NCBI GenBank assembly: GCA_009746045.1 | Contig: RPFO01000231.1 | Location: 1,872,840-1,936,839, forward strand | Direction: 5' to 3' | DNA length: 64,000 nucleotides | Origin: Mesostigma viride | Taxonomy: Eukaryota; Streptophyta; Mesostigmatophyceae; Mesostigmatales; Mesostigmataceae | Position numbers and translations under genes: made by a program | Notes under the pieces: generated by a model | What the model was told of the DNA's origin: nothing | What the model saw: only the letters and a program-made list of their open reading frames with translations | The model's database searches: none | Part shown: piece after piece, positions 1 through 64,000 of the stretch | How positions within the stretch are numbered: position 1 is the stretch's first letter | Layout of the letters: each line of letters starts with the position of its first letter

Positions 1-1
1 C

Positions 2-2178
2 TCTCCACCACCAACCAGCCCGCCACCCCCTCCCTCGCCACCACCAAGCAGCCCCCCACCCCCTCCCTCGCCACCACCAAGCAGCCCCCCATTCCCTCCC
101 TCGCCACCACCAAGCAGCCCGCCTCCCCCTCCCTCTCTAGCATCGAGCAGCCCACCACCGCCTTCATCCTCATCGCTGAGCAGCCCGCAACCCAGCCCTC
201 CTCCACCTCCCACTAGTCCACCACCCAGCCTTCCACCCTCACCCCCGAACAGCCCGCCACCTCTTTCTCCCCCGCCTCCCAAGAGCCTGCCACCCCCCTC
301 ACCATCTCCACCCACCACGAGTCCACCCCCACTGTTGTCTTCCCCGCCTCCAGCCAGCACGCCACCATCATCAACCCCAGCCATGACCGGGGCCGCGCCG
401 CCCCCCAGCGCTTGGTCCCCCCCCCCGCCACCCAGCGCTGACAGTGGCTCTGTCTGCTTCCCGGGGGATGCCCTCGTGCACGTGGTCATTCCTGAAGTCA
501 GCAGCGCATCCACTCCCTTGAGCCACCCATCAACCTCCTCCCCCTCGGGGTCCAGCGTATCGTCCAAGAACACTATGGCGTCATCAAAGTCACCACAAGC
601 ATCATCGCCAACGCCATCGTCATCGCCATCAACACCACTGCTATCGCCATTGCCATCGCCATCACCGCTACCATCACCGCAACTGGTGGTGGCCCAGAAG
701 CGCGTGTCGGAGCTGGCACAGGGCGACCAGGTGCTCGTGTGGGAGCCAGGGACCGGGCGCGCGCTCGTGGACACCCTGTACCTGTTCTCGCACCGGTGAG
801 CTCTCCTCGCATGGCTCTGATGCACTACTGTGTGTTTTTCTGGCATGCTGTTTTTCTGTAGGCGCGGTATCCTGCCCTCTAGCACATCCGCTGCGCCTCA
901 GTTGCTGCCTGGGATGCACATGTTTCCTCTTCTATAGTATCAAAACTAAACGTTATAATACTAGTTCCTGCTGTTTGAGTCATGAGAGACGATGAGAGTG
1001 CACGCTTTCTGAGCTCTCATTGCGTGGGGACACGGTACCTATTCTGGCTTTGCAAAGACTGTTAGAAAGCGACCAGATAGTTTTAGTCTATGTTTGCCTA
1101 CAGCCTGCTAATCTAAAACCTCCAACTTTTTGTGTGTGTGGAAAAGGCAAGTTGCTGCCATGCATCATCCTTCACACCGTCCAATTGCATGCTGGCTTCA
1201 GCTGTGCATGTATCCCCGGACGCAATGGCTGCAGTCGTGCGCTTCGCACCTCTAGTGCACTTTGCAGCGGTACTAATAATACTTTTTCTTTTTATGCAAT
1301 ATTTCAATGGCCTTAATCTTACTTAAAATGCGCTTATGGCCGCTGGCAGGTTTTGAAGCCGCATGGCAGTGTGGCAACCAATTTGTTTTTCTGCAATCTA
1401 AGATACTCTAGTATGCCAGTTGTAGTGGCCCTAGTTGCATTCCCCTTCTGGTTGATTCTAACACCTGTCAACCATGGGTGGGGATTGTCACTGTTCCCAT
1501 GCACGCAGGCACGCTGACGTCATCACGAGGATGAAGAAGGTCACCACCAGTTCCGGATCGTCCATCACACTGTCGCCCACCCACCTCATTTTCGTCACAC
1601 GGGGACCATCGCATAGGATCTGTTCCTCTGGCCATGACAACAGGCCTGAAGTTAACTCCTCGCTGCCATCCTCCGGCAAAGAACCTGTCACGCCTGATGA
1701 CAAGGTGATGCTCCCCCCGTCACGCGTGCCTGCCTCGCAAGTGAAACTGGGAGACACCCTCTGGGTCTTGCGGATGCCGACCTGCGTGGCGGGCGGCAGC
1801 TTCCCCACGCTGCAGGATGCATCATTCTCGGCAGAGACAGTTGTCACAATCGAAGACACCTCAGCAGCGGGGCTGTACAACTTCCACACGCTGTCGGGCC
1901 ACCCCCTTGTGGTGTCCAGCGTGGTGGTGTCGGATTTCACAGAAGAGAACCAGGGCGCCCTGGAGCGTTTCCTTCGCCTTGTAGGGCCCCGAGCTTTCCG
2001 GCTTCTCCATGGGCTGGGTGGTGACTGGTTGGTGAGCCGGGTGCAGGCATGGCTGCTGGCGTTGTTTGGTCCCCTCTTGGCCGCGGATCCGACTTTGTCA
2101 TCGGGTGACCTATCTCATTCTCTTGCGGGAATCCTTCGGGATGCCATCGTATGGGGCATGGGATCTGACACACCTTAG
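2..2178 (+). CDS. Hint (hedgehog/intein-type) domain protein with Pro/Ser-rich rod, 5' partial
   Basis: The frame is open from base 2 and the 5' end lies outside the window. Exons are 2-795 and 1509-2178; the intron 796-1508 (CCG|GTGAGC ... CACGCAG|GC) splits one Arg codon and keeps frame. The first ~150 codons are almost pure Pro/Ser (SPPPPP/PSS blocks) like the hydroxyproline-rich rods of algal extracellular-matrix proteins. A Hint module follows. Its candidate nucleophilic Cys (codon 455-457) is in SVCFPGDALVHV; a Ser/Pro-rich stretch then interrupts the domain before KRVSELAQGDQVLVW; after the intron come the TLSPTHLIFV block, a second VKLGDTLWV strand and the closing GHPLVVSSVVVSDF block. 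About 80 further residues with a hydrophobic stretch precede the TAG stop. Hint modules of this class self-cleave at the Cys, so autoprocessing of a secreted or wall protein is inferred, not shown. Confidence 0.85.
8..150 (+). repeat. 33-bp coding tandem repeat of the Pro/Ser rod
   Basis: About four copies of a 33-bp unit encode an 11-residue Pro-rich motif (PPPSSPPPPPS). The unit length keeps the reading frame, so copy number can change rod length without breaking the Hint gene. Confidence 0.7.
1023..1060 (+). repeat. Exon-tail echo inside the Hint-gene intron
   Basis: The stretch GTGGGGACACGGTACCTATT resembles the end of the preceding exon (GTGGACACCCTGTACCTGTT, about 765-785). It is a diverged partial copy of the exon tail lying about 270 bases into the intron, the same arrangement as in the two other spliced genes here. 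Confidence 0.45.
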
Positions 2179-2394
2179 GCTGTCATATGGCACCTTAGGC
2201 AGTGTTTCAATAGATTTGCTTCGATCAGATAATTTGACACTCTTTTTGAGTTTTGTGCAGCAAATACAGAGTGTCAATATGGAATGATAACCAGGGGTGA
2301 CTTTTCTGCAACTGCCTCTCTAGTTTGGCGCTCTTATACCTCTCTGCATTTTGGCCGCACACAATGTTTGATCTGTCACTTGCATAATTAATTA

Positions 2395-2690
2395 ACTACA
2401 CGAGCTCCCGTTGGGCAGTCACGGAGCACCAGAGTGCTTTTAATCCCTGAGTGTGAACAGCGGGCAGGGGGGAGAGACCCCCCCCTTCCCTCATATTAAT
2501 AAATTAATTCCCTCATATTAATTACTTAATTCATTCCCTCATGTATGCCACAGGGTAAACAATCGATCGGACCCGTCGAAACGATCCGGCATCCCCTGTG
2601 GGTGCAAGAAAGCTTCGACATAGCAAAAGCATAGCGGGTGCAGTAGGGCTGCCCCATGGTCCAGTGGTTCTGTGCATGAAATGTTAATTC
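2395..2690 (-). mobile_element. LINE 3'-end relic
   Basis: Read on the minus strand this matches the 3' UTR of the LINE at 3412-5190. Shared blocks are the region around TTGCACCCACAG, GGGATTAAAAGCAC, GGTGCTCCGTGACT and the CAACGGGAGC segment ending in a TTAA-rich tail. It is 5'-truncated with no coding part, and the AT-rich internal stretch 2495-2545 is extra. Bases 2179-2394 before it hold the 3' flank of the Hint gene and nothing else I recognise. Confidence 0.65.
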
Positions 2691-3283
2691 AGCTGCTCGA
2701 TCATGGCCGACTCTGCAATTCCGTTAGATATAACCATGTTGGAATGCAGAGAACGTTTTCAGGAATAGTTGTCTTACTATAGTAAATGATTAAGCTGAAA
2801 TTCAGGAAAGCATACAGGATGATCGAGGTTACGCTGCCACACATGCAGTTGCCAAACCAAGGCAGGCAGCTTAGGCAACCAATCATAGCACAACAGGTCA
2901 TCCAGAGTGTGCAAAAATACTGGATGAAACGGGAGAGATGGCTGTCTAAATGCTTGCCCTGAGAACTAGTACAGTGCCAATCTACGTATAGGCAAACTGC
3001 CAACTCACCCTAAGCCGGCAGATAGTAATCAGTGTTAGGTCTACACTAGAAGCATCATCCAGTGTTGCTGGTGGGGAAAAATATGGGATTCTAAGATACG
3101 CCGCAAATGCGTTGCATGTGTGGGCATGTTATAGCCCGCAATTCGCAAACCATGTGCGCATGTCTTCAGTAGGGTTCCTATACTATGCACAGATAGGGAC
3201 AAGAACTGATAGCAGTTTATACCTTAGTTACTCAAGATCGAGGTTCTTGCGAACCAGCAAACCAGCTGTCTCTCACGAATACG
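2691..3283. other. Intergenic, nothing recognised
   Basis: No reading frame, repeat or RNA signal here could be supported. The stretch lies between the LINE relic and the stop codon of the MYND pseudogene. Confidence 0.4.
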
Positions 3284-3411
3284 TCACAATGCCAGATTCG
3301 CGCATGCCTCCTTGTGCACCTCCTTCCAGTGCTCCTTCTGGCATTCGCGCGAGCAGTACCCTGCCAGCCGGCACCCGCCACATCGCCGCAGGGACACCCC
3401 TTTCGCCCACA

Positions 3412-5190
3412 GCGAACTGACGACTCCCAAAGCAAAACGAGGGCTGGAAAAGGAGCTGGCACAGCTTCCCAGCGCCCAGCCCAACCCTCTCGCCCTCGCC
3501 ATTGTTCAGCCGACAGGCTTACCCGCCAAACCCTCGCCAAGCGCCTCGCCTGAGCCCAAGAAACCCTGCCACGATCGAAAATGGAGCGAGTTCCTCCCCG
3601 GCGACCGACGATTCTCCCTCACCGAGTGGCAAGAGTTGTCGCCGCAGGAATGCATTGAGGTTCTCCAGTTCCTCGAACAGGAGCGGAAGCTCTTCGTGCC
3701 CAGGAAGGGGGCGGCTATCGACTACAATGGAGACATGTCCTGGCTCTATGCTTTGAACGAAGTACAACAACGCCTGATTATCCTGACCAGCCAATTCCAG
3801 ATCCGCCTCGGCGACATCACCAGAACGCTCCGCACCCCAGCCCCCGCACAGCCGGCAGCGCCATCGGCTTCCTCCCTCGGCAAGGATGACATCCGCGCAG
3901 TGCTGGAGGAGCACGTGACCTGGCCGCTGGCCGAGCAGCTGACATCGCTGAACACCACGCTCAACACGGTCGAGGCCCGGGTCTCCAACGTGGAAACCAA
4001 GGTCGTCCACAAGCTACAACCCCAGTTCACGGCGCTACACACCACGGCGCAGGCTTCGGAAACGCATGCTGCACTTGTCTCTCGCCTTAACCAGGTGGAG
4101 GGCAAGTGTGGCGTGCTCCTGAAGAAGCTTGAGGCCATCACCGCCCACACCGAGGCCCTGGCCACACAGGTCCCCAAGATAGCGGAGCAGACGGCCACCA
4201 TTGCATCCCAGCCACCCCGGCAGGATGCTGGCGACCTCCCGCCGCTCTCCTACGCGGACCTGCTGCGGTCAGCGACCGCCTCCACCACCGACGCCATCGC
4301 CACAAAGCTCCAGGAGCTGGAGGACCACCGCCAGGCCCAGCAACGGGAGGTCACCGATCGCGCTCGCCGCGAGTGCCGAGTGGTGCTACGTCGCTTCCCC
4401 CAGAAGCCAGGTGAGACGTCAACCTCTCTTGCTGACGAGCTCAAGAACCAGCTTCTTACCCTCATGGGCCTGGTAGGTGAGGTAGAACTGCGTGGGTGCC
4501 ACCGCCTTCCCCACTCACGGGACAAGGCGGCCCCCCCACCAGTCCTACTCACCTTCCCCTCCCCTGAGGATAAGCAGCGGTTCCTCTCTCGTCGCAAGCG
4601 GTTGCACGACCTCACCTGGACGCTGGATGACGACCTCACCCCCGCTCAGCAACAGCAGCGACGCGACCTGTGGCCGGAATACCTCCGCCATAAGCAGGAC
4701 CCCCAGAAGCCCAAGGTGTACTGGAGGGGCGGGGACCTGATGATCAACCACAAGATGTGGACGCCCCCAGCGGGCTAGAATAGCAATAGCCCTAGCTTGT
4801 AACCATTGGCGTCACTGCCGCTAAGGCAGCCATGCCTAGCTGTGCCAACACACCTAGTCACGTGCCGCCAACGCACGGTACACAACCAGCCATAGCCTTA
4901 GCCTAGTCCTAGTACAGCCATGCTACGCCCTGGCTATGTTCAGATTACTTGCCCACGCTCCTTGCTATGATATGCTCACATGGGTCTTATTGCACCCACA
5001 GTTTGCCGGATCGTTAGCCTGTCCTTTTCGCTAGCCGCGCCCGATTGCAGCTGTGGCATGCCTTTGGCATGAAGGAGACTGGGGGTCTCTGCCCTTTCTC
5101 CTGTAGTGCACACACAGGGATTAAAAGCACTTCGGTGCTCCGTGACTCCCCAACGGGAGCACGAGTTTAATTAATTAATTAATTAATTAA
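3412..5190 (+). mobile_element. L1-like LINE, copy 1, 5'-truncated
   Basis: The element is flanked by an 11-bp target duplication TTTCGCCCACA at 3401-3411 and 5191-5201. It carries an ORF1 without a start codon, a 3' UTR of about 400 bases (4779-5170), and a TTAA microsatellite tail directly before the right duplication. No ORF2 (endonuclease or reverse transcriptase) is present. It is related to, but clearly diverged from, the family represented by copies 2 and 3 near 35 and 40 kb. It sits antisense inside the MYND pseudogene. Confidence 0.85.
3414..4778 (+). CDS. LINE ORF1-like RNA-binding protein, 5'-truncated
   Basis: The open frame covers the element from its first bases to the TAG at 4776-4778. 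An ATG at 3312 upstream belongs to the antisense MYND pseudogene, so the real start was lost by truncation. The order matches L1 ORF1p: a low-complexity N-terminal part (SPSASPEPKKP), an Ala/Gln/Leu-rich coiled coil (about 3880-4360), an RRM-like segment starting CRVVLRRFPQKPGET with HRLPHSRDK, and a C-terminal domain (RRKRLHDLTWTLDDDLTPAQ ... WPEYLRHKQ ... VYWRGGDLMINHK). L1 ORF1 proteins trimerise through the coiled coil and coat the element RNA. The uninterrupted frame suggests a fairly recent insertion. Confidence 0.75.
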   Translation, partial: ELTTPKAKRGLEKELAQLPSAQPNPLALAIVQPTGLPAKPSPSASPEPKKPCHDRKWSEFLPGDRRFSLTEWQELSPQECIEVLQFLEQERKLFVPRKGAAIDYNGDMSWLYALNEVQQRLIILTSQFQIRLGDITRTLRTPAPAQPAAPSASSLGKDDIRAVLEEHVTWPLAEQLTSLNTTLNTVEARVSNVETKVVHKLQPQFTALHTTAQASETHAALVSRLNQVEGKCGVLLKKLEAITAHTEALATQVPKIAEQTATIASQPPRQDAGDLPPLSYADLLRSATASTTDAIATKLQELEDHRQAQQREVTDRARRECRVVLRRFPQKPGETSTSLADELKNQLLTLMGLVGEVELRGCHRLPHSRDKAAPPPVLLTFPSPEDKQRFLSRRKRLHDLTWTLDDDLTPAQQQQRRDLWPEYLRHKQDPQKPKVYWRGGDLMINHKMWTPPAG

Positions 5191-6006
5191 TTTCGCCCAC
5201 AAAGCCAGCATTGCTTTACAGCCGCACAGCCCGCGTCTTCCCGACCACTGGCCAACAGCGGAGTTTCCTTTGCGCTTGGAATCCTGGAGCTCGCAGGCAC
5301 TGCTGCCTTGCATGCTAATATCTTGGCCGAAAATTCATCCCAGCTTAGGCACAGGTCACACCTATGGGGTCTTTCACCGCGGCCATCACCTGCTGCAGAT
5401 AAGGAATGTCCTGAGGTGAAAATGGCCGAAACGTCAGCATCCGCAGCTTTGCTGTCTGGTTGGCCTCCTGCAGCAGTACGTGCCCGCAGGTTTTCAGGCT
5501 CCAAGTTGGAACCTGTTCTATTGGGACCCTGCGGAGCAACCAGCGCAGCACAAACGTTTAAATGGGACGTACTCGGGCAGCCGGTCAGTATCCTCAGGGA
5601 CACCCTGTTGAAAGCATTTGCTGTGGCCATGTGGGCCAGTGCGTTGCCAGGTTGGTCACGCAGGCAGCATCTGATATCGTACTCCAGCGTGCATACCATG
5701 ATTTCTCGGAAGCGAGCCATCTCTTGGAAGCGAACATCTCACTCGATCTAACGTACTCGGGCAGGCCGTCAGCCACAGCGATGTGCTGGCATCATCACGC
5801 AGCAGATTGCCGGCAGCCTCCAGGTTGGCCAGGGATAGGTCATAGGTCGCAGTCGCTGTGACATGCTGCCCTCCATTGCAGCAACGCAGGGACCATGCGG
5901 CAAGGGGCCACCTTGATGTCCAGGTCAGCGAGCCTGATCAACCTCCTGGTGGGCATCCCTGTCTCAAGCAAGAAGCTGGAAGATGGCTGCCTGGAAATAC
6001 AAAGAT

Positions 6007-6355
6007 GATGACGATGACGATGATGGCGATGGCGATGGCGATGGCGATGGCGATGGCGATGGCGATGGCGATGGCGATGGCGATGGCGATGGCGATGGCG
6101 ATGGCGATGGCGATGGCGATGGCGATGGCGATGGCGATGGCGATGGCGATGGCGATGGCGATGGCGATGGCGATGGCGATGGCGATGGCGATGGCGATGG
6201 CGATGCTGATGGCGATGGGGATGCTGATGGCGATGGCAGTGGCTGTGGCGGTGGTGATGGCGGTGGTGATGGTGATGGTGATGGTGACGGTGATGGTGAT
6301 GGTGATGGTGATGGTGATGGTGATGGTGATGGTGATGGTGATGGTGATGATGATG
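6007..6355 (+). repeat. GATGGC / GATGGT hexanucleotide microsatellite
   Basis: About 35 GATGGC units are followed by interrupted GATGCT and GATGGT units. All frames are open on both strands (poly-GD, poly-MA, poly-HR and similar), which creates spurious long ORFs. It lies within the decayed MYND gene. Confidence 0.95.
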
Positions 6356-8063
6356 GCAAGCTAGGAGCCCACCAATTATTGTTGAACCGTTCCCACCAAC
6401 AGCTTCACCATTGGAACAGCTGGCATCAGGTGCTGACCGCGTCGCCAGCATCTCTTGCTCTAGTGTCATCTCCACCAACTGGGCTGCCTCCAGCTCCAGG
6501 TCCATGAACGGGCGGCAATGCTGCAGTTGCAGCAGCACCGCCTTCCGATGCTCCTCTGCCAGCGCCACACTCGCCTCCTTCCCCTCAAGAAATTCCTCAA
6601 AGCTCATGTACAGCCTGGATCTGCTCCACCAGCTCCCCCTGCGACCACCCTCTGTCGCGCTGATTCTGCATAAGCCCACACACAGCCGCTTCTGTTTCGA
6701 ACGTCTCCGCCATATTGGCATCACCAAAGACCTCCTCGTTCTCGGCTTATTTCATGGACCTCAGGTGCCAGCAAGCGATTTCCGGCGCCTTCAATGCCTC
6801 TGCCCACGGCTGATGATAGGCAATCACCATCTTGAGTCGTGGATGTTTGTTTCTCACCACGTGGCCACATTGGCATGATTCCGTGGGACACCCCGCGCCA
6901 TCCATGAGTTCTTGGACCAGGTTAAGAGCACGCTCTCGTGTAGCCCGCCTGACACCTGCCCGCCGCTACCATGACATACACTCCTCGGCCGGACGACGAA
7001 GTTCCTCCAACAAGTCGGCCAGGTTCCAAACACCCCCCTAGCTCTGCCGCCGCACGCAACCGTCGCTTCGCCTCAACCAGGTCCTTGTCCAGGCCCAGAC
7101 CCCCCTTCTAGTAGTAGGTGACACCAAGAAGCCCCTGGCATGCTGCCAACATGGGGTCCACCAGCGTGAACCACTGGTATAGGGTTCTGGCCCGCACTGG
7201 ATGGATTGGCGCACCCAACCGATCTCCTTTGCCCACGCCCCTTACCCCACCCTTTGGCCAACTAGATACATGTGCGCAAGCTTTGCCATGACAGCGGCGC
7301 ACGCAGCCTCGGCCTCTTGTTCCAAGGCAACAAGTACACCCCGCACACGCCGGAAGCACTCAAATTCTGGCGACATTACCTCTTCCTGTTCCTCGTTCGT
7401 GTGTTTGTATCGCCTCCAGGTCAGCCTGGGAGAGCCTCCGCGGGTCAACCTTGCTGGCGCCCTGCGATGCCGATGCTTAGAAGCACGATTGCCACCCCGC
7501 AGAGTGCCAGGCTGACAACCTGTCCAGCCAGCCTGACCAGATTTCTTGCCATATGGCCCGTGCTCGGTTCTCATAGTCAGATCTAGCATGAGTCACTTGC
7601 TTGGAAACGACAGCACAAGTGTCCTTTAGGAGTTGCTCGACCAGGGAATGGGGTGCTACTTGCATCCCCTCCACAAGTACACCTTCCGCCTCTTGGCTGT
7701 GTTGGAGGGCAAGTAGGCACTGGCTAGCGTTTGTCAAGGCTGACCAGTGTTTGTCAAGGCTAATGCTTTGCCTGCACAAATCAAACGCCGCCGTGATGTT
7801 GTTGAGGTTCAGAAGACGTTTCGCTTAGCTCGTCAGCGTTTTCGCGCAATAGGCTATTCCTGTGGTAGCAGCGCATACTCATCTGCAGCATGTTCTTGTG
7901 ACAGAAATAGCAGGCGCGCCTTTTCCTCGCGGTATGTTGCTTCTGGACATGACAAAGAGCTTAAAAGTTTATTGGGGATGACTGGGACAAATAAGCCATT
8001 TAAGTTCGTAAATCCTTTATTCCACAAACGTACTAGCTGCTGACATCGGGAAAAAAGCGCCAC

Positions 8064-9345
8064 ACAATCGAGAGTACATGGACGTCAGAAAAAATAATGC
8101 AGCTCCATCCTCTCAGCAGCGCCGACAAAGCCTTCCATACTATGACTCGTAACCTACGAGTTTGCCATGAACGCCTGGAAAGTCCTAGGAAAAGAACGCT
8201 CAGTTGCTGCCAACTCGATCGCTCGCGTCAAGTGCTAGTCGATCTCATGACCAAGAAAGCGTACATAAACACGCTTGATTTTCAGCATGTTGTCATTACT
8301 ATGCTATTGCCATGAAATAGAGCACGCGTAACAGGATTGGCCTCGCCTTCCTCGCCACGTGCTGTACGTCCCTGATATCCTAACGTGTCTACCGATCGAG
8401 TTCTCTCCTGCAGCAGTTCCATGCAGTTGGTAACGCCGTCTACAGAAAAGATAAAGCAGAGGCGGGCCTTGCATAGCCGCTCGGCAATTTTTACAAGTCC
8501 ATGCTAAACCGGTTCCTCAGCTGCCGTGTTGATGCTTGAGCGTTTTTCTTTGCCACCGATCATGTCGATGTAAAATATGTACAGCGCATCATGAGCTATA
8601 ATTATAGCTATCATATTCATCAAGCCAGATCAAGCGCGAAACCTTGCGACCAATATGGCCGCCTCTGCCCGCCTCTTGTTAATACTGTCCTTGGCACTGT
8701 AACTGCTGCCGTGCCCTATGAATGTTTTTTATTGCACCGGACACCGGGAGTGGAGATCTAGTGGAGAGTGGTTAGTCGATCGACACAATTATTTGATGTT
8801 CGCACTTGGCACCTGCGGCCTGTATGCACCAGGATTTGTGTCATCCATCTTCTCGTCTCACGTGACACGTGTCTTCGCTGTTGTTGGTATCTATCTTCCC
8901 GCCATCTTCACTGGCTAATTCTGCCCTTCTGGAGTGACCGTTTGCTGAGTCGGCAATTGTCGTACGCTTTTCCGGTCGGTCGTGAAGCTCTCGTTCGTGG
9001 TTACTAGCCAGCCCAATTGAAGAAAGTAACTTCTATTCCACATCTGCTGAGATCCTGCGTGTTTAGGATCCTCGGCGCGAAATTCGACTGTGGGCTGTTT
9101 GCCGTCCCCGGACCCCGATCCTGGCATGACGACGAATATTTCAAAGGAGACGCCCACTTTCAACGGGAAGTTGATGCTCACGCTCACCATCGGCAGAAGC
9201 GAAAGCACGCTGAGGCAGCAGCCTTATCCACCAACCCAGTCTTTCATCCCATCATTCTGAATCATCTGCACATTATTCGTTTATCACGCATTCATTTGGT
9301 CACGCTGTGGTGACTTAAAGGCTGTCCAACAGGGGCTCACCCGAC
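8064..9345. other. Intergenic region upstream of the coiled-coil gene
   Basis: No convincing coding sequence, RNA or transposon was recognised. It should contain the promoter of the gene starting at 9346, but no core promoter motif could be assigned with confidence. Confidence 0.4.
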
Positions 9346-12300
9346 ATGGAGACACTGAGGGCGTCCGCCCCCGGAGACGTGGATGGCAGCCCCATGCGGT
9401 TGCCGAGCCAGCAAGCAAAAATGCCTGTCATGCGCCTTCCATTCTCTCCCCTGCACAATGTGACCGACAGCCCGCCTTCCGGCGCAAAGAGCAAGTCGAA
9501 GACTCCCGCTGCCAGTTCCTCTGTACGCAATTCTGTCGACTTCAATGACGAGAACAGACTGCCCGTGCTTGTACAGGACCCCATTTCTCCAAAGGCCGCG
9601 AAGAGAACCAACAGCGGCATCCGCAAGTCCAGCAACACCTTGTTGCTGCAACAGAGTGTCAAGGTGAGTTCGCAATTCTGATGTGCCATTGCTGAGCAAA
9701 CTGCTGACTCATCGCTGAGCTGCACGCATATATCTCGTAGATCGCATTAATTTCCGCATTTGCGAAGCCACCCAAAGCACCTTGCGCCTTTCCACCTTGT
9801 TGAGAAGGATCGCGAACTTCCGCTTCATCACGCGTGAATGCGTACATTACTTTGCCTGCCTTCCATCGCGTGTCGGTTCGTGCATGCATCTTTTGCCTGC
9901 CTTCCAGAACTCCTTGTCAAACCTGGTAGCATCCGTGGACGGAGATAGCGGCGGCATGACCACTCTCAACGGCCTGGGCAAAGTCCTCTCCCATCGCCTC
10001 GTCACCTCCAAGGAAGGTATGTGGACGCTAACGCGCGTCCCCAACCGTGTACTCATTACAATTATATTGTCATGGTGAACCATTCCGCGGTCGCGGTGCT
10101 TTTTTCCGAATCCTGCACGGGGCATATTCCCCTTTGAGTGCGTTCGCCGTCCTCCATAACATTTTCAGCATATCATTTACAGCCGATATTAACTAATATC
10201 CCAGTACGGCAGGCTGTGCATCCCCAAGCTACAGCATTTCCCTTCATGGCCATCTTGGGTCGAAATATACCGGACTTTAAAATATCACTGGCAGTATCAC
10301 TGGCATTTGCAGGTAGCACTCAAACTACGTGCATTCTTGTTCACACTCGTGGCCTTGCGTGTCGTTTTATGAGCCAGATTTTAACTTGCCATGGACAATT
10401 AAACACTTGCACTACTTGATGACATATCCCCCCATGGGAGATAACGAGCAGTTTGACTTGATTCCTGGCTTAATGCTCTTTCCAGCTACCCCCCTGTACC
10501 TGGCCCATCTCTCCCTTCGCACATTCCTGCGAGCCCAACTGCTGGTACATTCTTTCTCTCTGCCGTGTTTCTGACCCATACCATCTCTGTCTCGCTCTTC
10601 AACTTTACTCTCAAAACTGACCTCGTCTACCTGGCCTATCACCCCCGTTTCTTGGCCAAGCCTACTTGTTGTAGGCCCCTTTACTAAGACCCTCTTCTAT
10701 GTCCATTTTGATATGCCCCTTATTCTTTCTCGTTGCCAACCGTCCCTTACCCACTTGCCCCCCCCCACCGCCCGTTCCCACGTGCTCCCCCCCTGTCCTT
10801 GCCCCACTTGTCCCCCTCTCCCCCACTCCCGCTTGCCCCTCTGAACCCCCAGCGCAACTGCTGGTGCAGCGGCTCGAGTGCGCCACCAGCCGGCTGAATG
10901 GCGAGGTGGTCGAGCTGCGCAAGAAGGAAGAGATGAGCGCGGCCGAGCTGCAGAGCCTGGGTTCGGCCACTAGCGGTGATGCGGACGTGGACCAGTTGGC
11001 GTCGCTGTCGGCGCAGGTGGAGGCGTACACGCGCGACATCGCCAGCAAGGACGCGCAGGTGGGTAACAGGGGTAAAGAAGGAAGAAAGAGCCTGTTTAGG
11101 AAGTAGAGAGGGGAGAAAGAGCCTGTTTAGGAGTTATAGAGGGTAGAGAGAGCCTGTTTAGGAAGAAGAGAGGGGGGGATCATGCATTGCTGGGGACAGT
11201 GCGATCAAGGACGCGCCGGTGGGCAGGAAGGGGTGCGTGGGATGGCAGATGGGGGTGTTTGTTGTTTTTTAGGGATTGGTACACCTGCAAGGGGCTTCAG
11301 GCTTACTGGGGATATTGCGAGCCGGACGCGCAGGTGGGTAAGTGGCACGTGGACGGGGAGGTAAGCCTAGTTGCTTATCCATAGGGAGGGACAGGTATAT
11401 CCATCGGTCACTAGCAAGGTCTCGCAGGTGAGAAGTGGGGGGAATGGGAAGAGCCTTTTCATCCCATAGGGGGCCCTCATACATGGCTGGTGACATTCCG
11501 AGCAAAGGACACCTTAGGGATGACAGGGATGACAGGGGGGAAGGGATACCCGAGTCATCCCCTGAACCACACGTGTGGAGCGGTTGCCTCGCGAATCGCT
11601 ACCATGGAACCCACTGGCCACTTAAGCTGCTGGGTGGTTGCCTTGTGAAGCTCTAGCATGGAACTCACAGGTCACTATACTGGTCGCTATCACTGTTGGG
11701 TGGTTGGCTTGTGAAGCTCTAGCATGGAACTCACAGGTCACTATACTGGTCACTATCACTGCTGGGTGGTTGCCTTGTGAAGCTCTAGCAGGCTCTGCTG
11801 CTGGCTAGTTTGTGTTGTGGGGGATACCATCCTGAAGGTTGCTCTCAAAGCAGCAGTCTTTTTGCCTGCAGCGCATCTCGTATACAACTATACCTGCGCT
11901 TGTATCTCAACATGTGGGATGCGAGAAACTTGTACTCGCATCCTCATGTGAGTGCATGGCAAGTCGCATATTCCAACAGGCAGGTCCCACCAGTATCCTC
12001 TCCCAAATCCCCTTTCCCCCACCCGCGCTCATCCAAGACTTAAATGCCTTTGATGGGTCACCCCCCCTCTCCGTCCCGTCCCACTCCCTCTCTCTCCCCT
12101 CCCGCCTCGACTCCCCCCCCCACCCACACCCACACCTTCAGATGGCGGCAATGCAGGCACAGATGCGTCGCCTGCAGGACCTTGTCTCCTTCATGGAGGT
12201 GGAGGTGGTCGCGCTGCAGGCGGCGTCTGACGGCCTGCGCCAAGAGAAGAGCGCGCACGAGGCGGCCGTGGGGCGTGCGGCAGAACTAGAGGAAGACCTG

Positions 12301-14098
12301 GAGCGCGTCACGGGTTTCCTGACCAAGGCGGAGCAGAAGCTGGCGTGCTCCGAGAAGGTACCTTTTGAATGGGTGGATGGGAGTAGTCTCCAATAAATTC
12401 AAGCGCATGCTTCCATTAAGTGGTCGTTGAGGGTTATGTGTGACAGGGACTGTCAAATGTCTCTATGGTAGCTGTCAAGCGGGCACAGACGCGTGCCTGC
12501 AGGCAGCAGGTGATGGTGGGAAGAACTGTGCTCATAGTATGTTTTAATGGGATACGATTATAACGGGATAGGACCGGTGAAGACGGGATAGGCCCCGTGG
12601 AGCACTCAACGCCACCGGTAGGTATGCTGAGGAGACAACTAGGGAGACTACTAGAACGAGGACAGGGCCGCACCTTTCTGTCTCCTCTGCAGCAGCAAAG
12701 GTCACTGGCCTGACCAGAACGGCTGCCTCCGCAAGCAGTGCGTGTGTTCACGGGGCCTAGAGCGAAACTAGCCCACAACGCGACGGAGGAGGGTGCAGGC
12801 GTGTGCCTACGCTTGTTGAGATTTCCGGCCAGCGCTGACAGAGATGCTCGGGACATAAAATGCAAGCGGTGGGGCATGTGTTTCGATTCGATGCATTGAT
12901 GACAGCTGGGGACCTTCTAGCCCTATTGGGTGGGAGATTCTAGCCCTATTGGGTGCCATCCTAGGGTGCTGGCTTCGGCCATCCTCCTGACTCACACCCA
13001 TCTTAATTTATCGTTGTTCTTAGATCCCCTCCGACTACCCCCCCCACACCCCCGCCCCCACCCCACACATACATTTCCCTTTCTGCTTCTTTTCTTCCCA
13101 AGACAACCTCCCTTCTTTCTGCTCCCTCGTTTTTCCGTGTCACCATCCCCCGCTTGCCGTCTTCCCTGCCCTCCGTTTCTATAAATAGCGATTCTGATCC
13201 GTGCCACCTTCCCATCCCATCGCCCCCCTTCCCTTTCGCCGCTCTCCCCATCCCGCCCCATCCCGCCTCCCCCCGCCCGCCAGCATCGCGAGGGCAGCGA
13301 GCGCGTCGTCTCTCTCTGCCTCCAAAAGATCCAGCGGCTGCGCGCCGAGCTCTCCTCCACCCAGGCCGCCGCCGCGACCGCGTCGGAGAAGATGCTCGTC
13401 TACGAGCTCATGGCCGAGCAGCTGCGCAAGGAAGGGGAGGCCAAAGGGGCCGAGCTGGCCGAGGAGATGCGCCACATGGCGGCTCAGCGCGAGCTGCTCA
13501 TGGCCGAGAACGAAATGCTCCGGAGGGAGCTGAGGGAGGCGGCCGCGCGCGCATCGGTGCAGCGGTCGGTGGAGTTTGGGACCCTGGAGACGCAACTCGC
13601 GAATCTCAGGTGCGCCCTGTTCGGGGAGGGTGCTATTGTTTAGCTAGCCAGGTACAGGGTAGGCATACAAGGGAAAGTATGATTGTTCAACGGCAAAGTT
13701 TGTTCGAGCGGTTTCTTTTGCTGTCGAACAATTTGTTATGCTCTCTGGAATCCAGGTTGTGTCGCCTTGCATAGCTGTTTGGATAGTCCCCTACGCCCGC
13801 TGAAAGGCCGCATGAAAAGCTCTCTGCATTGTTAGTCCCACAGCTGCTGCTGGGTGGACCAAACAGACATGACTCAGCGATGGCATCCTAGAAAGCCAGA
13901 GGTCCAAAAGACAATACCCCTTGTCTACCCCAACTCACCAAGTGCAAGGACCGTTAGAAAAGTAGCAGTAGCAGTAGCAGTAGCAGTAGCAGTAGCAGTA
14001 GCAGTAGCAGTAGCAGTAGCAGTAGCAGTAGCAGTAGCAGTAGCAGTAGCAGTAGCAGTAGCAGTAGCAGTAGCAGCAGCAGCAGCAGTAGCAGTAGC

Positions 14099-14130
<32 letters not shown>

Positions 14131-14312
14131 TAGCAGTAGCAGTAGCAGTAGCAGTAGCAGTAGCAGTAGCAGTAGCAGTAGCAGTAGCAGTAGCAGCAGT
14201 AGCAGTAGCAGTAGCAGTAGCAGTAGCAGTAGCAGTAGCAGTAGCAGTAGCAGTAGCAGTAGCAGTAGCAGTAGCAGTAGCAGTAGTAGTAAGAGTAGTA
14301 AGAGTATTAGTA

Positions 14313-14399
<87 letters not shown>

Positions 14400-15589
14400 G
14401 CAGCAGCAGCAGCACTAGTGCTAGCAGAGTAGTGGTGGTAGTAGTAGTAGTTGTTGTTGTACGTTACCATGCACGTGTTCATGCTCCCCAGCAGGCGGCA
14501 TGGCTTACCCGATCCCCACCATCACACGCACGCAACCCGCTCCCATCACACGCTTGCGGCGCTAACCACGACTCCCGACTCCCTTATCATTGCCAACAAA
14601 CGTCTGTTCCTCCTTCCTTCCCCCCCCCCTGCAGGGACCAGCTCTCCCACCGCACCCAGGCGGTGGACAGCCTGCGCTCGGAGCTGACCGCCAAGAGCGG
14701 CCAGCTGCGCGACGCGCAGGGCAAGGTGGAGGCCGCCAAGGCCGAGGTGGCACGCGCAGCCGCAGAGGACCTGGCGCAGGTGCAGGAGGCCATGGGAGCA
14801 CGCGTGGAGCGGCTGGAGGATGAGGCGCTGGCGCTGTCCAAGCAGGCGGCCGACAAGGAGGCGGCGCTGCAGGTGAGCGAGGGGGGGTAAACGTGCTGGT
14901 GTATGTCGGGTTTTAAATAACCCTCTAGTTGATTCCCACGTTCGTCCTGCTTGACAGGATTCACCTCCCTGACCTCTCCCCTGCTAGTCAAGTATTAACA
15001 ATAAATCATTCATCACAAATGCCAGCAAGGGAAATTTTCTCGGCAAGAAGGTGGGCTGTTGCCTAATGCTTCTTTTGTTCAACCTCCCTCCGTGGATAAC
15101 CCCTTCATCTTTGTCTCTCATCCCTTTCCATGCCACCTATCAGTTTACCGTCCCCTCGCCTTTTCTCCACCTTCTTGGCAGCTGTGGCCCGCCCAGTCCA
15201 TTTTCCTCTCTTTCTTGAAGCCTTGTTTCCATTCCATTCCCTGCCACTCCTTCACCCTCCCTTCTACCCCTCCCTTGCCCTTCATCAATCGACCCACGCA
15301 CCAGGCTGCGCTGAGCCGTTTGGAAGCCCTCCAGCTCGACATGGAGCAGTGGGCCGCCACGCAGGAAGAACAAGGGGCCGAGTTGGCCCGCCTGCGTGCC
15401 GAGGCCGCGTTGGCCGCTGAGTCTCGCAGCGATCTGCTTGCGCGGCTCGACGAGCGCGAAGGGGAGCTGCTCGAGGCCCGCTCGCTGGCGCTGGCCACCG
15501 ACAGAGAGCTGCGTGCGCTGGAAGTCAGCATCGCGGAGATGCAGGTGTGCACTTGTCTGTATGTGGGTGGGGGTGTGGGGGGTGGGGGT

Positions 15590-15646
<57 letters not shown>

Positions 15647-18600
15647 GTATGCAGAAGCGCTGGAAGTCAGCATTGCGGTGTGAGATGCAGGTGTGTACTT
15701 GTGTGCGGTGGAAGTGTGTGTTTGCATGTGTGGTGTAAATGTGGGTGTGGGTCCATATGCACGGGCACGGACTCATCATGCTTCTTATGTGCTGATCGAT
15801 AGCTTCGCAATCCCTGTTTATGGTTTGAGTTTGGGTTTTAGGGCCTAGCTTACAAAATGCTTTTGAGAATACTTAGTCCCGAAATGTATCTCCAGTAGCT
15901 TCCTTCCTCGTCTGGCCGATCCGTACTGCGTCGCGGCTGCACGGCAACATCCAGATGAGCATGAATGATGCAAATGCAATACTGCTATTTTGTTACTGCA
16001 TTCCCAAGTTACCTCCCTGTGTTCCCCTCCGCACATTCTAAGCACACCATGCTGGAGGCACCGTATGCTCTGCTGTGTTTGTCCTGGAACTCCTGTACGC
16101 TTGTTCTCCAAGCTCAAACCCACTCATTGCCCTCCCCTCTGGCACCCATAACCCACTCCGCCCACCGCAGAACGAGATCCAGAAGCACCACGACAAGGCT
16201 GCCGCGGCCGAGGAGGCCGTTGAGCAGCTGCGATCCGCGCTGGCCCGTAAGGAGGCGGCGGTGGCGCGGATGCAAGAAGATATTGCGGGCAAGGACCGCG
16301 TGGCGAAGGCCACAGAGGAGGCGATGAGCAAGAGCAAGGCCGCGCAGGTGAGCCTTGGCTACCGTTTAAACGCGTGGTATGGCCACAGGGGTGGGGACAT
16401 CTGGTTATGAGACCACGGAGGAGGAGATATGCAACAGCAAGGCGGCGCAGGTGAGAGGCCACAGCATCGCAGGGCAGGCACCCTCCGTTCTTACAAGATC
16501 AATACATACAACACCTAGTCACGCATATAATCGAGATGTTGGGGGCAAGCAGACGAGCGAGCGCAAGGTCAGAATGCGGCATAGCACACCGTGTAAGGAA
16601 GCCAATGCCTATTCAATAGAGCAGGACACAAATGCCTGATAGAATCACATGGTGGCGCAGGCCCCAGGTACGCGCCCACGTATTCGTCACCGTCTGCAAG
16701 TTTTCCCATTCCAGTCTCGAAACAATACTCACCGTCACTGGCCTTTCCACCCATGATGAATTCGCTGCTGACTTTCCTCCCCTGGTCCCCCCCCAACACC
16801 CCACCACCAACACCAAACCCACCACTACCACCACGTGTGCAGGAAAGCTCCCAACTCGCCGCCGACACTCTCCAGGGCAAGGTTGTGGAGATGGAGAGCA
16901 TGCTGGCATCTGTCAAGAGCAAGGCCAACGCAAAGGTGGGGCACCACAACGCTTGCTCCCTTGTGGGCGCCGCCCGTTTGTTTTTCGATGGGTGCCTTTC
17001 CTTCATTATTCGCGAGGCAGATGCACGGTGATTATGACGTATACCCCTCGCTTTCCTTTCAAATTTGACCCGCATCAGCTATGTAGAGTTCAAGGGCCTG
17101 GGTCCTGGGGTATTGCGTATCGTGTATCGGTTCTGGATTTAACATTTCACCTTTTCCCCTGCATGGGTCTTCCCCTGTTCACATGTGCCGTCTGCCAGGT
17201 TCGGCGCGCCCAGGACGCGCAGGCCGAGCTGCTCAAGCAGGTGATCACCCTGGGCATGCAGCTGGAGGAGAAGAACGCGCTGTTGGATGCGGCCATCGAC
17301 CAGGCCACCCAGGCGCACATGGCCGCTGGCGCGGGCCGGCTCAAGGCAGAGCTGGCGGGGGACAAGGCTGCCAAAGAGCAGGAGGAGCTCAAGGCGGAGA
17401 TCCAGCGGCTCACCGTCATGCAGTCCAGCATGCAGGTACGACTCAAGGTTGTGCCTACGGTTTTGGTAGATATTAGTCTAGTACTCCAAGGGCGGAGGTC
17501 CAGCAGCGTAGGGCTCGCCGTCATGCAGCCCAGCATGAAGGGGTACGATGGGTAGTTCTATACCACAACTACTTTGTGGCTGCATGGTTCCTGGGCTAGC
17601 TCCCTCCAAGTGGCGAGGTACCCTTTGCCACCGCCATGCAGACATGAATGCAGTTATATATGGAAGCTCATCAGGATCGCGTATCTTGGTTTTCCATAGG
17701 CCAGCCCAACATGTAGGACAAAGTCCTCCCTAATGCCTGCATGCACTTTTTTTTCGTCCTTATGGCTCTGAACTTGTTTCAAGGTCTTTTGGTCCAAATG
17801 GCATAAGGACCCTGGTTTATTTATCTCGCTCGCTCCTGCCTTGCGCTCACCTTGCCACGGCTGGCCCAAGGAAAGAACTCCTTCCTCGTCGTTCTGGTCC
17901 CCCCAGGGGCGCATGACACTATCTCGGGCTGGACACTATGCCGTGCTCACGTGCCTTGCTCAAATGTCGTACCGTCGCATGGCTCTGTGCGAAATGTCCT
18001 GACCCTCCCCCCACATGACGCTGCAAACGTCCCTTTCTTACTCTAACGTCTTTTGTTTGCCTTCTTGGGATCCTCCATCTCTCTCCTTCCCCCCCAGATG
18101 GCTCTGGACACCTCCAAGCGCCTGCTGACCACCACCGAGGAGGAAGCCGCGGCGGTCGAGAATGAGCTGCATGGGCGCATCGCCGAGCTGCAGGCTGAGT
18201 TAGCCTCCCAGAGACTTGCTGCGCAATCAGAGATGGCCACCCACAAGGCCGCCGCCGCGGCCGACAGGGAGCAGGCGGGTCAGCGGGAGGCGGTGCTGCT
18301 GGGTCGCACGGCCTCGCTCCAAGAGCGAGTGGTGGAGTTGGAGAACGAGCTGTGCAACCTGGGGCAGGAGTACGAGGCTGAGCAGGAATACGCGGGCAGC
18401 GTGGAGAGGGTGAGTGGTTTTTATCGATCAAGAGGAGGATAGTATGGGTCCATACGAGAATGAGGGTAAGGGGAAGTGTGAGGGCAATGAGTACGAGAAA
18501 GAGCAGGAGTATGAGGGCAGCGTGGAGAGGGTACGTCTTGGGACTGGTTTTATGTTGGTGATGAGGAGGACGACGAGGGTGAGGATGAGAGTACATGCGA

Positions 18601-21600
18601 GGGTAAGGATGATGAGGCAGAACAGCCGAGCATGAGTATGTGGGTAGGGTGGATGGAATGCGTTGCGGGTGGACTGGGCTTTGTGAGGACGACCCTTTGT
18701 CAAAGTTTAAAAAATCTTTGGGAGCGATTGGACTCACTAGTACAGGATAAGGGTGAGGATGAGCATGAATGGAAGCATAAGGTGATGCTTATGAGGAGGG
18801 GAAGGAGGAAGAGGAAAGGTTAGAGGATGGTGCTCGTGTTAATGGGAGGGAGAGTAAACCCCCATTCTGGCCCCACTACATCCGCACCCATATCGTGCAA
18901 GTTCTTGCAGATTGCACCAAGGATCCATACGGGATAGCGCCCCCTCCCCCCCCAGGTTTCCTGCGGGTCATACTTGGCACCTGTCCTCTGCTCACCGTGG
19001 CTCCCTCGCTCCCACTTAAGCCCCTTTTCAATTCATCACCCCACGGCTAACCCTTCTCCCATTTCATTCATCCTTCTCCCCCCCTTTCCCCTGTCCTCCT
19101 TTTCCCCTGTCCCCCGTCCCCACCCCATTCCCCCGTCTCTTCCTGCTTCCACCTTTCCCTCCCCTTTTCTGGTCTTCCACTTGATGCGGCCCCCTCTCCC
19201 CTTGCCCCCTTGCCCCCTTGCCCCCTTGCCCCCTTGCCCCCTTGCCCCCTTGCCCCCTTGCCCCCTTGCCCCCTTGCCCCCTTGCCCCCTTGCCCCCTTG
19301 CCCCCTTGCCCCCTTGCCCCCTTGCCCCCTTGCCCCCTTGCCCCCTTGCCCCCTTGCCCCCTTGCCCCCTTGCCCCATTTCCCCATTTCCCCATTTCCCC
19401 ATTTCCCCATTTCCCCATTTCCCCATTTCCCCCAGGAGCTAAGCGCCAGCGAGGCGGAGCGTTCTCGACTCGAGCTCTCCCTCAAGGACCGCAGCCGAGA
19501 GGCCTCGGAGGCGCGCGCCCACGCCGACATGCTGCGCGCCGACCTGTGCTCCCTCACCGCCCGCCAGCAGGACCTTGTCTCCCAGCTGTCCGCCTCCCAG
19601 CGCCGCGAAGAGTCCCTGGCGTCCGAGCTGGCGTCGCTGCAAGTGCGGGTCAGTGTGACGGAGGACAGAGCGGACAGCGCCGAGCTGGAGGTGGCAGCGC
19701 TCAAGACGGAGGTGGCGGACCTGGAGAAGCGTGTGTTCGAGGGGTTGCTGCTGAGGGGCGAGTTGGAGAAGAAGGCCAAGGAGCTGGCTGCGGCCGAGCG
19801 GGTCGTCCAGGTGCTGCGCGCCGGTACGTCTCGTGACATGTGGTAGCTGCTCTTTAGCCTTTGGGCCTGTGGGTGTTGGGCGTTCTGTCTGTACCAGGAT
19901 TGCACATCGCCGGTACGTCTGCCATAACGCGTGATGGAGGCACGTGGGGACGTGTGATGGCAGTAAGGATTGGTGGGGGGCTAGGGCGGGTGGGTCCTGC
20001 TGTGAGTACATCTGAATAAATCATCCCTGCCCGCATGATGCCTTTGATGAGTCGCTTCTCGCTTGGTGACAACTTGCAGTCATGAGATCACTTGAATTAT
20101 CCTCTGTAGTCTTCTTTTTGTTCCTTCTTTCTTGAAGGGGGGAGATCCAACGATGTATATCTGCCTTAGTTGTGGCTGTTCTTCATACACCTCTCCCGTC
20201 CCGAGCACCCTCATTTAACCTGCATTCCACCTTTCAACATTCCCACACAATGGATTTTTTTGGGAGCCTTTCTAGAGCCTCGTTTCTGCCTTCCAACCTT
20301 AAACCTCCTGTCTACCTTCTTCCCACATCCCTCCCCCCCCCCCCTTCCCCCCCCCCCCCATGCAGGCACTGCCGAGCAGGAGTCCAAGTGCGCCCAGCTC
20401 GAGCACACACTGGCCTCCGTCACCCGCGCCAAGGAAGCCAGCGACGCCAAGCTGGCGTCGCTTGACAGCCAGCTGCGCGAGGCGGGCGCGCTGCTGGACG
20501 TGAAGGAGGCGCGCACGACCGCGCTGCGCCACCTGCTGCAGGAGCGCGAGGGCCTGCGCGTGCGCGCCGAGACGGACGCCAGGGCGGCGGGGCTCCAGGT
20601 GCAAGGGCTGCTGCAGGCGCTCGTGGAGGCCGGCGCACGCCACTCGGAGGAGCTCATGGTGCGTTAATCCTGGCATGGTTGCATTGTGCCAAAGCTGGTA
20701 AGTGTAGTGTTTTGAGGAGGAGGTGGGGGAGGGATGGAAAGGGGAGCTACGCCGGATTGATTACCACTCAAAGGAGCCCATGGTGCGTGCGTGCTGGCAT
20801 ATCTGGCTGTGTTGGCATATCTGGCACGTGTGTTGGGTGGTGGTCTTCTTTATAATAGCGTGCATCACTAGGGGAAGTAAGGGGAGGTTCAACGTCTCCC
20901 ACGATGTCGAGGCGTTTGGATAGCATAGATTTACCCAGTGTCACTTATCTGGACAAGAGCACCTATCAATAACCGAGGATGAAACTGCGAAATGACCTAT
21001 GCCGACCGGGGTTCTCACTACCACCGTTTGCTTAGCAGCCTCTCCTCCAATCCCTCTCATTCTCTTTTGTTGGCTTACCCTGCATATTTTACTCCTGCAT
21101 ATCCTTACCCACCAACCCCCAGGCCGGCGTGGCCAAGCTGGAGCAGGCGCAGGCCGTGGCGGATGCCATGCGCGAGGACCTTGAGGACCGCGACGCCGAG
21201 CTTGCGTCCGTACGTGCTGAGCTGTGTGAGCTGAATGGTGCGCTGGAGGCCAAGGAGGCGTTCCTTGCACGGTACCGCGACACGGCGCGCCGCGTAGTGG
21301 ACGCTGTGAGGCAGCAGTGTGCGGGCGAGCTGGCCGACAAGCAGGCGGAGCTGGAGCGCGTGGGGGAGGTGAGTACGGGCAATAGCTGTCTGACATATGT
21401 GTCTGACATATGAGCGCTTAGATGACATCATGCTGCTAGTGTATTATGCACAGTATCCGACAAGCTGGGCTGACAAACAGGCAGAGCGGAAGGCGCGGGG
21501 GGAAGGTGGAGTGTAAGCGTACTGGTGTTCATAGACCTACTACTATGCACCTCCAACGACCATGTAACTCTGTATAGTAAAATATTTTCAGGTTTTTAGG

Positions 21601-24600
21601 CGAGTCTGCTAGGACAGGGCAGGGTCATGCTAGAAGAAGAGATCCATATTTTGCAGGTCTGTTGCCCCTCGATGAATCATATTGCTCCTGATATTGCAAC
21701 ACTCCTACGCACCCCAATACCACCACCTAGATCAATCACCTCCGCCACCCCTGAAATTCCACCTCCACCCCATTCCCCACCTCCGTTCTTACCCCTACTT
21801 CTACCTCCAACTCTACCCCCACCCCACATCAGGTGCTGGAGGCCACCCGATTGGAGATGGAGGACCAGGCCAACAGTGCGAGCGCGCGCGAACGCATACT
21901 GGCTGACACCGTCGAGGGCCTGCGTGCGGCCACCACTGACGCGGAGGCAGCGGCAGCCGGGTGGCAGCAGCAAGCAGTGGCGCTCAAGGAGCTGTTGGAT
22001 GCGACTGAGGAGACGTCGGCCGTGAAGGTGCGATGATTACTGCTTTGCAATAGAATTCCAACCACCAACAGGAGTGGTCGCCTTGGCTGAAGGTAAAAGT
22101 CCTTACCCAATCGTTAATGGTCCTAGTGATACGGGTACGGTATTTTATTTTGCAGGGATGCCCAAGGAAGCTGATAAAAGCGTCTTTGCACACTCGTGCA
22201 TCTGGCCTGCCCCTGTCCCGCCCGTTCGCCCGTTTACCCCATTTACCTCCCTCTTTATTTACCTGTATCTACCTCCCTCCGCCCGTCTATCATTCACCCC
22301 CATCCCAAGTGCATATTCCCTGGTGCACTTCGCCCATGCCCCATCCCATGGATGGGCCCTCCCTCCACCCCCCACCAAATCCCCTCCTTTGCCCTTTGCC
22401 AGGGCAGCTTTGCTCATTCCGGCTCCACCTGTCCTCACGTCCATCCCTACCCCCCACACTTTGTCATTCCCTTTCCTTTCACGTATTCCCTTCTTCGCCA
22501 GCGCGCCGACCTGGAGTCGGAGCTGCAAGCCGCCCGCGCCGCCATGTCCCACGCGCAGCTGTACGCACGCCGCACACGTGAGGAGATGAACGAGATCACT
22601 TTGGAGCTGTCCCAACTACAGGCCACCGCTGCGCTGACCGCTGCGGCCGCCGCCGAGCAGTCCTCCCGCCTTGAGGCTGCCGCTGCCACCCTCGCCCAGA
22701 GAGATGCCGCACTCGCCGAGCGCGAGGCGCAGATCCTGGACCGTGACAGGCTGATCGCGTCCGCGCGGGAACAGCTGGCGTCCGCGGAGGCTGACCTCGC
22801 CTCCCTCTCATGCCAGCTCAGCGCGCGTGAGGAGGAATCCGCGCGTGCCCATGCCGCCGTGGCCGAGCTGCACGAGAGGATCGCGTCCCTGGAAGCAGAG
22901 GCGGCGCGGCACGCAGAGACTGCTGAGTGCATCGAGGGGCTTGTCATGGGGCGCGACGCCATGATGGCGCTGTACGAGGACGCGAGCGCGAGGGCCGAGG
23001 CGCTGCAAGGGGAGGCGGAGAGGTTGAGGGCAGAGCTGAGGGAGAGGGAGGATGGGTGGAGGGTCAAGGTGGAGGACAAGGAGGAGGCGCTGGGCAAGAC
23101 GGAGGAGTTCTTGGGCCGGTGAGTGGCGGGGACGTGGTTGATGAAGAGGGCGGTCGGCTGAGGTTGGCAGTTGAATCTTATCGCAGTAGATAATAGAAAA
23201 CGGTATGACTTAAGCAACTGGTAGGGGTTTTCTGGGTTGTGCCCTTTGAGCCATTTCTTTTAGTAATTCTCCTTCCCCCACAGACAAGCACTGCGCACTA
23301 TGGGGCTATCCTGTGCCTCTCTCTCTCGTCACCCCTGCCTCCGTTTCGACACTGGCTCCCTGCCTCCCCTCCAGTCTCCTCAACCCGTTCTCCCTGCCTC
23401 TTCGCTGATGGTCTTTATCATCTTATTATTTATATAGTCTTTATCATCTTCCTGTTGCGACCGGGGAGCACGGGGTAATCCTCGCACCTCATCCTCCCAT
23501 TTGATCTGTTTAGGGTTTATCTGATCTCTAAACGCCATGTCTCGCCCCTCCCTGTCATCCCTTCTCATACCCACATCCCATTCCGCCACTGCCACCAGCT
23601 ACCAAGCGGTGACGGCGTCGGTGATCGCTGCCATTCGCGCGCAAGACGCCCGCGAGCTGGCGTCCGCCACGCTCGAGATCTCCTCCCTGCGCTCCTCCCT
23701 CGCGCGCGCAGAGGCGGAGGCCTCCTCCTCCTCCCTCGAGGTGTCCAGCCTCCGGTCGGCGATGGCCACGCTGGAGGCCTCCTTGGCCGAGTCCCACGCC
23801 GCGCTGCAACTGAGCGAGGCCCAGGGGGTTGCGATTTCCCAGGACCGAGCGGGTCTCGCCCAGCGCGTCGGTGCGCTCGCCGTCGCGGTCGAGGAGCGAC
23901 AGGCTCTGCTGGAGGGTGCTCGGGCTGAGTCAGCCCGCCTCGAGGCCCAGCTTGCGGAGTTGGTCGCCAGTGGGGAGGCCAGGGCGGAGGAGCTCGAGGC
24001 GACACAAAGGGCGTTGGAGGACGCAAGGGAATGCGTGGCTCACGGGGACGAGGAGGTCCGGTCACTGCGCACGCAGGTGTTGGAGATGGAGACCGCGTTC
24101 ACCGTCCTGTTGGCGGAGAGGGGCGCGGAGGAGGCTGGGCGGAAGGACGCGGAGGCCGCGCTGACAGATGCCAGGAGTACTTGTCTGGCGCTGGCGGGGA
24201 GGCTGGAAGACGCGCTGGCAACCGTGACGTCCCTGCGAGGTGAGCTCGCCGAGGCCAGGGCAGAGACGTCCAGGTGTCGCGACACCATGGGCCGGGAGAT
24301 CGAGTCGCTCCGTGGGGTGGTGGCGGCCAAGGAGGAGTTCCTGAGGGCGTTCCGTGAGACGAGCGCCCGCGTGGTCGCGGCCGTGAGGGCGCAAGACGCA
24401 GAGCAACTGGCGGCCGTCACCGCGGAGGCCGCCAGGTGGCAGGAGAGGATGAGGGAGACGACCAGAAAGGTGGTGCTTGCGGTGCGGGAGCAGGACGCGA
24501 GGGAGTTGGCGGCTGCGGTGACGGCAGTCAGAGACGAGGGCGCGAGGGAGCTTGCGCGGGTGAAAGCAGAAGGGGTGGCATCCCTGGACAAGGTGAAGGC

Positions 24601-27600
24601 GGAGGCGGAGCTGTGCCAGGAGAAGGTGAAGGAGACAGCGAGGGGTGTGGTGGCGGCGGTACGGGCGCAAGATGCCAGGGAGCTCGCGGTTGTCAAGGAG
24701 GAAGCGGCGCGCGCGCAGGAGAGGATGCGGGAGGTCTCCCGGAGGGTGGTTGAAGCTGTGAGGGCGCAGGATGCCAAAGAACTGGCAAACGTCAACAAAG
24801 AGCTGTCGGACGCCAGGGCAACCCTGGAGGGTCTCCGAGAGGAACTGGAGGCGGCAGCGGAGGCCGCGGTGCTGGCTTCTGCAGAGCGCGAGGGAATGAA
24901 GGCGGAGGTGGGTGCGATTCAGGCCCAGCTGGACAGCGCCTTGGCCGAGAATGACGTCATCCATGCCCGGCTGCAGGCGGTCAGGGTGGACCGAGAGAGG
25001 GTGGTCTCCCAGCTGTCATCGGTGATGGCCATGAACGAGCAGATGGAGTCTGCGATGGCGATCCTGGGACAGATGCTAGAGGAGTCCCGTGATGCATTGG
25101 CCCGTGAGGAAGCCCGTTCGGCGGAGCTGTCCACCCAGGTTGTCGGTCTGGAGTTCCGGGTGGGCCACCTGGAGACGGGGCGTGTCGAGCTTCTGGCGAA
25201 CGTCAACGAGCTCCAGAGGGGGATCGCCGAGAGGGACGCCATGTCGGATGCCATGAGGGGGGAGCTGGGCGTGGCGGCGGCCGAGCGGGCAGCCTTAGCG
25301 GCGCAGCTCGCGGTCGCCCGTGACGAGCTGGCGCTGTCAACGCGTGCGGCGGAGGTCGCGCACCAGGAGGTGGCGGCGCTGCGGCGCCAGATCGACGCCG
25401 ACAGGGCGTTCTTGGACAAGTACAAGGCGACGGCGACGGGAGTCATTGACGCGATCAAGGCACGGGCGGCGGGCGAGATTGCAGAGAGAGACGCGGTGCT
25501 CGAGGCCGTGCGCGCTGAGCTGGCATCCGTACGCGCCGCGGACGAGCGTGCGAGAGCCGGGGCCGAATCGGAGGTCGCGGAGCTCAGGGCGCGGAGGGAG
25601 GAGGCCGCGGCGCACGTCCTCGCGCTGCGCCGGGCGCTGGAGGAGCAAATGTCGGAAGCTGAGGCGCTTCGGATGGACCTCGCGGAAGCCAGCATCAAGG
25701 ACGGGGACAAGACGCTCACGATCGCAGTGCTGAGGGCCACGCTGGAGGAGAGGGAGGCCGCGGCGGAGGAGTTAAGCGAGGAGCTCGCGGGGGTAGAGGG
25801 CGCGTTGGAGGCGACGGAGAGGGCGGCCGAGGAGGGACGGGCGGCGGCGGCGGTGGCGGCGCGCAGGGCGGCCGACCGCGAGGCGGAGTTGATGGAGAGG
25901 TTGAGGGAGGCGGAGGGCGCGGCGGCGCTGGGGAGGGAGGAGGCGCGGGCGCTGCGCGAGGGGATGGATGCGATGGCCGGTGAGTGGCGGGGCGGTCGCC
26001 TTTTTCGCGTACTTGTGACCCGCTCATGCCTACTACCTTTACCAGGCCACGCGTTTGTCATACGGTCACAAAACATACAATCATGACAAATGCTTGTGTT
26101 GCCATACAGCATGTAGGTCTTACTACCTTACAGGTACTCCCATCGAACCATGCTATTCTGTGTGCACAACCTGGTGCAGCCACACAAACTTGTGTCATGG
26201 AGCCTCTCTTCTAAGCCCCTCCTCATGACCCTTCGTCCACTTCAAAAGCCATCTTCCAAGGCTCGACTGGGATGCAGTGACCGAAAGTCTTACCCCTCCT
26301 CGCTTCTCCCCTCCTCATCCTTGCTTCGTTCTCTTCTGGACTCCCCCCCCCCCTTCTGACCTGACTCTCCCCCGTCCACCCCGTCCACCCCCGCAGTGGT
26401 GGCCGCACGACGCAAGGATGTGACCCAGCGCCTTCTCTCCGCGCTGCGCGCGCAGTGCGCCACCGAGGTCGCCGCAGTGACGTCGCGCGCGGCGCAAGAC
26501 CAGGAGGCCGCCGCCCTCGCCCACGCGGCTGCCCTGTCAGCCATGGCCTCGGACCACGCGACCGCGCTGTCTTCCCTCGCTTCGGACCACGCGAGCGCCC
26601 TATCCGACCTGACCAATGACCACAAGGCGGCGATGTCTGCGCTGACCGCCGAGATGTCGGCAAAGGAGGCCGCGTCACGGTCCGCGCTGGAAGACCTGTG
26701 CTCCCAGCTGTGCGACGTTCTGGCCGTCGTCACGTCCGAGCGGGCGAGGGGCGACCGCCTCCAGGCAGAGGTGACGTGGCTCGCCGAGGAGGGGGAGAAG
26801 GCGGCAGCACGCGAGCGGGAGCTAAGGGAGCGCGCGCGCATGCGGGAGAGCACGATCGCCACGCTGGAGCTGAAGGTCGGCTTCTTGTCGGCGGCGATGC
26901 GGACAAACCGAGACACGCTCGAGCGCAAGGTGGGGGCGGGTGCATGGCTCGCCTTGTGGCAGTGCAATTAATTAAATATATAAAACAAATACTATTGTGG
27001 CTGTGCACTTGTGGTGATGATACTTGTTACATCGTCGTGCCTAGTACTGTTTCTGTCGATGGCGATGTATGGTGGGACAAGAGCGATGCCGACCAACCTC
27101 GGCACACAGAGCGCAAAGAGAGTTGGCTCTGCCTGCCAGTATGGTTCCTCATCGTCCTCCTTGGTCCTTCTAACGCTTGACCCTCTTACCTGGGGACGCT
27201 GTTGTGACCTCCTTGTGCACCCATTCGACTGACAATGACTAAAATATATATGCAGTTCAAGTTATTTACCTGTGAGATGTTTACATCATCCATCTTGGGT
27301 TTTCTCAACCTGATTGTATTGATGAGTGACTTTTTCCTATGTCCATCGAGCTGCTAAAAGCGTTGCACTAGATCTTAACCTTGCTTGTTTCTTGTTGGTT
27401 TGTTCCTTGACTTGTTTCTCTCATCGTTCATCCCCAGTCTATCGAGTCGTTCAAGGCGGTGCGCGAGCTGGCGGACGCGCAGGCGGAGCTCGCGGCGGCG
27501 CGCTCTCGTCTGGACCAGGCCGAGAGGCAGCGTGCCGAGGCGGAGGCGGCGCTGAGGGAGGAGCGGAGGGAAGCCGAGGCCGCGCGCGAGAGCGATCGCT

Positions 27601-30600
27601 TGCACGCGGAGCGGGTTGCAAGGGAGATGCAAGCGCTGAGGGAGGAGCTGGCAGCCAAGGCGGAGCGGTGCGCGCAGCTGGAGGGGAACGTGACCGAGCT
27701 GCGGGTGAGTGGGTCGGCAGCGCAGTGCCGCGCCTAAGACGGCCCTGAGGGCGAGTGTACTTTCAAGTCTGGTGGCAGAGCCCTTATCCAAGCGAGATAT
27801 TGTTTCACGGCTGCCCGTTCGCCTTCAACTTTTTTTTTGCGCCCACATATGGAGCTCATCTTGGCATTCTCTTCAATTTGGTTGTCCTCTTTCTGTCGCT
27901 GCTTCCCACCCTTCCCTCTGCTTGATGCGTCAGGTCGATGTCAATTTTCATCTCTGCTGGCATCTGCACTTGTTCCCTATTCTCGCACCTTGTTTCATGC
28001 GGCTGCCCACCTTTCTCTTTCTTCTTTACGTAACCATATTCATATTTTCCCCCATCATCCTGCCCCTGGGGGTTGTGGGTGAACCCTGGTTATGCCCCAA
28101 CAAACCCTCAGGCTCCGGGAAAGCCCTTTAAATTCTCTTAAACGGGCGCCTCTAAATGCGTTCCAAGCTTGTCTGTGGACTCTGGACCACCATTGGGGCA
28201 GCCTTACTGCATCCGCTATGCTTTTGCTGTGTCGAAGCTTTATTGTACCCACAGTGTTGCGCCCCGGCACCATGAGGCAGCGAGAGTCCTCTGTGGCCTG
28301 CCCACTTGAAGCAGTGAGAGAAGCTAGGGCGCCCTCCCTCCTCGTTGTGTATAGGGTCGAAGGTACCTTTATTGGTACCCACTTTTAATCTTGCCTTATT
28401 TTTTCCTCGATCCCCCCCCACGTTTCCTTTTATGCCGTTTTCCCCACCCGCATAGACGAAGTTCCAATTCTGCTGCCATATTTCTCATTTTGCTGTCCTC
28501 TTTTGTGTCGCTGTGCCCCCCCCTTTCCTCGTACCCATGCTTCTTTATGCTGATGCCTCCCGCCTCCCCTCTCATTCTCATCCTTGTCCTGCATGATCCT
28601 GCATCCCTTTGTCCTGCCTGTTTCTCTTAATCCCTTCAGACGGAGCTCCAGGTGGGCGCGGCCAAGAGCGAGGAGCTTGCGCGCAAGCTGGTGGAGCGTG
28701 AGGCAGAGCTGGCCGAGGCGGAGACCGCCTGGGCCGCGGTGGAGGAGTGCAAGTCCCTCAAAGCGCTGCTCGAGAAGGCACGCGCCGACTCGGCCGCGGC
28801 CACCGAGAGGCTGCTGCAGGCGGAGCAGCACCTGCAGTACGTGGCTGTGTGGTTGTGATGGTTACCAGTACATGGCGGCCCTTATAGTGAAGATCGTGAA
28901 GTTGCTGCAGGTGGAGCGGCACCTGCAGTACGTGGCTGTGTGGTTGTGATGGTTACTAGCACATGGCGGCCATTATAGTGAACATCGTCAAGCTGCTGCA
29001 GGCGGAGCGACACCTGCAGTGCGTGCATTCTTGAGGTTGTGACAGGGCATCTACTCAGTTCAGGCAGGGCTGTGGCCGGCAGTGCCAGCAGGAGTAAGGG
29101 GCCCAAAAGACCAGTTCTGTGGCTAAGAGTAGGTACAGAGGCTCATTTCGTGTGTTTCTTTGTAGAATGAGCCGCAGCATTCCACATTCTGCAATCTAGT
29201 TGATGCTTTGGCTGTGACATTTATTATTATCGTTATATTTAAACTATTGTTATTATTACGGGACACTTTTTCATCGCTTTCCCACCTCTTCCCTGGTGGC
29301 CCACCCCGCCCACCATCGACACCACCATTTCTACCCTATTACTGCAGCCAACAATAACGATAGTAACTCAGTTTTCCACCCTCTCACTACAACCTCTAAT
29401 CACTGCAGCCCTAAACTGTACCCACCACCCACTTACCACCCGCAGGCTGCGCAACGCCGAGATTGAGGCAGGCCTGGAGCGCGAGGCGACGCTCACTGCG
29501 GTGCTCGAGGCCAAGGACACCGAGGTGGGTGGGTGGGGCCACCCACCGGCGCGCGCCGATGAAGATTGCTTGAAGGATGAGGGGGATGATGTAAGCAAGG
29601 GGAGGGTGGGAGGCAGGCAGCACGTGTGCATGGATGTGTGAGGCAGGAAACGTTTACGTTTAAGGGTTTGATGAACATTCCAGGGGTGGCGGTTTAATAG
29701 ACCAACCGGCTACCTCCATCTGGTGCCCCTGTCATGTTAATAGAGATAAGGAGATCAGCAAAGTTACTAAGTGTCCCTCTGAGCTGTGCGGTGCCTCTTT
29801 CCTTACATGGAAGGGCCTGCGTGGCATTCGTAAATTCCTATTGTGTGACCAAGTATTTATGGCTTTCTGCAAGCTATCTGGCGTATTTCTCCGATGGGTG
29901 TATTTTAACCGCCCAATGACCACCACCCTTTCAATCACTCACTTATGCATTCATTTCCTTCATGCACTGCCGTGCCTCCATCTCATAATAAAAGTTTTTA
30001 TTTGAGACCAGCTCGCAGGCCCAGTGCGCCCAAAAAGACTTTCATTCGCTACTTTAAATATTGTGTACAGTCCATTCACGCCTTAAGTCGGGTTTGCTTA
30101 AGTTGTGTTCACGCCTTAAGTTGGGTCGAATAAGATTTTGGCATTCTTAGTTTAAAGTAGTTCACAGTATTTTTTAGTATCTTTAGTTCAAATTAGTAGA
30201 ATTTAGTAGAGTCATTCACGCCTTAAGTTGGGTTGACCCCTAAAAAATCTCGAACCCAACTTAAGGCGTGAATGACTGTACTCTCTACTTTGGATCTGTT
30301 CATGCTCTTGACTGCATTGGACCATGGACCGTTCGCACCCCCTGTTAGCTCGCAACTCCTCCCTGTCAAGTGTGAGGTCCAGCTCACGATGCTCCCTTTG
30401 CCTTTATTCCCTTATTTGGTTCTATTGCGACATTTATATCCCTAACCCATTTCCCTATCAGGTCCAGCGCGCGCGCTATGACGTGCAGCGCCTCTCAGGC
30501 CAGTTCAAAGTAAAAGAGACCATCAGCGCCGAGTCAATGACTGTGGCCGCCACCCTGCGCTCCGACCTGGAGCGCAAGGAGGCCACCCTGGCCAGCTATA

Positions 30601-31384
30601 AACAGGAGATGGCCTCCCTTCGCAAGGTCACCGAGGAGCTGCGAAGGAGGCTGGAGAGTGAGAAGGTGGTTGCCAGCACCCAGTGGAAGCCGGCCACCAA
30701 GGAGTTTGGCAAGAGCGGCATCAGCGGCGCCAAGGAGTGCAACAAAATCCCCAAATGCGTCATGGGGCTGCCCCTCATGAGTGCTGTCATCACCGATGGC
30801 GCACCGCTCCTGTCCGCGGTACGCAAAAGTCATCGTGCTTGCTTTGGGATTTTGTCGCGAAGCTTGCGGACCATGGTTTCATCGGGTTAGATTTACTACT
30901 AGCAGTATTTCACTGGGTCACTTTTAGACCACCTTGTGGGGTTGTGGTTACCTCTAGAGGGACGATCGTTTTGTTGGTGCTTTACTTGGTGTCCACCATG
31001 CTTATATAGTGTACCTGTAGGGCTCATCTAATTTTACGATCCACTGGTCAGGTGGAACTTTGGCTGGGTAAATTATTCGGCTTTTGGAAATAGATTACAT
31101 GCCTGTTGGCTCAAGGTTGTTATAGGTCGTCTTACATCCCTCTTACCTAATTCTCTACCAAGATCCGCAGCGCTTGCACTACTGACCCTGAATGTGCACT
31201 CATTTTCAGTTTCTCCTTACGCTTCTGCGCTTTTGTCTTTTCTTGGAATGCCTCGACCCTGTGATCTTCTTGGCACAAACAGACGGAGACGACCCCCACT
31301 AGGCCACAAGTGCCACCTGCGAAGCAGCGACCGAACGAAGGCCAGGGCCTGGGTTTCCTGGGGCGCCTGAGGCAGCTGCTATGA
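9346..31384 (+). CDS. Very long coiled-coil protein, 23 exons, family not recognised
   Basis: The start ATG 9346 follows an in-frame TAA; the stop is TGA 31382-31384. Exons: 9346-9663, 9908-10016, 10853-11058, 12142-12357, 13284-13609, 14635-14872, 15305-15544, 16171-16347, 16843-16935, 17199-17435, 18098-18409, 19436-19823, 20366-20658, 21123-21368, 21833-22027, 22502-23118, 23599-25979, 26397-26929, 27438-27704, 28640-28836, 29446-29524, 30462-30818, 31283-31384. All 22 introns are GT-AG with matching phases, and the sum is 8,127 nt (2,708 aa). The N-terminus (~140 aa) is Ser/Pro/Lys-rich and non-helical. The rest is Ala/Glu/Leu/Arg-rich heptad-type coiled coil. Exon 17 alone holds 2,381 nt. 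An internal motif of the form YR.T.R.VV.AVRAQDA.ELA recurs about eight times between 21270 and 26490. The tail is Pro-rich, ending GFLGRLRQLL. A structural, cytoskeletal or scaffold role is only inferred from composition. Confidence 0.85.
11081..11178 (+). repeat. Tandem repeat in intron 3, period about 33 bp
   Basis: Three to four diverged copies of a unit containing AGAGCCTGTTTAGGA lie just after the donor of exon 3. Confidence 0.7.
11201..11510 (+). repeat. Serial echoes of the exon 3 tail plus donor
   Basis: Exon 3 ends GCAAGGACGCGCAG|GTGGGTA. Related copies occur at 11201-11227 (TCAAGGACGCGCCGGTGGG), 11311-11340 (GAGCCGGACGCGCAGGTGGG), 11396-11432 (CTAGCAAGGTCTCGCAGGTG) and, weakly, 11493-11510. 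Three of the four retain a GT donor-like junction at the matching position. Confidence 0.7.
11630..11795 (+). repeat. Tandem repeat in intron 3, period about 66 bp
   Basis: Two and a half copies of a unit containing GGTTGCCTTGTGAAGCTCTA (one copy GGTTGGC) and CTCACAGGTCACTATACTGG. It is intronic with no coding content. Confidence 0.75.
13961..14405 (+). repeat. GTAGCA hexanucleotide array passing into AGT and TTG arrays
   Basis: It fills most of intron 5 (13610-14634). Units change from GTAGCA with CAG interruptions to AGT to TTG. The long poly-VA, poly-L, poly-T and poly-V reading frames here are artefacts of the repeat. Confidence 0.95.
15583..15644 (+). repeat. Poly-G run in intron 7
   Basis: An almost pure G tract of about 55-60 bases follows shortly after the donor of exon 7 (15544). 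It is followed at 15655-15700 by an echo of the exon 7 tail (GCTGGAAGTCAGCATTGCGG ... GATGCAGGTGTG). Confidence 0.9.
18486..18536 (+). repeat. Echo of exon 11 tail plus donor
   Basis: Exon 11 ends GGGCAGCGTGGAGAG|G|GTGAGT. The copy 120 bases downstream has GAGTATGAGGGCAGCGTGGA followed by GAGGGTACGT, so it keeps about 45 bases of exon plus a donor-like site. Confidence 0.8.
19198..19434 (+). repeat. 8-bp minisatellite forming the polypyrimidine tract of exon 12's acceptor
   Basis: About 22 units of CCCCTTGC-type sequence are followed by about seven units of CCCCATTT. The last runs directly into the acceptor CCCCAG of exon 12 (19436). The minus-strand repeats read as Gly/Lys-rich frames, which are artefacts. 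Confidence 0.95.
20763..20800 (+). repeat. Echo of exon 13 tail plus donor
   Basis: Exon 13 ends CACTCGGAGGAGCTCATG|GTGCGT and is followed by a CTGGCAT. About 110 bases later CACTCAAAGGAGCCCATGGT is followed by GCGTGCGTGCTGGCAT, so exon tail, donor and intron start are all copied. Confidence 0.8.
28170..28388 (+). mobile_element. Dispersed repeat related to LINE 3' UTRs, in intron 19
   Basis: The segment contains a CGAAGCTTTATTGTACCCACA block shared with the LINE relic at 2395-2690. It continues into a block (GCAGTGAGAGAAGCTAGGGC) shared in inverted orientation with 32445-32600. It has no coding content and is probably a 5'-truncated LINE 3' end or a dependent non-autonomous element. Confidence 0.55.
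28899..29026 (+). repeat. Two echoes of exon 20 tail plus donor
   Basis: Exon 20 ends GCTGCAGGCGGAGCAGCACCTGCA|GTACGT. Near-copies occur with a period of about 90 bases at 28902-28960 and 28991-29026. The first echo also repeats about 40 bases of the following intron (GTGGCTGTGTGGTTGTGATG). Confidence 0.9.
30068..30278. mobile_element. Tc1/mariner-type MITE in intron 21
   Basis: Terminal inverted repeats begin CAGTC.ATTCACGCCTTAAG and are bounded by TA at 30066-30067 and 30279-30280. A 25-bp perfect inverted repeat sits at 30210-30234 / 30253-30277, and the CACGCCTTAAGT core occurs four times in all. There is no transposase frame. TA duplication and CAGT ends are typical of Tc1/mariner-related elements. 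Confidence 0.7.
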
Positions 31385-32444
31385 AAGAGTAATGCCGCGA
31401 TGTCTCAGAAAGTGGAGACTGAAGTGTAGCAACTCGTTGCATCTGGGAATATCATTGGGGACATGTCTCGCAGACATCAACTATCTAGGCCACAAGGCAG
31501 CTCATCATGAACACAAGGCAGCTCAAGAATATCATTTGTGGACTGCCTCACACTTAAGAATTGTGTCTGTGGGATGCATACATCTGGTATTGCTTCCCAG
31601 CAATGAGACGCTGAGCGCCGGGTATCGGCTTGGGTGTTTTGAGATATCAAAGCGTGACCGTTGAGTTTTGATAGCTTTTTTTTCTCTTGATATCTGTACA
31701 AAGAACATTTGACATTCTTCCTTCTAACTGATTGAATCGTTGAGAGTTGCTCTTCGTGTATGTGATGTGCGGATGGGCTCAAAGTGAACCGACCTGCAAT
31801 ATGTAGCGTATTAGCAGCGCCTGTCACGGGGGTACTGCAACTGCCGGTACTTAAATTTGTGCCGGCGGTGCAGAGGTTGGACCCGTGGTACAGGACTGGT
31901 AGCTTCTACCGTACGTCTCTAGACCATGGACCTGCGCCTTGGGCGCAACGCAAGTAATAGTATATGGACAGTCAGTACCTAGAGTGGTGAGGGGGTGTAG
32001 TGGGACGCCTCTTTTCAGCTTCGCAACTTGATCCCAGCATTTGCTGGCAAGGTCGGCTGAAAATTTGACGATGCTATCGGCCTTTGTTAGTGCGGAGGTG
32101 CCTGGAATAAATTTTTGTTTTGCTGCTGCGCGACGGAGTCGGCGGCTGGCCCACCGGCGCAGTGCCATTTGGAGAGCAGCATGTGGAATTTAAAATCGCT
32201 AAACGGTACAAATTTAGTATGGAACAACATCCTCTGTAAGATTCACGCAATTTCTTTGCATTAATTCAGCATGCTATCTTTGTATAGTTTTGCCGATCGA
32301 AAGCAACTTGCCAATGATGGCCAGCTCCGCTCAGGGTGCCAATGATGGCCAGCACCGTGCACCACTTTTGCTTGGTACGCATGGGTGCCGTGAATTTTTT
32401 GTAAGCCAACAATTAATAAGCACGTGACTGCGTCACGTGAGTGC
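31385..32444. other. 3' flank of the coiled-coil gene and intergenic DNA
   Basis: A TGTAA motif (the usual green-algal poly(A) signal) occurs at 32235-32239 and could end a long 3' UTR; this is weak. A minus-strand frame at 31851-32168 (105 aa, Arg-rich start MALRRWASRRLRR) has no recognisable domain and is not called as a gene. Confidence 0.35.
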
Positions 32445-32600
32445 CAATACAGAGTAAAGGAACCTTCAACCCTATATACACAGCGAGGAGGGAGGGCGCC
32501 CTAGCTTCTCTCACTGCCGCAAGTGGGCAGGCCACAGAACGCTCTCTCCACAGCATGGTGCATCATGCTGGGGCGCAACACTGTGGGTGCAATACCATAG
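32445..32600 (-). mobile_element. Dispersed repeat, second copy
   Basis: On the minus strand this matches 28235-28385 closely, including TGGCCTGCCCACTTG and AAGCTAGGGCGCCCTCCCTC. It marks a dispersed repeat family with copies inside and outside genes. Bases 32601-32823 between it and LINE A show nothing recognisable. Confidence 0.6.
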
Positions 32601-32823
32601 GTAGGCTGACGCATTGCTTATGCTACAAATGTGAGGTCAAAGGAGAAGCCAACAAATCCGCGATTGGAAGCAAGGGATAGCTGTGGCAAGTAGTGATGAA
32701 GGAGACCACCCCCAAGTCAGTGGGGGCTCCGCGTGTGACCGCGTATGGCATTCATAGCGATTCGGGCCGCGGTGCCCACACCCCTGTAACTAGGACCTAG
32801 ATAGCTGACATCATGTCCATTCC

Positions 32824-33010
32824 GGACGACGACTTGACCCTGGCACAGCAACAACGGCGACGGGAGCTATGGCCGACCTACCTCCAGCTCCGGCAGACCA
32901 AGGCGGGCCAGCCGGTGTACTGGAAGGGGGCGGCCATCTACGTCGGCCACAAGCCCTGGCACGCGACCCCCTCGACCACCGCGGCCCCAGCAACTCCAGC
33001 CCCAGCCTAG
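32824..33010 (+). pseudogene. LINE A ORF1, C-terminal fragment
   Basis: The frame encodes the DDDLTLAQQQRRRELWPTYL ... GQPVYWKGAAIYVGHKPW domain and ends at a TAG, as in copy 2. Everything upstream of the C-terminal domain is lost at a truncation near 32824. The ATG at 32813 lies in flanking DNA. Confidence 0.75.
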
Positions 33011-33187
33011 GGGAATACAGCAGCAGTAGTGTAGAATAGTTAGACAGTGGCCTTGTACATGCCCGCCTACTACAGGCACTATACCAGCTGAGGCCTAGCC
33101 TTTTTAGTCATGTACATGTGTGCCTATGATGGGCCACCCTCCAGATGATGCCTAGTTTTATTTAATTATGCAGTGCCCATGCAGGGA

Positions 33188-34131
33188 AGGCACCACCCCA
33201 CCATTCCCCCTTCACCACGGGGTGTGGCAAGGTTGTGTCCTGTCCCCATATCTGTTCATTATTGTCGTTGATCACGTCATGCGCCGGGCACGTGCGCGCT
33301 TTACTGCTCTTAAGGGGTTCGAGCCTGGCTTGGACATCCTTAACGACAGCGCGCACGGCGGGGTTCAACCTGGTTACCGCCTGGCCGACTTGATCTATGC
33401 GGACGACACCACCCTCATCGCGCGCCCCGAGCACATTCAGACCTGGCTGGACTGTCTGGGCTTGGAGGCGCGGGCGGTGGGGTTGGAGATTAGTGTCAAA
33501 ACTGAGGCTATGGTGATTGGGGCTTCTAGCCGCCCGCCGCTACCACGGCTGCTAGACGGGACGGAGGTCCCGTTTCGTGATCGCTTTAAACTGCTGGGAA
33601 GCATGCTTCCTGACACCGCCGCCGATGTGGACACCCGCATCGGCCTGGCCTGGGCTCGGCACCGTTTGCTGAAAACCTACTGGCGCACTCGAAGGTCCTC
33701 GGCGAGCACCGCAAGCGCATGCTCCTCAAGGTCCTGGTCCTCACAGTGCTCACGTATGGCGCCGAGGCATGGACGCTCACGGACACGCTGGCGGCCAAGC
33801 TCAACGGCACGGTAACCAGGATGCTCCGTCAGGCCCTGAATGTAGGGTTTGACACGCATAGGCATCTAGAATCTTTGTACCAGGGCATGCCTCGCATTTC
33901 GGACGAGATTAGACAGCGTAGGATAGCATTCGTAGGACATCTTGCTCGCACCAGCCAGGTAGACACCGCCCTCGGTCTGGCCGGCCCACAGCGGCTTGGC
34001 CAGCCAGGACGGCATATCCTGACCTGGCCTGGCCCTAAGGACATTCCTAAGAAGGTAGGCAAACATGTCATGACCTACCCACAGCAGTTGATGGCTGACC
34101 TAGTGGTCCCAGCGCAGTTTGAAAATCGCTT
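33188..34131 (+). pseudogene. LINE A ORF2 fragment: reverse transcriptase C-terminal half
   Basis: The frame opens at the RT block GVWQGCVLSPYLF, then YADDTTLI (catalytic Asp pair) and the FKLLGSM...D.RI..A block. A one-base slip near 33680 moves the frame to RKRMLLKVLVLTVLTYGAEAW and the thumb region (LNGTVTRMLRQ ... RRIAFVGHLAR). This is the layout of a non-LTR retrotransposon RT. The endonuclease and the fingers part of RT are absent. The frame ends at the junction with unit U. Confidence 0.8.
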
Positions 34132-34930
34132 CATGTCCCACGTAGCTCCCACAAAAACCAGCATCTTCATTAAAACAATAAGTGGAAGCATACATGTGAC
34201 ACTAATTGACATGCCCGGAGGCACGCCGTTCAAGGCCCTTCATGAAGTACGTTGCCCTAGAGGCAACCAAGACAAGGGTGGGTGGGTGGGGAGCAAAGAA
34301 AGAGGCCGACAAAACCAGCCAGAGCGGCTTTTAGTCGCAAAACCTCCCTTATCCCTAGCTAACTGACGTCATTAAACCCTTATGTTCAGTGATGCTAGTA
34401 AGACGCTAACCGTACAGACCGGGGGTAGAATATCCCGAATCTGCACGGCTAGTATTAAATAATGCGTAGGTTGTTCTTTTCAGGGGCACTGCACCTCACG
34501 CCCCGTTCCGCCCGGGTATAATCAACCCAAGCGCGGAACGCACATTTTATTTAATTCATTTTTCAACCATGCACTATATTGCATCTACTAATCACAAAAG
34601 CTCTAGCCAAACAGCTACGAGAAAACACTACGACCTATAAGCCGCTCATCCAGCGGCCTCTTGTTCCCGCATTCACGTATAGAAGAAACTCCGTTCAAAG
34701 AACCCCGATTCATGTCCCACGTAGCTCCCACAAAAACCAGCATCTTCATTAAAACAATAAGTGGAAGCATACATGATGAAAAAGCCACGAGCCACGAGAT
34801 AGCCATGGCTGACGGCGGAGCTCATAACTTTCACGTTTGAGCACCGAATTTAGCCGTGAATATCACAATCGATGCGTCTTTCTACGACGCACATGCTGAT
34901 ATAATTTTCCAAAGCTATTACGCAATATAC

Positions 34931-36322
34931 GATGAGCAAACGCCTCTCGACGCAACGCAGCCTGGCGGCTGCGCTCGGCAATTAATGAAACTACGCGTGC
35001 AGCTTCGGCTGCAGCTTCGCCCACCGGCCCCGATGGCCACGGTGACACTAGTAGTGCACTGGTGCTCGCCCAGCCTCCTGGGCTCGCCTCGCCATCTGCA
35101 TCGCCTGAACCTAAGCGCAGTCGCTCTGCTGAGCCGCCCTGGGAAGAGACCTCCTTTGACGTCAACAGCCCCGGCTTCTGGCAACGCCGCCCCGGTTGGT
35201 TCATGGAAGACTTGTATTACGGCAATCACGCCTCGCTTCTAGCCCTGTGCGTGTACCTCACGTCCCACAACCGTGGCCGCTGGCCTGGTGATGGCCAGCT
35301 TGTCGACCCCGCCGAGGCTCTCCCAATCATTCACCGCATGAGTCGCCCCAAGCTCCAACGCTTCGCCCTCTGCTCCCTTGTTGGACGCTCCGAAGCCGCG
35401 ATCTGGGCTTCCCCACCGCCCCCCCCGGCCACCTTCCCCACCGAAGCCACCATCCGCACCCTCCTCAAGGAAGCTTTCGAGCAGCACGCGACCCCTCTTG
35501 CCGCAGATGTGGCGGCAATTGGCAGCACGCTGGCTGCTGAGCTTCCCACCATCCCCACCGCCACCGCCACCCTCCTCGCCTCCACCCCCCCCCCCCTCCG
35601 CCTCCACCGACTCCATCACCGCCCAGCTCCGCGACATCGACCAGCGCCTCAAGGATAATGCACTCGCTATCGAGGTCTTGCAGAACACAGCAGGCCTCAC
35701 CGCCCAGGCAGTGAAGGACATTGCCGCCAAGCCAGCCCCGGCTGGCCTGGCCGGCGATGCTCCTCCCATCACGACCTGGGCGGACATGCTTAAGCAACAT
35801 ACCACCTCCACCACCTCCGCCGTCGCCGCCCAGCTCCAGCGGCAGACGCTTGACCTCCGCGAGGAGGCCGAGCTCGACAAGCGCAGCCTCAACGCCATAC
35901 TCAAGAACTTCGACATGGAAGCAGGTGAGAATTCCGAGAAGCTTGCACGTGCGTTTGAGAGCAAAATCCTTGCACGCATGGGCCTTCTTGGTGAGATCAA
36001 GCTGACCGCCCACCGCCTCCCCCGCGCGCGGGGTAAGGCAGGGGCGCCTCCACTTCTTCTCATCTTTGATAGCCCAGCGGACAAGATTTCGTTCCTCCGA
36101 CGCCGCAAGCGGCTCCAGAATACTCACTTCACCGTGGACGACGACTTGACCCTGGCACAGCAACAACGGCGACGGGAGCTATGGCCGACCTACCTCCAGC
36201 TCCGGCAGACCAAGGCGGGCCAGCCGGTGTACTGGAAGGGGGCGGCCATCTACGTCGGCCACAAGCCCTGGCAAGCGACCCCCTCGACCACCGCGGCCCC
36301 AGCAACTCCAGCCCCAGCCTAG
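34931..36322 (+). pseudogene. LINE copy 2 ORF1, frameshifted
   Basis: The start MSKRLSTQRSLAAAL matches intact copy 3. A 4-base insertion after codon 17 (AATTAATGAA) creates stops. The frame resumes through SPSASPEPKRSRSAEPP to about 35580 and then slips again in a C run (35583-35596). The remainder (coiled coil, RRM-like part, C-terminal domain with VYWKGAAIYVGHKPW) is open to the TAG at 36322. Confidence 0.8.
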
Positions 36323-36497
36323 GGGAATACAGCAGTAGTGTAGAATAGTTAGACAGTGGCCTTGTACATGCCCGCCTACTACAGGCACTATACCAGCTTA
36401 GGCCTAGCCTTTTTAGTCATGTACATGTGTGCCTATGATGAGCCACCCTCCAGATGATGCCTAGCTTTATTTAATTATGCAGTGCCCATGCAGGGAG

Positions 36498-36767
36498 TAA
36501 CTCTCTGCTGAGACGCCATGCCCTAGCTTTTTTTGTATAGCTCTGCTGATCTTCCCCCCCCATGACAGGCTCCCCCTTCGCTGGGCATAGCTTGAAGATC
36601 ATGGGGATGCAAGTGCCCTGGTGCACCTAGAGCAAGGGTCCTTTACATCCCCACCCTTGCAGGAAGTAGCTTAGGATGTATGATAGGCCATATGCTCCCC
36701 TCTCAGGGGCTATGTGCTACATATACTCCCAACGGAGTTATGTTACAATTCAATTCAATTCAATTCA
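36498..36767 (+). other. 3' UTR of LINE copy 2
   Basis: Shared blocks with LINE A (38377-38660) and, inverted, copy 3 (38661-38932) include CCTGGTGCACCTAGAGCAAG and the terminal CTCCCAACGGAGT. These define the family's 3' end, presumably the part recognised by the reverse transcriptase. Confidence 0.6.
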
Positions 36768-38094
36768 ATACATGTGACACTAATTGACATGCCCGGAGGC
36801 ACGCCGTTCAAGGCCCTTCATGAAGTACGTTGCCCAATCACCCCCGCCCTGGCTTTCCCTTGAAGCCGCACTCCACCTTGCTCGTTGTCACAAGTGACCG
36901 CCCTGCCGCAAAACGGGAGCCCCCCCACATCGGGAGGCGTGTGCCCGGCGGCTGTGGATGCATGGCCAGGCCCAAAAAGGCCCAGCGCATTTGCACTGCG
37001 ATTGCGCACGGCCAGCCTATCATGACCCCTCTCGGGGCCCCGAGTCGGTACCGCTATGGCCGTCTCCCCATAGACCCGGGGTGCTTCGAGAAAAAACGTG
37101 GACCTAGCCCAGGCCCCGCCAGCCCGGATGCCCGAGGCCACAGCCCCAGGCACCTGGCTGAACGAGAGTCCGTTCAGCCAAGACCGCATTCCCCCCCGAG
37201 GTTTCTATGCGTGGGGAAAAAATTTCTAGCTTAGGCGCTTTTCCCATCGCCGTCCCCAGCCCCAACCACCCCCCCCTCGGCGGAAGGCAATTGCAAAGTT
37301 TGCTGGCCAGCAGCAATTTCCGAAGAAAAAGCCGCAGGCCGCGGACCGAGACACGGGTCGCCAGTGCCAGCCATCCGGCTCCAACCCGGGGTGCAAGCAT
37401 CCCCAGGTACGGAGCACCAGCTCGCGCACTGGGCCGACCAAGCGACAGTTGAGCACCTGTCACGGCATCCGGCCCACCAAAGACCCCAAGCTGGGGAAAA
37501 GGTGCGGACCGGAGGTAATCATTTTCTTTTCTTTTAGTTAACCGGGCGAGGAACTACGCCTGGCCGGTTAACAACTGGAAGTCTCACCACTGGCCAAGTG
37601 GCCGGTGCAACCAGTGCTTTTGGGATTTTGCTCCGCAGCACTCATAGCTGCGGCTGCCGCCGCAACGACAACGAGCAAAGAAAGAGGCCGACAAAACCAG
37701 CCAGAGCGGCTTTTAGTCGCAAAACCTCCCTTATCCCTAGCTAACTGACGTCATTAAACCCTTATGTTCAGTGATGCTAGTAAGACGCTAACCGTACAGA
37801 CCGGGGGTAGAATATCCCGAATCTGCACGGCTAGTATTAAATAATGCGTAGGTTGTTCTTTTCAGGGGCACTGCACCTCACGCCCCGTTCCGCCCGGCCG
37901 GGTATAATCAACCCAAGCGCGGAACGCACATTTTATTTAATTCATTTTTCAACCATGCACTATATTGCATCTACTAATCACAAAAGCTCTAGCCAAACAG
38001 CTACGAGAAAACACTACGACCTATAAGCCGCTCATCCAGCGGCCTCTTGTTCCCGCATTCACGTATAGAAGAAACTCCGTTCAAAGAACCCCGA

Positions 38095-38229
38095 ATCCAC
38101 TCCCTCTCTCTTGCTTGGACTGCTATGCAGGACAAGAGGAGGTGGAAAACCATTGTCCAGGCTCATACGCCCGCCCCTGCGGTGGGCAAGGCCCCTCCCC
38201 CCAAGCAGAAGGGGCGCTTTGCTGAGTAG
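38095..38229 (+). pseudogene. LINE A ORF2, last codons
   Basis: The frame reads SLAWTAMQDKRRWKTIVQAH and ends in a Lys-rich tail at TAG 38227-38229. An Asp-Arg/Lys-x-x-Trp motif close to the stop is typical of non-LTR ORF2 C-termini. It is separated from the RT fragment only by unit U, and the flanks can be joined in frame. Confidence 0.6.
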
Positions 38230-38660
38230 AATAAGTAGGGTTTTCTAGATTAGCTTAGCTTAGAGTTAGATTAGTTCGGTTTCGCGGCTTTGCCCCCCCC
38301 CCTCCATCCATCCACGGGAATATGTGCTACATGATCTCCCAACGGAGTCATGTTATAATTTCATTTCAATTTTTTTCATGCAGGGAGTCCCTCCCTGCTG
38401 AGAAGCCATGCCCTAGCTCTCGTATTAATTAATTAATTAATTAATTAATTAATTAATTAATTATGATCTTCCCCCACCTGGCACGCTCCCCCTTAACTGG
38501 GCATAGCGTGATACACCACGAGGGTGCAGGTGCCCTGGTGCACCTAGAGCAAGGGTAGCTTACATTCCCACCCTTGCATGAAGTAGCCTAGAATGTATTA
38601 AAAGCCATATGCCCCTTCTCAGGGATATGTCAGTGCTACATTTACTCCCAACGGAGTGAT

Positions 38661-40684
38661 TGAATTGAATTGAATTGAATTGTAACATAACTCCGTTGGG
38701 AGTATATGTAGCACACAGCCCTTGAGAGGGGGGCATATGGCCTATCATACATCCTAAGCTACTTCCTGCAAGGGTGGGGATGTAAAGGACCCTTGCTCTA
38801 GGTGCACCAGGGCACGTGCATCCCCATGATCTTCAAGCTATGCCCAGCGAAGGGGGAGCCTGTCATGGGGGGGAAGATCAGCATAGCTATTATACAAAGA
38901 AGCTAGGGCATGGCGTCTCAGCAGAGAGTTACTCCCTGCATGGGCACAACATAACTAAATAAAGCTAGGCATCATCTGGGGTGTGGCTCATCATAGGCAC
39001 ACATGTACATGATTAAGGAAAGCGCGTGGCTTAGCTAGGATAGTGCCTCTAGGAGGCGTACATGTACATGGCCACGGTCTATCTATTCTGCACTACTACT
39101 GCGGTATTCCCCTAAGCTGGGGCGTCTGGAGTCGCTGGGGCCGCGGGGGGGGGGGGGTCGCCTGCCAGGGCTTGTGGCCGACGTAGATGGCCGCCCCCTT
39201 CCAGTACACCGGCTGGCCCGCCTTGGTCTGCCGGAGCTGGAGGTAGGTCGGCCATAGCTCCCGTCGCCGTTGTTGCTGCGCCAGGGTCAGGTCGTCATCA
39301 AGGGTGAAGAGAGTCTTCTCGAGCCGCTTGCGGCGTCGGAGAAAAGAAATCTTGTCCGCCGGGGTCTTAAAGGTGAGAAGGAGCGGGGGCGGCCCTGCCT
39401 TACCCCGCGCGCGGGGAAGGCGGTGGGCGGCCAGCGCGATCTCACCGATAAGGCCCATGCGACCAAGGATTTCTCGCTCAAACGCACGCAAAAGCTTCTC
39501 GGAAGTCTCACCTTCCTCCATGGTGAAGTTCTTGACAATGACGTTGAGGCTGTGCTGGGCGAGCTCGGCCTCCTCGCGGAGGTCAAGCGTCTGCCGTTGG
39601 AGCTGGGCTGCGACGGCGGAGGTGGTGGAGGTGGTATGTTGCTTAAGCATGTCCGCCCAGGTCGTGATGGGAGGAGCATCACCGGCCAGGCCAGCCGGGG
39701 CGGGCTTGGCGGCAATGTCCTTCACCGCCTGGGCGGTGAGGCCTGCCGTGTTCTGCAGAACCTCGATAGCGATGGCGTTGTCCTTAAGACGCTGGTCGAT
39801 GTCACGGAGCTGGGCGGTGATGGCGTCGGAGGTGGAGGTGGTGGCGGTGGAGGAGGCGAGGAGGGTGGAGGTGGCGGTGGAGATGGTGGAGGTGGCGGTG
39901 GAAAGGAGGGGAAGCTCGGCAGTCAGCGTGCCGCCGATGGCCGCCACATCTGCAGCAATGGGGTCCACGTGCTCCTCGAGGACCTCCTTAAGGAGTGAGC
40001 GGAGGGAGGATTCGGTTAAGGTGGTGGTGAGAGGCTTGGGGGGCCAAAGCTCCCCGATGGAGCGTCCAAGGAGGGAAAAGAGAGCGAATTGCTGGAGGAA
40101 GGGGCGGTGGAGGCTGGGAATGATGTCGAAAGAGGCGAGACGAACCCAGCGAGGGTCAAAGAGGCGACCTTGGTTGAAGAGCTGCTTGCATAGTGCAAGA
40201 AGCGAGGCGTGCGTTCCATAAAACACGCAGACCAGGATGCGTTCCGTGTTAAGCGTGTCAAGGAAGCCGGGCTGGCTGGCTTCGGCGACAAAGTCGAGCT
40301 CTACCCAACTCGGCTCGGCAGAGCGACTGCGCTTGGGCTCAGGCGACGCTGCGGGCGAGGCGGGCTCAGCAGGGGGCTGGGCGACCATTAGAGCTTGGCT
40401 AGTGGCGCCGCTGCCTTCTGGGCCGGTTGGCGAAGCTGCAGCCGGGGCTGCAGACGTATTTTCATTGCTAAGCGCAGCCGCCAGGCTGCGTTGCGTCGAG
40501 AGGCGTTTGCTCATCGTATAGTGCGTTATAGCTTCGGAAAATTATATCAGCATGTGCGTCTAAGAAAGACGAAGCGATTGTGATATTCACAGCTGAATTC
40601 GGTGCTCAAACGTGAAAGTTATGAGCTCCGACAGCCATGGCTACCTCGTGGCTCGTGGCTCGTGGCTATTATTATGCGCTACAT
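38661..40684 (-). mobile_element. LINE copy 3: full-length ORF1-only element
   Basis: The 2,024-bp minus-strand element is bounded by the 11-bp target duplication AACGGAGTGAT (38650-38660, 40685-40695). The target is the 3' terminus of LINE A, so the two elements meet tail to tail. The 5' UTR carries three GCCACGAG units and matches copy 2 closely. The ORF2-less junction TCCCTGCATG (complement of CATGCAGGGA) is at 38933-38942. It is the least damaged copy in the window. Confidence 0.9.
39096..40514 (-). CDS. LINE ORF1 protein, 472 aa, apparently intact
   Basis: It starts MSKRLSTQRSLAAALSNENT at 40514. An Ala/Pro/Ser linker (SPAASPEPKRSRSAEP) is followed by a globular N-terminal segment (HASLLALCKQLFNQGRLF), a Thr/Ser-rich stretch, a coiled coil (AITAQLRDIDQRLKDNAIAI), an RRM-like part (LNVIVKNFTMEEGETSEKLL ... 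AAHRLPRARG) and the C-terminal domain (DDDLTLAQQQRRRELWPTYL). The last ~16 residues differ from copies A and 2 because a G/C run near 39150 changed the frame just before the stop. By homology to L1 ORF1p it is expected to bind the element RNA as a trimer; it could act only with ORF2 supplied in trans. Confidence 0.85.
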   Translation of the reverse strand: MSKRLSTQRSLAAALSNENTSAAPAAASPTGPEGSGATSQALMVAQPPAEPASPAASPEPKRSRSAEPSWVELDFVAEASQPGFLDTLNTERILVCVFYGTHASLLALCKQLFNQGRLFDPRWVRLASFDIIPSLHRPFLQQFALFSLLGRSIGELWPPKPLTTTLTESSLRSLLKEVLEEHVDPIAADVAAIGGTLTAELPLLSTATSTISTATSTLLASSTATTSTSDAITAQLRDIDQRLKDNAIAIEVLQNTAGLTAQAVKDIAAKPAPAGLAGDAPPITTWADMLKQHTTSTTSAVAAQLQRQTLDLREEAELAQHSLNVIVKNFTMEEGETSEKLLRAFEREILGRMGLIGEIALAAHRLPRARGKAGPPPLLLTFKTPADKISFLRRRKRLEKTLFTLDDDLTLAQQQRRRELWPTYLQLRQTKAGQPVYWKGAAIYVGHKPWQATPPPPRPQRLQTPQLRGIPQ

Positions 40685-40800
40685 AACGGAGTGATGTTGA
40701 TAGTTAATTAATTAATTAATGTCCATTCCATCCCTTCCCACTAAGGACTTGTGCTCACGTGACGCAAACACGTGTCTATTAATTAATTTTTTATTAATTA

Positions 40801-41027
40801 ATCCATCCCATCCCATCCCATCCCATCCCATCCCATCCCATCCCATCCCATCCCATCCCATCCCATCCCATCCCATCCCATCCCATCCCATCCCATCCCA
40901 TCCCATCCCATCCCATCCCATCCCATCCCATCCCATCCCATCCCATCCCATCCCATCCCATCCCATCCCATCCCATCCCATCCCATCCCATCCCATCCCA
41001 CCCCATCCCACCATCCCATCCCAATCA
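40801..41027 (+). repeat. CATCC pentanucleotide microsatellite
   Basis: About 43 CATCC/GGATG units lie between two similar flanks carrying CTCACGTGACGC (about 40753 and 41047). The Gly-Trp-Asp-Met frames are repeat artefacts. Confidence 0.95.
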
Positions 41028-41139
41028 ATTATACTGAGGGCTTTGCTCACGTGACGCTGTTACGTGTTGATATGTTAAGATACTAATATTATGTGATTAG
41101 TTAATTAATGCCTAGCCTTTCGCGTAAAGTCCATGGAGG

Positions 41140-41495
41140 GCAGCCCGGCCGGCGCACGCAGCCAGGGGGCATGCCAAGTGAGGACTCAACGCCTGGGCTG
41201 GGCGGGCTTGGTGCCAGCTAGCCTATCTGATGTATCTACCCGAACTGTGCGGGCCAGGTGCCCCGCTAGGCCCAGACCCTGTGCCTCAGAATGGGGGAAA
41301 CATATGGTAAATCGGCATACAAATCTTAATTGCTAAGGTGCAAACCAATTAATTAACACGTACCGGCGTAATGTGCAAACTAACGGGAATATTAGGTGCC
41401 GTGCGCAGCATCTTAGTGACGGCGCCATTGAGTCGTTTCTCCAGCTCCTGCGTCAGTGTGCACGTCTTGGCGCCGTAGGTCAGGATCGTCAAAAG
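41140..41495 (-). mobile_element. LINE ORF2 relic, reverse-transcriptase thumb region
   Basis: On the minus strand, 41400-41490 reads ILTYGAKTCTLTQELEKRLN, matching LTYGAEAW ... KLNGTVTRML in LINE A. 41150-41275 reads HLARTVRVDT...AGTKPAQP, matching HLARTSQVDT...GQPG. About 100 unrelated bases separate the two. It is strongly decayed. Confidence 0.6.
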
Positions 41496-41916
41496 GAAGG
41501 ATTGTGCCCCTATCCTGCTGTAACCAGCCTTGCGGCCTTCCCATCATGCAAGAACCTATGGGGCTGGCTAGAGCGATCACCCTGCTTGTTCATGCATCCA
41601 TGCCCATATCAAAGAGACAACCATGCCCATATGGTAGAACAGCTGGCGCTAATGGTGGTGGCAGGGAGACACAGGCAAACCCTTTGACAGGGTCGCTACT
41701 TAGTTTCACGTCTAGCTAGGCTTGCGAGCCACGACATCCGGACGACCTCAAGAACGCCATAACAACAGTGGTTGACTTTCTGCAGGCTATATTCCTGGAA
41801 TGGAATGCTACTGAATGGAATGGAATACTAGTGAATCTGCCTCCTTTTCCGACTGCTCGATACGCGGAACATCCTCCTCCTCTTTCTCCTGTTGAACCCC
41901 TCAACGCTACCCATTG
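41496..41916. other. 3' flank of the TPR gene
   Basis: Only short tandem GGAATGGAAT-like bases (41795-41835) stand out. No gene, RNA or transposon was recognised. It should hold the 3' UTR of the minus-strand TPR gene, but no TGTAA signal was found. Confidence 0.35.
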
Positions 41917-44900
41917 TCACCCCGTGGCAGACTGAACCGCCGGTTGAGCCCCTGGAGCAGCCAGGGTGGCCTCACACACTGCAGGCTGAGTGCCCGCAAG
42001 CCGAGGCTGGGTGCTCTTGAGCACGGCAGCAAACTGCTTCTTCTGCTTCTCCTCTTGTTCCCTCATGAGCTTGTGCTGGATCACCAGCCAGGGTGGTGGG
42101 GCCAGGGTGTTGGGTGACAAGGCGGCAGAAGAACCACGTATTACAGATGCAGCATGCGGTTGGTCGAGAGAAACAGAAGGATGAATTCAATAGACCCTTT
42201 GTTTTTGTGACGTTATCTCCTTCTCATGGTGCTAAAAGTACAGGCAGCAAGTGATTATAAGTCAGGACAGATGCACGCTATTGACCAGTTAGATAGACCC
42301 CTGCTGATGACAACCATAAATAGCCACCAAGAACATGAATTTTCAGGGATAGGGAAATCACCTTGAACCAACAAAGGTCATATCAAGCACCGAACAGGAG
42401 CCATCGACCAGATAGTCTCTCTTCCCCATTCCTGTCCAGTAATCCCTGTTCGCCCAGTTCCCCCAACTGGCAGCTGAGCCAAGCATAACTGGACAGCCTG
42501 GACTAAACTAAAGATTCCTCTCTATCGATTCTCAATAAATTAATATTTCAACCAAAGGCATGAGACTGCCGTCTCTAATGATTCTTTGGTTGGCTATGAT
42601 CAAACGCTGGCAGGGCTGAATGCCTGCATCGATGCCCAAACATGTGTCAAGCAAAGCCGATGTGGAAAGCTTCGAACAAGGGGGGTTGTCGAATGTCTTT
42701 TTAAGGACTGGGATGCCTATTAAGCCACATGGACAAAACACATGCCATGAACCGCTTCTTTCTTTCAAGGAGTGCAGAGGCGGAAGACCATTGTGAAGCC
42801 ACCCACGAATTGCATACCATGAATCGCTCCTCCTTGTCCGCATCAAAGTTATATGGGTCCACCTTCTTTAGCAGGGCGAGGTCCTTCTTGGCATCCTGAA
42901 AATCCACGGCGGCGGATGGCAGTGCAAAGAAGTGAGGGAAACATTGTGGTCGCAGGATTGGTATGAGTGTAGGGCCCTGGTGCGCATGGCAGCACAAAGA
43001 CGAAAGGGAAGCATGGTGGTGGTCACGACATTGGTAAGAGTGTATGGCCCTGCCCTTCATTGGGCGCCGCTGGCCGCAAATCCCGCAGGTTATTATTGTG
43101 GGAGTCCGACCATGCCACCTTACGCATAATGTCCCATCAAAACCGCGAATGAGGTAGTACTCAGTTAGATTGAAGGCAGGACGGCCCCCTAGCTATACGA
43201 TGTTACAGAAGTTCACTTGGTTACCTTGGGGGCGTGCCGCTGGACGCCCACGTCTACAGATATTCACTGTATGGCCTGGTCCAGGGCACATTCGTTTTGG
43301 TTGCTGTAATGAAAGGTAAGCATATTTTACATTACCGTCCCCATTCCCGCCGCCTGCCAGGTTGCTTGATTCCACTTGAAGATGCAACATGTGCCCCACT
43401 ATCCCACGTGCTCATCATCGAGGTCTCCTCTCTTATCCTATCAACATGCTCCACCTGCCTGTCCTCCACGACATTGCCTGAAGCCTCCACGCCGTTGCCC
43501 GCACCCTAGGAGTCACTACACACAGTGTTCATGCAGATGTCATACAACTTCCCAATCGGTTGGCTCGAACGAAGACCCCACAGAGGCCATCATGCATCAG
43601 AGGGAAGGGGGGCATCACTCGCCTCCTACACGATATAGCCTCCATCGGCGGGGGGAAGGAAACATGCAACACTTCCGTACTACCACTCCCGGCATCGTGG
43701 GGGTTGGAGGGTTAAGAAAACAGGGCGCATATTAAAGTCGGGGTTCTCTGAACATAGTTTCTTTATAGTGATACGGAAGGGGAGCCGCTGATGCTAGGTG
43801 AAATAGAGCTGGGTGATGTGATCGTAATAAGGTTGATTAGGCTTCTAGTGTACGAGTATTACGGATGATATGGCCTAATTGTTGCGGCCCATACCTTGAC
43901 GGTGTGCTGAGTACCTTGACGACGGATTTTTGCGTCTAGGTTCTCCTAGCAGATCTGTGATTGCGGACGGGTTTGCAACAAGCAATATCTGAAGTAAAAC
44001 TTGACGGCTAAAACTGTTTAGAGGCCGTTGCCGGATCTGGCCGTTGGTAGAGAGCCGTTGGCCTTGAAACACGATAAAAGCTTGCTCACCTAGCTCATGG
44101 CGGTCTCTTTTGTTTTAACGAAGGCGGCGACAGGGGTCAGGGGCAGCGTAGCTGACGCCCGGAATTCCTTTCTGCAAAGCGGCTGGGATGCCGAAGCCCG
44201 GGCGGAAGCCAGGTTCGACAGGTGCTGGGAAGCAATTACCGAAAGCTAATCCCGAGGTGCCGACAGCTACTAAACAGACGGGAAAGGGCCGACTAGGCTG
44301 GCCGACGCAGAAGAAAAGGCTCCATCAGGAGCTCTCCACTTGCTCGGGCCTGCCTGAAGTGTGCGCTGCCTTTGAGGCGGTCCTCGGGACCGACTGGGTA
44401 ACTACTGTCAGCCGGTGGTCTGCGGCCCAGCTGGAGTCCGTCGTTGGACTGCTGGTCGACCACGTGGACGGGCCTGAAATTCTGGCAGCAGCGGACCCAA
44501 ACGAAGCGCTAGTGGCAGCCCTCCAAAGCGCCCGGGACTTGGCGGACTCGGACGAAGAGGAGATGCAGCCACCACGCCGGCCCACGAAAGGGGCGAAAAA
44601 GGGGACGAAAAAAGTCGGAAGCCCAGCCCCGAGCAAGGGAAAGGCCGCGGGGGATGTGAGGGAGCAGCTCTTGGAGCTGGCGGCTATTATTGGCAAGCAG
44701 GGGCAGGCGGGCAAAGAAGAGGAGGAGGAGGAGGAGTCCGAGGAAGAGGATTTCCTGACGAAATTGAAGGATGCGCTGGCCGGGGCAGATGGGGCTTCCA
44801 GGAAGCCGAAAAAGACCAAAGGGGTGACGCTGCCCACTCGAGCACAAGTGGTGAATTGGAGGGTGCAAGAGAGAGTGCTCCCCGAGGTGCTCGAGGATGC

Positions 44901-47900
44901 CAACGACAATGGAGGGGGGATAAAGAGTTGGATCATGGCTACTCGCCAAGGGGGGTGGAGGAACCAGGAAAGCAGGAAGGTGGTCATGAACATCGCCCTG
45001 GCCATGGACACACTCTTCAAGGAGTTGGGGCCGGCAGCCGGGGAGTTGGCTGGGGTAGAGTATCTCATGAGGGTGGTGGCAGCCATGCTCCTAGTGGAGA
45101 GCCAGGGGTCAGGAGGGTGGAAGGTGGCTGGCCACCTCCTTGCTCTCAAGGAAGATGCCTCCTTGGTGAGCAACCCGGCCATGAAGATGGCCCTGCAAAG
45201 CGCCACGATGATGGAGAAGCTGGGCAAGGCCCAGCAAACCAAGTAAACACCGAAAGGGTAAACCGCTCCCCCTTCCCACTGCCTCTTCCTACAATGCCTC
45301 TAAGCACTACGTGGGGGAGAGTGAGGTCAGCACGCAGACGCCAGCGTGCAACTCGCCGCCGCCGGACCTTCACTCTACAACACAAGGTGATTACGTGGTT
45401 GAATTGGCTATGGCACGGGGGGGCAGACCCTCCGCCTAAATCTGGAGGCGCGTGCTCCAGAGGAACGGCGGAGGCCCTGAAAAGGGTCAAGAAGCACTGC
45501 GAGTGGTACAGTCGCCGCGTAACCGGCGTTGCGACAGGCCCCGCAGAAGGAAGTGATCTAATCTATGGGAAATGTAATAAGTATGAACAACTTGTGGCGG
45601 AGCGGGTGAGTCTGCCGAAGCGCGAGGTGGCAGGAAAGGCGAAGCTGCTGGATTTGCTGGCGCTACGACCTAGTTGGCGAGAGGTGTACGCGAGCGAAGC
45701 CAACTGCATCAAGCCGGAGGTGGCTGCCAGTGCGAGGTATTGGAATGTACCTGCCCCCAGCCGAGGGTGCACCATGGCGGAGTGGGGCAAGTTGATGGGG
45801 AGGGCAGCGGACGTGGGGATGGTGGAGTTCCGAGAGACGCGGCCAAAGTGGGTAGACGGATGTTTTGGGGTGGCCAAAGGAGTGGGGGAGTTAAGGCTCA
45901 TTGTGAATAAGAAGTTGGGGAACGCACTGTGGGTGGACCCCCCTAAGACGGTGTTACCCCACCTGGGCATATACTCGGAGGTCTATATCAAGGGTCGGTG
46001 CTACACGGCCAAGAGCGATCTGGTCTCGTATTACTATACCATCCAAGTGCCGGAGTGGTGGTGGGATTATCAAGGGCTACCTGATGTGTGGTCCACCGAT
46101 GTCGGGCTGCCGGGGCGGCGGAGGAGGGTGTGGCCAGTGCTGAAAGTGCTGGCCATGGGGCACTCCCACGCTGTAGCGCTAGGGGAAGCCATCCATGAGA
46201 TGGTCCTCTATGCCACGGGCGCTTTGGATCCTAGACGGCAGGTGAACCGCCTCACAAGTGTAGGGGAGCTGACCGTGCTTCGGAATGCATGGGGTAACCC
46301 AACCGCCCTAGCCATCGAGTACAAGGAGGAGAGCACGAGGGAGATGCAAATCGACCTTGAGGACCCCCCTGCCCCTATGGTATCCATCACTATTGATGAC
46401 CTGGTGGTCAGCAATGGGCGCACGTGCGAGGCGGTGAATCGCTTAATCGCGAGTGCTATTGAAGACGGGTACGCGCCTAACAACCTTGTGCCCTCCAAGG
46501 ACAAGACGATCATGGCTAGCCCGGAGGGGGAGGACGAGCTAGAAGCTCTGGGTGTTGTTCACCGGCGGGATGGGGTGTTGGAGCCGACAGCTAAGCAGCT
46601 CACCCTTGTGGTTGCGCACACTCGTGTACTCCTCGAGAGGGGACGCGCTACCGCTGAGGCGCTGGCGGCCGTCGTGGGCCGGTGGGTGTGGCTGCAGATG
46701 CTCAGCCGCACTTGCTTGTCCATATGGCAGCAGAGTTTTAAGTTCATCAACCTCAAGGGGTGGGGCCAGCGAACGCGACCTTTGTGGCAAGGTGTGCGCG
46801 ATGAGCTCGAGTGTGCCATGGCGTTGGCCCCCATGCTCCGTGTGGACCGGGGGGCTGCCCTGGCTCCGGTGGTGGTGGCCTCGGATGCGTCTAGTTTTGG
46901 GCAGGGGGTTGTCTACGCTGAGATGGCCCCAGCTGAGGTGACGGAATTAGCTCGGGCCCGGGAGGTGCGGGGTTACCCAACCCTCCTCACCCCAGGTGAG
47001 GCCATGTATGCCGGGCCTAGACCCTTGACCAAGGCCGCGGAAAAAGCCATCATCCACGGGCGATGGCGCGTCGGGATCAAGAGTCGCTGGCGCGATTCGA
47101 CCATGCACATCAACGAGAAGGAAGTGCGGGCCGCTGTGAAGGGGGTGGAGCGCTCGGCCCGGAACCTCGGAACATGGGGTAAGCGGGTGGTGAGGTTAGT
47201 GGACTCCACTGCCGCTTTGGGCTGCTTGGCTAAAGGGCGTTCCTCTTCTTACCGGTTAAACAAGCAATGCCGCCGGTTGTGCGCTCTTACGTTGGTCACC
47301 GGCAGCCGCTCACAATGGGTCTGGACGCCAAGTGAGCTTCAGCCTGCGGATGGGCCTTCGCGGGGGCTTTCCATGGCTGCCTCGGTGGCCGGGTGGGTCC
47401 GCGATTTGACTCGCGAGGGTGTTCATCCCAATCCCGGGCCTCGGCTTGGCGCTAGCTACTTGACCCTTCTTGAGGGCAAGGTGAAGCCGGCTACTTTGAT
47501 GGTTTACCATCGGGGTCTTAGGTCCTTTTTCGCATGGTGGGCGAGCCGGCGGGGTCGGGTTGGCAGCTTGTTGCGCGGCTTGACGATAGAGGAATACTAT
47601 TGCGAGTATGTCGCTTGGGCGCACTCACGGTGTTACAGCCGCCAGTTGTGTGTCAATGCGCTTATGGGCCTGAATTTGTACTTCCCCCGGGAGGTGCGGG
47701 ATTGGGCCTTGGCACGAAGTGTTTTGGCTGGCTGGCGCACGTTGGCACCCCCTCGTGCCCCCCCCCCATTCCATGGGAGGCTGCGTTTGCGCTTGCTTGT
47801 ACTATGGTGCTCCAGCGGCAGCCTCGTGCGGCTATGATGGTCATCGTTATTTTCCAACAATACCTGCGGGTATCGGAGGCGCTCAACCTGTTGGTCGGCC

Positions 47901-50900
47901 ATGTGCGCTTGCAGCCTGATGTTCGGTTGCGGGGTTCGCAGCGGGGCGCCTTGTTGTTGATGTCAGCTAAGACGGCTAAGGGGGAGGTGCAGTCTGTGGT
48001 GATCGAGGATGTCATGACTGAGACCCTCTTGCGGGCTTGTATGCGTGGCAAGGCGGCCTGGGAGCGGGTGTTCCCTTACGATTATGCCCAGTTCAGCCGG
48101 GTTTGGCATCAGGCCACGCAAGCTTTGGGGGTCGACACGGTGTTTACCATTCACGGGCTGCGGCATGGGGGGGCTACCTATGATTTTTTGCGGCAGCGCA
48201 GCATGGCTGATATTCAGCATCGGGGTCGCTGGCGCAGCAGCAAAACTGTCGCCCACTATGTGGGATTGCACCGGAGCTTGGCCCTCACCCTTCCTGACGC
48301 CCTGGTTCGGGCTATCGCCGCCTGCCCCCCGCGCATTTGGCGGAGCGTCTTTTCTCTGCCTTCCTCTTAAGTTCCCTTCATTCTTGTCTTATGCGTCCAC
48401 CGGTTTTTGTTTTGCCCCTGGCTTGGGTCGCCAGGGAGGGATGTAAGGGTAAGGCTAGCCTTTTTGGACATAAAGTGTTCCCATGGGTAAGGATGGCCAG
48501 TTGAGGGCCACTTCCCGATGTGCTCTACTTATTGTTTTAATAAAGAGTCTGGTTACCCTGGAGTTCCACGGTTAATAGAATCGGGGTTCTCTGAACATAG
48601 TTTCTTTATAGTGATACGGAAGGGGAGCCGCTGATGCTAGGTGAAATAGAGCTGGGTGATGTGATCGTAATAAGGTTGATTAGGCTTCTAGTGTACGAGT
48701 ATTACGGATGATATGGCCTAATTGTTGCGGCCCATACCTTGACGGTGTGCTGAGTACCTTGACGACGGATTTTTGCGTCTAGGTTCTCCTAGCAGATCTG
48801 TGATTGCGGACGGGTTTGCAACAAGCAATATCTGAAGTAAAACTTGACGGCTAAAACTGTTTAGAGGCCGTTGCCGGATCTGGCTGTTGGTAGAGAGCCG
48901 TTGGCCTTGAAACACGATAAAAGCTTGCTCACCTAGCTCATGGCGGTCTCTTTTGTTTTCCCACCCGCCCTCCCTGTGTGTTGCCTGTTTGGGGGTAAGG
49001 CTAGCCTTTTTGGACATAAAGTGTTCCCATGGGTAAGGATGGCCAGTTGAGGGCCACTTCCCGATGTGCTCTACTTATTGTTTTAATAAAGAGTCTGGTT
49101 ACCCTGGAGTTCCACGGTTAATAGAAAAGACCATGCGTGACCTTCAGACATCTAGGAGTGGGTGGGTGCGTGGGTGGGTGGGTGGGTGGGTGGGTGGGTG
49201 GGTGGGTGGGTGGGTGGGTGGGTGGGTGGGTGGGTGGGTGGGTGGGTGGGTGGGTGGGTGGGTGGGTGGGTGGGCGGGCGGGCGGGTGGGTGGGTGGGTG
49301 GGTGGGTGGGTGGGTGGGTGGGTGGGTGGGTGGGCGGGCGGGCGGGCGGGCGGGCGGGCGAGCGAGCGGGCGGGCGGGCGAGCGGGTGGGTGGGTGGGTG
49401 GGGGTGGGGTGAAGGTGGGGGCTCCTGCACCTCGTATTCATGCCGCCTGATGTTGGCCTTTGCACGCCGCAGCAGCCCCTTGGAGTTCTCGGGTTCGAGC
49501 TCTAGCGCCTGCCGTGATGGTTGATACAGAGGAGAACCAATTTTCAGGTAGGGACCGTGGGGCCTTAGAGGATACACAACAGCACTTTCTGCCACACAAT
49601 GAAGCAAAATCTCACTTTCTGCCACACACAGAATTTTACAGCCCAATTGTGAGCATGACTGGGAGTTAACCCATCCAATTCAAACGTTCGAGAGGGTTTC
49701 AGTCGGGCCGAGGATCGGAAACGCCTTACAGATAGGCAAGCAGGCTGGTAGACACGGTGCCAAGAAAAAAGGAAAATGGGTGGAAAGGTAAGGAGCAAAA
49801 GCCTGGACCTGAGCCCCCTCATGGCGGATGACTTTGCTGATCCCAGAAAGCCAGGCGTATCCTCATTTCTATACACCGCTAAATATAATACATAAATATC
49901 GTACGCGCACATGCAAAACCCCTGCGCGGAGACACAGCGGAACCGTCGCGCCGCGGTGGGGTGCACAGGTTCGGGGCAGCCTTTCAGGCAGAGTGACATT
50001 TTTGTGTGCAATCTTTGTGTGAGTTGTGCAAGAATCAGAGTAAGGGCAGTAGGAAACATTGCCGTCGCAATTTCATGCAATTCTTGACCGCGTGCCAAAA
50101 GCGATAGGCTCCCAATGCCATAAGAGATGGGAATAAACAGGAAATGATCGTTGCTGCCCTAAAGCACTTTGTGCATATCTCCACTGCATGCCAAACGAGA
50201 TAAGCTCCCAGTGCCATTAGGAGGAAAAACCACACATGCATATGATCCTTGCGGACGTACCTTAGCGCACACCTCCACTGCATGCCCGTAGTTCTTGCAC
50301 TCGAGCTCGACTGAAAGCAAAAGGCATTCGCAAAGACATGACCACGGAAGTGTACGCGCAGCGCCGGCGTCCAAACAGCACTGGCAAGGATGTTAAAATT
50401 ACTTAGCGACATATGAGCCACTGCAGTGACTAAATATTACACAGATAATTGTAGGAACTTGATGGTAACAAACGATTGTAGCCACTTATTCGTATCTGAA
50501 CAACTGTAGCCACTCAATCAACAGTAAATGAGCAATTGTAGTCACTGAAAAATAAATGAGCAATTGTAGTCACTGAAAAAGTAACGAACAATTGTAGTCA
50601 CTTGATAGCAAATGATCAAGATCGTCTGTCGGATAGCGAATGAACCTAAAAAGTAACGAACAATTGTAGTCACTTGATAGCAAATGATCAAGATCGTCTG
50701 TCGGATAGCGAATGAACCTAAAAGGGAGCATACTTATACTTATCGCCGCTGGATGCGCTAGCAGGCGTTGGGCAGCTGGACATCGGAAAGGCGCTTTCTT
50801 CAACGGATGTTTGCGGCTGTCCACATATTCTTTGTAATAATAATACAACGCCATAAATCCAAGTCTCATTCGTGCAGGGTCCACCCACCCTTACGCAACA

Positions 50901-53333
50901 ATTTAAGCACCAATGCAAATCTCCAGGAGGTTCCAAGAAGGCATGTTGCAAAACTGAAAACTAGCTAAAAGAGAGAGTTGCCAAACGTAAGCACCCCTAT
51001 ATCTCCTGTTTGAGAATGGATCGTCGAGTGGACCAATGCACCAACCGACGCTGTCGTCTCTTCTATGTTCAAATCTGCAAATGTTAAAAGTTTTGGGGGG
51101 CGTTGCTTGACCTAGTGCTTCAAATGCAAGCACACATTGCCAAATTTGGCCAGTGCCCAGGCATTTGCTGCCGTTTCTATTGTACGGGAACAAATCATAA
51201 ATCTACCTCCTTACAGCTACACAAATATATGACACAAGGGCAATTTAGGGCCTTCCTCCACGTCAACAGCTAGCACTCAACCTTTCTTTGTGAACAACGT
51301 TTAAGACTTAAGCAACATGTCTAATCTTTTGTGCGTTTACGCTTCTGCAGAGGCTTTTCCGCGTTGGTGGCATGGTGTGTCAGAAGTTCTCTGTGGCATG
51401 GAAAAAAGCCAGCGCAAAAAAGACCCCTTACACACATGGATAGCTTTCTTGACTTAGAGTGCAGTCACACACACAAAAATCCACTCTGCACTTAGGAAGT
51501 CTCCTTAGAAGGAACAAGAAGGAGAGGAAAAGGAGGAACAATCGTGACTGAAACAGATGAGGTGACAGTGAGGGAAAGAATGGCATAGGCAGTGCACGAG
51601 CAAAGCTAAGAGAGGAAAGGGGGCAGCGCGTGTGCCAGCATATGTAAGCAAAGACGGTTGTGCCAGAGGGTATGCCAGAGATTGCTACAAAAGACACCGG
51701 TGCAAAAAATATGCCACAATATGCTAACAAAGGCAACGATGCCAGACAAGGGGGTTGGCATGCATTACTGTGTGCCAGCATCACCTGCCGCGATGTTGAG
51801 CAAGACTGTCACTCGGTTCTTGTCGATTTCTGCAAGGAGGGGAGAGGCGGAAAGGCAGTATGATGAGACATACGCCAGCAGATAGCGAATGGTGGGGTCC
51901 GGGGTCACTCGCCTGCTTTCTAGCATGAAATATGCAGTTCAGAAATGCCACTCGATTACCTCGCCAGCCTCTGCAAGGCGATAGTACCAATACCAGTAAA
52001 TACAAGTTTCGATAGGCGATACATGTTAGTTACAAGTGTTTCATGAGAAAAGGACCATGGGTGCTTTCCAGAAGGAGCTGTACATCCAGCTTTGGTGGAA
52101 GCGGTTTTGGGGAAGCACATCTTTGGGAAAGCTGTACATCCAGTTTTGGGGTTGAAGAAGCAAGGGGGAGGGTACAATAAGTACATTAAGCGCAGTACAG
52201 ATCAGAAACCGCCAGATCTGTAACCGCCAGATCTGTAACCGCCAGATCTGTAACCGCCATCACTGCGATTCTTATGGCTACCTCGAGAGGCCAACCAGGA
52301 GGAGGTGATGCTTGGCAGTGCAGGTGGGGACCGTGCATAGCTGGCAGCGGGAGATGCATGGACGGCAGTGGGCGATGCACAGACGGCAGTGGGCGATGCA
52401 TGGTGGGCAGTGGGCGATGCATGGACGGCAGAGGGCGATGCACAGACGGCAGCGGGAGATGCATGGACGGCAGAGGGTGATGCATGGACGGCAGAGGGCG
52501 ATGCATGGACGGCAGAGGGCGATGCATGGACGGCAGAGGGCGATGCATGGACGGCAGAGGGTGATGCATGGCTGGCAGTGGGCGATGCATGGACGGCAGA
52601 GGGTGATGCATGGACGGCAGTGGGCGATGCATGTACGGCAGAGGGCGATGCATGGACGGCAGTGGGCGATGCATGGACGGCAGAGGGTGATGCATGGACG
52701 GCAGTGGGCGATGCATGTACGGCAGAGGGCGATGCATGGACGGCAGAGGGCGATGCATGGACGGCAGAGGGCGATGCATGGACGGCAGAGGGTGATGCAT
52801 GGACGGCAGAGGGCGATGCATGGCTGGCAGAGGGCGATGCATGGACGGCAGAGGGTGATGCATGGCTGGCAGTGGGCGATGCATGGACGGCAGAGGGTGA
52901 TGCATGGACGGCAGAGGGTGATGCATGGACGGCAGAGGGCGATGCATGGACGGCAGGAAGCGCAACATCCTTGACCATACCCTCATGCCCTCATCCTTTT
53001 GGCTGTGCTTTTTACACATTGTATCGCTAGTAGTCTGCGCCTGTCATATATCCCCTTATTTATGCGTTGTACCGGTAGCAGCCCGTGTTATTCAAATATC
53101 CTCTTCCGCCACTCACCCTCCTGGTCGTGCGGCGACCGCCCCTGCACGAACTCCACCACGGCCAGTGCCTGCGCGCCAGCAGGCAACGTCGTACGCGTTG
53201 CACGCATGGTGCCGCGGAATGCCAGGGAGCGGGATATAATTGTTACAAAGGTTGGGGTGAGATACGGCGCCCGTCAGTGCTGCAAGTGCCCAAGGATGCT
53301 ACGGTGAATACAATACGGTTAGTGTTCTCTCGC

Positions 53334-53372
<39 letters not shown>

Positions 53373-55606
53373 GTGTGCGTGTGTGTGTGTATGCGCGCGC
53401 GTGCGTGTGTTTGTGTGTTATGGCAACAGCAGCATCGCTTTAGTGAATAGGGGTCGTTCGGAGGCGCGCGGGTGCACTCTACTTTGTGGTACAGGTTGAA
53501 TCCAAGGTATAAAAACTGTAGAATGCCTCGTTCTCGCATTTCAAACCGGAGTCGTGTATCTGTATTGAATAGGCCTCAGTTTCCAAGATGCGGCCACCAC
53601 GAGCTTTCTCACCCACTTTTGTATTTTGAGCGATCTCACCCACCTACCTTTCATCTCCGTGTCGCCTTTGAAAGGAAATCTCCTGTTCAAACGCATGAAT
53701 ATTCGAATCCTACTACAATCAAAATCTTTTGTTACTACTATGACAGTATCTACATAAAGCAATTCATCGACATCACAGGGGCCATATTATGTGCCCTCCT
53801 CTCTGTATAGAATCAAGGAGGCCATAAGGCCATAAAGATATGCGCTGCTTACATTCATTGAGGACGTCTCATATTGACACTAAGCACATTCAATTGGTGT
53901 GCTGTAAGGAGTTTGTAGGGAGGGGGTACAGTGCCCTTGCCTCTGCCCGAGACTGACCTTCGACAGTTGGGAACAAAACTTGTGGGATGCCGCATCATGA
54001 GGGCTCACCCGCCTTTCCATACCAGATTATCTGCTGCTCACGTGCATGGACATCGGATGACCACTTGCGATATCCATGTTTAATACACACAGGTCAACAG
54101 GGGGCAGCATGGTGCACCCGCCTTATGGCACAGTTTGCTAGATCCATGTTTAATATACACAGGTCAATAGGCAGCATGGTGCACCCGCCTTATGGCACAG
54201 TTTGCTAGATCCATGTTTAATATACACAGGTAAATAGGCAGCATGGTGCACCCGCCTTACTATACAGGACCAAAACGTGGTGGATCAAGGTCTAGGGCAT
54301 TAGAATGCATTGCGAGGGGTTTTCCCACCTTCCCGCATATAACATAGGTATTAGGAGGTAGTGAGCTGCACTACCATTCCCTACAGGACCATCGCCTGCT
54401 CACCCATAAACATTTTCCATGGTATGCATCCTTAAACATTATTATACCCTTGTACCCAGCAAGAGGACATAGCAATCAAGTTTGAAACAGCACGAGGGCT
54501 CGCTCACCCTCTGTACAGGATCATGGCTTGTTCAAACACAGAAACCATAACCACGTGTCATGCCTTTCTAAACAAAATCGTGGTTCTCTGAACATAGTTT
54601 CTTTATAGTGAGATGGAAGGGTGGCCGGTATAGATAGGCAGGTAGAATAGATATGCACGTCTTTGGCAGGCAGCACGGTGCACTCGACTTCCTGTACAGA
54701 TGCATCGCCTGCTCAACAATAAAACTATCCCGTAGTTTAGTAGTAGGTCATTAGGGCGCAGCATGGTGCACTCGCCTTCCTGTACAATAGCATCGCCTGC
54801 TCGAACTCGCGTTCCTGGTAGTACTCGTTGCCGGCCCTTCGAAGGCTCAGCTGCCACAATAAGGGTTTAAAGGTTCAAGTGGAGAGAAAGGCAAGCACGG
54901 AAACGTGACAAACACGGCATGGCAACAGGGAAATGAAAGTACTTATTCCGTATTGCTGGTTGACTTGGAAGGATACTGACATTTGTAACGTAATGTTGTC
55001 GTCTTCTCTGCAACTGTCATTAGTGTCATATGCATTCGCATGGCATGCTGAGCTGGTACTTCTGATTGCTGCTAAGGGCTGCCAAGCGTCCCTGATGAGT
55101 AGCTCCCATCTCGCTATGGTATGCATCAATATGAAGGTTTCAATAAACCAATACCTCACTAAACATTCAATTCTACAATCAATGAGGTGCTCAGGGGTAA
55201 TATCAATTCTAGGCAGAACCTAGTTAATAGTACTAGGCAGTGTACTATGTGTCTTTATTTCAGAAAGGGAGAGGGAATTCCCAGAACCTAGTTAATAGTA
55301 CTAGGCAGTGTACTGTGTGTCATTATATAAGAAAGGGAGAGGGAATTCCCAGAACCTTTTCCATGCACTTGTGTAAGTTACACCATCCAGGGTGAACAAT
55401 AAGATGGCACCATTTCTATAAGTAGATAGGCTATAGCATGCTAAGGGAACCAATGTTGGCATAGTAGTATAATGTATGCAGATAACCAGGCCATTTTCTC
55501 TTTTCGATACAAAAGTAACAAAACAACAAGTAAATAGGATGTAGCATGCTAAGGGAACAAACGTTGGCACAGTAGTACGAATGCAGACAACCACGCTATT
55601 TTTTCT

Positions 55607-55659
<53 letters not shown>

Positions 55660-57914
55660 AGCGGCGCGTATCCTGGCCATAGCACTGGCAAAAACACTGT
55701 CGTCCGCATAAACCATGGCTCCAGCGCTGAGAGGAAGGTCGGATGCCAGCAAACAGTTACGTTGGCCCGTAGAATCGTGACGCAAAGATCACGTCATAAT
55801 GGGTGGTGACGACCAGGCCAGGTATCCCAAAGCCTAAAGCCTTTGATTTCGCATGTATACTGCCGCCAGCTGTAACATGGCCAGCCTGACTGCTCGACAG
55901 ACTACCATACTGACAGCCCATCCCCCTAATTTGTAGACGACGAACAGGCTCCACTCACATGTTCGTTTAGTGCAGGCACCAGCTGCATGGTGTTGAGCTT
56001 GACCGCTTGGTAAGATGCCTGCACGCGCGCACCACAGCACGCAAAGGCATGGAAAACACACACGTGCCATGAACTTGCGTGTCTCAAACTCAGGCTACTC
56101 TTATTGCAGTCCTGAAACTGGACGCACGTTTGTAACCAGTAGCTGTGGCAGCTGAACCATTGATAGATGCGGTAGGTGGACCATTGATAGATGTGGCAGG
56201 TGGACCACTATTAGCTGTGGCAGGTGGACCACTATTAGCTGTGGCAGCTGAACCACTAATAGCTGTGGCAGGTGGACCACTATTAGCTGTGGCAGCTGAA
56301 CCACTAATAGATGCGGTAGGTGGACCACTAATAGCTGTGGCAGCTGAACCACTGATAGATGCGGTAGGTGGACCACTAATAGCTGTGGCAGCTGAACCAC
56401 TAATAGATGCGGTAGGTGGACCACTATTAGCTGTGGCAGCTGAACCACTAATAGATGCGGTAGGTGGACCACTATTAGCTGTGGCAGCTGAACCACTGAT
56501 AGATGCGGTAGGTGGACCACTAATAGCTGTGGCAGCTGAACCACTAATAGATGCGGTAGGTGGACCACTATTAGCTGTGGCAGCTGAACCACTAATAGAT
56601 GCGGTAGGTGGACCACTATTAGCTGTGGCAGCTGAACCACTGATAGATGCGGTAGGTGGACCACTATTAGCTGTGGCAGCTGAACCACTGATAGATGCGG
56701 TAGGTGGACCACTAATAGCTGTGGCAGCTGAACCACTAATAGATGCGGTAGGTGGACCACTATTAGCTGTGGCAGGTGGACCACTAATAGCTGTGGCAGC
56801 TGAACCACTAATAGCTGTGGCAGGTGGACCACTAATAGCTGTGGCAGGTGGACCACTAATAGATGCGGTAGGTGGACCACTATTAGCTGTGGCAGCTGGA
56901 CCACTATTAGCTGTGGCAGGTGGACCACTATTAGCTGTGGCAGGTGGACCACTAATAGATGCGGTAGGTGGACCACTAATAGCTGTGGCAGCTGAACCAC
57001 TAATAGCTGTGGCAGCTGAACCACTGATAGATGCGGTAGGTGGACCACTAATAGCTGTGGCAGCTGAACCACTAATAGCTGTGGCAGCTGAACCACTAAT
57101 AGATGCGGTAGGTGGACCACTATTAGCTGTGGCAGCTGAACCACTAATAGCTGCGGCAGGTGGACCACTATTAGCTGTGGCAGGTGGACCACTATTAGCT
57201 GTGGCAGCTGAACCACTAATAGCTGTGGCAGCTGAACCACTGATAGATGCGGTAGGTGGACCACTATTAGCTGTGGCAGCTGAACCACTAATAGATGCGG
57301 TAGGTGGACCACTACTAGCTGTGGCAGCTGAACCACTAATAGCTGTGGCAGCTGAACCACTAATAGCTGTGGCAGGTGGACCACTATTAGCTGTGGCAGC
57401 TGAACCATTGATAGATGCGGTAGGTGGACCACTAATAGCTGTGGCAGGTGGACCACTATTAGCTGTGGCAGCTGAACCACTATTAGCTGTGGCAGCTGAA
57501 CCACTATTAGCTGTGGCAGGTGGACCACTAATAGCTGTGGCAGCTGAACCACTGATAGCTGTGGCAGGTGGACCACTATTAGCTGTGGCAGCTGAACCAC
57601 TAATAGCTGTGGCAGGTGGACCACTTACGAGCTTAAAGTTCTCCGAAGCAGGGTTGTTCTTTTGAGCCAGCACCGCCGTGAGGTTGGTCTCTAATTCTTC
57701 CTCCTGCGCCGCGATTTGGATGAAAGTAACACGATTACCAACGTGGCGCGGTGACACAGAGAGGGAATGAGAGGCAAAAGGCATCTAAGTAAAACATGAG
57801 TAAACCATGGCCACCAAACCCATTAGTGAGTGTTTAGTAAGTAGTCGATAAGGCATTGTAAGAAAGGTTAGAGCATGGAGAGCTTGGCGTAAGCAAGCAA
57901 GCAAGCGAGCAAGC

Positions 57915-57959
<45 letters not shown>

Positions 57960-60900
57960 GCATTGAAAATCGAGCATCACGTAGAAAGGGGAGGCAGTTG
58001 GAGAAAAGGATTGCAAGAGAGAGCGTTCCGATGGGTGTTGATTACTGGCTGATGACTAGAAAACGAAAGTAAACCACCTTTTACAAGGGTTGCCTGGCAC
58101 AGGAGTCGGACCTGCTGCACACCCGGGGCACCTGGACATTGCCAGCATGACCGCAGCCAGCAGCCAGTACTTCTTTGCTCGCAATACCCAAAGGCTAGGT
58201 ACTGCCACCATGCTACATATTGGCGACAGACTACCCCCCCAAAAAAACATCCATGCACCTTGACACAGCCAACATGGAGGAATCCAGCACCATTCTGCAA
58301 ACCACAGCAATGTCACTATGAATCATTGAATACAACCCATAAAAGAGCAATTGGTAGTGGATTTCCTGCCAAGACACACATACACACCGATGGCCGGTTC
58401 CAGCATTAGTAAATGAACCAACCGGTCCCAGCCTACAGCTTGCAACACTGGGGAATGTTGGCCCGCCGCGTCCACAAAGCAGCGACGTGCTACCGCACAA
58501 TAGTGCAACATCATGTCATAGTGGTATTGTCATAGTGGTATTGTCATAGTGATATTGTCATAGTGGTATTGTCATAGTGGTATTGTCATAGTGATATTGT
58601 CATAGTGGTATTGTCATAGTGGTATTCTTTTAGTGATATTGTCATGGTGGTATTGTCATAGTGGTATTGTCATAGTGATATTCTTTTAGTGATACCACAG
58701 GTGTGATGGTCAGAGATACTTGGCAAGCATGCCCTACCGCCCCTTGGAGCGCTTCGGGGGCGTACTAGGGCACCATGGCATCATAGTCACTATATACTCC
58801 TACTCGTATAAGCAAACCCACCGTAATGTGGCCGGCATCGAGCATCTCCTTGGAGCGCTGCAGCATGCTCATCACCTGAGGATTCTCGACCCATCTGCTT
58901 GCCAGGTGGCAGCGGCAGAAGACAAACACACAGCAGGCAAACACACGGGTGGCAGCAGGCAAACACACGGGGGGAAGCAGGCAAACACACAGGCGGCAGC
59001 AAGGAAAATGGGCACATCAGGGGAGGGGGAGTCACCCACCGTTGGGGGTAGCAGCGGGCAAACCAAGGGACGGGTGGCAGCATGCAAGCGAGGTGTGTGA
59101 AGGCAACAGCAGGCACACCAGGGCTTTCAAGAGCAGAACACACCGCTAGGGGACGGGCAGCCAGCGAAACAGGTGGTGGGTGGGTGGCGCTAGTTTTCAA
59201 TCGACAAGGGATGAGACGTGCCAATAATTTAATCTAGGCCGGCAACAAGCTCACGAAGAGAACACCTAATCTCAAGATCTGCGCTGCATGTTGTTGCTGA
59301 AAACACGAACCCCCCAGATGTCGCTGTTGGAACCTAACTACCATTAGAACACCTGCTCTCACAGACTCTGCTCCTTTAGGCCGTTGGAACTGGGACAAAG
59401 CAACAAACAAGAAACCAAACGAGACATGCATGCATTTGCCCCCTCGGGAGCAAACTCCCCCAAACAGCATGCATTAACTCTCTCCGAAGCGGCGCATACC
59501 ACACTGTCTTTAAAACTGGGATGCAGGCAAACATGCGAAAGAAAACAGCGTTGACTATCCGAAGCTTTGCTACGCTGTTGTTGAAACGAGGATGTGATGG
59601 AGTGGTGGTGTACCGCAACGGCACTATCCCTCCTCTAGAATGCAAGTGATTACTCTCGAAAGCTGTGCCACGCCATTTTGCTTTGTCATTTTCTTACACC
59701 GGGATGCGACATTTCTAAAACCAGGGGACAGCGTTTCTAAAACTGGGGAGCGACAGATTAAGCACCAAACAATCCCCCCGTCTCCCTGTAGCGCACAAAC
59801 ACCTACTTTGGAGCACAAACACCACTCAAGCGCACAAGCATGCACTCCAAAGCACAAGCACGTACTCCCGGAAGCTGCGGTCCTTGTCGTTGTTGAAACT
59901 GGCCAGCACGTTGCGCAGCACCGGGTAGTCCAGGTACGGCTGGCAGGATGAGGAGGCGGCGGTGAAAAAGGAGACAGGATAAACACACAGTACATCCACA
60001 AGTGGGGGCGCAAAGAGTGCACCGTACATCGACAAAAGGGGGGGCGCAAAGAGTGCACAGTGCACTGACCAAAGGGGGGGGGGGTGCGCAAACAGAGCAC
60101 AGAACATTGATCAAGGGGGGGCGCAAAAATCGCAACAGTACATCGACAAAGGGGGGGGACAAAGAGAGCACAGTAAAGCGACAAAGGGGGGGCGCACAGA
60201 GTCACACGAGCGATGCAAGGCAACATGAGGACCATGGGCGCATGAGGACCAAGCCATTGAGGTAAGGCTGGCAGGAAAACTGGACCGCGGCAAAGCAAAC
60301 CACAGGATCTCAGCATGGATTTAGGGCTGGCAGGGCACTGTAGGGGACGACAAAGTAGGATCCACTGATACCAGCAAGGGGCACGGCTCCAGTACAGCAG
60401 GATACCATACAGTAGGGCACCACATACACCCCCCCCTTCACGTTTAAGAATGGGGTCCGACCAATCCAGGTCTGATACTCATCCAAACCCTGAAATCTGG
60501 CACATCCCATTATCTTAAAGAATCTTACTACTGTGATTCGATTCTACTACACTCTACTCAATTCTACTGCTACTCTGCTACTAGTAGAGGTCAAATCCAG
60601 GGTCTCACAATCTTACACCTGGGAATCTTAAACGTGAAAGGGGGGGTGTATCAGCAAGGGGCACGGCTCCTGTAAAGAGGGATACCGTGAAGTAGGGTAC
60701 CACATGTCAGCAAGGGGCACGGCTGCCAGCACAAAGGCACCATACATCAGCAAGAGGGGCGGCGCAAAAGGAAGGCATACAGGTGGACGATGCAAAGCAA
60801 CAAGCGCATGAGGACAGGGTGCTCCACAGTCAAGGCTCATCCACAGTTTAGGTTCATCCAGTGTTGGTTGCCAGAATAGGGCCTGAGTGGCCAGGAGAGG

Positions 60901-63805
60901 GTGCGCGAGGGTTTGGACAACCGAAAACGTGCCAACGAGCATATCCGTGAGTGCCAGAAAATCGGCGATTTACGATGTCGAGGGTGTGAAGGATTGATGG
61001 ATATATACGATACGATACGATACGATACGATACGATACGATACGATACGACACGACACGATACGATACGATACGATACGATACGATACGATACGATACGA
61101 TACGATACGATACGATACGATACGATACGATACGATACGATACGATACGATACGATACGATACGACACGACACGACACGACACGACACGACACGACACGA
61201 CACGACACGACACGACACGACACGACACGACACGATACGATACGATACGATACGATACGATACGATACGATACGATACGATACGATACGATACGATACGA
61301 TACGATACGATACGACACGACACGATACGATACGATACGATACGATACGATACGATACGATACGATACGATACGATACGATACGATACGATACGATACGA
61401 TACGATACGATACGATACGATACGATACGATACGATACGATACGATACGATACGATACGATACGATACGATACGATACGATACGATACGATACGATACGA
61501 TACGATACGATACGATACGATACGATACGATACGATACGATACGATACGATACGATACGATACGATACGATACGATACGATACGATACGATACGATACGA
61601 TACGATACGATACGATACGATACGATACGATACGATACGATACGATACGATACGATACGACACGACACGATACGATACGATACGATACGATACGATACGA
61701 TACGATACGATACGATACGATACGATACGATACGATACGATACGATACGATACGATACGATACGATACGATACGATACGATACGATACGATACGATACGA
61801 TACGATACGATACGATACGATACGATACGATACGATACGATACGATACGATACGATACGATACGATACGATACGATACGATACGATACGATACGATACGA
61901 TACGATAGGATACGACACGACACAATATGATATGATATGATATGATATGACATGATATGATACGATATGATATGATATGATATGATATGATATGATATGA
62001 TATGATATGATATGATATGATATGATATGATATGATATGATATGATATGATATGATATGATATGATATGATATGATATGATATGATATGATATGATATGA
62101 TATGATATGATATGATATGATATGATATGATATGATATGATATTGCATCATCATAATAGAAGCAAAAGCTGGTAAGGAATGCCATGTCTCCGCTGTGAGG
62201 GAATGGCGCGAAAAGACGCCAGTACAAGAAATAACCATGATGCAGGACTGTCACGAGCCTGTTGGTGTAGTCGCCACTGTCCAACACCGACCATACTAGG
62301 ACTGCTGTTGTAAGAGACAAAAGAGAAGAAAGTGATTAGGAATCAACCCACCGCAATAAGCCTCTTGTTGTAGTCGTCACTGTCCAACACCGACCATACT
62401 AGGACTGCTGTGGTAAGAGACAAAAGAGATGAAAGTGATTAGGAATCAACCCACCGCAATAAGCCTCTTGGTGTAGTCGTCACAGTCCAGCACGGACTCT
62501 CGTAGCTCCAGCGCTTTATACTGGCCGATGCAACCCAACCCCACACACATGTCACGCCCGCCACAGCCCGTGATGGACAACCACCAACGCAGGAGCTTGG
62601 ATCGTATGAATTGTAGGATTGGTCCATGTAACAGGCTTACAAGGACCCAGATAACAACATACAACCCAGATAAAGGGACCCATATGACGACCCATACAAC
62701 GATCCTACGACGGCCCATACAACAATCTATATCACGACCTGTCACCTGTGCAATAACATATACACGAGCCCTAAGATGGTCTACATAATGGAGCATTCAA
62801 CGAGACATGTTTATATATGTCACTGCTATATACTGACCATATCATCATCTCCAACACGTCCTTCATTTTCATTTTCACCTTGCAAGCGTGGAGCTCAAGG
62901 GGGGCAGAGAGAGTGTTTCTCCGCCCCACCTTTGCCCCCTACTTCCCCACACGCAACGTTTGCATCGTGCAGGGCTCTGTCTAGAGTGGAGCTCAAAGAG
63001 ATGCACCGTCCTTTTGGCCACACAGCCGTCGCCCCAATTACGAAGTAACACCCTGCGTTCAACGGCCTCGCAAGGCAGCCACTTTATAAAGGGGTTTCGC
63101 CCGCGATAATGTTGCCTGCGTTCGACGACCTCGTCAGGATTCAAGCCTAATAAAAGGCTCACTCTGCCGTCTCCACCAAAAAAAGTGGAATCCCGTGTAA
63201 CGCCACCTTCATCACACACCAATCCTAGGAATCGGCTCATCCCGTAGCCAAGATAGAGCCATCACCACAACAACGTGGGAGCCACTTGCCGGTCCAACCT
63301 CACCAGAGCCAAAACATCTTACAATCGTCACCAACAGCCTGGACAACAGCCAGCCGCGGTCTGTCAACCTTCTCCATAGGATCGCAACCCACCGTGTGGT
63401 CGATGCGCGGGTGGACCTTCGTCACATGGCCTGCGACCCACCCATCGGCCATCCATCCACCTTGACAGAATCGAAATGGCACCCACCCATCGGCCGACTT
63501 TGATCTCAGGAGAAACTCAAAAAAGCCCCGGCCCGTGACAGGCTCATCGCCCAACCTTCCTACCACAGAGCGGCTTGACACTTTACTACCAATCGGTCAA
63601 CTTTCGTGGAAACAAAATGACACCCACGCCCCGATGGACCTTCATGGAAACAGAATGACACGTAACCGTCGGTCAACCTTCATGGAGACAACATGGCACT
63701 TACCCGCCGGTCCACCTTCATCTTCAACTTGAGCTCGTTCACCTGGTGCTCTTCCAAAAGCTCGCGGTTTCCTGGCCGGTCCATGAAAGACTTCAGGCTG
63801 CCCTC
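41917..63805 (-). CDS. TPR co-chaperone-like protein, 3' 13 exons, 5' partial
   Basis: Exons in transcript order (plus coordinates): 63704-63805, 62455-62520, 59866-59939, 58822-58894, 57629-57703, 55959-56018, 54776-54850, 53117-53168, 51785-51829, 50261-50310, 49431-49508, 42818-42895, 41917-42075 (TGA at 41917). Phases agree throughout, giving 328 codons plus stop. All donors are GT except the seventh exon (AAG|GCGAGT, a GC-AG intron supported by phase). The N-terminal visible part is helical (ELLEEHQVNELKLK; PYLDYPVLRNVLASF; MSMLQRSKEMLDAGHIT). The C-terminal half is a TPR domain: LRRAGNEYYQEREFEQAMLL, VTVLLNIAA, ELECKNYGHAVEVCAK, ALELEPENSKGLLRRAKA, then DAKKDLALLKKVDPYN and an extension EQEEKQKKQFAAVL. 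The NIAA and NSKGLLRRAKA signatures resemble immunophilin- or AIP-type co-chaperones; HSP70/HSP90 binding is inferred. Upstream exons lie beyond the window. Confidence 0.8.
42728..42772 (-). repeat. Echo of the penultimate TPR-gene exon tail
   Basis: The exon at 42818-42895 ends AAGGAGGAGCGATTCATG|GTATGC. About 60 bases into the intron, AAGAAGCGGTTCATGGCATG repeats it, with a donor-like GC in place of GT. Confidence 0.6.
43738..44116 (+). repeat. DIRS split direct repeat A1
   Basis: It starts TCGGGGTTCTCTGAACATAG and ends CTCTTTTGTTTT. The second copy is at 48581-48959. In this class A1 supplies the template start and is rebuilt during circle formation. Confidence 0.95.
44188..45246 (+). CDS. 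DIRS gag-like protein, 352 aa
   Basis: This is the first ORF after A1. The N-terminus is Pro/Lys-rich and basic (MPKPGRKPGSTGAGKQLPKA). Then come a helical segment with WVTTVSRWSAAQLESVVGLL, an acidic Glu tract (about residues 170-190) beside Lys/Pro-rich linkers, and a C-terminal helical domain (LPTRAQVVNWRVQERVLPEV ... MDTLFKELGPAAGELAGVEY). There is no CCHC zinc knuckle. Position before RT and composition make a nucleocapsid or structural role likely; sequence alone does not prove it. It ends 47 bases before the start of the RT frame. Confidence 0.75.
   Translation: MPKPGRKPGSTGAGKQLPKANPEVPTATKQTGKGRLGWPTQKKRLHQELSTCSGLPEVCAAFEAVLGTDWVTTVSRWSAAQLESVVGLLVDHVDGPEILAAADPNEALVAALQSARDLADSDEEEMQPPRRPTKGAKKGTKKVGSPAPSKGKAAGDVREQLLELAAIIGKQGQAGKEEEEEEESEEEDFLTKLKDALAGADGASRKPKKTKGVTLPTRAQVVNWRVQERVLPEVLEDANDNGGGIKSWIMATRQGGWRNQESRKVVMNIALAMDTLFKELGPAAGELAGVEYLMRVVAAMLLVESQGSGGWKVAGHLLALKEDASLVSNPAMKMALQSATMMEKLGKAQQTK
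45294..47837 (+). CDS. DIRS reverse transcriptase-RNase H, with N-terminal part of tyrosine recombinase
   Basis: The chosen ATG 45294 is the first in frame after the gag stop; the frame is open further upstream but overlaps gag. RT motifs: KSDLVSYYYTIQVP (motif A, about 46010-46050), HSHAVALGEAIHEM (about 46160-46200) and SITIDDLVVS (motif C, Asp pair, about 46383-46412). RNase H acidic residues lie in VVVASDASSFGQG, NEKEVRAA, VRLVDSTAAL and ELQPADGPSRG. The last ~130 codons (LMVYHRGLRSFFAWWASRRG onward) are the SAM-like N-terminal domain of the recombinase. The frame leaves the recombinase at a C10 run (47758-47767) and stops at 47837. Confidence 0.9.
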   Translation: MPLSTTWGRVRSARRRQRATRRRRTFTLQHKVITWLNWLWHGGADPPPKSGGACSRGTAEALKRVKKHCEWYSRRVTGVATGPAEGSDLIYGKCNKYEQLVAERVSLPKREVAGKAKLLDLLALRPSWREVYASEANCIKPEVAASARYWNVPAPSRGCTMAEWGKLMGRAADVGMVEFRETRPKWVDGCFGVAKGVGELRLIVNKKLGNALWVDPPKTVLPHLGIYSEVYIKGRCYTAKSDLVSYYYTIQVPEWWWDYQGLPDVWSTDVGLPGRRRRVWPVLKVLAMGHSHAVALGEAIHEMVLYATGALDPRRQVNRLTSVGELTVLRNAWGNPTALAIEYKEESTREMQIDLEDPPAPMVSITIDDLVVSNGRTCEAVNRLIASAIEDGYAPNNLVPSKDKTIMASPEGEDELEALGVVHRRDGVLEPTAKQLTLVVAHTRVLLERGRATAEALAAVVGRWVWLQMLSRTCLSIWQQSFKFINLKGWGQRTRPLWQGVRDELECAMALAPMLRVDRGAALAPVVVASDASSFGQGVVYAEMAPAEVTELARAREVRGYPTLLTPGEAMYAGPRPLTKAAEKAIIHGRWRVGIKSRWRDSTMHINEKEVRAAVKGVERSARNLGTWGKRVVRLVDSTAALGCLAKGRSSSYRLNKQCRRLCALTLVTGSRSQWVWTPSELQPADGPSRGLSMAASVAGWVRDLTREGVHPNPGPRLGASYLTLLEGKVKPATLMVYHRGLRSFFAWWASRRGRVGSLLRGLTIEEYYCEYVAWAHSRCYSRQLCVNALMGLNLYFPREVRDWALARSVLAGWRTLAPPRAPPPFHGRLRLRLLVLWCSSGSLVRL
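47768..48370 (+). CDS. DIRS tyrosine recombinase, catalytic domain
   Basis: It is in the -1 frame relative to the RT ORF, continuing directly from the C10 run at 47758-47767, and the long open frame has no suitable ATG near the junction. Catalytic residues are all visible: Arg in YLRVSEALN, His/Arg in FTIHGLRHGGATYDF, the GRW segment and Tyr in VAHYVGLHRS. The recombinase inserts the circular DNA copy into the genome. Whether production depends on -1 frameshifting at the C run, or the run is a mutation or sequencing slip, cannot be told from one copy. Confidence 0.85.
   Translation: MPWEAAFALACTMVLQRQPRAAMMVIVIFQQYLRVSEALNLLVGHVRLQPDVRLRGSQRGALLLMSAKTAKGEVQSVVIEDVMTETLLRACMRGKAAWERVFPYDYAQFSRVWHQATQALGVDTVFTIHGLRHGGATYDFLRQRSMADIQHRGRWRSSKTVAHYVGLHRSLALTLPDALVRAIAACPPRIWRSVFSLPSS
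48447..48580 (+). repeat. DIRS split direct repeat B1
   Basis: Starts GGGTAAGGCTAGCC and ends GGTTAATAGAA; identical in length to B2 at 48993-49126. It contains AATAAA and is preceded by a TGTAAG, either of which could serve as poly(A) signal. Confidence 0.95.
48581..48959 (+). repeat. DIRS split direct repeat A2
   Basis: Second copy of A1, abutting B1 directly; one C/T difference from A1 was noted near GGATCTGGCTGTTGG. Confidence 0.95.
48993..49126 (+). repeat. DIRS split direct repeat B2
   Basis: Right terminus of the element, separated from A2 by 33 bases. Host intron sequence resumes at AAGACCATGCG. Confidence 0.95.
49157..49412 (+). repeat. GGGT / GGGC tetranucleotide array
   Basis: About 60 units of GGGT with blocks of GGGC. 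It lies 19 bases beyond the donor of the TPR exon 49431-49508, on the transcript as a CCCA array. The all-frames-open Gly/Trp/Val and Pro/Thr/His frames are artefacts. Confidence 0.95.
50058..50195 (-). repeat. Two echoes of the TPR exon 50261-50310 tail
   Basis: The exon ends CATGCAGTGGAGGTGTGCGC then TAAG|GTACGT. Minus-strand copies read GGCATGCAGTGGAGATATGC (50170-50195) and, more diverged, GGCACGCGGTCAAGAATTGC (50075-50100). The first is followed by an AACGATCAT block that also follows the true donor. Confidence 0.65.
50578..50722 (+). repeat. 72-76 bp direct duplication
   Basis: The segment from AAGTAACGAACAATTGTAGT to GATAGCGAATGAACCTAAAA occurs twice in tandem, on top of shorter ATTGTAGTCACTGAAAAA units from about 50490. 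It lies within an intron of the TPR gene. Confidence 0.85.
52335..52965 (+). repeat. 21-bp minisatellite
   Basis: About 30 units of GCATGGACGGCAGAGGGCGA type. The 21-bp period keeps several frames open on both strands, so the long Pro/Ser/Ala/His and Met/His/Gly frames are not evidence of genes. It lies in the intron after the TPR exon 53117-53168. Confidence 0.95.
53335..53412 (+). repeat. GT dinucleotide microsatellite
   Basis: GT/GC-GT array within an intron of the TPR gene. Confidence 0.9.
53985..54765 (-). repeat. Serial echoes of the TPR exon 54776-54850 tail plus donor
   Basis: The exon ends GAGCAGGCGATGCTATTGTA then CAGGAAG|GCGAGTGCACCATGCTGC. Related minus-strand copies occur near 54660-54710 (GAGCAGGCGATGCATCTGTA), 54484-54540 (GAACAAGCCATGATCCTGTA), 54365-54410 (GAGCAGGCGATGGTCCTGTA), and as AAGGCGGGTGCACCATGCTG at about 54240, 54175 and 54105, plus one near 53990-54040. 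At least seven copies were counted by eye. Confidence 0.75.
54576..54617 (+). mobile_element. Fragment of the DIRS A repeat terminus
   Basis: About 40 bases (GGTTCTCTGAACATAGTTTC followed by TTTATAGTGA) match the first bases of A1/A2 with few differences, in a different intron of the same gene. No other DIRS sequence is next to it. Confidence 0.75.
55205..55350 (+). repeat. Tandem duplication, period about 78 bp
   Basis: AGAACCTAGTTAATAGTACT through AGGGAGAGGGAATTCCC occurs twice. A looser duplication of about 125 bases (ATAGCATGCTAAGGGAAC) follows at 55420-55600. Both are intronic. Confidence 0.8.
55609..55659 (+). repeat. CA dinucleotide microsatellite
   Basis: About 25 CA units, intronic. 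Confidence 0.95.
56150..57622 (-). repeat. 24-bp minisatellite directly after a TPR-gene donor
   Basis: About 60 units of 24 bases in three main variants (minus strand reads GPPATAIS, GSAATANS and GPPTASIS). The array begins right at the donor of exon 57629-57703 (CTC|GTAAGTGGTCCACC). As 24 is a multiple of 3 and no unit has a stop, the exon frame runs on through the array to about 56090, giving a 564-codon frame that I regard as unspliced intron rather than a protein. Confidence 0.95.
57893..57960 (+). repeat. GCAA / GTAA tetranucleotide microsatellite
   Basis: AGCA units pass into AGTA units; intronic. Confidence 0.9.
58514..58700 (+). repeat. 14-bp minisatellite TCATAGTGGTATTG
   Basis: About 12 units with GTGATATT and CTTTTAGTGA variants, in the intron after TPR exon 58822-58894. 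Confidence 0.85.
59300..59690 (-). repeat. Diverged echoes of the TPR exon 59866-59939 tail
   Basis: The exon ends TTCAACAACGACAAGGACCG then CAGCTTCCGGGA|GTACGTGCTTG. Minus-strand copies include TTTCAACAACAGCGTAGCAA with AGCTTCGGATAGT (59550-59590), CACAGCTTTCGAGAGTAATC (59650-59672), CCGCTTCGGAGAGAGTTAAT (59470-59490) and two GTTCCAAC... units at 59320-59400. These are more decayed than in other introns. Confidence 0.5.
61006..62142 (+). repeat. TACGA pentanucleotide array passing into TATGA
   Basis: About 180 TACGA units with blocks of CACGA fill 61006-61920. At about 61925 the unit switches to TATGA for about 43 units. The very long Val-Ser-Tyr-Arg-Ile and Tyr-Asp-Thr-Ile-Arg frames are artefacts of a 5-mer without stops in some frames. 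Confidence 0.97.
62246..62405 (-). repeat. Two echoes of the TPR exon 62455-62520 tail plus donor
   Basis: The exon ends GTCCGTGCTGGACTGTGACG then ACTACACCAAGAGGCTTATTGCG|GTGGGTTGATTCC. The copy at 62341-62400 keeps GACTACAACAAGAGGCTTAT, TGCG, the donor and 20 bases of intron. The copy at 62246-62290 keeps GGCGACTACACCAACAGGCT but lost the donor. Confidence 0.9.
63380..63700 (-). repeat. Serial echoes of the TPR exon 63704-63805 tail plus donor
   Basis: The exon ends AAGATGAAGGTGGACCGGCG|G|GTAAGTGCCATG. Going into the intron, copies read ATGAAGGTTGACCGACGGTT, ATGAAGGTCCATCGGGGCGT, ACGAAAGTTGACCGATTGGT, AAAGTCGGCCGATGGGTGGG, AAGGTGGATGGATGGCCGAT, ACGAAGGTCCACCCGCGCAT and GAGAAGGTTGACAGACCGCG. 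Several keep a GTGGGT- or GTTACGT-like donor and a following TGTCATT block. Confidence 0.75.
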
Positions 63806-64000
63806 CTGCCAGGCCGAGGGAGTTGGTAGCGGTAACACAAGGAAGATAGTTATGAAATTTTGGCGCATGTCGACCCCGTCGGTCAGGCATTGCTGGAAGT
63901 TCCACGAACGCTTTTCCTGAACTATTGGGCAGGGACCGGTCGGCTACATTCGATTACAAAGTTGTCGCGTGGCTAGCTTGCTAAGCCCAGGATGCACGTT

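What the first reader, a model, noticed from the sequence alone, without database searches (positions are those of the whole stretch)
9346..31384. Introns carry 'echoes' of the preceding exon's 3' end together with its splice donor
After exons 3, 7, 8, 10, 11, 12, 13, 14, 15 (weak), 18 and 20, the intron holds one to four diverged copies of the last 20-50 exon bases, the donor and often the first intron bases. Examples: 11201-11432, 15655-15700, 16411-16456, 17501-17547, 18486-18536, 19901-19920, 20763-20800, 21457-21510, 27081-27120, 28902-29026. Copies sit 60-300 bases past the true donor and are graded in decay. I noticed only one weak exon-start-like copy (intron 4, about 12483-12510), so the bias is toward the donor side. 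Inference: repeated tandem duplication across exon-intron boundaries lengthens introns and seeds decoy donors that could give alternative exon ends. I know of no named phenomenon that matches this.
Basis: seen in the sequence. Interest (0 to 1): 0.88.

Follow-up and report, generated by a model that had tools for sequence, protein, structure and literature searches.

The report
Introns echo preceding exon ends
In the green alga Mesostigma viride, about a third of the introns examined contain worn copies of the end of the exon just before them, splice signal included, apparently left by repeated local duplication that the cell tolerates at the start of introns but mostly not at their end.

Summary
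The gene is the Mesostigma viride model Mv16023. In 10 of its 22 introns the last exon bases plus donor match their own intron better than 200 of 200 shuffles and all 21 other introns; exon 15 is not supported. It is not confined to this gene: adding seven 10-kb kinesin stretches on other contigs and a few neighbouring predicted genes, 22 of 65 exon tails are echoed in the following intron, against 4 of 66 exon heads in the preceding intron and 0 of 55 mid-exon pieces. The youngest copies are plain tandem duplications: a 70-base unit spanning the donor repeats at 97%. Similar duplications lie inside introns. They show no peak at the donor (9.3, 11.7, 9.4% of bases in the first three 100-nt bins, then mostly less) but fall to 1.9% in the last 100 nt before the acceptor, a drop like the tail:head ratio. 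Echoes decay like unconstrained DNA and keep no frame; the published protein uses none. Best reading: pervasive local tandem duplication lengthens introns; donor-crossing events are silent because the first donor wins, acceptor-crossing ones are mostly removed. Strong decoy donors are a by-product. Their use needs RNA-seq.

The parts
9346..31384 (+). Gene Mv16023 of Mesostigma viride, 23 exons, 2708-aa coiled-coil-like protein in my model (2730 aa published)
11059..12141 (+). Intron 3: echoes of exon 3 tail (11035-11066) at 11195-11223, 11299-11341 and 11408-11430, each with a GT donor (11219, 11334, 11428)
15657..15705 (+). Intron 7: echo of exon 7 tail and donor (15515-15559), echo donor at 15691
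16410..16455 (+). Intron 8: echo of exon 8 tail and donor (16307-16352), echo donor at 16451
17491..17656 (+). Intron 10: echoes of exon 10 tail (17393-17441) at 17491-17548 (donor 17543) and 17629-17656 (donor lost)
18482..18653 (+). Intron 11: echo of exon 11 tail and intron start (18362-18468) at 18482-18593 (donor 18531); a second copy 18625-18653 without donor
19894..19920 (+). Intron 12: short echo of exon 12 end and donor (19807-19831), donor 19913
20764..20831 (+). Intron 13: echo of exon 13 tail, donor and intron start (20640-20705), donor 20783
21463..21508 (+). Intron 14: echo of exon 14 tail and donor (21329-21371), donor 21506 (weak)
27083..27140 (+). Intron 18: echo of exon 18 tail (26894-26928); donor lost (GA)
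28810..29042 (+). Exon 20 end and intron 20: 91-bp tandem array of about 2.4 copies spanning the donor (28836|28837); echo donors at 28928 and 29019
12479..12503 (+). Intron 4: copy of the START of exon 4 (12153-12178) in the intron after it; not a donor echo
10532..10549 (+). Intron 2: weak echo of the start of exon 3 (10851-10868); the only exon-head echo of this gene at score 26
11072..11175 (+). Intron 3: 31-bp tandem array lying wholly inside the intron, the same kind of event away from the boundary

Best explanation
Mesostigma introns undergo frequent local tandem duplication with units of roughly 30-140 bp. When a unit happens to span a 5' splice site, the tail of the exon, the donor and the start of the intron are copied some tens to hundreds of bases downstream. 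The first donor continues to be used, so the mRNA is unchanged, the intron is longer, and the copy decays as neutral intron sequence: hence graded echoes. A unit spanning a 3' splice site duplicates the pyrimidine tract and AG, is likely to alter splicing, and is mostly removed by selection, so exon starts are rarely echoed. The echo donors are by-products that can act as decoys. Shown here: tandem arrays spanning donors, neutral-like decay, presence in several unrelated genes, scarcity of duplications near acceptors. Inferred: first-donor use (the published model of one gene uses no echo) and selection as the cause of the scarcity.
For: Own-intron match in 10 of 22 introns against shuffles and other introns. 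22 of 65 tails, 4 of 66 heads, 0 of 55 mid-exon pieces; 0.1% of 921 cross-intron comparisons; Fisher p = 6e-5; kinesins alone 10 of 32 against 1 of 33, p = 0.003. Young head-to-tail arrays crossing donors: L030_3399 unit 70 (-23 to +47, 97%), L034_3195 offset 68 (93%), L033_4331 offset 97 (93%), Mv intron 20 offset 91 (86%). Of 42 non-redundant local duplications in 56 introns with flanking exon, 18 span the donor, 1 the acceptor, 21 lie inside the intron, 2 start in the exon. The intron part is also copied at nominal p of 0.05 or less in introns 7, 10, 11, 13 and 20 (first copy), uncorrected for 13 tests. With exons removed, 26 duplications in 65 introns, periods 55-180; 9.3% of unmasked bases in the first 100 nt after the donor, 1.9% in the last 100 nt before the acceptor, a fivefold drop like 4:22. 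Local shuffles of the gene give 0 or 1 hit against 24 real (20 shuffles). Neutral-like decay: exon-part identity 521 of 596; GT intact in 18 of 22 best copies; 4 of 22 shifts divisible by three; exon-echo mismatches 11, 15 and 23% at codon positions 1, 2 and 3 over 15 copies, as expected if the exon is constrained and the echo is not. The published protein uses no echo donor.
Against: The intron part of the unit is not recognisable in introns 8, 12, 14 and 18, two copies of intron 3 and the second copy of intron 20; some of these could be donor-only insertions. The exon part rarely exceeds 50 nt: 17 of 68, 11 of 68, 4 of 67, 1 of 67, 0 of 65 windows at 0, 10, 20, 30, 40 nt from the donor, shorter than uniform breakpoints of 90-nt units would predict. 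Duplications are somewhat commoner in the first 300 nt of introns (9-12%) than at 300-700 nt (3-5.5%), though by relative position the sixth tenth is as rich as the first (12.8 and 12.1%) and one long array weighs on the far bins. The 11 neighbouring C1713 introns show no asymmetry (2 of 11 tails, 2 of 11 heads). Outside Mv16023 the exon ends come from my own gene finder; its retrained form broke Mv16023 itself into several pieces. No second species was available.
Confidence: 0.77

Rival explanations
1. Donor-targeted copying: a process tied to the donor (for example transcription- or splicing-coupled breaks, or templated repair) copies the exon tail plus donor and inserts it downstream.
For: Exon part rarely above 50 nt; several copies stop within 10 nt of the donor with no recognisable intron part; strong tail:head asymmetry; duplications somewhat commoner in the first 300 nt of introns than at 300-700 nt.
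Against: The youngest copies carry the whole unit head to tail; the first 100 nt after the donor are no richer in duplications than the next 200; 4 of 26 intron-only duplications start at +1, about what random placement gives (my estimate, about 3).
Confidence: 0.14
2. Echoes are maintained because they work, as alternative exon ends or poison donors that tune expression.
For: All 11 echo donors scored (of 15 copies in this gene) are among the strongest 0.1-5.7% of 829 intronic GTs, a set that includes them, by a matrix made from the 22 true donors.
Against: Donor bases in echoes are kept no better than exon bases (20 and 19 of 22 against 521 of 596); only 4 of 22 shifts are multiples of three; the published protein uses none.
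Confidence: 0.06
3. Chance similarity, low-complexity sequence or assembly artefact.
For: Introns are rich in simple repeats; my own earlier tests were inflated by masked letters matching each other.
Against: Shuffle, cross-intron and mid-exon controls; most copies are diverged, so not duplicates of assembly (inference); the corrected test holds.
Confidence: 0.01

Closest known systems
Tandem genomic duplication crossing an intron-exon boundary (potato RdRp gene; Ma, Lan and Niu 2016, PMC4974935; first of five parts read: abstract, introduction, start of methods)
   Same: A tandem duplication crosses a splice boundary and duplicates exon and intron sequence with its signals.
   Different: There it crosses the boundary of intron 1 and exon 2 (the acceptor side) and makes a new intron; here it crosses the donor, makes no new intron, and recurs in about a third of the introns examined.
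Rogers-type intron gain by duplication of an AGGT-containing exon segment (described in PMC4974935, and in passages of PMC2891723 seen)
   Same: Local tandem duplication supplying splice motifs.
   Different: That model makes the duplicated exon segment into the intron, with its AG as acceptor (placement inferred from the model); here copies lie 47-428 nt inside existing introns and carry a donor.
Intron sliding through nearby cryptic or tandem splice sites (Drosophila, PMC2891723, passages seen)
   Same: Extra splice sites next to the true one could later move an exon end.
   Different: Position pairs there are under 32 nt apart; here echo donors lie 47-428 nt away and no move was seen.
Ordinary short tandem duplication as a main source of short insertions (recalled, not read here)
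   Same: The same mutation type and size range.
   Different: Nothing I read describes the donor-sided exon echo it leaves in introns.

Membership tests
Tandem duplication spanning a 5' splice site | Copies lie head to tail with a fixed period that includes both exon and intron sequence | tested here: met
   Met for the young arrays L030_3399, L034_3195, L033_4331 and intron 20; older copies only partly recognisable
Tandem duplication spanning a 5' splice site | Copies are local and unique, not members of a dispersed family | tested here: inconclusive
   Checked for intron 3 only: of the listed matches to window 11000-11800, those elsewhere in the genome fall in 11566-11799 (66-bp repeat), none in the exon 3 tail or its echoes; the list was cut. 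A second such search did not complete
Intron gain by AGGT exon duplication | The intron is itself the duplicated exon segment, ending in the copied exon tail at the acceptor | tested here: not met
   Echo donors lie 47-428 nt after the donor in introns of 464-1997 nt (22 best copies); heads are rarely echoed
Introner elements | Near-identical introns in many genes (recalled; abstract in the listing) | tested here: not met
   Exon tails do not match other introns: 0.1% of 921 comparisons; 0 of 21 other introns reach the own-intron score in each of the 10 positive introns. Whole introns were not compared genome-wide
Functional alternative 5' splice sites | Splicing at the echo donor | not testable with these tools
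   No RNA-seq held; the published protein model uses none

The most novel reading that the evidence does not exclude
In Mesostigma the region at the 5' splice site has its own duplication process that copies about 20-50 exon bases plus the donor into the intron, so that introns grow from their 5' end and steadily acquire full-strength decoy donors, some of which are spliced and supply new exon ends.
Probability: 0.1. Interest if true: 0.85.

Novelty: new variant of a known kind. Interest (0 to 1): 0.6.

Why it matters
If the rate seen here holds over the genome, it carries many natural experiments in which two nearly identical 5' splice sites, with the same exon context, compete about a hundred bases apart, at all ages. 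With RNA-seq that tests directly whether the first donor wins, how fast decoys lose strength, and how introns lengthen. It also dates intron growth: each echo is a datable insertion because the exon preserves the original sequence.

Tried and rejected
Rfam and tRNA scans of the window gave nothing. Pfam on whole frames of 49-64 kb (three minus frames and one plus frame; the other two plus frames were not tried) gave only two weak matches, below Pfam's cut-offs. Protein searches (3 of 3 used): residues 1-330 of a 954-aa fragment of the gene found nothing; the full length found only its own published model; the third identified the organism. Literature (10 of 10 searches): on the phenomenon, 34 and 37 on Mesostigma, 32 on a wrong guess (Cymbomonas). 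Two of them returned no paper; of the papers listed, none by its title or the shown start of its abstract is about donor-side exon echoes. That holds only for the open-licence library, those terms and the rows shown (for example 12 of 25 and 12 of 16). Early echo counts let masked N match N (one alignment shows it); one search replaces them. Chance, dispersed repeats (intron 3 only), introners and AGGT intron gain were considered and set aside as in the table.
Full report
WHAT THE WINDOW IS. A protein encoded at 39096-40541 (minus strand) matches proteins named jgi/Mesvir1 at up to 99%, and the gene of the finding is that set's model Mesvir1/13895/Mv16023-RA.2. That Mesvir1 stands for Mesostigma viride is my reading of the name; the assembly searched as the window's own has 439.9 Mb and the published Mesostigma viride genome 441.8 Mb (PMC6947507, passages seen). 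My 23-exon reading gives 2708 aa without internal stop and equals the published 2730-aa protein except for a 66-nt, in-frame longer exon 21. The window is G000:C1713:1872840-1936839. The genome paper reports a mean intron length of 1142 bp and says that repetitive elements make up 30.1% of intron space.

IS IT ONLY THIS GENE. A family search of the assembly gave 129 kinesin exon matches. I took seven 10-kb stretches on seven other contigs, choosing those with many exon matches close together, before seeing any echo in them. A small gene finder trained on Mv16023 recovers 21 of its 23 exons exactly (on its own training gene); it was retrained with the kinesins, after which it broke Mv16023 into several pieces in a longer context, so for Mv16023 I used the checked exons. 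The first counts let masked letters match each other, so I repeated the test with that fixed. Result at score 26 or more: tails in the own downstream intron, 22 of 65 (Mv16023 10 of 22, kinesins 10 of 32, neighbouring C1713 genes 2 of 11); heads in the own upstream intron, 4 of 66 (1 of 22, 1 of 33, 2 of 11); mid-exon pieces, 0 of 55; tails against other introns, 0.1% of 921. Tail against head: p = 6e-5 overall, 0.004 in Mv16023, 0.003 in the kinesins, 1.0 in the C1713 set. Predicted introns were left out if either exon had a coding score under 10 or if the stretch held N; tests were left out for exons under 50 nt.

WHAT IT IS. The youngest cases are head-to-tail duplications. In L030 a 70-base unit running from 23 bases before the donor to 47 after it is repeated at 97%; in L034 a unit that I read by eye as 34 bases crosses the donor several times (found at offset 68, 93%); L033 has a 97-base and intron 20 of Mv16023 a 91-base unit. 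In older cases the exon part is still clear and the intron part is fading: nominal p of 0.05 or less against shuffles in introns 7, 10, 11, 13 and 20 (first copy), 0.07 for one copy in intron 3, and nothing recognisable in introns 8, 12, 14 and 18, two copies of intron 3 and the second copy of intron 20 (13 tests, uncorrected). That is roughly what is expected when one of the two exon copies is held by selection while both intron copies drift. Mismatches between exon and echo are 11, 15 and 23% at codon positions 1, 2 and 3 over 15 copies, which fits a constrained exon and an unconstrained echo.

WHY DONORS. Of 42 non-redundant local duplications in 56 introns with flanking exon sequence, 18 span the donor, 1 the acceptor, 21 lie inside the intron and 2 start in the exon. 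Donor-spanning ones are easier to see because the exon copy is constrained, so I also compared introns alone, exons removed: 26 non-redundant duplications in 65 introns, periods 55-180. By 100-nt bins from the donor they cover 9.3, 11.7, 9.4, 5.5, 3.2, 3.9, 4.8 and 8.5% of unmasked bases; by bins from the acceptor 1.9, 4.2, 8.8, 11.0, 11.7 and 11.9%. By tenths of the intron the values run 12.1, 11.2, 6.9, 6.9, 8.4, 12.8, 11.3, 9.5, 6.6, 4.1%. So there is a mild richness of the first 300 nt but no peak at the donor, and a clear trough at the acceptor, whose depth against the donor side (about fivefold) is like the 4 heads to 22 tails. The simplest cause is selection: a duplicated donor is harmless if the first donor is used, while a duplicated tract and AG would often change the mRNA. 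This step is inference.

DO THE ECHOES DO ANYTHING. By a matrix from the 22 true donors, all 11 echo donors scored in this gene (of 15 copies; the weak or lost ones were not scored) are among the top 0.1-5.7% of 829 intronic GTs. But they decay like the rest: in the best copy of each of the 22 positive introns GT is intact in 18, positions +1 and +2 are kept in 20 and 19 against 87% for exon bases, and only 4 shifts are multiples of three. In Mv16023, 11 of 13 boundary-reaching copies lie behind an in-frame stop and the other two shift the frame. The published model uses none. They are decoys by sequence; use is untested.

WHAT REMAINS UNEXPLAINED. The exon part of echoes hardly ever exceeds 50 nt: 17 of 68, 11 of 68, 4 of 67, 1 of 67 and 0 of 65 windows at 0, 10, 20, 30 and 40 nt from the donor. 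Short units in the young arrays explain part of this; removal of copies long enough to be recognised as exons may explain the rest (inference).

NOVELTY. Boundary-crossing tandem duplication is described as a case of intron gain (PMC4974935, first part read) and nearby extra splice sites as a cause of intron sliding (PMC2891723, passages seen). My searches listed nothing on a recurrent donor-side exon echo, within an open-licence library and the rows shown only. I therefore call it a new variant of a known kind.

Noticed in passing
window 11566-11799 (intron 3): A 66-bp repeat in intron 3 belongs to a family dispersed over many contigs, often in arrays (159 matches reported for the query, list cut).
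   Followed up: partly
window 23599-25979 (exon 17): Exon 17 itself holds repeats at spacings of 99, 177 and 276 bases (all multiples of three), so local duplication has also shaped the coiled-coil-like protein.
   Followed up: no
window 29525-29590: The published model ends exon 21 66 nt later, in frame, at a GTAAGC donor; by eye this is not an echo, and it may be a real alternative exon end.
   Followed up: partly
window 15565-15644, 13961-14451, 19198-19433: Long simple repeats inside introns: 80 bases of nearly pure G in intron 7, about 490 bases of AGTAGC-like repeat in intron 5, about 29 copies of an 8-base C-rich unit in intron 11.
   Followed up: no
window 30065-30280 (intron 21): Several copies of TTCACGCCTTAAGTTGGG and, by eye, an inverted copy near 30250-30280, possibly a small inverted-repeat element.
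   Followed up: no
window 44478-48370: Long open frame without a Pfam match, overlapped at its end by a frame with a phage-integrase match (PF00589), suggesting a DIRS-like retrotransposon (label recalled).
   Followed up: no
window 33156-33815 and 39096-40541 (minus): Reverse-transcriptase match (PF00078; LINE-like is recalled) and a protein with 48 listed relatives in the Mesvir1 set, several of them carrying unrelated Pfam domains as if fused in gene models.
   Followed up: no
window 1465-2178: Weak match to the Hint module (PF01079, 24.7 bits, below Pfam's cut-off of 29.7).
   Followed up: no
L030 (G000:C2189:665000-674999), intron after the exon ending at 1622 of the minus strand: An array at offset 76, 99% identity, that I read by eye as a 38-bp unit repeated several times well inside the intron: the same kind of array without the donor.
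   Followed up: partly
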